Source of the DNA: Acholoe squamosa
Lineage: Eukaryota; Annelida; Polychaeta; Phyllodocida; Polynoidae
DNA length: 64,000 bases
Direction of reading: 5' to 3'
Assembly: GCA_949317995.1 (NCBI GenBank)
Contig: OX439038.1
Location: 2,560,001 to 2,624,000, forward strand
Shown here: positions 1-64,000 of the stretch, in pieces
Numbering within the stretch: position 1 is the first letter of the stretch
Layout: each line of letters starts with the position of its first letter
Notes under the pieces: generated by a model
What the model was told of the DNA's origin: nothing
The model's input: only the letters and a program-made list of their open reading frames with translations
Databases searched by the model: none
Translations under genes and position numbers: made by a program

Positions 1-980
1 TAAGGTGGCTGTAAGGGTCAGTACGTAAGGTGGCTGTAAGGGGCAGTATGTAAGGTGGCTGTAAGGGTCAGTACGTAAGATGCCTGTTAGGGTGAGTATG
101 TAAGGTGGATGTAAGGTCAGTACGTAAGGTGGCTGTAAGGGTCAGTATGTAAGATGCCTGTTAGGGTGAGTATGTAAGGTGGATGTAAGGGTCAGTACGT
201 AAGATGCCTGTTAGGGTGAGTATGTAAGGTGGATGTAAGGTTCAGTACGTAAGGTGGCTGTAAGGGTCAGTATGTAAGATGGCTGTAAGGGTGAGTATGT
301 AAGGTGGCTGTAAGGGTCAGTATGTAAGATGGCTGTAAGGGTGAGTATGTAAGGTGGCTGTAAGGGTGAGTATGTAAGGTGGCTGTAAGGGTGAGTATGT
401 AAGGTGGCTGTAAGGGTCAGTATGTAAGGTGGCTGTAAGGGTGAGTATGTAAGGTGGCTGTAAGGGTGAGTATGTAAGGTGGCTGTAAGGGTGAGTATGT
501 AAGGCGGCTGTAAGGGTGAGTACGTAAGATGGCTGTAAAGGTGAGTATATAAGGTGGCTGTAAGGGTCAGTACGTAAGGTGGCTGTAAAGGTGAGTATAT
601 AAGATGGCTGTAAGGGTGAGTATGTAAGGTGGCTGTGAGGGTCACTTCGTAAGGTGGCTGTGAGGGTCACTTCGTAAGGTGGCTGTAAGGGTCAGTACTT
701 AAGGAGGCTGTAAGGGTCAGTACTTAAGGAGGCTGTAAGGGTGAGTATGTAAGGTGGCTGTTAGGGTGAATTTTCAAGGTGGCTGTAAGGGTGAGTACGT
801 AAGATGGCTGTAAGGGTGAGTATGTAAGGTGGTTGTAAGGGTGAGTATGTAAGGTGGTTGTAAGGGTGAGTATGTAAGGTGGCTGTAAGGGTCAGTACGT
901 AAGGAGGCTGTAAGGGTGAGTATGTAAGGTGGCCGTTAGGGTGAATTTTCAAGGTGGCTGTAAGGGGCAGTACATAAGAT
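1..980. repeat. 25-bp minisatellite array
   Basis: A tandem array with a 25-bp period (unit near TAAGGTGGCTGTAAGGGTCA plus GTAYG) runs from the window edge to about 980, giving nearly 40 units with scattered substitutions. Unit starts at 1, 26 and 51 show the period. The long open frames across it on the minus strand only reflect a repeat without stops in some frames. The array continues beyond the left edge. Confidence 0.95.
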
Positions 981-984
981 GATT

Positions 985-1620
985 CCTGCCACAGGAAAGC
1001 TTACTCATGCAGCCTTTGACCTCTAACATTGACCTTAGACCCCTAAGCTATAGTCTCTCACTCTCTGAGGTATTCAAAGTACTGGTAGCCTCCCCTCTCT
1101 GACCTCTGTTACTTCCTATCTAAGTATCTTACTCCGCTCCCTCCCACTGGGGCTATGAGCGTATGACGTCCTAAAGCTACAAGTTCTGAAGGCACTTTTA
1201 TGGACATTATGAACTTTCTTCTCACCAACCATAGGGTCAATATAGGTGACATTTTAGAATATTAAAAGCAGACATAACAGTTTTGCCGGGGGTTTCTATG
1301 TATGGATATAGGAGCTTGTAGGTGCCTTCTGCCTTAAGGAATGTAAAAAGCCATGCAAAACTTCTGGTCAGTACCCATAAATCTACTGAAGGGATTGAGA
1401 TAGAATTGGTTGGGTGATTTATGGGTATGTGTCCTTTCCTGTGTGCCTGAGGCATTCCTTTTAGCTCGGTTTATTCTGGGTGCATCTGACAATGAACAAT
1501 AGGCCAAAGCTTTACACTGATATGAGATGTCTCTGTACATTTGCGTTCTCATTGATTTTCGTCTTTTGCCAGTCTCTTTTATTGTGTGCCTACCTCTTTT
1601 CTGTCGGTTGGCATGTCTCC
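985..1620. repeat. Dispersed repeat, copy 1
   Basis: This stretch shares many blocks, in the same order, with 48,390-49,470: a block near 1000-1050 (catgcagcc, then aacattgaccttag), a block near 1065-1170 (ctctctgaggtatt, cctctgtta, cccactggg), and a block near 1365-1480 (tctggtcagtac, actgaaggga, attctg, tgtgcctc). The second copy carries an extra stretch of about 305 bp. It looks like an old dispersed element; no coding frame is evident. Confidence 0.55.
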
Positions 1621-4600
1621 ATTAGCACACGGAGTATGTGAGAGTCGTTGGGATGGTTACTCCTGGGTGGTAGCTCTCCTTGTACACAGACTCGTTTTTA
1701 ACAATTCAACACCAAATGAACAAGAATACAAACAGAACAGCTACAACTACAAAACACGGTTTAATATTAGCAGAAATATTTCACTCACAGTTTCACCGAA
1801 AGATTTCTTACCTCACGTCAATGCCTTTGATAATGGGATTTTCATTGATAAAAACAAGCTTGAGTTCATTTCTAAAGTTCTCTACCCCTTCATTGTGGAG
1901 CCATTGCATGTTTGCTCACTATACATATAAGAAAAATACACCATAGACATAGAAAAATAAAACGTCCTGGAGGATGTGGGTGCTCTATGAGTAGAGGAAG
2001 GAGAAATGAGGCTATGGTGGTGGTAAGTAGTTTCACTAGTTCCTTATCGAGTGTGGTGCTGATTGCTGAAAGTAACCAAATCAAGAAAGAAGCCTGGACA
2101 AACCAGCTCCCTTAATTGTAATAAAATGTCTATGAATGCTCCACTAAATAATTTCACTTGTTCCTTTTAGCATTTTCAATCATTTGAATGTCAAATTCTA
2201 AAGGAGCCGGCATATCTAGGAATAAAGCTGGATAGCACCAGCTAAGGAATAAATCAACTCCTGATTGAAGCAGAGCTGGCTCTGACAGTCTGACTGTTTG
2301 ACAGTCTGGTTTCATCGAGAAGGTGGACAAGGGGGAAGGGAAATCGTTGACAATAAAGAAAACAACTTGAGTAATATCCATGCAATTTAAATGATATCTA
2401 CAGATTCTTTTTCTGTTTTGAGGGTGTCCTTCTTCTAGCCATATAGATATTGTATGCAGAACACATACCGTCTGAATAATCAGAGGTCTCTTCACATTCA
2501 AAATTATAGATGGAAATGGGTCACAAATGAATTTCTTCCTGGGAAAACAAGAAAACCAGCTTCAAAACATGAAGGAATTACCAGAGGTGCCAGCCTTTGA
2601 ATATACATGATTCGGATGCATGAAAAGAGATTCTTGAAATGCTAGTGCACACCATTGGCTAATGGTGATGTAGATTCGATTGGGTCAATTTCCTTTTTGA
2701 TTGTAGCAGTATCTCAGGACATAAGATTTGGGTCCTGTTATTATCAAAGTATGGTTACTTCCATTAAAACTAGATTGCAGTTGCCAACATCTGTGCAATG
2801 GTAAAATTTAAAGTTCCATTCAACTAAAACCTTTTTTGGGCCTGACAGGAAAAATCCCCATGTTAAGCACTGAATTACAGACCATGTGGAACTGTACGTG
2901 TCATTCTGCTGCCTCCAGACAGCAGAACCAGGAACTTATTCAGCTAACAAAAAAGCTGTTTCTACTACATTAGCCCTTGTTTGATTTGGATAATGAACTG
3001 AATTAGGAGATGCAGCCTAATGAATCTTTCCTCGTCCGTAAACTTGAGAACACTTGCTGCATTAATTAATACCTCGTTGTAGTGAGTGAGTTGGACAGTG
3101 GACAGCTAACACATCCCATTTGCCCAGAGCATTTGTTGAATGAAACAACAGAAATGTCATTCATGCACATTGATTTACCTTGTCTGCCCTGAGAGAATCT
3201 CAACATTGTCCTCATGAACAAGACAGTGATAGCATGCCTCAAGCCCAGAGGAAAATTAATTTTCCAATATCTAACTTTGATTGCTTTCCATATATAACCA
3301 TCGGACCACCAGTTGATAGGCCTGTCAGGTTAACTGTCGACATGAGACCAAATACTAGAGACAACAACACAAGGAACTAGAGTTTTAGAAGCTTTATTAT
3401 TTAGATGAACATCAACAGTGTTTGGTAATGATGATAAATAAACTCTTCGATGCTCTGTGACACTATATCCATGAACCTTATCTAGAGCTAGACAGTAGAT
3501 ATTAGATATAGATATATAGGGCAGAGGTGCAGGTGGTCCTAGCAGCTAAAACACACTCTCTAAACCAAGAAAACCAACATCCTATATATACAGGACAAAT
3601 TAATATGTGACTTTATTAACATCCTGATTGCAATTAGAAAAGGCGGCAGGTTACAGGGCAAGTAGTGACTGTTTTCCTTAGGTAGGTGCATAGAAATCTC
3701 TGGATGTCACTTGTTGACTGGACTTTCTTAAATAATATTCAAATCTTGACCTATGTGAACTAACAAATTGTAACGCAATGTAATTTGAAAAGTAGTTAGA
3801 TGCAGGTCCAAGGTTTCCCATTTCATCAAACATGCAGAAATACAATTCTTAGGAGGTTTGATGAACAAGATATATTGTGGTTTGCACTAAGACCTCTGTT
3901 AAATTTGTTTGCCTAAATTTAGCCCTGTTCTATCAATCTTCATGTATATATATATTTTTTTACCATGTGGAAAAGTAAATCAACAGAATCATGACTAAAT
4001 TTTTCACTGTGCGAGAACTTTTTCATTAAGGAGAGCCCCATCATCACAAGGACGAAGCACATAGGTTGGGATGGTGTGAAGAACTATTATACACCCTCAA
4101 GGGGACAAAGCTTTCCCACAGGTGCCTATTTCTTACCATGCTATGACTTGAGCTACATCTTTTCGAAAGTAAAAACCTTTGCTTATGACTGCTGAAAGAA
4201 ATCAAGAAAAAGGGAACATGTTTAGGAATGCAGTATTAGTTGAAGCCACTGTTCCATGCACAAGAATGTGTATAGGAATGGTTTACTTGTCAGCTCTTGA
4301 ATATCCTTGGTTATATCCAATGATACAATTCCCATCTCATGTCGGCATTTCTTCATGAAGATGACATCTTCAGTACCATTTTTCATATATTCTCTATAAC
4401 CAGTAAACATGTTTTTCACAGCCATGAACAAAGAAACTGAGCTTATTCTATGCAGCATCATTAATCAATGGTAAAATGAGGGTGACTTTAATTAATTTCA
4501 TACACGTCACAGATAATCATTAGTTTTGACAGAAATGAAAGTCTGTTCTAGTTTGGCATATTCTCAATAAACGGGACTGTAAGCATGCCTTTTGCTAAAT

Positions 4601-4690
4601 CAAATCAATGGATGAATGAACTGCTGGTTGCTGCCATTCAAGTTACATCTCTTTGCTTATCACGCCTGATACTTATGTAGTGGTTTTGGT
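1621..4690. other. Host intergenic DNA, nothing recognised
   Basis: AT-rich sequence with only short, unconvincing open frames. I see no splice-supported exon chain, RNA gene or clear repeat here, apart from short AT-rich stretches near 3945-3960. Confidence 0.5.
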
Positions 4691-4695
4691 TTGTT

Positions 4696-5094
4696 TTGGT
4701 TTGTACCATCCGGCCGATTATTGAACATTGCTCTTTTATAAGTACTAGTTGTAATGAGGAAGGTTTAAAGGCATTACAACGTTTACAGAATAGAGCTTTG
4801 AGAATTTGCCTTAGATGTAATATTGTTAAATATAGTGTTAATGAGTTACATGTCATCTGTAAAGTGGAAAAATTAGAACAAAGATTTGATATGTTACTTT
4901 TAAGTTTGGTGTATAAGAAATCCAAAGATCAGATAAATCATGGTCATGCATATAATACAAGATCGCAAAATAAGATATGTTTTAAATTGCCAAGAAGTAT
5001 ATCTCGCCATTACAAAAGATCGCCATGGTACAGGGGTGTAGTCCTCTGGGACCTACTATCTGAGGAGGTTCAGAGGGCTACCACAAAAGTTAAA
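4696..5094 (+). pseudogene. Non-LTR retrotransposon RT C-terminal relic, left half
   Basis: An open frame of about 130 codons resembles the tail of a LINE-type reverse transcriptase ORF: an RPIIEHCS-like strand, then LQRLQNRALRI, then a TRSQNK...YKRSPWYRGVVLWDLL segment typical of the thumb and extreme C terminus. The catalytic palm motif lies upstream and is absent, so this is a 5'-truncated copy. The Polinton begins at 5095 within this frame. The remaining codons and the stop are on the far side at 23,508-23,570, in the same phase. A related tail lies at about 26,600-26,860. The track start is a TTG, so no true initiation site is implied. Confidence 0.75.
5089..5094. repeat. Polinton target-site duplication, left
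   Basis: GTTAAA directly precedes the left terminal repeat and is matched exactly by GTTAAA at 23,502-23,507 just outside the right terminal repeat. Six base pairs is the size known for Polinton/Maverick integration. Confidence 0.95.
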
Positions 5095-5477
5095 AGTAGT
5101 ATATACATGCAAACTGAGCGCAATAGATTAGCTACTAACTAGGTCATGACCTACTGGTAGACCGGAAGTGACCTAGTTTCAGCCAATCAGAGGGCTGGAT
5201 TTGACAGGAAGTGACGTCATAAGGTCATGACCTAGTTTTTTCGACCAATCAGAGAGCTGGATTCCATTTGACCTAGTGACCTGACCTAGTTACATAAATT
5301 AAAAGAATTGTGCAATACCTAGAGCTGACCTACTTGCAAACCGGAAGTGACCTACTAACCTACTTGCAAAAACGTATGACCTACGTATGAGGGTGCATTG
5401 CGCAATGCTTGTAAGAATTTACACAATGTTCTGATGCAATACTTTTATGGATTTACGCAATACTTATGACTCATTTT
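5095..5477 (+). repeat. Polinton terminal inverted repeat, left
   Basis: It matches the reverse complement of about 23,108-23,501. The outer 300 bp are about 98% identical. The inner 80 bp are more divergent, and the right copy has an extra stretch of about 14 bp. It begins 5'-AG as expected for Polintons. It contains eleven AGGTCA/TGACCT half-sites plus ETS, CRE and CCAAT motifs, described separately. Confidence 0.95.
5141..5382. promoter_or_regulatory. Transcription-factor site cluster in left TIR
   Basis: Seen directly: the palindrome AGGTCATGACCT at 5141-5152 and 5222-5233; single TGACCT sites at 5169, 5269, 5277, 5282, 5326, 5348 and 5377; CCGGAAGTG (ETS core) at 5162-5170 and 5341-5349; TGACGTCA (CRE) at 5212-5219; and CCAATCAGAG boxes starting at 5183 and 5245. 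Nearly all are kept in the right TIR. AGGTCA is the nuclear-receptor half-site. The combination is what a host-driven viral enhancer or promoter would contain, though no binding can be shown here. Confidence 0.6.
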
Positions 5478-5521
5478 GTTATGTCTCTTCATTTTCATGC
5501 ATTAAAATAAAACACAACTCA

Positions 5522-5527
5522 TTTATT
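5522..5527 (-). terminator. Polyadenylation signal after Cys-rich gene
   Basis: TTTATT on the plus strand reads AATAAA on the minus strand, about 25 bp past the stop of the minus-strand gene ending at 5552. Confidence 0.5.
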
Positions 5528-5551
5528 TCACATAACAGATTATATTTTTTA

Positions 5552-6424
5552 TTAGACACAATATTTACAGATGAAGACAGATTTTCCATTTCCGGGGCGT
5601 GCACATATACTACAAAAACATTTGTTGTGTGTGAATTTACTTGCTTGATACCAGCTTTGGCCAGTGAGACTAGTTTTCCATGTGTTGTGGAAACAATAAC
5701 TGTTAAGTTTGGCTATGTTAGATATAGCATGCTCGAACAAAGCCTGGGCCAGGAAGTATGTTTGACTGTTTTTGGGTCCAGGTAAAAGACCAGATAAAAA
5801 ACCATCCTTAAAGTTTACCTCAAAGGAGAAATGATTTTTCACTCCAGGTATACTTAAGGCATGAAGTTCCAGTGAGACCTGCAGACATGTGAAACAAATA
5901 GTTTTAGCAATAGCAGATACTTCCAGTTTACAATTACACTGACAAAACACTCCTACTATGGGATTACATTCTAACTCTTGGAGAGCAAGAGCAAACTTTC
6001 TTACACTTCCTAAAGTGTACCTTGTGTAGTGTCTTGGGCAGCCAGGTTCAGTGTGCAATTGATATACTCCTATACACCAATCATGCATTATCAAGTTAAC
6101 TTTTTTCACTCGACAATAGTACATGCAGTTTCTGTAGGCGTCCCAAAAAGCTGAAGAGAAATATTTGTACATTTTAACACTAGTTATACAGTGGTCAACA
6201 GTGTCTGGTTCAGCTCCTCTAAAATAACCAATGTTTTCTGCAGGTATTATTTCCCAAAAGAAATTCTCTGAACATCCACATGCTACAGAACTTATATCAT
6301 TGTCAGGTGTTATAGAAGAAGCTTGATTATATGAAGCAACACTTTGTAAAACTGGACGCATGTAATAGTCATAAGGTGGAGTTTCTGTGGTTTGCTCCAC
6401 AAGCATAGCTTCTAAACTTTCCAT
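5552..6424 (-). CDS. Cysteine-rich Polinton protein, function unknown
   Basis: This 290-residue protein starts at ATG 6424 and is the last minus-strand gene before the left TIR. I do not recognise a family. It is unusually rich in cysteine (19 residues). Several are paired: CGC near 48, CQCNC near 160-165, CFTC near 178, and a C-terminal cluster of C269, C271, C274, C286 and C289 that would fit a zinc-ribbon or treble-clef site (CxCx2C...Cx2C). No signal peptide or membrane helix is obvious. The 81-bp hairpin repeat array lies directly upstream in its probable promoter region, and an AATAAA lies just downstream. A nuclear zinc-binding accessory factor is one possibility; this is inference only. 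Confidence 0.75.
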   Translation of the reverse strand: MESLEAMLVEQTTETPPYDYYMRPVLQSVASYNQASSITPDNDISSVACGCSENFFWEIIPAENIGYFRGAEPDTVDHCITSVKMYKYFSSAFWDAYRNCMYYCRVKKVNLIMHDWCIGVYQLHTEPGCPRHYTRYTLGSVRKFALALQELECNPIVGVFCQCNCKLEVSAIAKTICFTCLQVSLELHALSIPGVKNHFSFEVNFKDGFLSGLLPGPKNSQTYFLAQALFEHAISNIAKLNSYCFHNTWKTSLTGQSWYQASKFTHNKCFCSICARPGNGKSVFICKYCV

Positions 6425-6694
6425 GTTAAAATGGTTGCTTAAATCTAACCAGATACTAATAATCTGGTGAACGTGACGCTATGAGTTAAGAAATCTGGTA
6501 CCACTTTTTTTTCTGTTCCAACTTAATTTCTTCAGCGCCGGATTTTTTATTTTTTGTCGTGAACATGTACAGCGTTCACTTTTGTGAAAAGTTTTTTTTA
6601 TTTTTTGGGTGATACAGTTCACTTTTCTTACTTTTTTATTAGTTTTTTTTTCATGATACAGTACACATTTTTTTTACCTTTGTTTTTTATTTGA

Positions 6695-7185
6695 AAAATG
6701 TTCATTTGAACAAAAAATATTTTCCAGTTTAACACTGTTTTCTATGGAAAAAAATGTTCATTTGAACAAATGTTCGTTTGAACAATTGTTCAAATGAACA
6801 TTTTTCAGTTTAACACTGTTTTCTATGGAAAAAAATGTTCATTTGAACAAATGTTCGTTTGAACAATTGTTTAAATGAACATTTTCCATTTTAACACTGT
6901 TTTCTATGGGAAAAAATGTTCATTTGAAGAAATGTTCGTTTGAACAATTGTTCAAATGAACATTTTCCAGTTTAACACTGTTTTCTATGGGGAAAAATGT
7001 TCATTTGAACAAATGTTCGTTTGAACAATTGTTCAAATGAACATTTTCCATTTTAACACTGTTTTCTACGGGGAAAAATGTTCATTTGAACAAATGTTCA
7101 TTTGAACAATTTTTCAAATGAACATTTTCCATTTTAACACTGTTTTCTATGAAGGAAATTTGTTCATTTGAACAATTTGTTTAAA
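6695..7185. repeat. 81-bp tandem hairpin repeats
   Basis: The anchor CAKTTTAACACTG occurs at 6725, 6806, 6887, 6968, 7049 and 7130, an exact 81-bp spacing. Most units contain an imperfect-to-perfect 15-bp inverted repeat (TGTTCATTTGAACAA and its complement) around a second short palindrome GTTCGTTTGAAC, so each can form a hairpin or cruciform. The array sits between the 3' end of polB and the 5' end of the Cys-rich gene. An enhancer, an origin-like element or a transcription boundary are all possible. Confidence 0.9.
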
Positions 7186-7245
7186 AATTTTTTTCTTTCA
7201 ACGAAATGTACAACTGGAAGTGAAACTAGAAAAAGAAACCATTTT

Positions 7246-10200
7246 TTATATAGAAAGGGGTAGGGTGCTTACACCGTCTTCACATACTTGTCTCTTTATG
7301 TACTGATAGGTTAGACCTTGTTTCCTTTGAGAGTAAGTCGTAACGCTGTGGTTAACTACTTTAAATCCTTTGTTGACTACCGTGACAACATTTTCACTGT
7401 CCAGTACTTCTTTGTACTTGTCAGTGGTCAGGGGGTTTTGTTTTTGAATTACACCTTTGCAACTCATTTTAACGGGCACATTTACTCCTGTGCCTATGTA
7501 ACATTTGGAGTTCAAGGCAGTCATTTCATCACCTTCCCACTCCACTTTGAATAACCCGGGGGTTCTCTTGTCAAACGCCAGACGGCTCTTACAGCATGGT
7601 TGAGGCAGCCACAGCTCACCCAAAACTTTGGTCTGAACATAGGTCTCTCTGTGGTGACTGTTGTCACATGATTCAGAGGGCAACCATTTGTGACGTTCTC
7701 TGAAGAAAGCTTCACGTTTTTCAGGAATAATTACGTCTTCTATTTTCTCTGCACTTAAAGCAAAGTAAAAACTGTCAGTGTCCATTTCACACATTTCAAA
7801 ATCTTTCTCGTCTATGTATTCAAGGAGAAAGTCGTAATAGAAAGCCAACATTTTAAGTTTGGCATATTGGTATACCATGAACCCTATTTGAACTGGGAGG
7901 TCGTAGGTGATGGAGGTGGGCAAACAGGACAGTTCTACCGTGTTGTCACTTATGTCTTGCACATCTTGCACTGACCAGTGCATGGCCAAACGTCTTGCCT
8001 TAGAGGGGTGAAGATACTTTGTTTGAACAAAGTTTTGTTTGTTGCATATGGTTTTTCCGTATGAACCATTTCCCAAAAGTTTGTACAGATCTGACAAAAT
8101 CTTACAGTCTATATTTTCGTCTCCCTTCCTCCTAGCTTTGGTTACTTCGTCCATGAAGGGTAAAAAAGTCTGTTCTGGTGTGTATTCTACGAGAAGGTGT
8201 ACTGTCGTAACTACCAAACCTTTCTCCAGGTACCACTTCAAGAGAGGAGTTCCCAACAAAATTCCCTCTGCGTGGTAGCTGCCTATAAGTTGGCGTTGCG
8301 GTTGTTTTAGCTTACCTGCTGCTTCCAGGTAACGTTTCATATGTTCACCTACGTCTTTTTTTCCTACTAAACAGTTTTTGAAAATAGGTGTCATTTCACT
8401 GAATTTTTCTTTCAAGGATTCAGGTGTTTCTATGTCTACCTGAATAAGTCCAAAAGTTGTTCCTTTAGAAACCCCTCTCAGTATTTCATCCTGACTTTTT
8501 CTGCCTTGGCACAACGGTCTTTTAATTTCCCATTCACTTTTTGTTTCTCTGCACAAGTTTTCAGTTTTTTCTTTCAACCACATACACTCATACTTTTCCT
8601 CTACTTGGTAACCTAACGACTGAAGATATAGGGTAGTCAAAATGGTATTTTGGTTTTTTTCTTCTAACCATGCCTTTCCATTGGGGTCTCTCAAAACTGA
8701 TTTAGTGAGGTGACATATGTGACCATGCCAGTAGCACCCGTGAAACTGGTATACTTTTTTTGAAGCTGGATTATAACCGTCCACTTTTATTTTCCTTGAA
8801 CCCAATACTACTTCCCCGTAGTTGTATTGGTGTAATATCTTGACTTTGTCTGTCACAGTTTTGTATCGCAACCATTCTGTGGCTGAGTAGCTAATTTGTT
8901 GACTGCAGACAGCTTGAAAATCGTTTTCTTTCCTGCGCACCACATAATAACCTGTGCAGTGCTCTTCACCCATGCACTTGAGGTACAAGCTGTTAGCATC
9001 TACCCCTACTATGTGTCTGCATACTTTGCTTTGTGACCCGTATTTTTTTTGTCTTATTCTTGTTTCTCCACTTTTGTGATGTCTGTGAAAAATAATAGAG
9101 GGACCCCCTACTAAGTTGCGTCTGAGCAAGGAGTGAACATCCTTTTCTTTCTCACCAAAAAGAATGTAAGGAGTGGCATTAGGTGCAGTGTTGTTGAAAA
9201 GAAACTTCAAGGTTAAACCTGGCAAAGTTAAACCGTCTTTGAACATGTCTACCCCACGATCTATAAAAAATTTTGTGTGCTCGTTTATGGCTAAAACAAA
9301 GGGTTTAACATCCAGGTTGTTGTAATATATCAAGTAGTCCTTCATAGTTTTCATTTTGTTTTCTGTCCAGACCTTTTTACATTCAAGATAATTTTCTTTG
9401 CTTATTCCACTACCCGACAAAGAACTGTAGAAGCAGTGGCGTGGAGGAAGAGCTTTGTTGTTCAGTTTTCTTATGTTGTCCATCCACTCGTAGGGAAAAA
9501 AACCTTTTTCAGCTTTCCCTTTTAGAAAGGCTTTCAGGTAGTTTGCGTAGGAATAACCTGGTGCCAAATAGTTAAACATGTCAAGGAAAAGAAGATGGTC
9601 TGTGTACACTGCTATGTACTTGTTGCATTTTTTTATGGTTTTCATTTCTGTTTTGTCTGTGTCTATAAAAAAAGAATGAAATTCCTTTTTTATTAAATTA
9701 ATGTCATACTTTCCAGAGTTGAAACCTAGAACAGGGACTCTTTCTATGTAGGTAAGAAGTTTTTCCTTCACTTCAAGAACATGGGAGATTTTTTTTTTGG
9801 GATTTTTTTTGTTCTTTGCTGGAAAAACTTTGCTAGCTTTATGTTCTAGTTCCTTTTGTTTTTCTTCTAGAGAGTCTAGTTCGTCTAAAACATCTCTAAA
9901 ATTCTCTTTCACCTGTTCTCCTATCAACTGCCCCAAGTTGTTTATGTGTTCCAACACATTTTTAACCAAAGGATCGTCGTCCCTGTTGGAATTTCTGACA
10001 AAACACACTGGTTCTGTATGACCAGGAAAATCAGAAGCTACACTGGCAGAAAGGGGTATGTGAGTTTTTTCTATCACAGTGTTAGCATTTTCTGGGGACG
10101 AATTTTCAGGTTGGACGAAATAGCTTTCAAAGTCAAAAACAATTTTATAGGGGTATATTTTTTTCTCAGGTGAACAAGCTATTCCCAGTTCCTCTAAAAC

Positions 10201-11385
10201 TTGAAAAACTGTTTTGGATGGATTGTATGCTCCACCTTTGTACCTGAAGCTGACTTTGGTGCAATCTTTTTTCACCCCATTGTGTTGTTTCAAAAGGAAG
10301 CTACGAGTGAAAACTTTATGACACTTTTCACAGGGGTACATTTTACCATACAGTCCCATGTTAGTTATTAAACTTACATGGTTTCTGTGTAAGTTCAAGT
10401 TGATGATTTTTTTGGATGAACACATGTTTGACCTTATAATTTTAGGTCGCCCCTTTCTTTTACCAAAAGAGGGAAGGTAAAAAATTCTTATGTTAACTTC
10501 AAACATTTTTTCTAACCTGTCTAAATCTCTTATGTTAACACCCTCAAAAGTCTCCTTGTTCACCCCTGGATAGGCTTCAAGGAAAAGCTCTTGAGTTTTT
10601 TCTAAAGATTCATACAGGAAGAAAGACAGACATCTAAAGAAACACAAGTTGTCCTTGTACGCCCTTTTGGTTTTAGGGTCTCTGTGAAAGTGTTGCATTC
10701 CTCTTTGTCTTAAACCTGGTGGAACAGTTTTCATTTTACCTAAAAGATATTCTCCTCCCGTAGCCCTTATGAGTGTGATGTTGGCGTTCACGTTGCCTAT
10801 TACACTCCATTTAGTAGAGGGTCTTTGAGTGTCTTCTTTAATGTTGTTTTCTATTAAATCTAAACACTCTGCAAAGTCTTTGTCATCCCTTATAAAAATG
10901 TAAGGGTCTCTATGACTTTCACTGTCATAGAACAAAGACGAGTTGTTGGCAGAAGCATGAAAGTACATGACTTTCTCTTCTTCTTCCTCCTTAGAGGAAG
11001 ACAACAACCTTCCAAAAGAGACAGCCACTTTGTAAGCCATAACTTGATTTCTATGAATAGAGGTAAGCGCCTCTGTTACCTGTTTGGCTCCCAAGTCTTT
11101 GTTGAAACTTGTCATTCTGACGTTGAAAATGGACTGAAGCTTACCAAGCACAGCCAAACCTGAAGCTATGGACTTGAAGTTGTCACGGTAACTGCTTTTA
11201 TGCAAAGAATTTTTTTCTATTTCTTTTGGAAGTTCTAAGCTGTCGGAAAAAGTTTCTCTTCTACAAGAATCTGAGTTACATAAAGTTTTTCCACTGTTTT
11301 CTACAGTAACCAAACGTGGAGGTCTAGGGGTGTTACACATTGGACAGTTGACGGTGTAAAGTTGTTTTACCTTTTTGGGCGGCAT
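7246..11385 (-). CDS. polB: Protein-primed family B DNA polymerase (pPolB)
   Basis: This 1379-residue polymerase replicates the element. Exonuclease motifs: DFE at 418-420, GFNSGKYD at 554-561, YYNNLDV at 687-693. Polymerase motifs: A VDANSLY at 795-801, B YKLLGNGSYG at 1101-1110, C MDTDS at 1201-1205. All catalytic acids are present, so the enzyme looks active. The large N-terminal half carries a CPMC...C...C zinc-ribbon-like site (14-41), an OTU-protease-like stretch (DNLCFFRCL at 245-253, later NLHRNHVSL with H336) and a C2H2-like finger (352-369). Between motifs A and B, residues about 861-936 hold FHGCYWHGHIC and a later GYQV...YECMW, resembling Vsr-type endonucleases. ATG at 11,385. It lies 228 bp downstream of the SIM-type gene on the same strand. 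Confidence 0.97.
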   Translation of the reverse strand: MPPKKVKQLYTVNCPMCNTPRPPRLVTVENSGKTLCNSDSCRRETFSDSLELPKEIEKNSLHKSSYRDNFKSIASGLAVLGKLQSIFNVRMTSFNKDLGAKQVTEALTSIHRNQVMAYKVAVSFGRLLSSSKEEEEEKVMYFHASANNSSLFYDSESHRDPYIFIRDDKDFAECLDLIENNIKEDTQRPSTKWSVIGNVNANITLIRATGGEYLLGKMKTVPPGLRQRGMQHFHRDPKTKRAYKDNLCFFRCLSFFLYESLEKTQELFLEAYPGVNKETFEGVNIRDLDRLEKMFEVNIRIFYLPSFGKRKGRPKIIRSNMCSSKKIINLNLHRNHVSLITNMGLYGKMYPCEKCHKVFTRSFLLKQHNGVKKDCTKVSFRYKGGAYNPSKTVFQVLEELGIACSPEKKIYPYKIVFDFESYFVQPENSSPENANTVIEKTHIPLSASVASDFPGHTEPVCFVRNSNRDDDPLVKNVLEHINNLGQLIGEQVKENFRDVLDELDSLEEKQKELEHKASKVFPAKNKKNPKKKISHVLEVKEKLLTYIERVPVLGFNSGKYDINLIKKEFHSFFIDTDKTEMKTIKKCNKYIAVYTDHLLFLDMFNYLAPGYSYANYLKAFLKGKAEKGFFPYEWMDNIRKLNNKALPPRHCFYSSLSGSGISKENYLECKKVWTENKMKTMKDYLIYYNNLDVKPFVLAINEHTKFFIDRGVDMFKDGLTLPGLTLKFLFNNTAPNATPYILFGEKEKDVHSLLRRNLVGGPSIIFHRHHKSGETRIRQKKYGSQSKVCRHIVGVDANSLYLKCMGEEHCTGYYVVRRKENDFQAVCSQQISYSATEWLRYKTVTDKVKILHQYNYGEVVLGSRKIKVDGYNPASKKVYQFHGCYWHGHICHLTKSVLRDPNGKAWLEEKNQNTILTTLYLQSLGYQVEEKYECMWLKEKTENLCRETKSEWEIKRPLCQGRKSQDEILRGVSKGTTFGLIQVDIETPESLKEKFSEMTPIFKNCLVGKKDVGEHMKRYLEAAGKLKQPQRQLIGSYHAEGILLGTPLLKWYLEKGLVVTTVHLLVEYTPEQTFLPFMDEVTKARRKGDENIDCKILSDLYKLLGNGSYGKTICNKQNFVQTKYLHPSKARRLAMHWSVQDVQDISDNTVELSCLPTSITYDLPVQIGFMVYQYAKLKMLAFYYDFLLEYIDEKDFEMCEMDTDSFYFALSAEKIEDVIIPEKREAFFRERHKWLPSESCDNSHHRETYVQTKVLGELWLPQPCCKSRLAFDKRTPGLFKVEWEGDEMTALNSKCYIGTGVNVPVKMSCKGVIQKQNPLTTDKYKEVLDSENVVTVVNKGFKVVNHSVTTYSQRKQGLTYQYIKRQVCEDGVSTLPLSI

Positions 11386-11613
11386 TTTTTTAAGGTTTCT
11401 TTTTCTTGTTTCACTTTATGTTCTATGTACAAACTTATAACTAAAACCTAACCTAAGTATACATGGAGTACATATGGAACTTAAACCTACGCTGGGCTAT
11501 GTTGACTAAAAACGGAGTACATCTAAATCTAACTACAAATTAGCTGATATACATGATAATGTAAAAGCACTGAACAAGGAGCTGTTGACCAGACACTATA
11601 CAAAGTTGACCAC
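11386..11613. other. Spacer between SIM-type gene and polB
   Basis: A 228-bp AT-rich spacer with tandem-looking segments (ggagtacat twice, near 11,465 and 11,514). It presumably holds the end of one minus-strand transcript and the promoter of polB. No clear TATA box is seen. Confidence 0.4.
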
Positions 11614-13017
11614 TTACCCAGAGTAGAAATCGGTCATTTCGTCTAGGAAGGGCCCAACTCGTGATTTTATGTCCTCCAGAATGAAGGGGGACACAGTGTG
11701 GCCGCAGTGTGTGGCTGAGGGGGGCATTCTGAAGCTGGAAGACACCGAGGCGTTCATTTCCTCCACGTAGCTGGTTGTTCCTATGTGAACTTTAGGAGTT
11801 CCCTTGTACAAGTTTACCAGGACCATAGCCCGGCCTCCACTGGGGTCGGTGCAGTCTTGGTTCAAGGACAACAAAAGATTATCCACCTTCCTCTCTCCAA
11901 GGGCAGCTAGGCGGTGTAACTCCTTGTACTTTCCTAGGATGCACTCTATCTGGTCCACTAAGTTCCTGAATTCACGCGCCTCTAGGTTTAAGCACCGCTC
12001 GTAAGGTTTGTCCAGGTAGGTTCTCAAGCATACTCCCCTGATGCTAGGTTCCCTGTATATTTCTATGCAGGCGTTGTTATCCCCTTCCGGATAAAAAACT
12101 TGGTTGGGGGCAGGTGACTTTTCTTGGAAACCAAATCGAGCAGGCCACTTTTTTACCACCAAAGGCATGGACCTAAAGCCCACAAGCTTGCTGGAAGAAC
12201 TGGGGGCAGTGCCCTCCCCAAACTTTTGCCTGTGTAACTTGTCTTTAGGAGACGGAACACCTGGGACAGAACCAATGGGCTCGGTACCATAGGATGAAGT
12301 CGCTGAGGAATCTGAAGCAGGGGTAGAGACAGGGGTTTTCTTATGGTAGGCGCGCTTCTGTCTTTTTTTCTTAGGCTCCCCTTCTCTCTCACTGGAACAG
12401 TTTCTTTTTTCCGGCGGGCTTTTAAGAAGCAGCTCCTCTACTGGAACCGGGAGAGAGTACAGAGGAGAAGGGCCGGTTAAATCTATAACCTCTACCTGCG
12501 AATACCCCCCGCGGTGAGCAGGTGAAGGTGTCCCTTGTGTTAAGTCCACCACTTCTATGGGTTTAACTGCCGGTGATGAGGTTGTAAGGTCTATAACCTT
12601 AATTGGACTGACCTGGGGAGAAGGTTCCTCCGGAGTCACGGGTGAGTAAGAGGCGGACGTAGGTGCTTCAGTGGGGGGTTGGTAGTTCAAAGGTGCCGGG
12701 GGATTGATGTATTCCCTGATGTCAAAATCGCCGTCGCCAGCTTCCTGAGGAGAGCGATCCCGGACGCAATCCAGGAAATCAGTGATTTCGCCATGAAGAG
12801 CTGCAAGAGCGGCTTCCTGTTCTCCTGCATCAGGCACTTCAGTTGGAAGCCGACCAGGAGTTGCAGGTGGTTTATCAGGTGAGGCTGGAGAGGTAGGAGG
12901 AGGGGCGATGCCCGACGCCTTTTCCACTGTCTGTTTAGAAGTAGTAAAAGTTAGTGGAGCCAGTTTTTTAGCTCCTCCTCTCCTGACACTAAGTCCCATC
13001 TTCATGCGACCAGGCAT
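11614..13017 (-). CDS. Proline-rich protein with three SUMO-interacting-type motifs
   Basis: From the first ATG (13,015-13,017) this is 467 residues; the frame is open to a TTG at 13,086. The N-terminal half is disordered and rich in Pro, Ser and Thr. It carries three close matches to the SUMO-interacting core: VIDLT (141-145), VVDLT (156-160) and VIDLT (177-181), each followed within a few residues by S/T-P. A basic stretch PKKKRQKR (about 215-222) is a likely nuclear localisation signal. The C-terminal 170 residues look folded; the part around residues 315-360 (CIEIYREP...LNLEAREFRNLVDQIECI) faintly recalls PC4-type single-strand DNA-binding domains, at low confidence. A TATA-like CTATAAAG (minus strand) lies about 112 bp upstream. 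Likely nuclear, SUMO-binding; the partner is unknown. Confidence 0.85.
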   Translation of the reverse strand: MPGRMKMGLSVRRGGAKKLAPLTFTTSKQTVEKASGIAPPPTSPASPDKPPATPGRLPTEVPDAGEQEAALAALHGEITDFLDCVRDRSPQEAGDGDFDIREYINPPAPLNYQPPTEAPTSASYSPVTPEEPSPQVSPIKVIDLTTSSPAVKPIEVVDLTQGTPSPAHRGGYSQVEVIDLTGPSPLYSLPVPVEELLLKSPPEKRNCSSEREGEPKKKRQKRAYHKKTPVSTPASDSSATSSYGTEPIGSVPGVPSPKDKLHRQKFGEGTAPSSSSKLVGFRSMPLVVKKWPARFGFQEKSPAPNQVFYPEGDNNACIEIYREPSIRGVCLRTYLDKPYERCLNLEAREFRNLVDQIECILGKYKELHRLAALGERKVDNLLLSLNQDCTDPSGGRAMVLVNLYKGTPKVHIGTTSYVEEMNASVSSSFRMPPSATHCGHTVSPFILEDIKSRVGPFLDEMTDFYSG

Positions 13018-13415
13018 TGTTCTCCTTGAAGATGAAAGGGTGGCAGGGCTGGAAGGTGCAGGAGCAGGACGGCGAACAGCAGACAAACGTCAGAAAAGGT
13101 TTGATGAAGATCGAGCAGCTCAAGTCTACTTTATAGTAACTATCCTGATACGATGCTGGGACGTTCCCTTGTCGTTCAGATAACGTACAACCACGTCCAT
13201 GAGTCGTAGATAACCGTGCTTTTCCATTCATAGTATGTTTTACACTTAGTCAGTGTTGTTTTGGAAAAAAGTAAAAAAGCTTAACTCAAATAAAAAACGT
13301 GATAACGTTCAGTCAACGTTCAGGGTGAGGCTTGTAAAACGAATCTTGTTGTTACCATTCTGTAATTAACGCAGACCATTCGTCATTTATCAGAACTAGC
13401 TTCTCTCAAGCAGAC
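13018..13415. promoter_or_regulatory. Divergent promoter region
   Basis: This region separates the minus-strand block (SIM-type gene) from the plus-strand block. On the minus strand CTATAAAG occupies 13,129-13,136. The plus-strand side (13,260-13,400) is AT-rich with cgtt/aacgtt repeats but has no clear TATA box. It is the only head-to-head junction in the element, so both transcription units probably start here. Confidence 0.6.
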
Positions 13416-14072
13416 ATGGCTAACTTTTGTCCTTTGCCTTTGTCTTTGACCGTAGGTCACAAAAGGCGTCAGGAGGTGTTTATTTCAGACATCAGGAGGG
13501 GCGTAGAAGAAGGTAAGGTGTGGGCTGTGTGGAAATTCTGTCCTGAAAATTTGAACAGGGATCTTTACATCCCTCCTAACTGTAACTTCAAACAATGCTT
13601 TTTGCACAACCAAACCACTGCATTGGTTCCTGGTGGACCCTCTGTGAAAAAACTTATCTCAGAAAATGGGGAAAGTTTTTTTTCAGGTGTTCATTTGGGA
13701 CATGGTGCCATGGTACACTTGATGTCTAGACATTCCATTTCCTCTGGAAGTTCAAAGAAATTCATTTCAGACAGACAAAAACCCTTTTTTCTAAGGGATC
13801 AACCTTTGGGGGGAGGGCCTGGTAATTCAGTTTTCATCGATTCTACTATGGTGAAGGCTTTAATTAAAGCCACTTTACTTCACCCAGACAAAATTACACA
13901 CTCTTTAGGTTCAAAAATTTTCTATGAAAGAGGATTCAGGACAGAGATTGGACACAATTACCATGGATGCTGTCATGTTGTGAGAGTTATTACTGAAATA
14001 ACTACCTCCCATGAAAAAGGTCAGTTGAAGGTGGTAACAGCCTACCCCGTATCTAATTTTTGGTCCTCCTAA
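13416..14072 (+). CDS. Accessory protein, weak EndoU/BECR-like C terminus
   Basis: A 218-residue protein from ATG 13,416, not confidently assigned. No signal peptide or membrane segment is seen. The C-terminal 60 residues contain IGHNYHG (178-184), then a beta-rich stretch and KVVTAYP (205-211) followed by NFW. A histidine followed by a terminal T-x-Y/F-P strand is reminiscent of EndoU and related BECR-fold RNases. The match is by eye only, and the usual lysine and second histidine cannot be placed with certainty. First plus-strand gene after the divergent promoter. The stop overlaps an AATAAA at 14,071-14,076. It could equally be an unrelated Polinton-specific protein. Confidence 0.75.
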   Translation: MANFCPLPLSLTVGHKRRQEVFISDIRRGVEEGKVWAVWKFCPENLNRDLYIPPNCNFKQCFLHNQTTALVPGGPSVKKLISENGESFFSGVHLGHGAMVHLMSRHSISSGSSKKFISDRQKPFFLRDQPLGGGPGNSVFIDSTMVKALIKATLLHPDKITHSLGSKIFYERGFRTEIGHNYHGCCHVVRVITEITTSHEKGQLKVVTAYPVSNFWSS

Positions 14073-14307
14073 TAAAACTGAACAAAAATAAACGATGATC
14101 CTCCGGGTAAGGCCCCTGGGCCAAACCCACCCTTCCACATGTTTTCCCCTCTTTTCAGAACGCTCAGGCACTGACCCTGAGGTTTGTTTCGTCCTTGAGC
14201 AATAAATCATTTCAGGAAAGTGCGATAAGGAAAGACTGACAGGTTTCCTATAAAGGTTAAACGGGGACTAAACCATCGTTATTTGACACAACAACCTTCG
14301 CCCTACT
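14073..14307 (+). promoter_or_regulatory. Intergenic: poly(A) signals and TATA box
   Basis: AATAAA at 14,071-14,076 and again near 14,201 could end the upstream transcript. TATAAAG at 14,249-14,255 lies 53 bp before the next ATG and is a plausible core promoter, suggesting that this gene has its own promoter. Confidence 0.5.
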
Positions 14308-14931
14308 ATGTCGCGTTACTCCCTGCAGCGTGTATTAGAACAACGTCACCCCGACGACACTCAAGTTCTGACATACGTGAGGGAAAGAAATGAAATTATA
14401 TGTTGCTCTTCTATTTGTTTCAGGTACGTGTGCAAATACTTGAAAGAATGTGTTCTTCACCGGAAAAAATTATACTTAGTTTTTTCTTCACTGCAATCAA
14501 GTTTTACATCCAAAGACAGAAAAACCTTGAGGAAAATGGTTTTGAGTCATAACTTGTCGAAATTTTCAGCGGTGGAAACCTTGGGTTATGCCCTGAAGGA
14601 TGGAAGAAAGGGAAAAGGCCCACTGAAAAACCCCTTCCATGTGGAAGCATTGAAAGCGGCAGAAGAGCATCACGCCAAAGAAAATCCCCGCCTACTTAAC
14701 CAGCGTCTTCATTTCTTCATGTCTATTTTGGAACTTCTAGCTGAGTGCTTAGAAACCAAAACTTTGTTTTCCTCCTGCCCCATATTTCACATCCCATCAT
14801 CGTCCCTGGATCTTTTAAGTGTAGAGGAGAAAGAAAAAGTTTGGTTTTATCTGGCTATGTGGTGCACCCAGCTTATCTCCCTTACTCACTGTTTTCACCA
14901 CAATCAGCTCGCTTTACACTCAACGTCATAA
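14308..14931 (+). CDS. DUF5662-like accessory protein
   Basis: A 207-residue protein from ATG 14,308. The middle holds SHNLSKFS (80-87), then a tyrosine (94), then HVEALKAAEEHH (111-122) and N126. This order (H-x-LSKFS, E..Y, then H..A...H...N) is the signature I associate with DUF5662, a helical, possibly metal-binding family common in phages and large DNA viruses. No enzymatic activity is established for it. The C-terminal 70 residues are hydrophobic and helical. It stands between two regions with TATA boxes, so it may be expressed independently. The assignment is a motif judgement. Confidence 0.75.
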   Translation: MSRYSLQRVLEQRHPDDTQVLTYVRERNEIICCSSICFRYVCKYLKECVLHRKKLYLVFSSLQSSFTSKDRKTLRKMVLSHNLSKFSAVETLGYALKDGRKGKGPLKNPFHVEALKAAEEHHAKENPRLLNQRLHFFMSILELLAECLETKTLFSSCPIFHIPSSSLDLLSVEEKEKVWFYLAMWCTQLISLTHCFHHNQLALHSTS

Positions 14932-14984
14932 CAAATTTAAACGAACGAAGAACGATGTAACATGCTTACCTAAACAGGGGAAAG

Positions 14985-15257
14985 GGAACGGGAGAGATAT
15001 ATAGAATAGGATAGAATAGGGTAGGATAACATAGGGTAGGGTAGGGTAGGGTAGGGTAGGGTAGGGTAAAAAAGGGTGGGGTTGGGTTTAAAAAACTATG
15101 GGGTGGGGGGGTGGGGGCACCCCTCAAGTATGGGGGGTTTGGGGCTTGTTGGCCCGGGCTGGCCGCCCAAATAACCCACCTAACCCACCCACCCACCCAC
15201 CCACCTAAACCACCTACCCACCTACCCTACCCTACCCTACCCTACCCTACCCTACCC
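14985..15257. repeat. TAGGG / CCCTA inverted low-complexity tract
   Basis: A run of seven or eight GGGTA pentamers (about 15,015-15,067) is followed by G-rich then C-rich sequence (15,075-15,225), ending in the complementary CCTAC pentamer run (about 15,222-15,257). The two pentamer blocks can pair as a stem of more than 30 bp, and the G-rich half could form quadruplexes. It lies directly upstream of the TATA box of the Death-domain gene. No credible coding frame is present. Confidence 0.85.
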
Positions 15258-15265
15258 TATATAAG
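15258..15265 (+). promoter_or_regulatory. TATA box of Death-domain gene
   Basis: TATATAAG follows immediately after the CCTAC repeats and lies 88 bp before the chosen ATG at 15,353, a reasonable distance for a core promoter. Confidence 0.6.
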
Positions 15266-15352
15266 TCAACTGTATGCTTTCTAGCCTGTCATAACCTGCC
15301 TGCCTTCCTACCTGCCTGCCTTACTTGCTCAACACCTTTTATTTTGGACGCT

Positions 15353-15982
15353 ATGGAGTTTCACCTTTCGGACGAGTTGTTATTCAAGGTCAGTGAAAAA
15401 ATATCTGAAAAAGACTACCCTCGATTAGGGGTTTACTTAGGACTTAGACTAAGTTTAATGGATTACATGGAAAAAATACCGTCTCTTCGTTCTATGGGGA
15501 GAGAAATGCTTATTTCATGGAGCAGAAAGAACGTGCGTTGCAAGTGGATGGTATTGAGACATGCATTAAGTGACATAGGTCGTTACGATCTAACTGATTA
15601 TTGTAGATGGTACATGGGATATTACAACGTAGTGGACCATTGTGAAATTCCTCCAGAACAGTGGAAAGTTGATACTTTGTTCGTCAACCTGGCAGACAAG
15701 TTCGAAATGCTTGACTGGAGGAAACTGGGAACTCAACTTGGATTGAGCGACCACGAGCTTAACCTGATATCCACCCCTGTTCCAGGGAAAAAAGGTGTCA
15801 CAAATCCTGTTTTCGAAGTTCTGATGGTTTGGAAATATAGAGAAATATCTCATCCAAGCTGCCTAATAGCCAGTCTATACAACATGGGACTTTCTGATGT
15901 AGCTCTTTACGTGGAAGGTTTGAACAAGGGTTCTACTGGTTTAAAAGAGGACGAGATTGCTCCTTTGGTCACTTTGGTTTAA
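15353..15982 (+). CDS. Tandem Death-domain protein
   Basis: The frame opens at a TTG (15,344) but the first ATG is at 15,353, giving 209 residues. Two Death domains fill almost the whole protein. DD1 (about 5-84) runs LSDELLFKVSEKI, DYPRLGVYLGL, then MLISWSRKN and ALSDIGRYDL. DD2 (about 108-190) runs LFVNLADKF, DWRKLGTQLGLSDHELNLI, VLMVWKYRE and LYNMGLSDVALYV. These match the six-helix pattern, including the conserved tryptophan in DD2 (replaced by Tyr in DD1). There is no kinase, caspase, TIR or membrane segment, so it is a pure adaptor or decoy. Known Death domains assemble apoptosis and NF-kB signalling complexes. Host capture and use as an inhibitor or modulator is inference. Confidence 0.9.
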   Translation: MEFHLSDELLFKVSEKISEKDYPRLGVYLGLRLSLMDYMEKIPSLRSMGREMLISWSRKNVRCKWMVLRHALSDIGRYDLTDYCRWYMGYYNVVDHCEIPPEQWKVDTLFVNLADKFEMLDWRKLGTQLGLSDHELNLISTPVPGKKGVTNPVFEVLMVWKYREISHPSCLIASLYNMGLSDVALYVEGLNKGSTGLKEDEIAPLVTLV

Positions 15983-15995
15983 GATATCGTCCAAC

Positions 15996-16685
15996 ATGGA
16001 TCACAAGGAAAAGGAGATCATTTTTGACCCACGTCTACAAAGCCCCTTCACAATGATCATAGCTGGACCTACTTCTTGTGGAAAAAGTCAACTTGTTTTC
16101 AAGTTGATTAAAGGTGTAGACGAGCTTGTTACTCCAAAAATACACGACATATACTACTGCTACAGTCAATGGCAAGATGGATTCGACGAAATGGTGAAGT
16201 TGGGGGTTAAGTTTAACAAAGGTCTTCTTTCAGAAGACTTTTTGTTCGAGGATGAAAGAGACGTGACTAAACATGGACTGGTCGTAATAGACGATCTCAT
16301 GGATCCCGAGTACGTTCCCACCATAATGAAACTTTTCACTGTGGGCTCTCACCATCGCAGTTTAAGTGTAATTTTTATTACTCAAAACTTGTTTTTCAAC
16401 AATCCTGCCTTCAGAACCTTGAGCTTAAATGCACACTACCTAGTTGTTTTTAAAAACCCTAGAGACATGAGTCAGATAGGGCACATTAGCAAACAGGCCT
16501 TTCCAGGACAGAAATCCTTTTTGACGGAGGTATATAACTCAGAAACCAAAGAGAAACATTCATACATCCTATTGGACTTTAAGCAGAGCACACCTAACGA
16601 GCTTAGGGTAAGAAACAGCATAACAACTCCTTGGAACACCTTGGTTTTCATTCCTCAAGCTTCAGCTTCGAAAAGAAAAAGATAG
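15996..16685 (+). CDS. A32/FtsK-HerA-type genome packaging ATPase
   Basis: A 229-residue protein starting at ATG 15,996, 13 nt after the Death-domain stop; the open frame extends upstream to a TTG at 15,957. Walker A is GPTSCGKS (24-31), Walker B is LVVIDDLMD (95-103), and a downstream SVIFITQNLF strand fits the sensor glutamine. This is the Polinton ATPase that pumps DNA into capsids in related viruses. Length is typical and all key residues are present. The lysine-rich C terminus (KRKR) abuts the next gene, which starts 2 nt after the stop. Confidence 0.95.
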   Translation: MDHKEKEIIFDPRLQSPFTMIIAGPTSCGKSQLVFKLIKGVDELVTPKIHDIYYCYSQWQDGFDEMVKLGVKFNKGLLSEDFLFEDERDVTKHGLVVIDDLMDPEYVPTIMKLFTVGSHHRSLSVIFITQNLFFNNPAFRTLSLNAHYLVVFKNPRDMSQIGHISKQAFPGQKSFLTEVYNSETKEKHSYILLDFKQSTPNELRVRNSITTPWNTLVFIPQASASKRKR

Positions 16686-16686
16686 A

Positions 16687-17052
16687 ATGGTGACCAAAAG
16701 ATCTCCTTCTGGAGGAAAATTTAAAACAATTAGGAAACATTACCACTTGTTGAAACACATATCCAAGTGTTCCTCGGCAGAGTGTTCCCACATTATCAAA
16801 GGTCTCAGCGATGAGGTCATTAGGTTGATGAGTCAAATTTGCGTCAACGTAATGAACAAAAACCTGTTGCGTAACGAGTCCGACGCAGTCAAACGTTTAT
16901 CACCCTACAAGAAAGAACTCAAGTCAGTCACAAGGCACAAGGCTACCGTTAAGCAGAAGAGGAAAACCTTTGAGCAAAAGGGTGGATTTTTGGGAACCAT
17001 TTTGGGCCTCGCCTTACCCCTGATAACAGGTCTCATAGGAGCACGTCGATAA
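16687..17052 (+). CDS. Small basic Polinton virion protein with hydrophobic tail
   Basis: A 121-residue, Lys/Arg/His-rich protein from ATG 16,687. The middle has SPYKKELKSVTRHKATVKQKRKTFEQKGG, with its hydrophobic end (about 98-118) GGFLGTILGLALPLITGLIG followed by ARR. This arrangement (helical basic region, lysine run, QKGGFL, hydrophobic tail) is widespread next to the ATPase in animal Polintons. Function is unproven; a DNA-condensing or membrane-active virion component is likely. The next gene starts 7 nt after the stop. Confidence 0.85.
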   Translation: MVTKRSPSGGKFKTIRKHYHLLKHISKCSSAECSHIIKGLSDEVIRLMSQICVNVMNKNLLRNESDAVKRLSPYKKELKSVTRHKATVKQKRKTFEQKGGFLGTILGLALPLITGLIGARR

Positions 17053-17058
17053 AAAATC

Positions 17059-17334
17059 ATGTCTTATTCAAGGATGGCCCTCGTAAGGGCGGATCTTGTT
17101 CCCCGAGAAAAAAAACCTTCTTTTGTTAGTCCTTCCTCTCCTCCCCAGCCTGGACCTTGTGTTCAAGACCAGTACTACAGCACTCAACTTTTAAGAGAAG
17201 GTTTAACTCCTGATTCCAGCCTGGTTCAAGTCCTGAACCACCTTCAAAGTAAAGCACATGAGGTGCTTAACTCTCCTAACCTCAAACTGAAGGAAGTACA
17301 ATCAACTTATGATAAAGTCGGGAATTTTAACTAA
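17059..17334 (+). CDS. Core-type protein, N-terminal part (frame-split)
   Basis: A 91-residue frame from ATG 17,059. It begins with a proline-rich segment and ends with an alpha-helical stretch (LVQVLNHLQSKAHEVLNS and on to DKVGNF). In related elements this kind of segment is the N-terminal portion of a longer protein whose C terminus resembles the next frame. Here the frame stops at 17,334 inside the start of the next ORF, which is in the +1 frame. Either the gene is broken by a one-base indel, or it is decoded by +1 frameshifting, or two proteins are made. Confidence 0.65.
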   Translation: MSYSRMALVRADLVPREKKPSFVSPSSPPQPGPCVQDQYYSTQLLREGLTPDSSLVQVLNHLQSKAHEVLNSPNLKLKEVQSTYDKVGNFN

Positions 17335-18004
17335 AAAAGCCAAGGCCTTAGGACAACGTAGGGAAGGTCCCTATCCTGGTCGAGCAGTAGGACAAGGCCC
17401 TGCAGGAGCAGCAGCAGCAGTAGCTGGGGGTGTAAACAATTCTTTAGAAGACACCGACGACGGCGACGACGATGATGACCACACTTTCACAGAGACTAGA
17501 GACGATCCACCACTTCCTGACGATTCAGACGGAGACAGTGTAGACGAGTTCAAAGGGGAGGAAGGCTTTAAACCTCGTGCAAGAGACAACACAGAGGGTA
17601 TGGACGCCGACATAAAAGAAAGAATACCTGCAAGTTACAGAACGACTGCTAAAAATCTCTACAGAGAATTATCTCGTCACGGAAGTCAAATTTTGAATTG
17701 GAACAGAGACGGAGAAATATATGTTAACGGGGAACGTGTGCCTGGAACTGACATAACAGATTTGTTAGCTTTTGCTGCCCGACCAAAGTCTTTGAAAAAG
17801 GACCAACCTAAAGGAAGCCAGGTTTTCATGAGAGCAGTTAAAAGGCTGAACCCCACCTTAAAATTTGTCAAAAACAAGTCGGCTTTTGCAGGGCACAGTC
17901 CTTCCTTTGCTGCCAGTCCCTTGAAAAGAGCTTCCCCTATTAAGAAGAGGAAAGTAAGTCAAAAAGGAACTGGACGTAAGTTTATATGGCGCACAAGGCT
18001 TTGA
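17309..18004 (+). CDS. Core-type protein, C-terminal part (frame-split)
   Basis: A 231-residue frame whose first ATG (17,309) lies inside the preceding frame, overlapping by 26 nt. It has an Ala-rich segment, then an acidic run (DDGDDDDD at about 49-56), then a folded-looking domain at about 108-180 with IPASYRTTAKNLYRELSR, LNWNRDGEIYVNG and RVPGTDITDLL. This pattern (basic helix, WN..Ge, iPGs.i.dLl) is common in a conserved Polinton protein of unknown role. The C terminus is very basic (KRASPIKKRKV), suggesting DNA binding or nuclear import. It overlaps the integrase start by 19 nt. Confidence 0.8.
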   Translation: MIKSGILTKKAKALGQRREGPYPGRAVGQGPAGAAAAVAGGVNNSLEDTDDGDDDDDHTFTETRDDPPLPDDSDGDSVDEFKGEEGFKPRARDNTEGMDADIKERIPASYRTTAKNLYRELSRHGSQILNWNRDGEIYVNGERVPGTDITDLLAFAARPKSLKKDQPKGSQVFMRAVKRLNPTLKFVKNKSAFAGHSPSFAASPLKRASPIKKRKVSQKGTGRKFIWRTRL

Positions 18005-19065
18005 AAAAAGATGTCCTCAGGTTTTACACAGATCCTAAACAACCTGGAAGTTTCACCAGCGTATCTAAACTTCAACGTCATCACTTCAAGAAAACAAAGA
18101 AAAAAAACATAGAACAAGCTTTGGAAGATGTAGACGCTTACACCAGACACAAACCTTACAAGAGAAGATTTCCAAGAAGAAAAACACAAACATGGGGGAT
18201 AGACAAACAGTGGCAACTTGACCTCATAGACATGCGAGAATTTTCAAAGGAAAACAAAGGATACCAGTACATTCTAGCGGGAATAGATGTTTTTTCAAGG
18301 TATGGTTTTGGACAACCTGTGAAAAGTAAGAGAGCTGATGACGTGACAGAGGCTTTCAAAAAAATGAGCAAAGAAAGAAAACCTCAACAAATTCAAACTG
18401 ACAAGGGCAAAGAGTTTGTCAACAAAATTTTCAAAAAACACTGTGAAGATCAAAAAATCAATTTTTTCACAGGAGAGAATGACGACGTGAAGTGTGCCTT
18501 AGCCGAAAGGTTCAACTCTACTTTACAAGGAAAAATGTGGAGATGTTTTTCTCATTTCAATAACTACAAATGGGTTGACTTGCTGCCCGACTTGGTTAAG
18601 TCCTACAATTTGACTTACCACAAATCCTTAGGAGCTGCCCCTTCAGACATAAATAAAGACAACTCTGAAGTCTTGTTCTACAGGTTGTACAATCAACCTC
18701 AAAAGAAAAAAGTTCCTGTCCTTCAGTTGAAGAGAAAAAATCAAGTGCGAATGTTGAAAACAAAGAAAACATTTAACAGAGGGTACGAACCTAACTGGAC
18801 TGAGGAAATATACACAGTCGACAACATTTCGCCCAAAGGGTACCACCTGAAAGATCTCCTTGGAGAAGAGATAAAAGGAAGCTTTTACGAACCTGAAGTT
18901 CAGAAGGTGCAAGTCCATCACGGAAGACGCTACAACATAGAAAAAATAGTAAAATACAGAGGAAAAGGCAAGAAAAGAGAAGCCTTGATCAAGTGGAAGG
19001 GTTATGGAGACAAGTTTAACTCTTGGGAACCTGTCAAAAACATAAAGAAATGGCGTTTACCTTAA
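17986..19065 (+). CDS. int: Retroviral-type integrase with chromodomain
   Basis: A 359-residue integrase from ATG 17,986. The catalytic core (about 68-225) has D79 (QLDLIDM), D139 (QTDKGKEF) and E174 (ALAERFN), a complete DDE triad with 34 residues between the last two. A lysine-rich linker is followed by a C-terminal chromodomain (about 315-356, YNIEKIVKYRGKGKK...LIKWKGYGDKFNSWEPVKNI) with the conserved W-K-G-Y and SWEP motifs. It would cut and join element ends to host DNA, giving the 6-bp duplication seen here. No HHCC zinc domain is evident at the N terminus. The gene overlaps both neighbours. Confidence 0.97.
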   Translation: MAHKALKKDVLRFYTDPKQPGSFTSVSKLQRHHFKKTKKKNIEQALEDVDAYTRHKPYKRRFPRRKTQTWGIDKQWQLDLIDMREFSKENKGYQYILAGIDVFSRYGFGQPVKSKRADDVTEAFKKMSKERKPQQIQTDKGKEFVNKIFKKHCEDQKINFFTGENDDVKCALAERFNSTLQGKMWRCFSHFNNYKWVDLLPDLVKSYNLTYHKSLGAAPSDINKDNSEVLFYRLYNQPQKKKVPVLQLKRKNQVRMLKTKKTFNRGYEPNWTEEIYTVDNISPKGYHLKDLLGEEIKGSFYEPEVQKVQVHHGRRYNIEKIVKYRGKGKKREALIKWKGYGDKFNSWEPVKNIKKWRLP

Positions 19066-20435
19066 CTTTACCTAGTAACTCATCTATGAATGTTTTTCCT
19101 GACAACACTTTAACTAGTTACAATACAATTTTGGCAGAATACATTAACTCTCCTACTCAGTTAGAGTGTGCTCTTCAAGAAATAACCTGTCCTACCACGT
19201 GGTACAACGTCAAAGAAGAACCCATTCTCTTGGTACAGGGAGAAAACGACCTGACAAACAACCTCCGCTCTGTAGTAGCTTTATTGAACAAACGCAGAAG
19301 AGAATTTTTTCCTCTGGAAAAACCAGGAGCCCATAGTGTCTTCAGTAGAGCTTCAAGCTCTACATCAAATTTATCAGCCCAATCTGCTTTGAAGAGAGGA
19401 GTAAAAATAACAAAAAACCTACGTCATGTCAACCCTGTGGGATCGACTGAAACCATTCCTCCTGCTGGTCCTGCAAGTGAAAGTTCACCGACTCCTGCTG
19501 CTGCGACTGAGACGCCATCTGGAGGATTCACTTCTAACCAACCCACGCCAGAGAAGGAGGAAAAGGAAGAGGAGGAGGGTGAGGGGGAGCGTGACACGGC
19601 AGGCAGAGAGAAAAGGGAAATATCGTCGGCTGTGGCTGAAGTGATGTCTATGGATGACAGGGAAAAAAGGTCTCTATCTTTTTTTGAAGAAAAGGCCGTC
19701 TTCACAGACTCTGCTAATGTTTCTCCTCTCTCTCCCAGTCAGTTACAGGCTGTGAAAATATGTACACGCTTCAAGGAAATTAGCAGATACCTGTCTAAGT
19801 ATTACTTCAAGGAAGGTAGTATCTACAATATGTTTGCCTTAGAAGGTGTGAACCTGGAAAGCAACTCAGAGTTGATAGGATACTTGAACAGGACCATAAA
19901 TAAACTACAGAGCATGTTGGTGAGAAAACTAAGAAACTACAGGAAAAACAACAAAGCCACCGTGTTTCACTACAACAAATACACAATGAAAAGTGTAGTT
20001 TCCTTGCCTCCTGGTGTGGTCATGCAACTCCCAGAAAACTTAGGGAAACAATTAGGTTTTGACGGAAGTGTTTTCCTAAGTGGAAAAACACAAAGCCCCT
20101 ACGTGGTAGACCTTAAGTACAAAAGTCGATGTGCTTTCGTGTACTCTGACATAGTCAAGCACAGTCTTGTGGGTGACTCTAAAGCACCCCTTCTGAGGCA
20201 AATCAACATAAATCGCTACAACGGTGACATGCAGACCATAAGTTTCCAGAACTTGATATATCTGCCAGTCACTAAAACCACCTTCAGGCAGATAGGGATA
20301 TACTTAAGAGACAAGACTGGGGAACCTATACCATTTGAAAGCAGTGTCGGTGGTACTTGCCTTCAGACCTCTTCAAGGATAGGAGTATATTACCATGCTT
20401 CACTACTATGGAACACCTCCATACCTGGCCCCTAG
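19050..20435 (+). CDS. Penton-type minor capsid protein
   Basis: From ATG 19,050 this is 461 residues; the open frame extends to a TTG at 19,023. The N terminus (FTLTLPSNSSMNVFPDNTLTSYN...LQEITCPTTWYNV) and C-terminal half (LGKQLGF, VDLKY, VYSDIVKHSLVGDSKAPLLRQI, FRQIGIYLRDKTGEPIPFES) match the conserved Polinton minor capsid protein expected to cap vertices. Between about residues 95 and 235 lies a long disordered, Ser/Pro/Glu-rich insert with an acidic run (about 168-180) and two REKR motifs (186-189 and 204-207) that fit a furin-type R-x-K-R pattern. It overlaps the integrase by 16 nt and the next gene by 41 nt. Confidence 0.85.
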   Translation: MAFTLTLPSNSSMNVFPDNTLTSYNTILAEYINSPTQLECALQEITCPTTWYNVKEEPILLVQGENDLTNNLRSVVALLNKRRREFFPLEKPGAHSVFSRASSSTSNLSAQSALKRGVKITKNLRHVNPVGSTETIPPAGPASESSPTPAAATETPSGGFTSNQPTPEKEEKEEEEGEGERDTAGREKREISSAVAEVMSMDDREKRSLSFFEEKAVFTDSANVSPLSPSQLQAVKICTRFKEISRYLSKYYFKEGSIYNMFALEGVNLESNSELIGYLNRTINKLQSMLVRKLRNYRKNNKATVFHYNKYTMKSVVSLPPGVVMQLPENLGKQLGFDGSVFLSGKTQSPYVVDLKYKSRCAFVYSDIVKHSLVGDSKAPLLRQININRYNGDMQTISFQNLIYLPVTKTTFRQIGIYLRDKTGEPIPFESSVGGTCLQTSSRIGVYYHASLLWNTSIPGP

Positions 20436-20865
20436 GGGTCAGTACGCTGAATACTACAGAAAATCACAGTTTGGGAACGGTGCTTTACCAGCGTACGGTG
20501 GCAGGGGCAGACAAAGAGGGCACGGACTTGGTTCGTTAATAGGTGGTTTACTGAGAGGAGCTGTTCCCCTCTTAAGTAAAATAGGACGCTCGGCTGCCAA
20601 ATCTGCAGGCAAAGCCTTGCTTACTACAGGAGCTGGAGTCTTGTCCGACGTGGTAACAGGAAAAGGCTTCAAGAAAAGTGTAGTTAGGAGAAGTAAAGCT
20701 ACAGGGAAGAACTTACTCAAAAGGGCTGCTTCTTCTGCTCAAGGATACATAAAAGGTACATCTGAACCTCCTCCAGTCAAACGACGAGCAACCGGCAAGC
20801 GCGGAGGACGTAAGGGGCAACGCGGCAGAGGTAGAGGACAAGCTAGAGGAAGGACCTTGTTCTAG
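20395..20865 (+). CDS. Basic glycine-rich virion protein (pVI/pX-like)
   Basis: A 156-residue protein from ATG 20,395. After a Tyr/Gly-rich start, residues about 40-85 (GHGLGSLIGGLLRGAVPLLSKIG and following Ala/Gly-rich helix) form an amphipathic, membrane-active-looking segment, followed by GKGFKKSVVRRSKATGKNLLKR and a Gly/Arg tail (RGGRKGQRGRGRGQARGR). Such proteins are constant in Polintons and resemble in style adenovirus pVI or pX, that is membrane lysis or DNA condensation; homology is not demonstrated. The stop lies 2 nt before the major capsid start. Confidence 0.85.
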   Translation: MLHYYGTPPYLAPRGQYAEYYRKSQFGNGALPAYGGRGRQRGHGLGSLIGGLLRGAVPLLSKIGRSAAKSAGKALLTTGAGVLSDVVTGKGFKKSVVRRSKATGKNLLKRAASSAQGYIKGTSEPPPVKRRATGKRGGRKGQRGRGRGQARGRTLF

Positions 20866-20867
20866 TC

Positions 20868-22184
20868 ATGAGTCTCCTTCATCCCAAGGGTCAGGTATGT
20901 GCAGTAGGTGAACTAGACCTACACGCCTTGCCTGTCACTCAAAAGGACATATTAAAGTGTCAAAAAATAACCAAAACTACCAACAATGCCCTGACTCCAC
21001 ACACTGAATCATTTGACTTCACCTTCGAACCAAGCAACCTGTACACAGACCTCTCAGAAACTGAGCTGTACATGGAACTGGAAGCCGTGGCGGCAGACGG
21101 AACAACTCACCTTGCCGTAGGCATAGAAGCTGCTCCAGTCAACAACTTGGCACACGCTCTCTTTGCTTCCTGTCAGTTGCTGATAAATGGGGAGAAAGTC
21201 ACCGGCAACAATGAAGACTATGGTCTCAAGGCCTACATTTTGGACACAATTTGTTGCAACAAAGAAGACAAAGAGACTCGGTTGAAAGGGTGTCAAAAGT
21301 ACATGAAAGACACCTGTGGTCACATGGAAGCCAGAGCGGGCGAAAATGCTGGATGGACGGCACGGAGAGCAGAGTTCAGTGCCCGCAACAAGCATGCCTT
21401 AGTAATGAAGCCGCACCTGGATTTAATTAAACAGTGCAAGGTGCTGCCTCCGAACTGTGAAATCAAGTTCATATTTGAAAAAAATCAGCCCAATTACTAC
21501 ATGATGCAAGCAGCCGATCAAAACTACTGGGTCAAAATCACCAAAGCTGAAATGACACTTCTCCAAAAATGTGTCGACGACGAGGTGGTGAAAACTCACG
21601 TCAGCAGTGTCAGGAATCCACATTGGGGCCCTTTCAACTATCACATAGCCAGGTGTAAAGTAACTAAACACACTTTGGACGGCGGCTCACAAGACTACAG
21701 TTGGACTCAACCTGACACTACTCAGATCCCCACCAGGATAGTCTTGTGTATGATAAAGGAAACAGCAGCTGCTGGGACTAAGACAGAAAATCCTTTCAAC
21801 TGCAGGCATTTCAACGTGAAGGAAATATGCGTGAGATATGACGATCAAAAGTTTGAGTTGAAGACCGACTTCGAAACAGGCAACTGCATCAGAGCCTACA
21901 GTCAAATGTTCATAGACAGTGGGCTGTCGGCTTTGGGGCAAGACTGTGGCATAACTTTGGAAGATTTCAAAGATGGATATTCCTTCTTTGTTTTCGACCT
22001 CACCCCAGACAGAGCACCTGAAGACAGTCGTATAAATCTCATCAAGCAAGGAAAGCTGGGCATTTCCCTTAGGTTTGCCGCCCCGACTACTCACGCCATA
22101 TCTGCCGTCTTGTGTTCCTTCTACGACAACAACATCCAACTAACGGCTGACTGTCTTCCTGTCACAGACTACCACATGAACTGA
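20868..22184 (+). CDS. Double jelly-roll major capsid protein
   Basis: A 438-residue protein from ATG 20,868. The N-terminal part has the family hallmarks: LDLHALPVTQKDI, FDFTFEPSNLYTDLSETELYMELEA, APVNNLAHALFASCQLLINGEKV, then YGLKAYILDTICC and YMKDTCGHMEA. The second half has NPFNCRHFNVKEICVRYDDQ and YSFFVFDLTPD, typical of the second jelly roll. Length is close to the family norm. It would build the icosahedral shell with the penton-type protein. No break is seen. Confidence 0.95.
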   Translation: MSLLHPKGQVCAVGELDLHALPVTQKDILKCQKITKTTNNALTPHTESFDFTFEPSNLYTDLSETELYMELEAVAADGTTHLAVGIEAAPVNNLAHALFASCQLLINGEKVTGNNEDYGLKAYILDTICCNKEDKETRLKGCQKYMKDTCGHMEARAGENAGWTARRAEFSARNKHALVMKPHLDLIKQCKVLPPNCEIKFIFEKNQPNYYMMQAADQNYWVKITKAEMTLLQKCVDDEVVKTHVSSVRNPHWGPFNYHIARCKVTKHTLDGGSQDYSWTQPDTTQIPTRIVLCMIKETAAAGTKTENPFNCRHFNVKEICVRYDDQKFELKTDFETGNCIRAYSQMFIDSGLSALGQDCGITLEDFKDGYSFFVFDLTPDRAPEDSRINLIKQGKLGISLRFAAPTTHAISAVLCSFYDNNIQLTADCLPVTDYHMN

Positions 22185-22191
22185 GAAAAAA

Positions 22192-22656
22192 ATGAGAACT
22201 TCAGACATAACAGGTGCACTGGGAAACCATCCACACACAAGGCGTTTCTACCTGGGAACTTTTGCCAGTAATCAATGTCCTAAAAAACCAATTCCCTCTA
22301 CATGTTTCGTCAGTAACACAGATCCAAGCTCTAAACCTGGTCAGCACTGGGTGGCATTTTACGTTTCTCATAACGGGAATGTATTCTACTTTGATCCCTA
22401 CGGCTTACCTCCGTTTACTATATATCACCAAAGGTTCATGGAAAAGGCGTCAGATGGTCACGGGTCGTTCAGCAGAAAACAAGTGCAAAACTTTTACGCT
22501 AAAACATGTGGAGCCCACTGCATTAACTTCCTCATAGAAACATGTCGGACCAAGGATCCACACCACACTGTAAAAAGGTTTTCTCAGGTCCCCTTCAACT
22601 TAATGGACAAAATAGTCAGGCCCTTCCTGAGAAAAAGAGAGAAGAAGAGGCAATGA
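22192..22656 (+). CDS. Adenain-like (Ulp1-fold) capsid maturation cysteine protease
   Basis: A 154-residue protease from ATG 22,192, 7 nt after the capsid gene. Catalytic residues are visible: H52 (GQHWVAFYV), D68 (FYFDPYG), Q99 and C106 (QNFYAKTCGAHC). The seven-residue Q-to-C spacing matches adenovirus protease. It would process virion precursors; the Ulp1/SENP fold is shared with SUMO proteases, which is notable beside the SIM-type protein, though the role here is expected to be structural. The stop overlaps the next start as ATGA. Confidence 0.93.
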   Translation: MRTSDITGALGNHPHTRRFYLGTFASNQCPKKPIPSTCFVSNTDPSSKPGQHWVAFYVSHNGNVFYFDPYGLPPFTIYHQRFMEKASDGHGSFSRKQVQNFYAKTCGAHCINFLIETCRTKDPHHTVKRFSQVPFNLMDKIVRPFLRKREKKRQ

Positions 22657-22967
22657 ATTTCGAGATGAGTCCAGAAGAAGTAGCAGTCAAAGCAGACGTG
22701 AGCAATCTTTTGGTGAAAGGAAAAGTTAAACGTGAACTGGACGTGATAGACGGGCTTCAGAGCACGGCAGAAGTAATAGACAAGATTCTCATCATCATGG
22801 CCGAGTTAATGGACAAAGTGGTAGCCCTGGAGGAGAACGACATAGGAAGAAAGGCCTTGAAGGATTTAATGGAGAGAATGCGGGCCTTAGAGGACCGTAG
22901 TCAAAGTCCTACTCCAGCCAAGACCGGGTGCAGTTGGTACTGCAACAAGAATTCATTTTCCATATAA
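22653..22967 (+). CDS. Small coiled-coil protein
   Basis: The preferred start is ATG 22,653, overlapping the protease stop (ATGA), giving 104 residues; an alternative in-frame ATG at 22,542 would give 141 residues but lies deep in the protease gene. Residues about 30-85 have a strong heptad pattern (VIDGLQSTAEVIDKILIIMAELMDKVVALEEND...LKDLMERMRAL), so the protein is probably an oligomeric coiled coil. No family is recognised. It is the last gene before the right TIR, followed by AATAAA at about 23,044. Confidence 0.75.
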   Translation: MNFEMSPEEVAVKADVSNLLVKGKVKRELDVIDGLQSTAEVIDKILIIMAELMDKVVALEENDIGRKALKDLMERMRALEDRSQSPTPAKTGCSWYCNKNSFSI

Positions 22968-23043
22968 TATCCATGTACTCTGCTTGCAAAGCATATCTGA
23001 TTATAATGATTCATACCTAGCATGTACTCTGATAGGAAGAAAA

Positions 23044-23049
23044 AATAAA
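23044..23049 (+). terminator. Polyadenylation signal of the plus-strand block
   Basis: AATAAA in an A-rich context about 77 bp after the stop of the last plus-strand gene and just inside the right TIR; a plausible shared 3' end for the late gene cluster. Confidence 0.55.
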
Positions 23050-23107
23050 AAGATTGAATTAAAAAAACCGAGTTGTGTCTTTGTTGCATTTAATCTCATA
23101 TCAAAAT

Positions 23108-23501
23108 AGTGAGTCATAAGTATTGCGTAAATTCATAGGAACATTGCATCAGAAAATGAGTCATGGTTATTGTGTAATTTCTTTCAAGGATTGCACAATA
23201 CACCCTCATACGTAGGTCATACGTTTTTGCAAGTAGGTTAGTAGGTCACTTCCGGTTTGTAAGTAGGTCAGCTCTAGGTATTGCACAATTCTTTTAATTT
23301 ATGTAACTAGGTCAGGTCACTTGGTCAAATGGAATCCAGCTCTCTGATTGGTCGAAAAAACTAGGTCATAACCTTATGACGTCACTTCCTGTCAAATCCA
23401 GCCCTCTGATTGGTTAAAACTAGGTCACTTCCGGTCTACCAGTAGGTCATGACCTAGTTAGTAGCTAATCCATTGCGCTCAGTTTGCATGTATATACTAC
23501 T
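23108..23501 (-). repeat. Polinton terminal inverted repeat, right
   Basis: Reverse complement of 5095-5477, ending ...ATATACTACT at 23,501. It keeps the ETS, CRE and CCAAT sites and nearly all AGGTCA half-sites of the left copy. One half-site is changed (ACCAAG) and one AGGTCATGACCT palindrome has become AGGTTATGACCT in the left orientation. Confidence 0.95.
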
Positions 23502-23507
23502 GTTAAA
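23502..23507. repeat. Polinton target-site duplication, right
   Basis: GTTAAA immediately after the right TIR, identical to 5089-5094. Confidence 0.95.
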
Positions 23508-23938
23508 TTTAAGAATGAGGTTAAAAAGTTAAAAAATCTCAGATCAAGGCTAAAGGTTGCATATAACTAAGGAACAAAGGTTGATGGAGACGGTGTAGTC
23601 ACCGCGCCGCTCCAAATATTATTTATGTGATCAGTATATTTTTTCATCATCATATAATATTATATCATTGATGATCATTTGATTGTATTTTGTGTTTCTT
23701 GTGTCATATCGATATATATCTCAACAAATACTATGTGATTGATTTGATACACTTGCCTGCTTCCTTACTGTTATTGTACATAATGACATATGTTTGATTA
23801 TGTGGAGTCTATATTTACTTCAACTGTTTGGTATCTGTTTGAAATATAAATAAAAATGGTCGGCTCTATAGCGTTACATAAATAAACCTGACAGTTCATT
23901 AACGCAATGAGCTAGTCCAAAAAAAAAAAAAAAAAAAG
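23508..23938 (+). pseudogene. Non-LTR retrotransposon tail, right half
   Basis: With one copy of the target duplication removed, the frame of the left relic (4696-5094) continues here in phase for 20 codons to a TAA at 23,568-23,570. That is followed by about 350 bp of 3' untranslated sequence ending in an A run at about 23,919-23,937. This is how a LINE 3' end should look and supports the insertion model. The junction with the downstream sequence was not resolved. Confidence 0.7.
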
Positions 23939-25793
23939 TTTTACCAGCTAGGTTCGAGTCTTGTTATTTGAAAGAAATACAAAGACAGTATTCCGCGTGT
24001 ATGCCAACGGGTTTATTCAGTACACCTTCCAGTTACCCTATAAATGGTATTTAGGGAAACATGTCATTGCATGTAGCATGTACGGAGGCCTACATGGCCT
24101 CTGACGTAGCAGGTGAGCGTAGAGCTTTTATATGGATCCCTAGGTTTGTCGCCAGGTGTCCAACGGACCCAGACTGGTGCTGCCACCTATCCGGAACCTC
24201 ATGATCACCAGGTGACAGGACTCAACCGCCACGCCAGACGGCACCAAACATTATTAGGATAACTATATACCTCTACACTTATTTTGATTTCCATTGTGCC
24301 ATTTCAATCTTCCTTCTACTAGTATAGACATTACCGAGGACAAAAACAATCTGCCATTTCATAATTCAGAAACCATTAAGACAATACAAGCAGAGCCCAT
24401 GAGTAAACAAATTGCATTGTGGAAGCTGCTACATATTTGTCACTCATAATGTTTTCCTCTGGCAAGTAACTGGAAGAAGAGTCCATCAAAACAAGGTTCA
24501 TACAATGTGATAATTGTAACCACAAAATGATTTCTATTTGACCAAAGGACTGATCCAGACTCTTTCCTTAACCATGTCATGCTGTCCCAATTTGTAAACG
24601 CACAAAATTTCCCCCTCCTTAAGAAAGTTTAGCACCCAAGGTAATCATATCTAAATTCTAAAGGTTTCTAGCAGAGGAAAGAACTGTTCAATGCTGTGTA
24701 CCGCCCTTTTGATGTAAGGAGTAGGAGGCCTGCATTGACATAGGGATTGCCTTTTACTGTTGGAACAAATCACTGAGGTTGTGTTTCTTTACGGCTCACA
24801 GGGTATGTATGATATTGTATTACAGATAAACATATCTAGGAGGAATGCTGTCATGTTTGCTCTTACTCCCCAGATGTGTCTTGGAAGCTTGGATCCATAT
24901 AATTAGAATACTTGTAATTATCTCACATATATCGTCTTTACTTTTGAAGCTCTCTAATCCCTTGCCTCAGGGACTGGTTGTATGAGGATGTACAAGTGTA
25001 AGTAAATCTACTTTTTGTCTTTGCGGAAAATGAACTACCACTAAGTGACTAAGTCTGTTCCTCGCCCATACAAGTACACATTGCTTCATAAGTATAATTC
25101 ATCAAATTATTCGACAAAGTAGTCAAGTAGAATAATACTCATGACAGCATTTCACCACTTTGATGTGGCATTTTCCTGACTGAGTGATAAATCATACAAG
25201 ACCTTAAAGACATGTCATGTTCTTCATCACTTAAACTGCTCGTGTAATGGCAGCCATAGCGCAAACAAGAAATGTAAATGCCACAAGATTGCGCATTCAT
25301 TAGAACTGTGTAAAAAGCAGGCAATCATATTTGACAGATGAACTGTTGTTTTGTTGTACGGCTGTCTTGCAGCTTGCAGTCAGGTATGGGCGTTCCGATC
25401 TCTTCTAGACTTTTACCGTTCAAGGATATTATAGCATCTTTAGAAATTTGCTCCTGTTTTGTGCTTTCAGACATGAAAGACTTCAATTATCCTCACTAGT
25501 AATTTAGAAGCACTCCAGAATTACCCTGCAAACACAGCACCACAAGCCATCAGCCCAATGTGAGAGATGACCACCTTTGATTCAGTTGTCACGTCTGCCA
25601 GTTTATTGGCAGTGAATGGGGTTTGTGGAACTAGGAACTTATTTCAATAGTACACTGGATCAGTTGCCTACAAGATGAAGTTGCCCAGATATTACTAAGA
25701 GATATTGACAAATTCCAATATTGGAAAATGGCAGTTATGCACACACAACATGTTCTTGGCATGAGGGACCCAAAGGCCAAACACCATGAATAT
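23939..25793. other. Host intergenic DNA
   Basis: The first 310 bp (to about 24,250) are more GC-rich and include GGTTCGAGTC near 23,951, a B-box-like motif, so this may be another short retroelement. The rest is AT-rich with no gene or clear repeat that I recognise. Confidence 0.4.
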
Positions 25794-25867
25794 TTGTGGA
25801 TCAACACGGTAAAAGGTAAGCCCACGAGGGGGTGCGCGGGCGTACCTTTTACCATGTTGATCCACAA
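25794..25867. repeat. Short fold-back element
   Basis: A 25-bp inverted repeat (TTGTGGATCAACAYGGTAAA plus AGGTA and its complement) surrounds a GC-rich loop in which GCCC and GGGC can also pair. It is a compact near-perfect hairpin of 74 bp, likely a miniature fold-back transposon or its remnant. Confidence 0.8.
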
Positions 25868-26599
25868 TTTTCTCAACTGTCCAGTAATTCATCTTTCTCT
25901 TCATCTTTTTAGTCATAGATGAAAGGATGCAATAGATATAGGTAGAATGGAAAATCCTAAGCACTCAAAAGTAATTTTGCATATTATATGGGATTAGGAT
26001 ACTGACGTAGACAAAGAATCCCCTGCATAACATTTGGTGTATGTCAAATGAGATTATTTCCTATCCGTCAACCTTATGTAAATCCGATCAACCACAGCCA
26101 ATTACAGGCACGCATAGATTGAATTATAGATTATTAGAAAGTCTTTGACATTAGGCAATGCATATATTGAGGAAACCGCCATCTTTTCAGCCTTCTAGTT
26201 TGCATTGACCACCAAGCGTAATTAATGAGGAAAATTTAAAAGAGATATTTTAGATGTGTGGGTTTTACTCCTTCCAACTGTGTGTCCTGCGTGTAGGGCA
26301 TACTTCCTTAATGACACTGGATGCTGTTTATAATTCCATCTTCACTCATGGAAATTACTTGTAAGTGGATTTCAACTGTGTGAAGAAAACAAGCTTCAAG
26401 ACCCAAAGCAATTACCATATCTGCCGTCTTTGAATATTCTATTTTCATCTCATCATAATCTTGAGGTAGAAGAAAGTAGGTCCTGGGACAGATCCAATTT
26501 TGAAGCAGTACCACCAGAACTTCATCAGTGAATGGTTCTCGCCGATTGGCAAGAGGCACTACGAGCTATGAGCATGTCAGGGCATCAGAGACCCTGGAG

Positions 26600-26860
26600 A
26601 TGCTAGAGTCAATGACCTACACATACAAAATAGTATTGAAGAATTACAACACAGGAGGAACATACAGATGTTAAAACAAATGTACAAAATCTCAAGAGAA
26701 GATCAATATACAGTGAGAAACTTGAGAAGCACCAATAAAATAAAATTAAAGGTACAACGTCCAATCAAGGATTTCTACACAAGAAGTCCAATGTATAGGA
26801 GCTCACAGTTGTGGGATGCTATTCCGAGCGAAGTGCAACATAAGGATCCAATAGAATTAT
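26600..26860 (+). pseudogene. Second RT C-terminal relic
   Basis: The frame containing MLKQMYKISREDQ, LRSTNKIKLKVQRPIKDFY and TRSPMYRSSQLWDAIPSEVQ resembles the C-terminal tail of the LINE relic at 4696-5094 (TRSQNK..., RSPWYRG..LWD.L..EVQ). The frame stays open to 27,075, but similarity is lost after about 26,860. This is a truncated, diverged copy from the same broad family. Confidence 0.6.
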
Positions 26861-28690
26861 GTCCTTGGGTGGTTCAGGAGCCTGTTGCTCCTATGGTAAA
26901 TAGAGCTGTCATTAGGTACCCTCTTTTCAAAAGAAGTCATGCTCTGCTTCACCATTCAACTTGCACTCACCACATTAGTCTGAAAAGTCACCTGCCTTGT
27001 TTAAAACAGAGAGAGCTGCACTATCAGGTGCCTACTCATGTCACACACTCTATAGTATATTATACTGACTGACTTCTCCCAACTAGATACCTACTCAAAT
27101 CCCCTTTTTTAGCACCGTACTTGAATGTCCACTTGTGAGCAACAAAAGGGACAAGTTATAGCTACATGAAAAAAAAGGACTGGAAACAAGGGCATTTTTA
27201 GCCAGCTCTTCCTTTTACTATTGGAGCAACACCCTCCTGACCACATAAGTTGAAGCGGTAACTTGAGTTAGCTGAACTGTATTGTCTTGTCTGTCCTCTA
27301 CTTTGTGTGTCTTACATGTAATATTTTGTTTAATGTGATTGAACAGTAATTTGGAGTCATGTGAGATATGTGTTGGCGGATTTATAAATACTTGACTTGT
27401 CATGCGATTCTGCCAATACTCATACTGTGCTGAGGTTGCTAAGAGAAAGCAAGGGATTTTCTTTCTCTATACTTTGAATTGAAAAGAATAAATGTAAGAA
27501 TGAAGACCAATTATTCACCTATTCTAGCAATTTGTGTCACATGTAAAACACAGTATTTCATAATGAATCTATGAAAGGTCTTACATAATTTCACTGTCCC
27601 TAATGACACAGTTTTGCCTATATCATGTGGCTTACAGCTTTCCTGTCAACCTTGTGCCTTATAGAGGACCTGTAGCCTCTCTTTGAGGATTCACGGAAGT
27701 ATAAAATACCCTCAATACTAGAACTCCCAATAACCATGTAAAACCTAGTCCTGCTGGTTCACAATTAGGTGTCATCCATAAGACAATCAGAATTTCCATT
27801 TCTTTGTGAATACTGATTTCCCTTCTGATGTTGGTGACTGTCAGAAAATGATCTTTCATGTTTATTTATAATGCATGGAGCAGACCCATCCATTTTGAGG
27901 TATATTTTCCCAGATTAGGTCAGATCTAAACCTCTGCATCTAGTTTCAAAGGGTAACTCTACTGAGCTATCTTCTACAACAGAATGGTCTATCGTCCTTT
28001 GTAGCAGAGCACAACAGAATTACATACACTCTGTGCACAATCGTAGAGAAATGCTGGCTGTATTTCCTTAACATTCTCTGCTGATAAAGTCTTGGTGCCT
28101 TTGTTGAACTAATGTACACCGTTTGAAAGCTTCACTCACACAAAATTAAACTTGTGATTTTCACAGTCCTCATCTAAGTGAGTTGGCATTGACAACAGTT
28201 TTCTACCAAGTACAGACATCCGTCCACAGACATTAACATGAACCCATTAAGGGGAACAAAGAAACTATTGTTGACATCATTTTATTACAATATGGAAGTA
28301 TATATCTTGTCACCTCTGTAACCAAAACCTGAGAATAACCATTGGATTACACGAGAATATTGTTCTCTGATTGTTTTAAATAAGTTTCTACATGAATAAA
28401 TTTGCTTGGCAACCACACAATCCTAGTTATCCAAATCTACAGGGGAAAGTGAAGCATGGAACTAGAGGAAGATATGGAATTGTTGGTATAAAAAATTGAA
28501 TATTCCCCAAAATTAAACCTGAATAGTGAGAATATACTTTAATATCCTCCACCAGCAAAGTCCATTAAGACATGAACATCAACAGATGTTACATCCCAGG
28601 TTTATCTAGACAGAGTGAAACAGGAAAGCTTTATCTATCTATTGATAATAGAAGAATCTCAAAGAAATTGAAATAATTAGTAGAAAACAA
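26861..28690. other. Host intergenic DNA
   Basis: AT-rich sequence with no recognisable gene, RNA or repeat apart from short A-runs near 27,170. Confidence 0.4.
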
Positions 28691-28754
28691 GAGTTCTGTT
28701 CGGATAAAGAGCAGGTAGAGAACCTGGTGTAAAAGATTTTGCACATCTGTGTGA

Positions 28755-29515
28755 AAACCCACCACCCTTCTGTGGTGACAGGGAGTCCTTACTAAAATTC
28801 TCTTAGAAATCTGGTCCGAAGATGTAGTTGCGGAGAACGAGTCAATTTTAGTTTGGAAGATGCCCATAGGCCTAGGCTTAAAGGGGGTAATTTCTTCAAA
28901 AAGTTCATATCATTCTTTAACTAGCACAGACTTTTGCTATGGTGACAAGGTGTCCTCAATAACATTCTCATAGAAATCTGTTCAGTAGTTGCGGAGAACA
29001 CGTCAATTCAAGTTTGGACGATGCCCATAGGGCTAGGCTTGAAGGAGGTCAATTCTACAAAAAAAAAACAAAAAAATTATTCTGTAACTGGCAGCAACTT
29101 TTGCTATGGTGACAAGGACTCCTCAATAAAATTCTCAATATGTTCAGTAGTTGCAGCGGATAATGAGTTCATTTAAGTTCAGACAAAACCCATAGGCCTA
29201 GGCTTGAAGGGAGTCATTTCTATGAAAATTCAAATCATTCTGTAACTAGCAGGGACTTCTGATAAAGAGTCCTGAATAAAGTTCTCATAAAAATCTTTAA
29301 AGTAGTTGTGGAGAAAGCATCAATTTACGTCCGGTCCATGCCAATGGCCTAGGATTGAAGGGTTAATTTCTACAAAAATATCAAATTATTCATTAAGTGT
29401 AACTAGGAGCAACTATTTGAGCAGATGATTGTGTGTCCTAAATAAAATTCTCATAGAAATCTGTTCAGTCGTTGTGGAGAACGAATCCATTTAAGTTTGG
29501 CCGAGTACCATTTTT
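28755..29515. repeat. Degenerate tandem repeat, about 165-190 bp period
   Basis: Five diverged units share, in order: a GGTGACAAGG-like start, CTCATAGAAATCTGTTCAGT, AGTTGYGGAGAAC, CCATAGGCCTAGGCTTGAAG and a poly-A/T-rich end with TTCTGTAACTAGCA. Units begin near 28,775, 28,940, 29,108, 29,260 and 29,425. It looks like an old satellite or tandemly expanded transposon end. Confidence 0.85.
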
Positions 29516-30387
29516 CGATTGTACAAATGTCAAATAGGTTTGTCATTTTGAGTAAATACTGAAAGGGCCTTTCTGGGTCATTTGAAAGTCAATCTGAAGG
29601 TCAAATCATAATACCTTGGGATATGTCTACACCATTGGAAGTACCAGACTTTGTATCAAGTCACTTCCATGAATTCATGAACTCAATTTTCTTTATCGCC
29701 TTTTCTATGAGTAAAGAAATTAGGTCATGTCAGACAACTGGGTCATATGTATAGGTCACATATATAGGTCAGATAGCTAGGTCAAATATTGGTTGAATTG
29801 TTAACAGCGATGATGCATTGTTTTCGTTTTTATCTACTACTTTACTAAATTTCACTTTCAGTTAATTCCATATTCAACTATAGACCCCCTGTGCCCCAAT
29901 TTTACTTTTTCGAAATACCCTCTCAAGGTCAATCCGAAGGTCAACCCATGATATGGATCCCAGGCTACCTTAAAGTCTCCTCAGAGAATCTGTACTCTAA
30001 ATTTTGAGTGATTATATTAATTATGTGCCTGTACATGGGTAAAAAATGACGGCTGTGACGCAGGGTTTTTAGAAAATGACAGAGGGTGACAACTTCAAAG
30101 GTTCCCAGTACATTGGCATATACATAACAAGTGCTTGAGTGACACTACATCTTTTCTAAAAAGTGCCAGAGTGACAACCTGACAATTTTGAGCCCCCCGT
30201 ATAGGCACAGTTAATGACGAATCCATTGTCAAATGAGCACTTCCTTTCATCTTATCTACATAATTTGTATCGCAAAAAAAGAAACCATTGTACAATTATG
30301 GAGCTCTAGAGGAGCTAGCCTCATTATTCTGGTTACAAGCCATTGCGTAGCTCCTGTTCTAAAACAGATTTAAAGATAATTCCAAAA

Positions 30388-30444
<57 letters not shown>

Positions 30445-31004
30445 TTAACTACTGGGTACATATTATTCTGAAAGGCTTAGTACGGTTTGGAGGGTATATA
30501 CATGCACAATATAGCTTTAACTACCGGGTACATTATAGAAATACCCAACTTAATCCATTCCCAAACTAGATTAGTAAAAACATAAAGCCTTCCTTTTGCG
30601 GCTTTCTACTATCACAATCTAGTCCTTTGCCTCATACATGAGATTGTATACAAAAGTATGAGTAGAAATCTCTTCCATTGGGACGTTGCAGAAAGCTTCT
30701 AATCTTCAGCCTGTCATACTTTCTAGAAACCGATTGCTCTGTGAGATATGCAAGTAACAGGATACTTTTATCTGCTAACAGGAATAGTTATCTTTTTTAA
30801 AACAAGGAACATGAGTTAAATTCTATGCTTTATGAGAGGAAAGTTTCCCTGCATCATCCCAAAATATAACTATAATATCCAAACATTCTAAATGTTGGAA
30901 TCCTTAACTTTTCATTGGATCATCGTCACTGGACTCTCAGAACCTGTCATTGGAACTGGCATCTTTCATTTGTTCACTCACTTGAACCTTTCAATGTCCC
31001 ATCA
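29516..31004. other. Host intergenic DNA with (TA)n
   Basis: It contains a cluster of TAGGTCA-like words near 29,720-29,790 and a TA dinucleotide run at 30,392-30,442. No gene is recognised. Confidence 0.5.
30392..30442. repeat. (TA)n microsatellite
   Basis: An uninterrupted alternating TA tract of about 51 bp. Confidence 0.98.
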
Positions 31005-31455
31005 GGACACAGAGAAAAGAACACTGATCGCTTTGACGCATACTGCACAGGTCACAATTTGTCTCCCAGATGACATGTATGAAGGCATGTCAAATGAGGT
31101 TGACCCTCTCATATTTGGTTCGTCAACTCCATTTGACATGCGTAATGAAGACACGTCACATATTTCTGATCCATTCACCTGAGTGCTAGGTAATACTGTG
31201 AGACAATTATGTAAGGGTCAAGAGCAGTCAATAACTATGTACCAATGGTTCAATCAAGGGAGGCCTATAATAGAAGGCAGGGGATATCATAGTCCCACAG
31301 GCCTGCAACACTAAGGCACTTTTTCCTATCTACAGAACTCCTACTTGACTGAGGACCTCTATGCAGTCCATAAGACAAGGGCATGGAGGTGCATGGCAAT
31401 GCCATATGTCTCCCTGTACTGTAGATACTGAGATTATAGATTGTGGATTGATTGA

Positions 31456-31867
31456 TTTGAATTTTATCTCACCTCGTGCCTTCCTTACGGCCGACACTCA
31501 AGGGCGAGAGGTCCCGCAGGTTGTATCCACACCGAAGTGAGATTACCCTTGTGGCGTTGTTGCCCGGACCCTGGTCTAATGGGGAGTAGGGAATGATGGC
31601 GACCGAATCTATGGGAAGATAGAAAGCACGCCCCTACACATTTACCGAGGCAATGGTTCTTTAACATCCGTCACTACATAGGCATAGTGAGAGATGGACA
31701 GGCCTGTTTTAAGTCATTTGTCTGCCATGACCGCCGAGAGACTTTCCAGCACAGCCTAGCCAGAGCAGGGAGGAACTCAAACGACACCTTACGGCGACGT
31801 TTGGAACCACAACTGTGCTCTGGCCGGGCCGGGAAGATTGTGGGTTAGAATACAGTCCTTTGGTATT
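31456..31867. mobile_element. GC-rich insertion inside left arm
   Basis: About 410 bp of markedly GC-rich sequence (for example TGCTCTGGCCGGGCCGGGAA near 31,815) absent from the matching right arm, so it was inserted after the element formed. No open frame or clear termini were identified; a short retroelement is possible. Confidence 0.5.
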
Positions 31868-32589
31868 TTCACTGACCCACACATAAGGTGTCTAACCACT
31901 CCAGTTGGAGTATTCAGGATGGTGGGTGTCTATTTTGATATTCAATAACAAATGCAGATTTAACAACGAAATAGAATTCACTACCATTCATTGATAGTAT
32001 TTACAGACCTTAGTGATCTATTCTTCATGAAAACAAAATGACACAGATACATCAAATGTCTCAAGTGTTGGTAGTACTTCTTGGTAGTGATTAGTCCTGG
32101 TACCAAAATGGTTGTTTGCTCCATCTAGTGGAATATCCTAGAACAATTATGTATGTCAAACCATCACATGTCAAGTGCCTTCGACATGGCCGTGACCCTA
32201 GTCAACTCACAGATGACATGGCATTTTAAGGCATGTCAAATCATATGAGGATTACTGTGTGCTACAGTTGTCATGGTGACATATGTGCACATGTCCCAAT
32301 GACGTGTGCTCTCTGTGTCAAATCAAGTTGACATGGGTATACATGTCACTTTTTCAGGAAGAATTTTCTCAGTGCAGCAGCCACTTCAAACGTCATTTAA
32401 CAGTGATTGTTTTAAGTTGGACACTCTCTATTACAATGAGGATGTCTGTTACTGATACATGACAGTGCAAAGCTTCTAATAAACAAGCATCTTTTCAACA
32501 CAAATTATTGAATCTGAATTCACTCGTATTGTACATTGGTATCATGGTGACTCATAGAGAGTGGTAGATACACTACCATGTGGCTGGTA

Positions 32590-33420
32590 GGATTCGCAAA
32601 TGCATACCTTTCCTGCAAAAACAATCCTGAGATGCACTCTAGACTTTCTCATGTCATGACTTGTGATACCTCCTGGAATTGTACACATTCACTTCACAAG
32701 ATATTGATTTGTGATTTCCACAGGAAAAGAACATGTTCATGATTCTCAAGAATCTCCTGTGTCTTTTACTTGTCATGGCACATACCCCAGATTTACCCCA
32801 GTTAAACATATTCTTTTTCTGGGAATAATACAAGATATAGACACATGTTTTGACTTGTGATTCTCACAAGAATCCATTGATTCATAAGAATGTTATCACT
32901 TGTGAGCCACATGAGAATGCACTTGTTCAATTACCAAGAATAACTCCAGATGTTTACTCATGTATTCTCCATGAGTATCCACCATGTTATCAGAACATTT
33001 GATTCTCAAGTTTTTAGAAGGAACATATCTAATTTCTGGGAACAACTCGAGACATAAACTTGTGTCAGTACTCGTGATTGCCATAAAAATCTACCCAGTT
33101 ATTTCCCAGGGGTAACTCAAGATGTGAACTTGTGTCATTACTTGCGATCCCCACAAGAATGCACTGGTTCATGGGAACATGTCTAGTTCCCTGGAATAAC
33201 TACACATCTTAACTTGTGTCATGACTCATAATTGCTACAAGAATTGTCTCATTTAATTCACAGGAATAACTCTAGATGTCAACTAGTGTCATGACTTGTG
33301 ATCCCCACAGGAGTCCACTGGTTCATGTGAACATGTTTACTAGTCTGTTTAGTGTGGAGGAATACCTCAAAATGTAAACTTGTCATGTTAATCCACCGGT
33401 TCATGAGAACCTTCAAATCT
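32590..33420. repeat. Degenerate tandem repeat, about 60-80 bp
   Basis: Repeating words ACTTGTGTCATGACTTGTGA, CCCACAAGAATSCACTGGTT and CATGGGAACATGT or GGAATAACTC recur roughly every 60-80 bp. The same array is present in duplication copy B at about 51,420-52,160. Confidence 0.8.
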
Positions 33421-34760
33421 TGTGTCATGTTAGTATGATTTGCCATCTCTGCATCATATTTACTCCTAGGTACGCAGACTGAAACAACACAGGGTTTAAG
33501 GCTGCTAGTACATGATTACGTCAATGAACTATTCCGGGTACTATCATTATTTTACACCTTTATCAATTTCTTCGCCATACGGGCCCGAGCTCTGTCCACA
33601 AGCCTACCACCTGCCCCTATCTATTTACACATGCCTTAAAATGCCTTGACGTTTGTGAGTTGATGTGTGATGGCATATATAATTGTTCTAGGATATTCCA
33701 CTAGATAGGGCAAACAACCAATTTGGTACCAGGATTAATAACTACCAAGAGGAACTACCAATACTTGAGACATTTGATGTATCTGTGTTATTTTGTTTTA
33801 ATGCAGAGTAAATCACTAAGGTTTGTAAATATCATCAATGAATGTGAATTCTATTTCATTGTTAAATTTGCATTTGCTATTGAATATAAAATTAGACACC
33901 CACAATCCTGAATACTTCAACAGGAGAGGTTAGACACCTTATGTGTGGGTCAGTGAAAATAGCAAAATATTGTATGCTAACCCCCAACCTATAATCTCAG
34001 TATCTACAGTACATGGAGACATATTTCATTGCCATGGACCTCTATACCCTTGTCTAATGGACTCCATAGAGGCTCTCAGTCAAGGAGAAGTTATATAGAT
34101 ATGTCACACAGCATTACCTAGCACTCAGGTGTATGGGTCAGGAATATATGACATGCCTTCATTATGCATGTCAAGTGGAGTTGACGAACCAAATGTGAGA
34201 GCATCAACCTCATTCGACATGCCTTCACACATGTCATGTGGGAGACAAATCGTGACGTTTGCAGTATGCGTCAAAGAGATCTCTGTGTGATTTATGTATT
34301 TACATGGTAGGACAACAATCACATGACATGTGATGTACAAATACATGGCATCCTGTTGGTGGCAAAAGTGGAGGCAAGATGTTGATGTAAGATATTGACT
34401 GATGAAGTATGTATTGATTGCAAAGTTATCATAAAACTCAATGTATGACCATTACCTTATTAACCACTATGGATTTTATATATATATAAAAAAAGGTGGT
34501 GACATGGAAAGGTGGCTTTTACTTCACCATTTACTTATCATTATTTCAGATAATGATTGGGTTACTGGACTGGGGTATCATTGTTTAATTGAGGTATTAG
34601 ATATACTTGATATATATGTATACGAACATGAACATTGTTATATTGATTATCACTATAATTATTTTGTCCTTTGATGTCCGTCATCTACTGAAGCTAGAAG
34701 ATAGATTATGCATACTTTGAGTCCCAACCACTATTCCCTGGGAAATCCAAAGACAATATT

Positions 34761-34802
34761 AAGCTTTAATGACTCAATTGAGTGATTGAGTCATTAAAGC
34801 TT
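34761..34802. repeat. 42-bp palindrome present only in copy A
   Basis: Arms of 18 bp (AAGCTTTAATGACTCAAT and its exact complement) flank a 6-bp loop; each arm contains TGAGTCA or its complement (AP-1 type). In copy B near 53,506 the same site has only the left AAGCTTTAATGA followed by a T-rich run, so the palindrome is polymorphic between copies. Confidence 0.85.
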
Positions 34803-37800
34803 TTTTCAAAGAGAATTATGTCTATGTTTATGTGCCATGTGTACTGCGACAGGTGTCATTGGAGACATTCTATGATTTATAAACACAACGTTGGCATACA
34901 CTTTTCCACTTCTTTCCAAAAAAATGTCAGAAAAAGGATAACCTGACTACTAGATATCTTGATGCTGAGTCACCAGTATCTATTGTATACAATGTGTAAT
35001 GTGCACACCAAAGGTGGGGGGAAATGCCCATAGATCTAATTGCCTTTGGCCATAGACATGGTTTACAGACCGTCAGGTACTGTTAAGGTAATGTGGCAGT
35101 CATTGGAGTGATTTCTGAATGTGATATTTGTGTTAATTAGGACCTTAAGTAAAAATAAACACATGGAGCCTAGATTTTCAAAAGCACAACCTTTTCCTAC
35201 CCTGAATTTTAGAGGATTCGTATTATAGATTAAGACAATGAAACATCATATATGGCAGGGGAATGCACTATTCACATTTAAAACCTGTACATTCACAGGT
35301 AGCTTTAGATAGTTTATTCTTAGGCTATGACTTGGCATGTAGCATCAGATCCTTAATGTATATGATAGCATGGGTAGACATTCACACTGGCTCATTGGCC
35401 AATAGCCAGTAGAATTGGCTGCGGACCAGTGATTATTTCTAAAAAACCTTTAGAATTGGCCATGTGGTCAGTAGAAAATTTGGAAATACATTGCCAAATA
35501 CTTGACTGCTGGCCCAGGTGGCCAAAGCCCGAAAATGTTAGTGTATACCCCTGGATAGGGTAGGAAGCCTCTTGTATTCAGGGAGATTCAGATCTAACAT
35601 TGAGATCTCCTGAAACTCTCTGGAAGCCAAATCCTAAATGTACCTTATTAAAGCAAAAGCAGCACTAAGTGAGACTCGGCAGAGCTGCTTCCTGTAAGCT
35701 GTTAACTATTCATGTGGTGTGAGTACTTTGTGTCACGTCCTAGGAGTTGGTGTTCTCCATAAGTTATTTACTACACAGGAAATGCTGTCACTTTCACCAT
35801 TCATCTTATGATGAGGACAGGGGTCAACTAACACTATTCATCTAAAATATTTCAACTGAGGTATTTCCTTCTGAATTATTTCTCATAATTAACACATAAT
35901 ACACTGACATCCCTAAAAGTTACTCAGTGAAATGTTGGTGAATGTTCTATTCTTGTTAGACTGCATATTCGTCTTGTAAGACTGAGTCTTAGCACTTCCT
36001 CAGGTTTTTACCTGAAGCCTCTAACGATGGCATCTTGCCTCTCTCACTAATTTCCCTTTGTAAATCATCCAAGGAAGTCTAATGGCATCTTTCACATTTA
36101 TGCAGTATTATATTTAGCACACCTGTCTGTAGTAAAAATATGAGGGGATCGCATACCCATGATCTATACCTTTAAAATACTATTTAATCCAAAACTACAT
36201 GTTGTGCTATTTCTTCTTCATGTTGGCTCATAGAAATGCTTTCCAGCTTTTCGATTGAACTCATGCTGACATGTACTTTTACTATTGTAAAAGTTTGGTT
36301 TCTCCTTGCTGTGTAATCAACTCTGGTAGGGCTAAAGGAAAAGCAGGAATAAGAAAATATGATTAGTGAGGAGATCTAGACTTGATGTAGTTCTGCATTA
36401 TGCCTTTTATATTTATAGAAAAATATAAAGTACCTATTGAGATGCACACAGAGAATGTCATATGTTGCGGCTTCAGCTTCTACAGACATTGAGCTGATCT
36501 GATGGCATGCCTTTCATTTCCTCTATAGAGTTTGATATCTAGCACTTTAGCATCTTCCTTGCAGCAGTCTGGAGATCTCAATGTTAGACATAAAGCTCCC
36601 TGAATACAATGAGTTTCCCTCCCACAGCACATAACCCTCATAAGGCTGTAGCTATCAAAATAGTCAATTTTTTACGTCTTTGCAAAACTTTATATTTAGC
36701 AGTTTACCTGGCTTTTAACATGTAATTCTAACAATATGCATAGAAACAAAAATTAACCTTGTCACTCTTGGTTCATTCACTTTATAAATAAAGCTGCTAA
36801 GGAGGTCTGATGACATCTTCTATATCTGTAAGGCATTACCCGGTATCAGGTTAAATATTGATCACCTTTATCCTGTTAAAGCACAAATGTGAGGGAAATG
36901 TATGTTCAGCCTTTAGACTTTCAAACTACCATCATTTTACTTCTGAATTTCTGAATTGCATAGATTACCTTTGAGTGTTAAAGGCAATAATTGGAAATAA
37001 TGCTGCCTACTGAGAAGAGATAAAAAATGGCTCTGCTTTCCACAAAAGAAATGGGAGCTACTAGATCATTATGCAAATAAACTGCAGAAGAAAGCTACCA
37101 CAAATCATGTAAATATGACAGTCCCCTTTTTCCTGGCGAGATTTCCATGGAGAAAAAGGTAATAATTGCATCCCACTTATGAATGTGTCTGTTTGCACTC
37201 AAAAAGGCTGAAACAAATTAGGCATACCTGATGGGATTAAGCATGAATTAGGCATAAAAAAGTCAGTAAAATGTCATTATGTTGTGAGAAAAGCTTAGTG
37301 AACAACCTTAAATGTAAATAAGGTACATGCAGTTATGCTTTCTGTGTCTATTTAATTTCTGATAACATCACTTAACAGAAAGCGTAAAAATAACATGTGA
37401 GTGAAGTCTACTATGGAATGTGTGTAATTAAATTTCAGGCATTACCGTAGTAAAAAGTATGTGGTGGGCACCCACAACACAACTCAATCCGGGTCTAAAG
37501 GTTTATGGTTTATGATGGAGAGAAGCTGGGAGTGCACCTTATATGCAAGGTACATGGAACAATCAATTGGTAAATACAACTTAAAATAGCTTTGAACGGG
37601 ACACATTTCAGCATGCTTCCCCTGAATGGTTACGGCTCTTAAATGGTGACAATAGACGGTGAAATGTACATCCACCATCCACCCGGCTACTTGTGTTAAC
37701 CCTATAATAGCGTTAACCTTTTCAGGGTGAAACATGTATTCTACCATTGTGCTGGTCTACCCCTCCAACTGCCCCCTCATCCCCCCCCAAAAAAAAAAAA

Positions 37801-38679
37801 ATAATAGAAATTCCGTATGTGTACCAAATCTTCTCCGAACCTACCTACATATAAATCCTGCATGTGTGACAGTCTTTGAAGACAGTCCTGCTGTGAGAGA
37901 AATGTTGGTCTTCCTCCATTTGAGACATGCACTCACATTACATACCTTTTTAAAAGATAGTAGAAAGGGAAAAAATAAATCATATCATAACATCATCAGG
38001 TAAAACTGTACTCAGCAGAGTTTAAGAATTCATCAATGACACTCTCCATAGTCATGTTAACACCTTCAGTATGGAGACTTTTTTAATAACTTGTTGACCA
38101 AGTTAGGAGGTGGGAGAGAGCTTTAGTACTCTTACATAATAGACTGGTGAGAACTAAGTCCAAACACCCTTATCTAATTGACTGTCTGCAGTCTGGGGGC
38201 CGGAAAAAATATGTAATATAGTCTATGCCAATGGTAGATACGAAAGAGGAGCAAGCCAATTTCTAAAGTGAACTTTAATCAATTTTACCAAACCAACACT
38301 TCTTCAAAGTCTATTAACAGTGAACAACTGCTGAAGCTTTGGCCTCATAGGACCAGGCAATATCACACTATATTGAACCATAAACCCACTAGTGCTGTCT
38401 CATAACATGGATTAATGCGTTTATCTAACGTATTCATCTATTATGTATGAATTTCTTACCTTATGACCCCAGAATTAATCCAGGAGAAGACTTTTGTAAG
38501 TGCATATGATCTGCACAGTTTGCCAAGCCACCATAGCCATTGTTTTTACTCCACCCGTCATACCCTCGTCTTTCCAAATACTTTTCGGGTAGAATCCAAG
38601 CATGCCAGCTCTTGTACTTCTAATGCCAGCAAATATACGATCTCTAGTTGGTGTTCACCTACATTTTGTATCCATTTAT

Positions 38680-38875
38680 AAATAAATAAGAATCCATTGA
38701 TTTTCCATAGCAATCCAACGCACACGGCCCGATACATGACAATTGCGTCTTGTTTATGAAGCGGGGAGGTGCCCGGATGTAAGAACTAGGTCAACCATGC
38801 GTCGAACAAGGAATGGCCTACGGGGCGGGTCCCGACCCGTATCGCTATGCAAAATCAATGGATTCTTATTTATTT
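38680..38875. mobile_element. MITE with 32-bp terminal inverted repeats (copy A)
   Basis: A 196-bp unit with ends AAATAAATAAGAATCCATTG...TTTTCCATAGC and the complement with one mismatch. The centre is GC-rich (cggggcgggtcccgacccg). Copy B has it at 58,497-58,692. Target duplication is unclear in the AT-rich flank. Confidence 0.8.
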
Positions 38876-39041
38876 CGAACAAAATGGCGAAATTAGGCAT
38901 GGCATGTTAATATAGGATATCTAAGGATGTTTCTCTGTTAATAACTCCACCAGGCTCCATTGGATTCTATGCTAATGAGGTCTGTAAACATCAGGTATGT
39001 TGGACAACTTTTTCAAATCTTTGATGTACATAGCTTTGTAT

Positions 39042-39115
39042 CACCGGCTTGGTATAGTGGACAGCGAGCTCGTCTCCTGCCCCAGGGGCCGGGGATCGAT
39101 TCCTGTTGAACCCTG
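39042..39115 (+). repeat. tRNA-like sequence 1
   Basis: It has an A-box-like TTGGTATAGTGGACAGCGAG and, 42 bp on, a B-box GGGGATCGATTCC, the spacing of tRNA internal promoters. A convincing cloverleaf with paired acceptor ends was not found, so it is probably a tRNA-derived SINE head. Duplicated at 58,859-58,932. Confidence 0.5.
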
Positions 39116-39361
39116 AATGGTTTTAACTGGAAATGTATGGAGGAGTTGACTTTGTATACTCATCCAATTTATTAAGATGTCCAGATTGAAACCAGCACCT
39201 TCTTGAAGAAGAACAAGAGGTCTCAGAGTAGGATATGGATAATTCATGACGAGTGTGTGTTAGTGAAGGATAATTACATGAGGCCATAGGCCGAGTGTAA
39301 TTAGCCTTTGCACACACTCGTCGGCAGTGGACAGCGATAGCGCACACGGCGAAAAAAAGAT

Positions 39362-39434
39362 GCGCCCAGACCAGGACTCGATCCACGTACCTCAGGCGGC
39401 TGAGCGCAAAGCGCTAATCGCTAGGCCACGGCGT
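39362..39434 (-). repeat. tRNA-like sequence 2
   Basis: On the minus strand GTGGCCTAGCGATTAGCGC (A-box-like) is followed by GGATCGAGTCC (B-box-like) over about 73 nt, close to tRNA length. The acceptor ends pair poorly. Copy B has it at 59,179-59,251 with two substitutions, so selection on a working tRNA is unlikely. Confidence 0.5.
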
Positions 39435-39570
39435 CACACACCTCAACGGTCGTCTCGGCTTGGCTTTGTTTGAATGCGTCCCGCGGTTATGTGTACACGA
39501 TCGGTACACGCACCTCGGCACCCGGCTAGACTTCCTTTGTTTGGTTTAGTTCTAGCCAACCACTTCTCAT

Positions 39571-39643
39571 CAGTCCCTGTGGTGCACTGCATAGGGAGTT
39601 GGACTAGGGATCTTAGGCTGCAGGTTCGAGCCCTGCCCTGGTC
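39571..39643 (+). repeat. tRNA-like sequence 3
   Basis: TGTGGTGCACTGCATAGGGA followed by GGTTCGAGCCC (good B-box) within about 73 nt, then a tail including CATGGGTTTTAACATGTAACA. Likely a tRNA-derived SINE. Duplicated at 59,388-59,460. Confidence 0.5.
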
Positions 39644-39689
39644 AAGACTATCATGGGTTTTAACATGTAACATATGACATGGAAGGACA

Positions 39690-42600
39690 TGAGAGGCGTG
39701 CGTGTTATCCATGGATAACTGCAAGGCGTGCAGGTTATCCATGGATAACCGCACGCCTTACAAAATTAATGTTACAGCCTACAGGGTGTGCAATATCGAC
39801 AGGTATGTGCATGGGAATATCCAGCAAAAAGCACTGAGCAACCCAGAAATCGTGGTATAAAGCTTGATAACGCACGGGGGTTATGACCAAAAAGGCACTG
39901 TAGAGGCCAGAATCGTGAGATAAAAAACAATATTGATAACCATTAAAAAGCAAGATGTTTTTTTTCCTGTCATGTCAACAACAATGGCACTTCTCTTCTT
40001 ATCCTTCTTTGGGGCATAAAAGCTAAAATGTCAGATTTACAACATAAAAAAATTGTTCTCTTGACATCAGAAATTCATTATGATGATTGGGCTACATAAA
40101 ACAGGCATTCTGTTTATGTGCTTGAAGTAGCCTTATACCTTATAATCCTTTGGCATGTCTAGTTTGGCAGGGCATGGTTGGGATACATCTTCAGCAGCCT
40201 TGAATAATTGACTGAAGGCTAGAAGCAGCCTCAGCTAATTGACTACCTAGAGTCTAAGGCCGGAACAAGGACTAGAGAGCACTTACTCTAACAACGTTTA
40301 ATTAGTTTCATTGGGGGTGTACTCACAATATTAATAGCATCTGATGATTATCAGACAAGTTTTATCACAACAATTTAAACCAGGTGGATTAGATGCTAAT
40401 TCAATGCCTAGTTCAAGTATGGATGAATACAGGTATAGATGGTTATACCTTGAGGTGCCTTTAGCAAAAGTATTGAAACATGTAGGGCTTCAGAGAGAAA
40501 TTAAACCAAGTTAGGGCCCACTTCAGAGGCAATCAGTCCTTATAAGAAGCTAACCACTTTCACAGTACCTTAGCCTTGTTGCACCAAAACTAGCTCTTAA
40601 GCATTTTTTTACCATGGCTATGGCTGATTTGCATATTTCAGCGTTCAAGTTTAATGATAAAAGTCGTTGGATTAACCACGGCTAGAATGAACGATGTTTG
40701 ACACCGCCATCTGGTGTATAGAGAAAGTACTACCCACGGCATATTAACAAACAAGAAATCCAATATGGCAGAATGGCTTCCTCCTTGTCCGACCCGACTC
40801 GCATTAGAGTTATTTGATTTTCAAGGTAAATACTTAATCTAGAGGTTTATTTGATAAATTTTAACATTTTGTGTGGCACCCATTAATCAATGATCCATAG
40901 ATAGTGTAAAACAAAATTAAATCAGGGCTTCTGTTTTAATGTGCTGATTATATCCAACATTCCAGAAATAGCTGTTTTTCTCTTTTTTTCTCAACTAATC
41001 ATTTAGAATTCTCCATTCATTGATACTGTTCCTGTTTGCTTTCACATAGAAACAGATCCATGTTGAGATTATTTTGCTTTCATTTTCTTGTTAGCTGAGA
41101 TAAAACCATGCATCTTCTTCAGTTCTTGCTGGAGTTGCCTTTGTATAGATATGTATAATTAGGTACTCTATGGCACCTTTCTGACACCATTTGAATTACT
41201 ATCTTTGATATGTGTTGCTGAAGCTTTAACAATAATTAGATTGTAAGCCAATATCATTGCAGTGACTTCCGCAAAGGCTGGTATTCCAATTCTTTTGTTC
41301 CTTGTGACCTAAATTTTGCCACAAAGAAGATAATGCTTTCTATCAAAATACTTAATGGAAAGATCCACATTCTTCCTAGATCCTTCTACTCTTAATGAAG
41401 ATTTGGAATTGCTGAATGCTTATGAAGTGAATTACAGAATTGTTTTAGTTGTAAGTTTTGGATCAGTCCTATTTTGACATCAGTGAGAAAGAACATTGAC
41501 AGAAAAAGGTCAGCATATAAAGGGATCACTATCCAACACAGTCACATTTAAAGTGGCAGGTCAGTATATATGGGGCAATTCAACAAACGATGTTTTTGGC
41601 CCTTTTTGGTTTCTGGGAGGTACAGTAAATTATTTCAAGCACCATTCTACTGATATTTGATAGAAGACATCTGGAGCTTTAAAAAAAAAGGGGAAATTTG
41701 CATTTGTCAGCCTATTATTTGGGAGGATACAAGGCTTTGGAGGTGAGAAATGCGGCAAAATTGGCATTATTTTACCTTTTCCTCTATATCATAAGTCATG
41801 TTTTGCCTATTTAAGCAGTTCTTGAACACCCTAAAATATTTTTTTCCCTTAGTGGAGGGACCTATCTTACATTTCAATGTTGTTAGGAGTTGATTCATGT
41901 GACAACTTCCTGTGCAAAAAGACAGGTTTTCTACTGACTAAGCCTACAATAAAAGTACATTGGCTAGCTTGCTAAAATACTAGCTTTATTCTTATAGTTA
42001 ACCACCATCAAAAGGGTCCCTTAAGAGGTCTGTTTGGCCAAATAAAAATTGGACCTACCTACAAACCCCATCTCACCATGGACTTGGAAGTAATTTTCAA
42101 CATCAGTGGTGTGACTTGCATCAACTGGACATTTAGCTTCATATATCATAAACTACTGCTAATTTCTATATGTGTACCACCCAACTTAAGTTAAACAATC
42201 AATTTGGATGTCATGACATTGAAATTATGACGAAATTCACCCAAGGCTAGCTGTATGGAGGGGGTAGTTCGGTATTGTTAACGAGAGTCACATTTTTACA
42301 GTAAAATCAGTGTCGGAAAGGAAAGTGACTTCCTGTTACCCAGACAGAAATGACCCACATCCTGTTTCCTTAGTAAACAACTCAGCGGATCCCCAGCTAC
42401 TGCAGGTACAGCCTACAGCAGTTTTCTTCCTAAAATTCCCGGGAATTTTCCCCACAATGGTAAGGAATTTTGATGAAATTCTCATGATATATTGTTGAGG
42501 GGATGTATGGGCTTTCACACAAGTCTTGATATGTACTGAATCAAATGTATTTTGGATGCTAGGGGGTATATATGATAACCAGGTGAATGTTCCAAGCAAG

Positions 42601-43924
42601 TATGACCATTGCCCTCCATGTATAGAGCTGCAAGGCATCTCCCAGCCGAATACCTGGGTCGCGTTAACGCGAGTCACGTTTTGCCAGGAGTGGGGAAAAG
42701 GCATAATTCAATGGAATTCATTGGTCATTGCCTTTCATTCACACTCATATGTGTAGAATAGGGTCTGTACTGTACATTAAAATGCTTTAGAAGTCTTTTC
42801 ATTTGACCCCTTGGGCCCCTCTGATGCCGGCCAATGGGAAATTCGTCTAAAATCCTCTCTATTACTTGAGTAAATTACATGATGTTTCAATGCTAAATTC
42901 CTCCCCAGGCCTCCCTCCTGTCCTTTTGTTCTAATCAACCCACTGTGGAATGCTCAGAATTGCCTCAGTGTAGGCCTAAAGCTATTTTGCCTGGTTTGTG
43001 ACTCACGTTAAAGCCATGTCCTGTTCGGCCCTCTATACCACACCACAGGCACAGGCAGGGATTTCCAGGCACTGGGCATTTAGATAGGGCTCTTCTGTAA
43101 TATCCTGATCAGTATTACCCACTATTTTGAGTCAGCTTATGCTACCTTGCTCCCAGCTCTGTGTATACACGTTTCTAACACCTAGAGTGACCTAGTCACT
43201 CAAGGTGACTCATTCTGACGCTTGTTTGCTGGGCTACTACACTTCAATATACTCAAGTTTTGGCACTTTCCTAAAAATTCATAGTGATTTTAGTCCCTCT
43301 GTATATTCAGAGATAGAGATGGATCAATTATTTTCTCAATTTCGATTCCAGATGCCAATGAAGATACGGTAAATATTCATAATTTAGCTAAAGACAAACA
43401 AAGATTCCATAAGCCACTATTTAGAAGAAAAGTGTTATATGTGACTTCACATCAGATGATGACTTCACATCAGATATTGATGACAAATCTGAGAAGATGG
43501 ATTTTTCTAAAATCGATGGGACAGAGATTGAAATTGACTAAAAATAGACTTAAACTATCAACACTATTGAAGCTGATAAATTCTAGTTTCAGCCTAATGA
43601 ACTTGATATATCTAGATTTAGATCCACTTCATCATGCATATGTATACAAGGGCTTAGTTCTGCTTTCTGTTCTGGGAGGTCAACCTCAATACATATGTGC
43701 AATTTGATATTTTTCCTTGAAAACCCATACTGAAAACTTAGCTATCTATTCCTGTTTTAAAGGGACTAAATCAAATTCAATCATGGAAAAATATAGAATA
43801 GAAAGAGGTTACCCTATGGACCCAATGGGAGAGAGGGATATTACCATCAGCAGAACCTTTGTGTTCTTTTGGTATGCTTTGATGGAACGATGGATTAGGT
43901 GCTGGATAGCTGAATGACTGGCAG
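39690..43924. other. Intergenic DNA of copy A
   Basis: AT-rich sequence nearly identical to 59,507-63,741. Recognisable points are a CATGGATAACCGCACGCC repeat (39,705-39,760) and two GTTAACGMGAGTCAC words (42,278 and 42,663). No gene is seen. Confidence 0.5.
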
Positions 43925-44330
43925 TGTATGAGAGGGATTTGTGCATGAGCGGCATATGTCACAGCGATTTATAGGAAATGATGGAGCAGTCGGATTCCGG
44001 CTCTCTCCCTTTTTATAAATAGTTTTCCTGGGTAACTGTGTGGTCTCCCAGGATAGGTGAAATAAGTGATGTGAATGAGAGGGATTAGGGCATGCATGGC
44101 AAATGTCACAGGGCATTATAGGAAATGGAGCAGTGGGATTTCAGCTCTTTCCCTTTTCAGGAATTTGTTTCTTTTGTTATTGTGTGGTCATGCTGTTTAG
44201 ATGAATAACCTGCTGCGAATGAAAGGGATTAGGGCATGAGTGACATACGACAAAGGGCTTTGTAGAAAGCTGTGGAGCACTGAGGGGCACAGCTTTCTGC
44301 CTTCATTGATCATTTGTTCCCCATAGCCCA
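43925..44330. repeat. About 145-bp degenerate tandem repeat
   Basis: GAGAGGGATT...GCATG...CATATGTCACAG...TTATAGGAAATG...GCTCT.TCCC recurs from about 43,930, 44,078 and 44,220; a further diverged unit lies near 45,769. Copy B has the first units up to the window end. Confidence 0.75.
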
Positions 44331-44789
44331 ATATGTGTTAGAAATAATCCACACAGGATATGAGAGGTTGGTGGGGTATTTGTGGGATTTGGGTTTGAGT
44401 GAATATGACTGATAATCACTAATCGTCGTTAACTGGCCTGTTCTTGTTCTCCCTTCAACAAAAACTTGAAATAAAGTAATATAAGTGTCTTTATCATTTA
44501 TTCTGGTCGGGATGGGATAGAGCTACAAGGGGTATTTGGGTTTTGCCTATCTACGAGGCATATTTAGGGAGCTAGAGGGCTAAAACTGCCCAAAATGAGG
44601 GTTTTTTTTCGAACAAAAACACAATAATCTCAAGTGCAACTTGCAAATAATAAAAAATGCTGGGGCATAGGCTACTTTTTTGGTTTTGGTATTTCCCCTA
44701 GAGCACAGGGAAAATTGTAAGACCAAATAGGAATATGTGGCCACTGTAGCTTTTATGCCGGGTCACTGAAGGTACATGGGCAGTTCTAC

Positions 44790-45440
44790 GCTAGACCCTA
44801 GAGAGACCCTAACATAGCAACCATGTTCTATTATTCCAATAGCACAGAGATGAAATAGATATACCATGCAGAGCCTTAACATGTCCCTATATGCATAAAA
44901 AAAATTGGAAGTCTAGCTCCTATATCTTGGCCTGGGGTTTGGGTGACAGAGTTGGGGTAGTTTCGTGTTAGACCCTAGAGAGACCCTTAATCACCATTTA
45001 TGTCAGTCTGGCCCCAGTGTATAATATATTTAACTATTATCTCTTACATGTTAATTGACCTTTATATCAAAGTATCCTGGCCTGTTAGTATCAACCCCCT
45101 ACTCCATTAAGGTTTAGAGCTATGGTACAATCACTAGCAATTGGACCCTAGAGAGACCCTAGACCCGAGAGAGACCCTAGACCTGAGAGGGCCCCTATAG
45201 TCTGCCACCAGTGTATAATATAGCTAACTATTATATCTTATATGACAATAGACCTTTATGAGGGTAACCTGGCCTGTTAATATCAACATCTTACTCCATT
45301 AAGGCTTGGAGTTACAGTACAATAACTAACAATTGGACCCTAGAGAGACCCTAGACCCGAGCGAGACCCTAGACCCTACTCTATTAAGGCTTAATTCTAT
45401 GGTACAATCACTAGCCATTGGACCCTAGAGAGACCTCAAC
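44790..45440. repeat. GACCCTAGAGA repeat and about 200-bp units
   Basis: The word GACCCTAGAGAGACCCT recurs near 44,793, 44,973, 45,145, 45,337 and 45,420, often followed by AGACCCGAG variants. Between them a block (TATAATATA..TAACTATTAT, GACCTTTAT, CTGGCCTGTTA, TACTCCATTAAGG) repeats at about 45,020 and 45,220, with a third partial unit near 45,377. Confidence 0.85.
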
Positions 45441-45605
45441 TTTGGTCCCATGCTGTGGATTTAAAAATTATATTTAAGCTACCCGCATATATGTACTGTA
45501 AGCCCCAACACCTGTACTAAATGTACCTTAAAACTTTTTAGGCTGGTCCAAAATATTTTTTAGACCCCCCTGGCAGCCCAGATGGCGACAATTCATGATT
45601 ATTGG

Positions 45606-45607
<2 letters not shown>

Positions 45608-45652
<45 letters not shown>

Positions 45653-45682
45653 TATGTATATATATATATATATATAGATATG
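45608..45682. repeat. (TA)n microsatellite
   Basis: A TA tract of about 75 bp with two GATATG interruptions. Confidence 0.98.
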
Positions 45683-45689
45683 TGACAGA

Positions 45690-47295
45690 AAGTGTTGTAG
45701 TATTGACAAAAGTCACCAGAGGGTATTGGCGTACAGCACGGGAGATCCTACCTGTAACTGCTACGATGAGAGGGATGTGGGTGTGAGTCACATATGTCAC
45801 AGTGCTCATTTGTAAGCTAGATACTGTTTATAAGGGGCCCACCATTTTGCCTGTATTGATTATGTGTTTCCTTTACAATCGTTTTATCAGTTTGATACAC
45901 TAGATGGCGTCCTAGTCGACCCCTAGGCTACAGGGGCTACTCACCCACCCAGCCCCTGTGGCCCCATAGGCCTATTGAGGGGGCAGAAACACCTCTCACA
46001 ATTATACTGTTTTGAAAATGAAAAACGGTTAAGAGGTTAGAAATCAGAGATATCCAAAGAGTGTATCTAGGTACCCCATCGATACTGGATTGAAAAATCT
46101 AGCCAAACACCTTTAGCATTTCAAATCTTGAGGTACACTCTGCAGTGAGTAAGAGAAAACTCACCATGCCCCTGTAGCAGGAGCAGTTTGGCCTGGTCTA
46201 TACTAACGCCACCTGCTGTATATCCTTGATAAAACCTTCGTATAGAACACACTGGACATGAGAGACTGGGTCCGTGGGAGTTTGTGTGAATGGCGGTGGT
46301 CTGCATGATGGACAGTTTGAATTATGGCTTTGTACTGAGGGGTCTCCTGGAACAGTGGTAGATATATGACAGGGAATGCTGTAGTATGACCAAATAGACC
46401 CCCAGGGTATGGGTGTGCAGCTCATTTGGATCATGGCAGGTATCATTGACCATTTGATAGCTATTTCACAGAGTCTAGTGTACACGATACCCTGTGGGAG
46501 CACAATGGGATTTATGGAAAATGTGTGACTATTCATTTAGGATTTGGTTGTTGTGGTTGGAACTAATAGCATTTGTCAGCTGTCTGACACTTCCATGGTA
46601 TGACACGAGAACTGCTCCCAGAGGGGTGATCTGTGCCTGAGGCCAAGGTTCTCAGTTCTACACTGTAGTGCGGCCTCCCTTTGATCACCACACAGAAAAC
46701 CTGCCGCCACCTAAAACTTTTCAATACAGACAAGTTTAGGATTGTCAAGGTCAAATGACGACCTAATCTTGTCATACTGACAATACAAAGTCCTCTTAGT
46801 GACAACTCAGGTTTTCAGTGTAGGTGATAAAGTAGCTAGGTGTGGGTGGCACTGATAGCATCCTTAACAGCATGATATGTGAGAATCTTCCTCTGGAGGC
46901 AGATCCAGCTTCTGGGAGAGGAGAGGGCACGTAAATCTTTAAGATAAGATGAGGAGGTGGCCTCCTATGCGATTTTAAGATGTGGGGTGAAAAGTAGGAT
47001 GTCTCTTCTGAACAGTTCCCTATTACTTCTCAGCAAGAAGAAGCCGAAAGGAATGATCCATTTGATTGAATCATTCAAATAGTTGGTCAGTCTAGCTTTA
47101 GCCTGCCAGTAAGAAGTGTCCATATTGATCTGTGCTTGGAGCCACACCTAAGGAAACAGCTTTAATTTGTGACGGTAAGGCTAAAGAAGAGCTTTAACTG
47201 TGAGCTGCCCAAGAGCTACTCTAGGTGAGGGACCAAGACATCTCTCAGCCACACAGATTGATGTGTGCATATTCTCACAGGTCAGAGCCTTAGAG
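45690..47295. other. Intergenic DNA, nothing recognised
   Basis: Slightly GC-richer sequence with short open frames only; no family, RNA or repeat recognised beyond the diverged tandem unit near 45,769. Confidence 0.4.
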
Positions 47296-47299
47296 AGTA

Positions 47300-47530
47300 C
47301 CAGGTGAACAACAAACATTTGAAAACGTTTAAAAACGTTCTATATGGTTTGCATCCAAACGTTTGCATTTGAAACGTTTAAAAACGTTTTTAAACATTCT
47401 AAATCCAAACGTTTGCATCTAGACACTGCTAGAACATTTTAAAACATTTTTAAACCTTCTAGATACAAACGTTTTTGTTTAAACAATATAAAAAACGCTT
47501 GAAAAAGGTTTTGTAAACGTTATATAACAT
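47300..47530. repeat. AAACGTT-rich tract
   Basis: AAACGTTTAAAAACGTT and TCCAAACGTTTGCAT words recur about five times; the AAACGTTT core is self-complementary. It resembles the interior of the MITE at 50,977-51,355. Confidence 0.75.
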
Positions 47531-48389
47531 ATCTAAACCTTTTTAGAGTTTCCTGTATGTCCTATTAGGTGGAGGCACTATCCCATTATAATTATAGTGA
47601 TATATTATCTCATTGTAGATATATGATGGTGGGAAGTGATAAGCTATTGGGAAGTCTGATAGCTTGACAACATATCAAATTAATATGTGATTCAATAGGG
47701 TGGCAAGTCATTTGTTTTTTTCATTAATTGCATTATATCTATATGTATATTGTGTTGTTAGACACCCTTTTTTTTTAGAAATTAGAAAGAAATATATCTA
47801 GATCCAATCCCTATCACCCTACATATGAAGTGGAACGACCTAGACCGCTGGCCACACATGTGTGCAGGGCTATATTGTGGTTATGGGAGAAGAATCCATG
47901 CGTGCCATCTTAACAAAGTAAATGCCCCTCCACCATTAACATCCTATGATAACAACATGACTAATTCTATACAAAACCTAGCCCTGCAAGTCACATATAT
48001 GGAGAAATTTATAGGGTGGTTACAAGCGTGAACAGGGTCAGAAAAACGTTATAATTTTTCAAGCCCTTAGGAAACGATATTTTGAGGTAATGTTTTTTTG
48101 TTCGTTGGGAAGCTCTTAGCTACAACCAAAATCTCTGTGCAGACATAATATGTGTTTCATTATAATGCTAAAGGATTACAAGAATTGCTTCCAACTGTGA
48201 ATCATGAAAGGAAATGCAGATATGGCACCAAGATTTGCCCTTGTCAGATATCAATTGACATGCAGAGATCAAGTTACTTCTATGTGTTGCCTCCATAGTT
48301 GAACCCAGGTCTTCCCCCATCCCATGTATTAATGTAAGGTCCTAACTGAATGGATCCCTCTGTGCCCCCTGGCTGTAGAGGGTCAATGC

Positions 48390-49470
48390 GTAACATGATT
48401 CATACCACAGCAATGTTTACCCATGCAGCCTGGGACCCCTAACATTGACCTTAGTCCCCTAATGCTCAGAAGTAAGATTAAAGCCGGGTATTCCAATTAA
48501 TGAAGACAAAGTTTTTCACACCAGGACATCATAGACACGAAATGTTTTGAATGATTATCGAAATCTAGTTTTAAGTTGTTATTCATATATAATGAGCGGT
48601 TGTGAAATGACATCTTGACTAACCTGCAGGTTGCTGCCATAAATGTGCGGCATAAGCATCAAAAGTGGCCTGCCTTTGTTTCCTGAACTATCATAAACAT
48701 CATCATTCATGTATGTATATATGATGTATGTAAAAAATAAAGGCTATCAAATCTCAAAATCTCAATCTCAACGCTATGGACACTCACTCTCTGAGGTATT
48801 CCTCTGGCCTCTGTTAACTGCTAAGTACCTTATACTCACTGACAGTTCCCCCCACTGGGCCGCTGAGCTACCAGGGATCTAAGGCATTGCGCTTCAAGAC
48901 AACCATTTTAGGGACATCAGCAAATTCACTCTGACTTTCCTCCGAGTCGCTAGTTATGTTCTATGTTCTGGAACATAGCAGGCTCAAGGTAATACATCCC
49001 TTGTCCAGAGAGCTTTACCTGAATACAAAGCTGTACACCCTGACAAGATTTGGATTTGGATATTTTAATACAAATAAATCATGACATACAGGTCCTATAT
49101 GATTTATCACCAATACTAGATCATGCAAAGACAGCAGTTCTATGACATTCTAATAATTCTTAGAATGTTGTTCTATTTCAATTTTACTTTTTGGCAAGAG
49201 AAACTACAATAAATCCTCTATAGTCTTGGTTCTGGTCAGTACTGGTCATGTTACTGAGGGACAGATAGTGAGAGAATTGGGTGGCACATTTATGTATGGA
49301 TTCTATGCTTTGTGTGCAATGCATTCCAGCTCACCCAATTTATTCTGTGTGCCTCTAAGACTGAACGATAGGCTGAAGCCTTACATTGACATGACCTTGG
49401 CATATACCGTCTCTGCATAAGGGTTCCCTTTGGAATTTTTCTGCCATGGCACTGTCCCTTTATAACAGGT
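48390..49470. repeat. Dispersed repeat, copy 2 (interrupted)
   Basis: Collinear with 985-1620 (see that entry). About 305 bp at 48,471-48,775 are absent from copy 1 and end in AAAAAATAAAGGCTATCAAA followed by AATCTCAA repeats, as a short retroposon might. Confidence 0.5.
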
Positions 49471-50976
49471 GTGTCGACTGTTATGAACCCGACTGCTAAA
49501 TAGTTTACAAATATTTGGTCCAGTTGGAGCAAGGACCACCAAGGTGTATTTATTATATTTGGTACAGCAAATTTAAGATGACAGTATAAAACTTTCAATT
49601 TATTAGTCACTGCTAACTTCTTTATTCAGTTATTCTGTTATTCAAACCCTAAAAATGGTACATTGTTATTCAACCACATGGTCGGTCTACTAATGCATTT
49701 TACATTCAAGTATCATGCAGACCCTAACAGATTCTGCAGTTCCAAAGGGGCTACATTATCAATGCGGCATATTGGTTTTATACATCAGTTGATTAGCAGC
49801 CTTTTCCAACATAACTCTGAAAACATTTATGTTTAAGTTGACATGGGAGATTAGATTTAGAGAAAAAGGATCTGATTTAAGCTGTTGGTAATTGAATGTA
49901 TCATGTGTATGACATCTATAGATGTATACAAATATACATGTGGGGAATATCAAAATGTGCTGCTTCCTTAAACATTTATCACAAACAAAGTACTTACATG
50001 GTAACATGGATCAACTCATCACTAAAGGTGGCTTTTCTTTTGACTAATAATATATTATAGCTCTGGATGGGCCAAGAGCATTTACATCATTCCTTTAGTC
50101 ACCTTATAAGCCACCACTAAGAGCCATTGGTTCTGTGCTGGAAGGCTGTATTACATCAACATAGGGGAATAGCTCAGATGTATACACATGGTGAAACCAG
50201 AATAATCTGATGTCTAAGAGGGGGAACGTGTTGATAGCAAGTTGGGTTTTTATCATTTCTGAAAATCCCTATCTTATTCTGCAGTAATGTTCCTACTTCA
50301 AATACAAAGTCTGAAAAAACTGTAAAATTGGTAGCTGCAAATGTTTTGCCCAGCTAGAAGTGTCCTATGACGAATTCATAAGATCTGTTCTGGCAAAGCA
50401 GCAGCAATTACTGGCTTCAGTCTACTGATTCAACGCCCATTTCAGAAATCTGTGCTAACATGGACATTGGGTCCCCATTTGTCTGTCAGGATATCCGCAA
50501 TTAGGTTACTGAGTGCTGTCAACAGCTTAGAGTAGTGAAACTACTTACAAGCTGTTTAGCCTCATTTCCACATCTTCTCAGCCTCTCTCATTGCACAACC
50601 TCCCCATAAAGAGTGTGTGTCAATTCACTGTGGGAACTGCAACCCTAGCCAGAATATAAGGTAATATTGTTACTACTTTAGGGGTTGTGTCTGATTGATC
50701 ACAATAATTAGGTTAGACAAGATTGAATCAGAACACTCTCCTTTACATTGAGGATATCTGTTACTGACACATGGCAGTGCAAAGCTTCTAATAAACAAGG
50801 ACTTAAACCTTCAAGTGTAATATATAGTATTGATACATACTACCCATTATTTGTCATTGTGTAGGAAAGTAGCAGTGGCGAGGTAAATAACCAGTACTAA
50901 AAGGAGTGTGCATCTTTTCAACACAAATTATTGAATCTGAATTCGCTCATATTGTACATTGGTATAATGGTGACCC

Positions 50977-51355
50977 CCCACTTGGCAGAAAAACGTTTTT
51001 TTGACGTAAAAAAACGTTTTATTTTGGTTCCTAAGTTTGCAAAACGTTTTTTTTAAACATCAAAATAACGTTTTTACATGTACTCAAAAAAACGTTATTT
51101 TGACGTTTTTTAAAAACGTTTTTATATCAGGTTAAAAAAAAACATTTTTTTAACATAAAAGAAACGTAAATAAAAAACGTTTTTATTTGGTTGAAAATTG
51201 GTTGAAAAAGCAAACGTTTCTATTTGGTTGAAAATTGATTGAAAAACATTTAAAAACGTTTTGTCAACGTCAAAATAACGTTTTTTTTTAAGTTCTTTAC
51301 CCAAACCAAATAAAAACGTTTGCAAACGTTACAAACACGTTTTTTGACAAGTGGG
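50977..51355. mobile_element. AACGTT-rich MITE, copy B only
   Basis: Ends CCCACTTGGCA-AAAACG and, inverted, CCCACTTGTCA-AAAACG enclose about 379 bp made largely of AAAACGTTTTT words. Copy A (about 32,552) has no such insert at the matching position, giving an empty site. The exact target duplication is unclear. Confidence 0.75.
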
Positions 51356-52597
51356 CCTAACTCACAGAGAGTGGTAGATACACTACCATGTGGCTGGTAT
51401 GATTTACAAATGCATGTACTTTCCTGCAAACACAATCCTGAGATGCACTCGAGACTTTCTCATGTCATGACTTGTTATGACTTCTGGAATTGTACACATT
51501 CACTTCACAAGATATTGACTCGTGATTTCCACAGGAAAAGACATTTACCCCAGTTAAACATATTCTTTTTCTGGGAATAACACAAGATATAGACACATGT
51601 TTTGACTTGTGATTCTCACAAGAATCGATTGATTCATAAGAATGTTATCACTTGTGAGCCACATGAGAATGCACTTGTTCAATTCCCAAGAATAACTCCA
51701 GATGTTTACTCATGTTTTCTCCATGAGTATCCACCATGTTATCAGAACATTTGATTCTCGAGTTTTTAGAAGGAATGTATCTAATTTCTGGGAACAACTC
51801 GAGACATAAACTTGTGTCAGTACTCGTGATTGCCATAAAAATCTACCCAGTTATTTCCCAGGGATAACTCAAGATGTGAACTTGTGTCATTACTTGCGAT
51901 CCCCACAAGAATGCACTGGTTCATGGGAACATGTCTAGTTCCCTGGAATAACTACACATCTAAACTTGTGTCATGACTCATAATTGCTACAAGAATTGTC
52001 TCATTTAATTTACAGGAATAACTCTAGATGTCAACTAGTGTCATGACTTGTGATCCCCACAGGAGTCCACTGGTTCATGTGAACATGTTTAGTAGTCTGT
52101 TTAGTGTGGAGGAATACCTCAAGATGTAGACTTGTCATGTTAATCCACCGGTTCATGAGAACCTTCAAATCTTGTGTCATGTTAGTATGATTTACCTATT
52201 ACATCTCTGCTAGTGCATCATATTTACTCCTAGGTACGCAGACTGAAACAACACAGGGTTCAAGGCTGCTAGTACATGATTACGTCAATGGACTATTCCG
52301 GGTACTATCATTATTTTACACCTTTATTAATTTCTTCGCCATATGTGCCGGAGCTCTGTCCACAAGCCTACCACCTGCCCCTATCTATTTACACATGCCT
52401 TAAAATGCCTTGACGTTTGTGAGTTGATGTGTGATGGCATATATAATTGTTCTAGGATATTCCACTAGATGGGGCGAACAACCATTTTGGTACCAGGATT
52501 AATCACTACCAAGAGGAACTACCAACACTTGAGACATTTGATGTATCTGTGTCATTTTGTTTTCATACAGAGTAAATCACTAAGGTTTGTAAATATC

Positions 52598-52720
52598 ATC
52601 CATGGATAACCGCACGCCTTACAAAATTGATGCTACAGCGTTAATGCTGTCCAATATCCACAGGTATGTGCATGGGAATATCCAGAAAAAGCACCCAAAA
52701 TCACAGATGTTGTGGTATAA
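52598..52720. repeat. Ectopic repeat patch in copy B
   Basis: This 123-bp block matches 39,737-39,860 (ATCCATGGATAACCGCACGC ... GGTATGTGCATGGGAATATC ... GTGGTATAA) but replaces a different sequence of about 135 bp at the equivalent position in copy A (about 33,836-33,972). Confidence 0.75.
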
Positions 52721-54614
52721 TGTATGCTAACCCCCAACCTATAATCTCAGTATCTACAGTACATGGAGACATATTTCATTGCCATGGACCTCTATGCCCT
52801 TGTCTAATGGACTGCATAGAGACCCTCAGTCAAGGAGAAGTAAAATAAGTATGTCACACAGCATTACCTAGCACTCAGGTGTATGGGTCAGGAATATATG
52901 ACGTGCCTTCATTATGCATGTCAAGTGGAGTTGACGAACCAAATGTGAGAGCACCTCATTCAACATGCCTTCACACATGTCATGTGGGAGACAAATCGTG
53001 ACGTTTGCAGTATGCGTCAAAGAGATGTCTGTGTGAATTATGTATTTACATGGTAGGACAACAATCACATGACATGTGATGTACAAATACAAGGCATCCT
53101 GTTGGTGGCAAAAGTGGAGGCAAGATGTTAATGTAAGATATTGACTGATGAAGTATGTATTGATTGCATGCCCTATTGACAAGGTTATCATGAAACTCAA
53201 TGTGTGAACATTACCTTATTAACCAGTACATATTTTATATATAAAAAAACGTGGTGACATGGAAAGGGTGGCTTTTACTTATCATTATTTCAGATAATGA
53301 TTGGGTTACTGGACTGGGGTATCATTGTTTTATTGAGGTATTACATATACTTGATATATATCTATATGAACATGAACATTGTTATATTGATTATCACTAT
53401 AATTATTTTTTCCTTTGATGTCTCTCATCTACTGAAGCTAGAAGATAGATTATGCATACTTTGGGTCCCAACCACTATTCCCGGGAAAATCCAAAGACAA
53501 TATTAAGCTTTAATGAAATTTTAATTTTTTCAAAGAGAATTATGTCTATGTTTATGTGCCATGTGTAATGTGACAGGTGTCATTGGAGACATTCTATGAT
53601 TTATAAACACAACGTTGGCATACACTTTGCCACTTCTTTCCAAACAAATATCAGAAAAAGGATAACCTGACTACTAGATATCTTGATGCTGAGTCACCAG
53701 TATCTATTGTCTACAATGTGTAATGTGCACACCAAAGGTGATTTCTTAATGTGATATTTGTGTTAATTAGGACCCTAAGTAAAAATAAACACATGGAGCC
53801 TAGATTTTCAAAAGCACAACCTTTTCCTACCCTAAATTTTAGAGGATTCGTATTATAGATTAAGACAATGAAACATCATATATGGCAGGGGAATGCACTA
53901 TTCACATTTAAAACCTGTACATTCACAGGTAGCTTTAGAAAGTTTATTCCTAGACTATGACTTGGCATGTAGCATCAGATCCTTAATGGATATGATAGCA
54001 TGGGTAGACATTAACACTGGACCGCTGGCCAATAGCCAGTAGAATTGGCTGCGGGCCAGTGATTATTTCTAGAAATCCTTTAGAATTGGCCATTTGGCCA
54101 GTAGAAAATTTGAAAATACATTGCCAAATACTTGACTGCTGGCCCAGGTGGCCAAAGCCCGGAAATGTTAGTGTCTACCCCTGGATAGGGTAGGAAGCCT
54201 CTTGTATTCAGGGAGATTCAGATCTAATATTGAGATCTCCTGAAACTCTCTGGAAGCCAAATCCTAAATGTACCTTATTGAAGCAAAAGCAGCACTAAGT
54301 TAGACTTGGCAGAGCTGCTTCCTGTGAGCTGTTAACTATTCATGTGGTGTGAGTACTTTGTGTCAGGTCCTAGGAGTTGGTGTTCTCCATAAGTTATTTA
54401 CTACACAGGAAATGTTGCCACTTTCACCATTCATCTTATGATGAGGACAGGGGTGAACAAACACTATTCTTTTAAAATATTTCAACTGAGGTATTTCCTT
54501 CTGAATTATTTCTCATAATTAACACATAATACACTGACATCCCTAAAAGTTACTCAGTGAAATGTTGGTGAACCTCTTATTCCTGTTGGACTGCATATTC
54601 GTCTTGTAAGACTG

Positions 54615-55461
54615 CACAGAAAAACCTAGACTTGCTGAAAAGTAATCAATGCAGATGACTTTAGGTCATCATTCCTCGTTGATGAAAGAAAGTAATCATT
54701 TTGATCATACCATTTCTCCCACCAGGGGGCCCTACTTTTTGATGATGTGACATGTCTCAAACAATCCAGATCATTGTTGTGGTAAAATTGATATAAATAA
54801 TTGTCATAAATGTATCAAAATGCATGTTTAAAGTGGGAAAGTTATGTAAAATTGTGTTGAAAAGGGGACATGTTGTAAAATGAGAATGAAAGTAAAATAG
54901 ACATAATCAGAGCATAAACACCTATTGTTTGTCAATGGTCCTATCAAGAAGTATGACGTTTGGCATCAACTGCTCCAAATTATATAACAATGAATCAATG
55001 TTTGGCATCAACTGCTCCAAATTATATAACAATGAATCCCATATCTTCAAGGAGAAGACCCACACTAATAAAGGAATGGGGGTTAGGTTGTTGGGGTGGG
55101 GTCGGGGGAATTCCAAAACTATTCTTTTATTTCTTATCTTGAGCAACATTATACTTCAATCAAATTGTTTATCCAGAGCTACTAGATCATTATGCAAATA
55201 AACTGCAGAAGAAAGCTACCACAAATCATGTAAATATGACAGTCCCCTTTTTCCTGGTGAGATTTCCATCTTGAGCAACATTGTACTTCAATCAAATTGT
55301 TTATCCAGGTCATTATTATCTCAGCATGTGAAAAACTAATCAGTATTGATGACCTGAACTAATCACATATGATGGAAGGGGTACTCTCCCTGGTCTGCAT
55401 CAAATTGAGCACCCTAAAGTGATCACTACTGATTAGTTTCTGCAGTCATAGGTTTTCAGTG
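54615..55461. mobile_element. CACTG-ended non-autonomous DNA transposon, copy B only
   Basis: 847 bp with imperfect inverted ends CACAGAAAAACCTAGACT and CACTGAAAACCTATGACT. A 2-bp TG duplication flanks it, and copy A at 35,981-35,990 shows the empty site with a single TG. CACTR ends with short duplications fit CACTA/EnSpm-like elements. No transposase. The interior has a 42-bp direct repeat (from 54,958 and 55,000) and a captured host segment (55,176-55,269). Confidence 0.7.
55176..55269 (+). repeat. Host segment captured inside the transposon
   Basis: 94 bp match 37,055-37,148 and 56,872-56,965 with one mismatch. It is bracketed by a 39-bp direct repeat of element sequence (55,138-55,176 and 55,270-55,308). 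Confidence 0.85.
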
Positions 55462-55896
55462 TGAGTCTTAGCACTTCCTCAGGTTTTTACCTGAAGCCTC
55501 TAACGATGCCATCTTGCCTCTCTCTCTAATTTCCCTTCGTAAATCATCCGAGGAAGTCTAATGGCATCTTTCACATTTATGCAGTATTATATTTAGCACA
55601 CCTGTCTGTAGTAAAAATATGAGGGGATCGCATACCCATGATCTATACCTTTAAAATACTATGTTGGCTCATAGAAATGCTTTCCAGCTTTTCGATTGAA
55701 CTCATGCTGACATGTACTTTTACTATTGTAAAATGTTTGGTTTCTCCTTGCTGTGTAATCAACTCTGGTAGGGCTAAAGGAAAAGCAGGAATAAGAAAAT
55801 ATGATTAGTGAGGAGATCTAGACTTGATGTAGTTCTGCATTATGCCTTTTATATTTATAGAAACATATAAAGTACCTATTGAGATGCACACAGAGA

Positions 55897-56275
55897 ACAT
55901 GATTTATTTTATGTGAATAACTTCTTCCCGTAGAGATAGCATTGCATGGCCGATCCGCACACCCCCAGTGGCGTAACGTGTGCTAATCCACCACAGCGGC
56001 TGATCCACCACTGCAGCCTCGTTCTGGGTGCATGTAAACATTCAAAATGGCGGACTGGTGCTCGTACGGGGAACTACGGTAACAGATTTTGCTAATTTTC
56101 AGTTAATTAAGCACTCTAAAAACATAAAATAAATATAGAACTAACCTCCACTGGTGTCCTCGGTGGCTGATCCACCCCTCGGGGGGAGTCTCCCCCTCTC
56201 GCTAACGCCCTCGGGGGAGACCCCCCCCTCTCGGTGGATCGGCCACCTTGTACACCAAGGTCGTTTAGTTCTATC
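55897..56275. mobile_element. Insertion with GC-rich fold-back, copy B only
   Basis: About 375 bp absent from copy A at about 36,456. Its right part (56,137-56,275) is an inverted repeat: TAGAACTAA..., CGGTGGCTGATCCACC and CTCGGGGGGAGTCTCCCCC on the left are mirrored by the right arm. No coding frame. Confidence 0.7.
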
Positions 56276-58496
56276 TATATGTTGCGGCTTCAGCTTCTAC
56301 AGACGTTGAGCTGATCTGATGGCATGCCTTTCATTTCCTCTATAGAGTTTGATATCTAGCACTCTAGCATCTTCCTTGCAGCAGTCTGGAGATCTCAATG
56401 TTAGACATAAAGCTCCTTGAATACAATGAGTTTCCCTCCCACAGCACATAACCCTCATAAGGCTGTAGCTATCAAAATAGTCAATTTTTTATGTCTTTGC
56501 AAAACTTTATATTTAGCAGTTTACCTGGCTTTTAACATGTAATTCTAACAATATGCATAGAAACAAAAATTAACTTTGTCACTCTTGGTTCATTCACTTT
56601 ATAAATAAAGCTGCTAAGGAGGTCTGATGACATCTTCTATATCTGTAAGGCATTACCCGGTATCAGGTTAAATATTGATCACCTTTATCCTGTTAAAGCA
56701 CAAATGTGAGGGAAATGTATGTTCAGCCTTTAGACTTTCAAACTACCGTCATTTTACTTCTGAATTTCTGAATTGCATAGATTACCTTTGAGTGTTAAAG
56801 GCAATAATTGGAAATAATGCTGCCTACTGAGAAGAGATAAAAAATGGCTCTGCTTTCCACAAAAGGAATGGGAGCTACTAGATCATTATGCAAATAAACT
56901 GCAGAAGAAAGCTACCACAAATCATGTAAATATGACAGTCCCCTTTTTCCTGGCGAGATTTCCATGGAGAAAAAGGTAATAATTGCATCCCACTTATGAA
57001 TGTGTCTGTTTGCACTCAAAAAGGCTGAAACAAATTAGGCATACCTGATGGGATTAAGCATGAATTAGGCATAAAAAAGTCAGTAAAATGTCATTATGTT
57101 GTGAGAAAAGCTTAGTGAACAACCTTAAATGTAAATAAGGTACATGCAGTTATGCTTTCTGTGTCTATTTAATTTCTGATAACATCACTTAACAGAAAGC
57201 GTAATAATAACATGTGAGTGAAGTCTACTATGGAATGTGTGTAATTAAATTTCAGGCATTACCGTAGTAAAAAGTATGTGGTGGGCACCCACAACACAAC
57301 TCAATCCGGGTCTAAAGGTTTATGGTTTATGATGGAGAGAAGCTGGGAGTGCACCTTATATGCAAGGTACATGGAACAATCAATTGGTAAATACAACTTA
57401 AAATAGCTTTGAACGGGACACATTTCAGCATGCTTCCCCTGAATGGTTACGGCTCTTAAATGGTGACAATAGACGGTGAAATGTACATCCACCATCCACC
57501 CGGCTACTTGTGTTAACCCTATAATAGCGTTAACCTTTTCAGGGTGAAACATGTATTCTACCATTGTGCTGGTCTACCCCTCCAACTGCCCCCTCATCCC
57601 CCCCCAAAAAAAAAAAAATAATAGAAATTCCGTATGTGTACCAAATCTTCTCCGAACCTACCTACATATAAATCCTGCATGTGTGACAGTCTTTGAAGAC
57701 AGTCCTGCTGTGAGAGAAATGTTGGTCTTCCTCCATTTGAGACATGCACTCACATTACATACCTTTTTAAAAGATAGTAGAAAGGGAAAAAATAAATCAT
57801 ATCATAACATCATCAGGTAAAACTGTACTCAGCAGAGTTTAAGAATTCATCAATGACACTCTCCATAGTCATGTTAACACCTTCAGTATGGAGACTTTTT
57901 TAATAACTTGTTGACCAAGTTAGGAGGTGGGAGAGAGCTTTAGTACTCTTACATAATAGACTGGTGAGAACTAAGTCCAAACACCCTTATCTAATTGACT
58001 GTCTGCAGTCTGGGGGCCGGAAAAAATATGTAATATAGTCTATGCCAATGGTAGATACGAAAGAGGAGCAAGCCAATTTCTAAAGTGAACTTTAATCAAT
58101 TTTACCAAACCAACACTTCTTCAAAGTCTATTAACAGTGAACAACTGCTGAAGCTTTGGCCTCATAGGACCAGGCAATATCACACTATATTGAACCATAA
58201 ACCCACTAGTGCTGTCTCATAACATGGATTAATGCGTTTATCTAACGTATTCATCTATTATGTATGAATTTCTTACCTTATGACCCCAGAATTAATCCAG
58301 GAGAAGACTTTTGTAAGTGCATATGATCCGCACAGTTTGCCAAGCCACCATAGCCATTGTTTTTACTCCACCCGTCATACCCTCGTCTTTCCAAATACTT
58401 TTCGGGTAGAATCCAAGCATGCCAGCTCTTGTACTTCTAATGCCAGCAAATATACGATCTCTAGTTGGTGTTCACCTACATTTTGTATCCATTTAT

Positions 58497-58692
58497 AAAT
58501 AAATAAGAATCCATTGATTTTCCATAGCAATCCAACGCACACGGCCCGATACATGACAATTGCGTCTTGTTTATGAAGCGGGGAGGTGCCCGGATGTAAG
58601 AACTAGGTCAACCACGCGTCGAACAAGGAATGGCCTACGGGGCGGGTCCCGACCCGTATCGCTATGCAAAATCAATGGATTCTTATTTATTT
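58497..58692. mobile_element. MITE with 32-bp inverted ends (copy B)
   Basis: Copy of 38,680-38,875 at the expected offset of 19,817 bp; nearly identical. Confidence 0.8.
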
Positions 58693-58858
58693 CGAACAAA
58701 ATGGCGAAATTAGGCATGGCATGTTAATATAGGATATCTAAGGATGTTTCTCTGTTAATAACTCCACCAGGCTCCATTGGATTCTATGCTAATGAGGTCT
58801 GTAAACATCAGGTATGTTGGACAACTTTTTCAAATCTTTGATGTACATAGCTTTGTAT

Positions 58859-59460
58859 CACCGGCTTGGTATAGTGGACAGCGAGCTCGTCTCCTGCCCC
58901 AGGGGCCGGGGATCGATTCCTGTTGAACCCTGAATGGTTTTAACTGGAAATGTATGGAGGAGTTGACTTTGTATACTCATCCAATTTATTAAGATGTCCA
59001 GATTGAAACCAGCACCTTCTTGAAGAAGAACAAGAGGTCTCAGAGTAGGATATGGATAATTCATGACGAGTGTGTGTTAGTGAAGGATAATTACATGAGG
59101 CCATAGGCCGAGTGTAATTAGCCTTTGCACACACTCGTCGGCAGTGGACAGCGATAGCGCACACGGCGAAAAAAAGATGCGCCCAGACCGGGACTCGATC
59201 CACGTACCTCAGGCGGCTGAGCGCAAAGCGCTAATTGCTAGGCCACGGCGTCACACACCTCAACGGTCGTCTCGGCTTGGCTTTGTTTGAATGCGTCCCG
59301 CGGTTATGTGTACACGATCGGTACACACACCTCGGCACCCGGCTAGACTTCCTTTGTTTGGTTTAGTTCTAGCCAACCACTTCTCATCAGTCCCTGTGGT
59401 GCACTGCATAGGGAGTTGGACTAGGGATCTTAGGCTGCAGGTTCGAGCCCTGCCCTGGTC
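58859..59460. repeat. Copy B cluster of three tRNA-like sequences
   Basis: Counterparts of 39,042-39,643 at offset 19,817: plus strand 58,859-58,932, minus strand 59,179-59,251, plus strand 59,388-59,460. Confidence 0.5.
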
Positions 59461-62400
59461 AAGACTATCATGGGTTTTAACATGTAACATATGACATGGA
59501 AGGACATGAGAGGCGTGCGTGTTATCCATGGATAACTGCAAGGCGTGCAGGTTATCCATGGATAACCGCACGCCTTACAAAATTAATGTTACAGCCTACA
59601 GGGTGTGCAATATCGACAGGTATGTGCATGGGAATATCCAGCAAAAAGCACTAAGCAACCCAGAAATCGTGGTATAAAGCTTGATAACGCACGGGGGTTA
59701 TGACCAAAAAGGCACTGTAGAGGCCAGAATCGTGAGATAAAAAACAATATTGATAACCATTAAAAAGCAAGATGTTTTTTTTCCTGTCATGTCAACAACA
59801 ATGGCACTTCTCTTCTTATCCTTCTTTGGGGCATAAAAGCTAAAATGTCAGATTTACAACATAAAAAAATTGTTCTCTTGACATCAGAAATTCATTATGA
59901 TGATTGGGCTACATAAAACAGGCATTCTGTTTATGTGCTTGAAGTAGCCTTATACCTTATAATCCTTTGGCATGTCTAGTTTGGCAGGGCATGGTTGGGA
60001 TACATCTTCAGCAGCCTTGAATAATTGACTGAAGGCTAGAAGCAGCCTCAGCTAATTGACTACCTAGAGTCTAAGGCCGGAACAAGGACTAGAGAGCACT
60101 TACTCTAACAACGTTTAATTAGTTTCATTGGGGGTGTACTCACAATATTAATAGCATCTGATGATTATCAGACAAGTTTTATCACAACAATTTAAACCAG
60201 GTGGATTAGATGCTAATTCAATGCCTAGTTCAAGTATGGATGAATACAGGTATAGATGGTTATACCTTGAGGTGCCTTTAGCAAAAGTATTGAAACATGT
60301 AGGGCTTCAGAGAGAAATTAAACCAAGTTAGGGCCCACTTCAGAGGCAATCAGTCCTTATAAGAAGCTAACCACTTTCACAGTACCTTAGCCTTGTTGCA
60401 CCAAAACTAGCTCTTAAGCAGTTTTTTACCATGGCTATGGCTGATTTGCATATTTCAGCGTTCAAGTTTAATGATAAAAGTCGTTGGATTAACCACGGCT
60501 AGAATGAACGATGTTTGACACCGCCATCTGGTGTATAGAGAAAGTACTACCCACGGCATATTAACAAACAAGAAATCCAATATGGCAGAATGGCTTCCTC
60601 CTTGTCCGACCCGACTCGCATTAGAGTTATTTGATTTTCAAGGTAAATACTTAATCTAGAGGTTTATTTGATAAATTTTAACATTTTGTGTGGCACCCAT
60701 TAATCAATGATCCATAGATAGTGTAAAACAAAATTAAATCAGGGCTTCTGTTTTAATGTGCTGATTATATCCAACATTCCAGAAATAGCTGTTTTTCTCT
60801 TTTTTTCTCAACTAATCATTTAGAATTCTCCATTCATTGATACTGTTCCTGTTTGCTTTCACATAGAAACAGATCCATGTTGAGATTATTTTGCTTTCAT
60901 TTTCTTGTTAGCTGAGATAAAACCATGCATCTTCTTCAGTTCTTGCTGGAGTTGCCTTTGTATAGATATGTATAATTAGGTACTCTATGGCACCTTTCTG
61001 ACGCCATTTGAATTACTATCTTTGATATGTGTTGCTGAAGCTTTAACAATAATTAGATTGTAAGCCAATATCATTGCAGTGACTTCCGCAAAGGCTGGTA
61101 TTCCAATTCTTTTGTTCCTTGTGACCTAAATTTTGCCACAAAGAAGATAATGCTTTCTATCAAAATACTTAATGGAAAGATCCACATTCTTCCTAGATCC
61201 TTCTACTCTTAATGAAGATTTGGAATTGCTGAATGCTTATGAAGTGAATTACAGAATTGTTTTAGTTGTAAGTTTTGGATCAGTCCTATTTTGACATCAG
61301 TGAGAAAGAACATTGACAGAAAAAGGTCAGCATATAAAGGGATCACTATCCAACACAGTCACATTTAAAGTGGCAGGTCAGTATATATGGGGCAATTCAA
61401 CAAACGATGTTTTTGGCCCTTTTTGGTTTCTGGGAGGTACAGTAAATTATTTCAAGCACCATTCTACTGATATTTGATAGAAGACATCTGGTGCTTTAAA
61501 AAAAAGGGGAAATTTGCATTTGTCAGCCTATTATTTGGGAGGATACAAGGCTTTGGAGGTGAGAAATGCGGCAAAATTGGCATTATTTTACCTTTTCCTC
61601 TATATCATAAGTCATGTTTTGCCTATTTAAGCAGTTCTTGAACACCCTAAAATATTTTTTTCCCTTAGTGGAGGGACCTATCTTACATTTCAATGTTGTT
61701 AGGAGTTGATTCATGTGACAACTTCCTGTGCAAAAAGACAGGTTTTCTACTGACTAAGCCTACAATAAAAGTACATTGGCTAGCTTGCTAAAATACTAGC
61801 TTTATTCTTATAGTTAACCACCATCAAAAGGGTCCCTTAAGAGGTCTGTTTGGCCAAATAAAAATTGGACCTACCTACAAACCCCATCTCACCATGGACT
61901 TGGAAGTAATTTTCAACATCAGTGGTGTGACTTGCATCAACTGGACATTTAGCTTCATATATCATAAACTACTGCTAATTTCTATATGTGTACCACCCAA
62001 CTTAAGTTAAACAATCAATTTGGATGTCATGACATTGAAATTATGACGAAATTCACCCAAGGCTAGCTGTATGGAGGGGGTAGTTCGGTATTGTTAACGA
62101 GAGTCACATTTTTACAGTAAAATCAGTGTCGGAAAGGAAAGTGACTTCCTGTTACCCAGGCAGAAACGACTGACATCCTGTTTCCTTAGTAAACAACTCA
62201 GCAGATCCCCAGCTACTGCAGGTACAGCCTACAGCAGTTTTCTTCCTAAAATTCCCAGGAATTTTCCCCACAATGGTAAGGAATTTTGATGAAATTCTCA
62301 TGATATATTGTTGAGGGGATGTATGGGCTTTCACACAAGTCTTGATATGTACTGAATCAACGTATTTTGGATGCTAGGGGGTATATATGATAACCAGGTG

Positions 62401-64000
62401 AATGTTCCAAGCAAGTACGACCATTGCCCTCCATGTATAGAGCTGCAAGGCATCTCCCAGCCGAATACCTGGGTCGCGTTAACGCGAGTCACGTTTTGCC
62501 AGGAGTGGGGAAAAGGCATAATTCAATGAAATTCATTGGTCATTGCCTTTCATTCACACTCATATGTGTAGAATAGGGTCTGTACTGTACATTAAAATGC
62601 TTTAGAAGTCTTTTCATTTGACCCCTTGGGCCCCTCTGATGCCGGCCAATGGGAAATTCGTCTAAAACCCTCTTAGGGCTAAAATCTCTATTACTTGAGT
62701 AAATTACATGATGTTTCAATGCTAAATTCCTCCCCAGGCCTCCCTCCTGTCCTTTTGTTCTAATCAACCCACTGTGGAATGCTCAGAATTGCCTCAGTGT
62801 AGGCCTAAAGCTATTTTGCCTGGTTTGTGACTCACGTTAAAGCCATGCCCTGTTCGGCCCTCAATACCACACCACAGGCACAGGCAGGGATTTCCAGGCA
62901 CTGGGCATTTAGATAGGGCTCTTCTGTAATATCCTGATCAGTATTACCCACTATTTTGAGTCAGCTTATGCTACCTTGCTCCCAGCTCGAAAGTGACTCT
63001 GTGTATACACGTTTCTAACACCTAGAGTGACCTAGTCACTCAAGGTGACTCATTCTGACGCTTGTTTGCTGGGCTACTACACTTCAATATACTCAAGTTT
63101 TGGCACTTTCCTAAAAATTCATAGTGATTTTAGTCCCTCTGTATATTCAGAGATAGAGATGGATCAATTATTTTCTCAATTTCGATTCCAGATGCCAATG
63201 AAGATACGGTAAATATTCATAATTTAGCTAAAGACAAACAAAGATTCCATAAGCCACTATTTAGAAGAAAAGTGTTATATGTGACTTCACATCAGATGAT
63301 GACTTCACATCAGATATTCTTTTCTAAAATCGATGGGACAGAGATTGAAATTGACTAAAAATAGACTTAAACTACCAACACTATTGAAGCTGATAAATTC
63401 TATTTTCAGCCTAATGAACTTGATATATCTAGATTTAGATCCACTTCATCATGCATATGTATACAAGGGCTTAGTTCTGCTTTCTGTTCTGGGAGGTCAA
63501 CCTCAATACATATGTGCAATTTGATATTTTTCCTTGAAAACCCATGCTGAAAACTTAGCTATCTATTCCTGTTTTAAAGGGACTAAATCAAATTCAATCG
63601 TAGAAAAATATAGAATAGAAAGGGGTTACCCTATGGACCCAATGGGAGAGAGGGATATTACCATCAGCAGAACCTTTGTGTTATTTTGGTATGCTCTGAT
63701 GGAACGATGGATTAGGTGCTGGATAGCTGAATGACTGGCAGTGTATGAGAGGGATTTGTGCATGAGCGGCATATGTCACAGGGATTTATAGGAAATGATG
63801 GAGCAGTCGGATTCCGGCTCTCTCCCTTTTTATAAATAGTTTTCCTGGGTAACTGTGTGGTCTCCCAGGATAGGTGAAATAAGTGATGTGAATGAGAGGG
63901 ATTAGGGCATGCGTGGCATATGTCACAGGGCATTATAGGAAATGGAGCAGTGGGATTTCAGCTCTTTCCCTTTTCAGGAATTCGTTTCTTTTGTTATTGT

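Follow-up and report, generated by a model that had tools for sequence, protein, structure and literature searches.

The vFLIP proteins of gammaherpesviruses and poxviruses consist of two Death effector domains (DED) in tandem with no effector part, and FADD combines a DED with a Death domain (DD). Among the systems described in transposons and large DNA viruses, a CARD-only protein of a grouper iridovirus is held to inhibit apoptosis (PMC4457926), and the planarian Burro giant LTR elements are reported as transposons with apoptosis-linked domains, BIR and BCL2-like (PMC6431247). No description of a Polinton DD protein was found in the papers searched, and the word 'death' is absent from the main text of PMC11071296; the report on adintoviruses by Starrett et al. 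(2021), outside that set, may describe one. The gene analysed here, located within a Polinton, codes for two Death domains in tandem.

The Polinton and its tandem Death-domain gene

The window, that is, the whole stretch of 64,000 nucleotides that was analysed, holds a complete 18.4-kb Polinton bounded by inverted repeats, and the open reading frame described in a first-pass annotation as a Polinton-encoded tandem-DD protein lies inside it (Table 1). As observed in the window, this Polinton DD gene is confirmed as real. Of the hallmarks of Polintons, terminal inverted repeats, a 6-bp target duplication and a retrovirus-type integrase are present. The first 300 bases of the inverted repeats share 294 identities (98%), and their gapped alignment extends over 389 columns with 18 mismatches. 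AGTAGT/ACTACT ends are the commonest in vertebrate Mavericks, although the gene order given there is unlike that of the window element (PMC8097293).

Sixty unnamed homologs of the putative capsid protein were found in a protein database of about 5.8 billion proteins, and phage records contained no relative of it. That this frame encodes the major capsid protein is our assumption from its position, and the 1379-aa frame on the opposite strand, for which Pfam gave no polymerase family match, is on the grounds of its motifs presumably a protein-primed DNA polymerase B. Residues 879-952 of the latter resemble a Vsr endonuclease (E 0.002). The adjoining gene (11614-13017, minus strand) encodes a 467-aa protein with three V(I/V)DLT motifs, at residues 141, 156 and 177, which resemble SUMO-interacting motifs. 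An 81-bp tandem array of 5.6 copies occupies positions 6719-7175 of the Polinton, and Rfam and tRNA scans were empty.

Outside the element, a segmental repeat is formed by 36460-44183 and 56277-64000 (98.8% identical over 7,749 columns), and a nest of inverted repeats at 31021-34286 (arm length 138-185 bp), partly repeated near 51543-53740, is perhaps a palindromic transposon. The best match among the 23 flank ORFs scanned was 0.023, and CpG in the flanks is 0.29-0.37 of expected.

Table 1. Features of the Polinton and of the Death-domain gene region in the window
Feature	Position	Strand	Evidence or remark
Whole Polinton	5095-23501		18,407 bp; ends AGTAGT and ACTACT; inverted repeats
Target-site duplication GTTAAA, left copy	5089-5094		6 bp
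Target-site duplication GTTAAA, right copy	23502-23507		6 bp
Putative protein-primed DNA polymerase	7246-11385	-	1379 aa; size, usual place, motifs
DUF5662-like gene	14308-14931	+	Upstream partner of the DD gene; Pfam 9.2e-4
Long TAGGG/CCCTA hairpin	15031-15260		Ends at the TATA box; fold of 14990-15270, z-score -7.91
TATA box TATATAAG	15258-15265	+	Starts 95 bp before the DD ATG
Tandem Death-domain gene	15353-15982	+	209 aa, intronless; Pfam Death, codon usage
First Death domain	15386-15598	+	Residues 12-82; Pfam Death 1.3e-4, half alone
Second Death domain	15686-15904	+	Residues 112-184; Pfam Death 1.1e-7, half alone; six-helix model, best match FADD
Putative packaging ATPase	15996-16685	+	Walker A motif; weak Pox_A32 match 0.0038, below cut-off
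Integrase with chromodomain	17986-19065	+	Pfam rve 1.3e-10, Chromo 8.4e-9
Putative major capsid protein	20868-22184	+	Assigned from its position; no Pfam match reached the cut-off
Adenovirus-type protease	22192-22656	+	Pfam Peptidase_C5 3.3e-4, 20.8 bits against a cut-off of 21.3

The whole DD protein matches Pfam Death (PF00531) in two stretches with E=1.4e-13 and 51.2 bits. Analysed alone, the C-terminal half scores 32.3 bits and the N-terminal half 22.5 bits, the latter marginal, slightly below the cut-off of 22.6. Both domains look full length, since each half spans the profile from position 6 to 79 or 80 of 86; the two Death domains announced in the first-pass annotation are thereby found, and its statement that the protein contains nothing else holds except for about 25 C-terminal residues. 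Pfam detected Death alone in the product, with receptor, kinase, DED, CARD, TIR and caspase parts absent, and the same scan gave no Death match in 14 other proteins of the Polinton. PHROGs and NCBIfam provided nothing useful for the DD protein. The second DD was modelled as a six-helix bundle that matches FADD among solved structures (Foldseek), in agreement for this domain with the expected six-helix fold; the model was built on a two-row alignment, with a pLDDT of 68.5 and modest Foldseek E-values. The N-terminal half alone retrieved no DD from the solved structures of the PDB, just two unrelated matches with E 1.4, and the single-sequence prediction of the whole protein had a pLDDT of 39. 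Codon usage in the DD frame is akin to that of the other genes of the element (0.201 per codon; 0.207 for the ATPase), and the remaining five frames of the ORF have negative scores.

The DD gene is located, as had been annotated, just ahead of the packaging ATPase, with 13 bp from its stop codon to the putative ATPase. The gene had also been credited with its own TATA box. The box is indeed there, and TATATAAG is found at 140 bp or less upstream of the DD gene in all 30 loci of the window family that were inspected, the window copy itself (L035) included, the distance being 94 bp in six copies. Its exclusive use by the DD gene is less certain: as there is no AATAAA between the two genes and the 200 bp ahead of the ATPase gene hold no TATA match, one promoter may serve both, and with the short spacing a shared DD/ATPase transcript is possible. 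The hairpin that ends at the box may be an origin or a regulatory element.

Copies and relatives in the same genome

A search of the genome (1.48 Gb in 63 contigs) with the DD protein gave 2029 first-look candidates, the best 150 of which are all full length, 98-100% identical and stop-free. The gene is thus not unique to the window copy, and the relatives among these best-listed matches are not decayed; it is present in other Polinton families as well. A genome search for Death domains gave 1880 candidates; among the best 150, 147 are without stop, and many of the rows are repeats with equal scores and long open frames. The putative ATPase follows the DD gene in all 30 loci examined. Its frame is open in 25 of them and not open to the end in 5, while the DD frame is open in all 30, a comparison biased towards the DD gene because the loci were picked by DD match. 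The same bias applies to the 12 distinct DD DNA sequences among these loci, which display 11 silent codon differences and one amino-acid difference.

Seven further stretches were taken from the genome-wide Death-domain matches. In six of them there is a tandem-DD gene, always downstream of a DUF5662-like gene, whose product has 200-206 aa and shares 24-27% identity with the window protein; the seventh (L057) contains a different genomic DD gene. Three of the six relatives match Pfam Death at 3e-15 to 1e-16, more strongly than the window protein does; a match to the bacterial Death-like domain bDLD3 of Pfam, at 4e-8 to 1e-5, is seen in the relatives too, weaker than Death. A weak match to G6PD_C (about 2e-4) in two of the three was taken as chance. 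The DUF5662 homolog of family a (L055) matches its Pfam family at 1.7e-19. In the same family-a Polinton, two successive dUTPase genes come after the DD gene (L055 3070-4152; Pfam 2.3e-19 and 1.1e-42).

Upstream of the cassettes of family a (L059) and family b (L060) there are integrase, ATPase, putative capsid and protease genes and two small genes, all homologous to those of the window element. They are arranged as integrase, ATPase, ..., capsid, protease, ..., DUF5662, DD, unlike in the window element: families a and b have the DD gene after the protease, the window element has it before the ATPase. Family c, sampled around the cassette, is presumably a Polinton as well. Within this genome, therefore, two sampled Polinton families carry the gene and a third shares the cassette. 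The DUF5662-DD cassette is kept together while its place moved. Distant Polintons have the DUF5662-like gene alongside the DD gene, and the two may belong to one system.

Amino acid identities for the pairs window-a, window-b and a-b, respectively, are 21, 22 and 68% for the capsid, 34, 35 and 81% for the ATPase, 39, 37 and 77% for the integrase, 30, 27 and 76% for the protease, 32, 26 and 47% for DUF5662, and 27, 25 and 59% for the DD protein. The divergence of the DD gene is about that of the core genes, and the gene would therefore be as old as these in the elements, or have been exchanged early. A service to the element itself, in the virion, in replication or in RNA export, through DD-fold contacts and with host signalling uninvolved, would be in line with the neighbourhood of the gene (next to the ATPase in the window, beside DUF5662 and the dUTPases in family a) and with the presence of THOC1 among the profile matches given below; however, the place of the gene varies between lineages, more as an accessory than as a core gene, and we consider such a role unlikely.

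Nei-Gojobori omega values of the DD gene, computed on representative pairs and rough because synonymous sites are near saturation, were 0.08 (a-c), 0.11 (a-b) and 0.17 (b-c), and those of the DUF5662 gene 0.19-0.36. Between families, pN of the DD gene is 0.12-0.26 versus a pS of 0.67-0.73, hence amino-acid change is clearly held back. These values also bear on whether the frame might have arisen by chance or be the functionless remnant of a decaying gene. Judging by its inverted repeats, the window copy is young, and its own open frame consequently says little; but the codon usage resembles that of the genes of the element, omega is low between families, and nearly all of the best-listed genomic Death matches are stop-free. 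A chance ORF or lone pseudogene was rejected on codon usage, intact copies and omega, and we find such an origin hardly conceivable.

Origin of the Death domains

A spliced gene of the genome (L005 469-2336, minus strand) has two DDs, each on an exon of its own whose borders are splice-like, arranged in the same order as in the Polintons, and after them a glutamine-rich stretch in a further exon; no clear additional exon was seen in its flanks. In a first tree, calculated with eight Polinton DDs from four families and nine other genomic DDs, the four Polinton N domains grouped together (97/95) and L005 was near the C domains. When both L005 domains were added in a second tree, Polinton N grouped with L005 N (87/82), the C domains of both sources grouped likewise (59/83), and the ten DDs formed one group (84/86), none of the three at the starred level. 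Phylogeny against the genomic Death domains, which the first-pass annotation had pointed to, thus pairs each Polinton domain with its L005 counterpart with moderate support.

The residue that follows the first helix-2 tryptophan is V, I or T in the eight Polinton DDs and in both L005 DDs, and arginine in FADD and in six of the eight other genomic DDs, the remaining two having histidine. We take the FADD arginine to be Arg117 and to matter for DD assembly.

The Polinton DD gene was probably acquired from a host long ago and has since been maintained by purifying selection; the simplest reading would be that a tandem-DD gene of a host was taken up minus its intron. The reverse course, in which L005 would derive from a Polinton and have been adopted by the host, is in keeping with the position of the L005 N domain inside the Polinton N group (89/83). 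However, L005 has introns, splice-like borders and a further exon, the Polinton DD genes are intronless, and the capture of host genes by viruses is commoner than the reverse; host adoption seems improbable to us.

Proposed function and comparison with known systems

Against about 5.8 billion database proteins, the window DD protein yielded 127 candidates, none at E<=1e-3, and its region 96-209 yielded 8, none at E<=10; no relative was found in the viral contigs and genome contigs scanned. As relatives are absent from the protein database and viral contigs, the conservation described here is that within one genome. A profile built from the four families of DDs has FADD as its nearest match (1.1e-6), followed by ankyrin-3, THOC1, PIDD and RIPK1, with Pelle at 0.16, and is far from MyD88 (0.7). 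This ranking does not name a binding partner. It bears on whether the protein might be an activating adaptor, linking host proteins through its two DDs and turning on signalling or transcription to the benefit of the element. Tandem DDs could cross-link partners, and RIPK1 and FADD, from activating complexes, are among the matches, but the protein has no effector-recruiting domain, and the changed arginine position, with its presumed meaning, hints at an altered assembly. We regard activation as decidedly unlikely.

Taking into account that: (i) many copies and distant relatives of the element have the DD gene intact, a hint that it is directed at the host, and (ii) a decoy reading fits a protein with two DDs and no effector part, we propose, with modest confidence, that the gene is a conserved accessory of Polintons, of probable host origin, whose DD-only product acts as a decoy entering host DD assemblies. 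In the model, the protein would be made from its TATA promoter and would join or cap host DD assemblies through its DDs. Without an effector part, it would then block the growth of the assembly or the recruitment of the next component, and a cell with an active element would be slower to die or to signal. The initial annotation, an adaptor or decoy that would counter signalling of the death-receptor or MyD88 type, is plausible. Against a decoy speaks that death-fold domains are also found outside cell-death proteins; ankyrins and THOC1 are among the next best profile matches. More tentatively, and as something possible rather than probable, the DUF5662 and tandem-DD genes might form an ancient cassette with a host-derived DD, kept through deep Polinton divergence, that disarms DD-based death or immunity.

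Whether Polintons are still-infecting viruses is an open question, and a selected, probably host-captured DD gene would be a virus-like trait, most readily understood if the element is confronted with cell death or immune signalling of its host. This could be tested with one small protein, with the homologous L005 pointing to a likely pathway. If the cassette reading is true, the spread to 150 or more near-identical copies within a single genome would make a host-transposon conflict over cell death directly testable.

The arrangement of the Polinton protein differs from that of the known death-fold proteins. The DD of FADD is the nearest solved structure, by fold for the second DD and by profile, although the Polinton protein has no DED; MyD88 joins its DD to a TIR domain, which the Polinton protein also lacks. 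L005 has its two DDs in the same order but, unlike the Polinton gene, has introns and a glutamine-rich downstream exon. Among viral proteins, A0A481YZ84 of Marseillevirus LCMAC202, which ranked first in the comparison with viral folds (E 1.0, prob 0.91), is annotated with a Death domain, but is a 658-aa protein of a giant virus. Burro elements are LTR elements with other domains inside a polyprotein (PMC6431247), whereas the window element is a Polinton with a DD-only gene. The ranavirus CARD-only proteins are, like the Polinton protein, small, of viral type and composed of a death-fold domain alone; the grouper iridovirus protein has one CARD in 91 aa and belongs to a large DNA virus (PMC4457926), whereas here there are two Death domains in a Polinton. 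The vFLIPs likewise have two tandem death-fold domains and no effector, but these are Death effector domains rather than Death domains, and they gave just a weak fold match to the second-DD model (E 3.8 and 6.9). Should the cassette reading hold, the Polinton protein would add one more architecture to the viral death-fold inhibitors, next to vFLIP and the CARD-only proteins.
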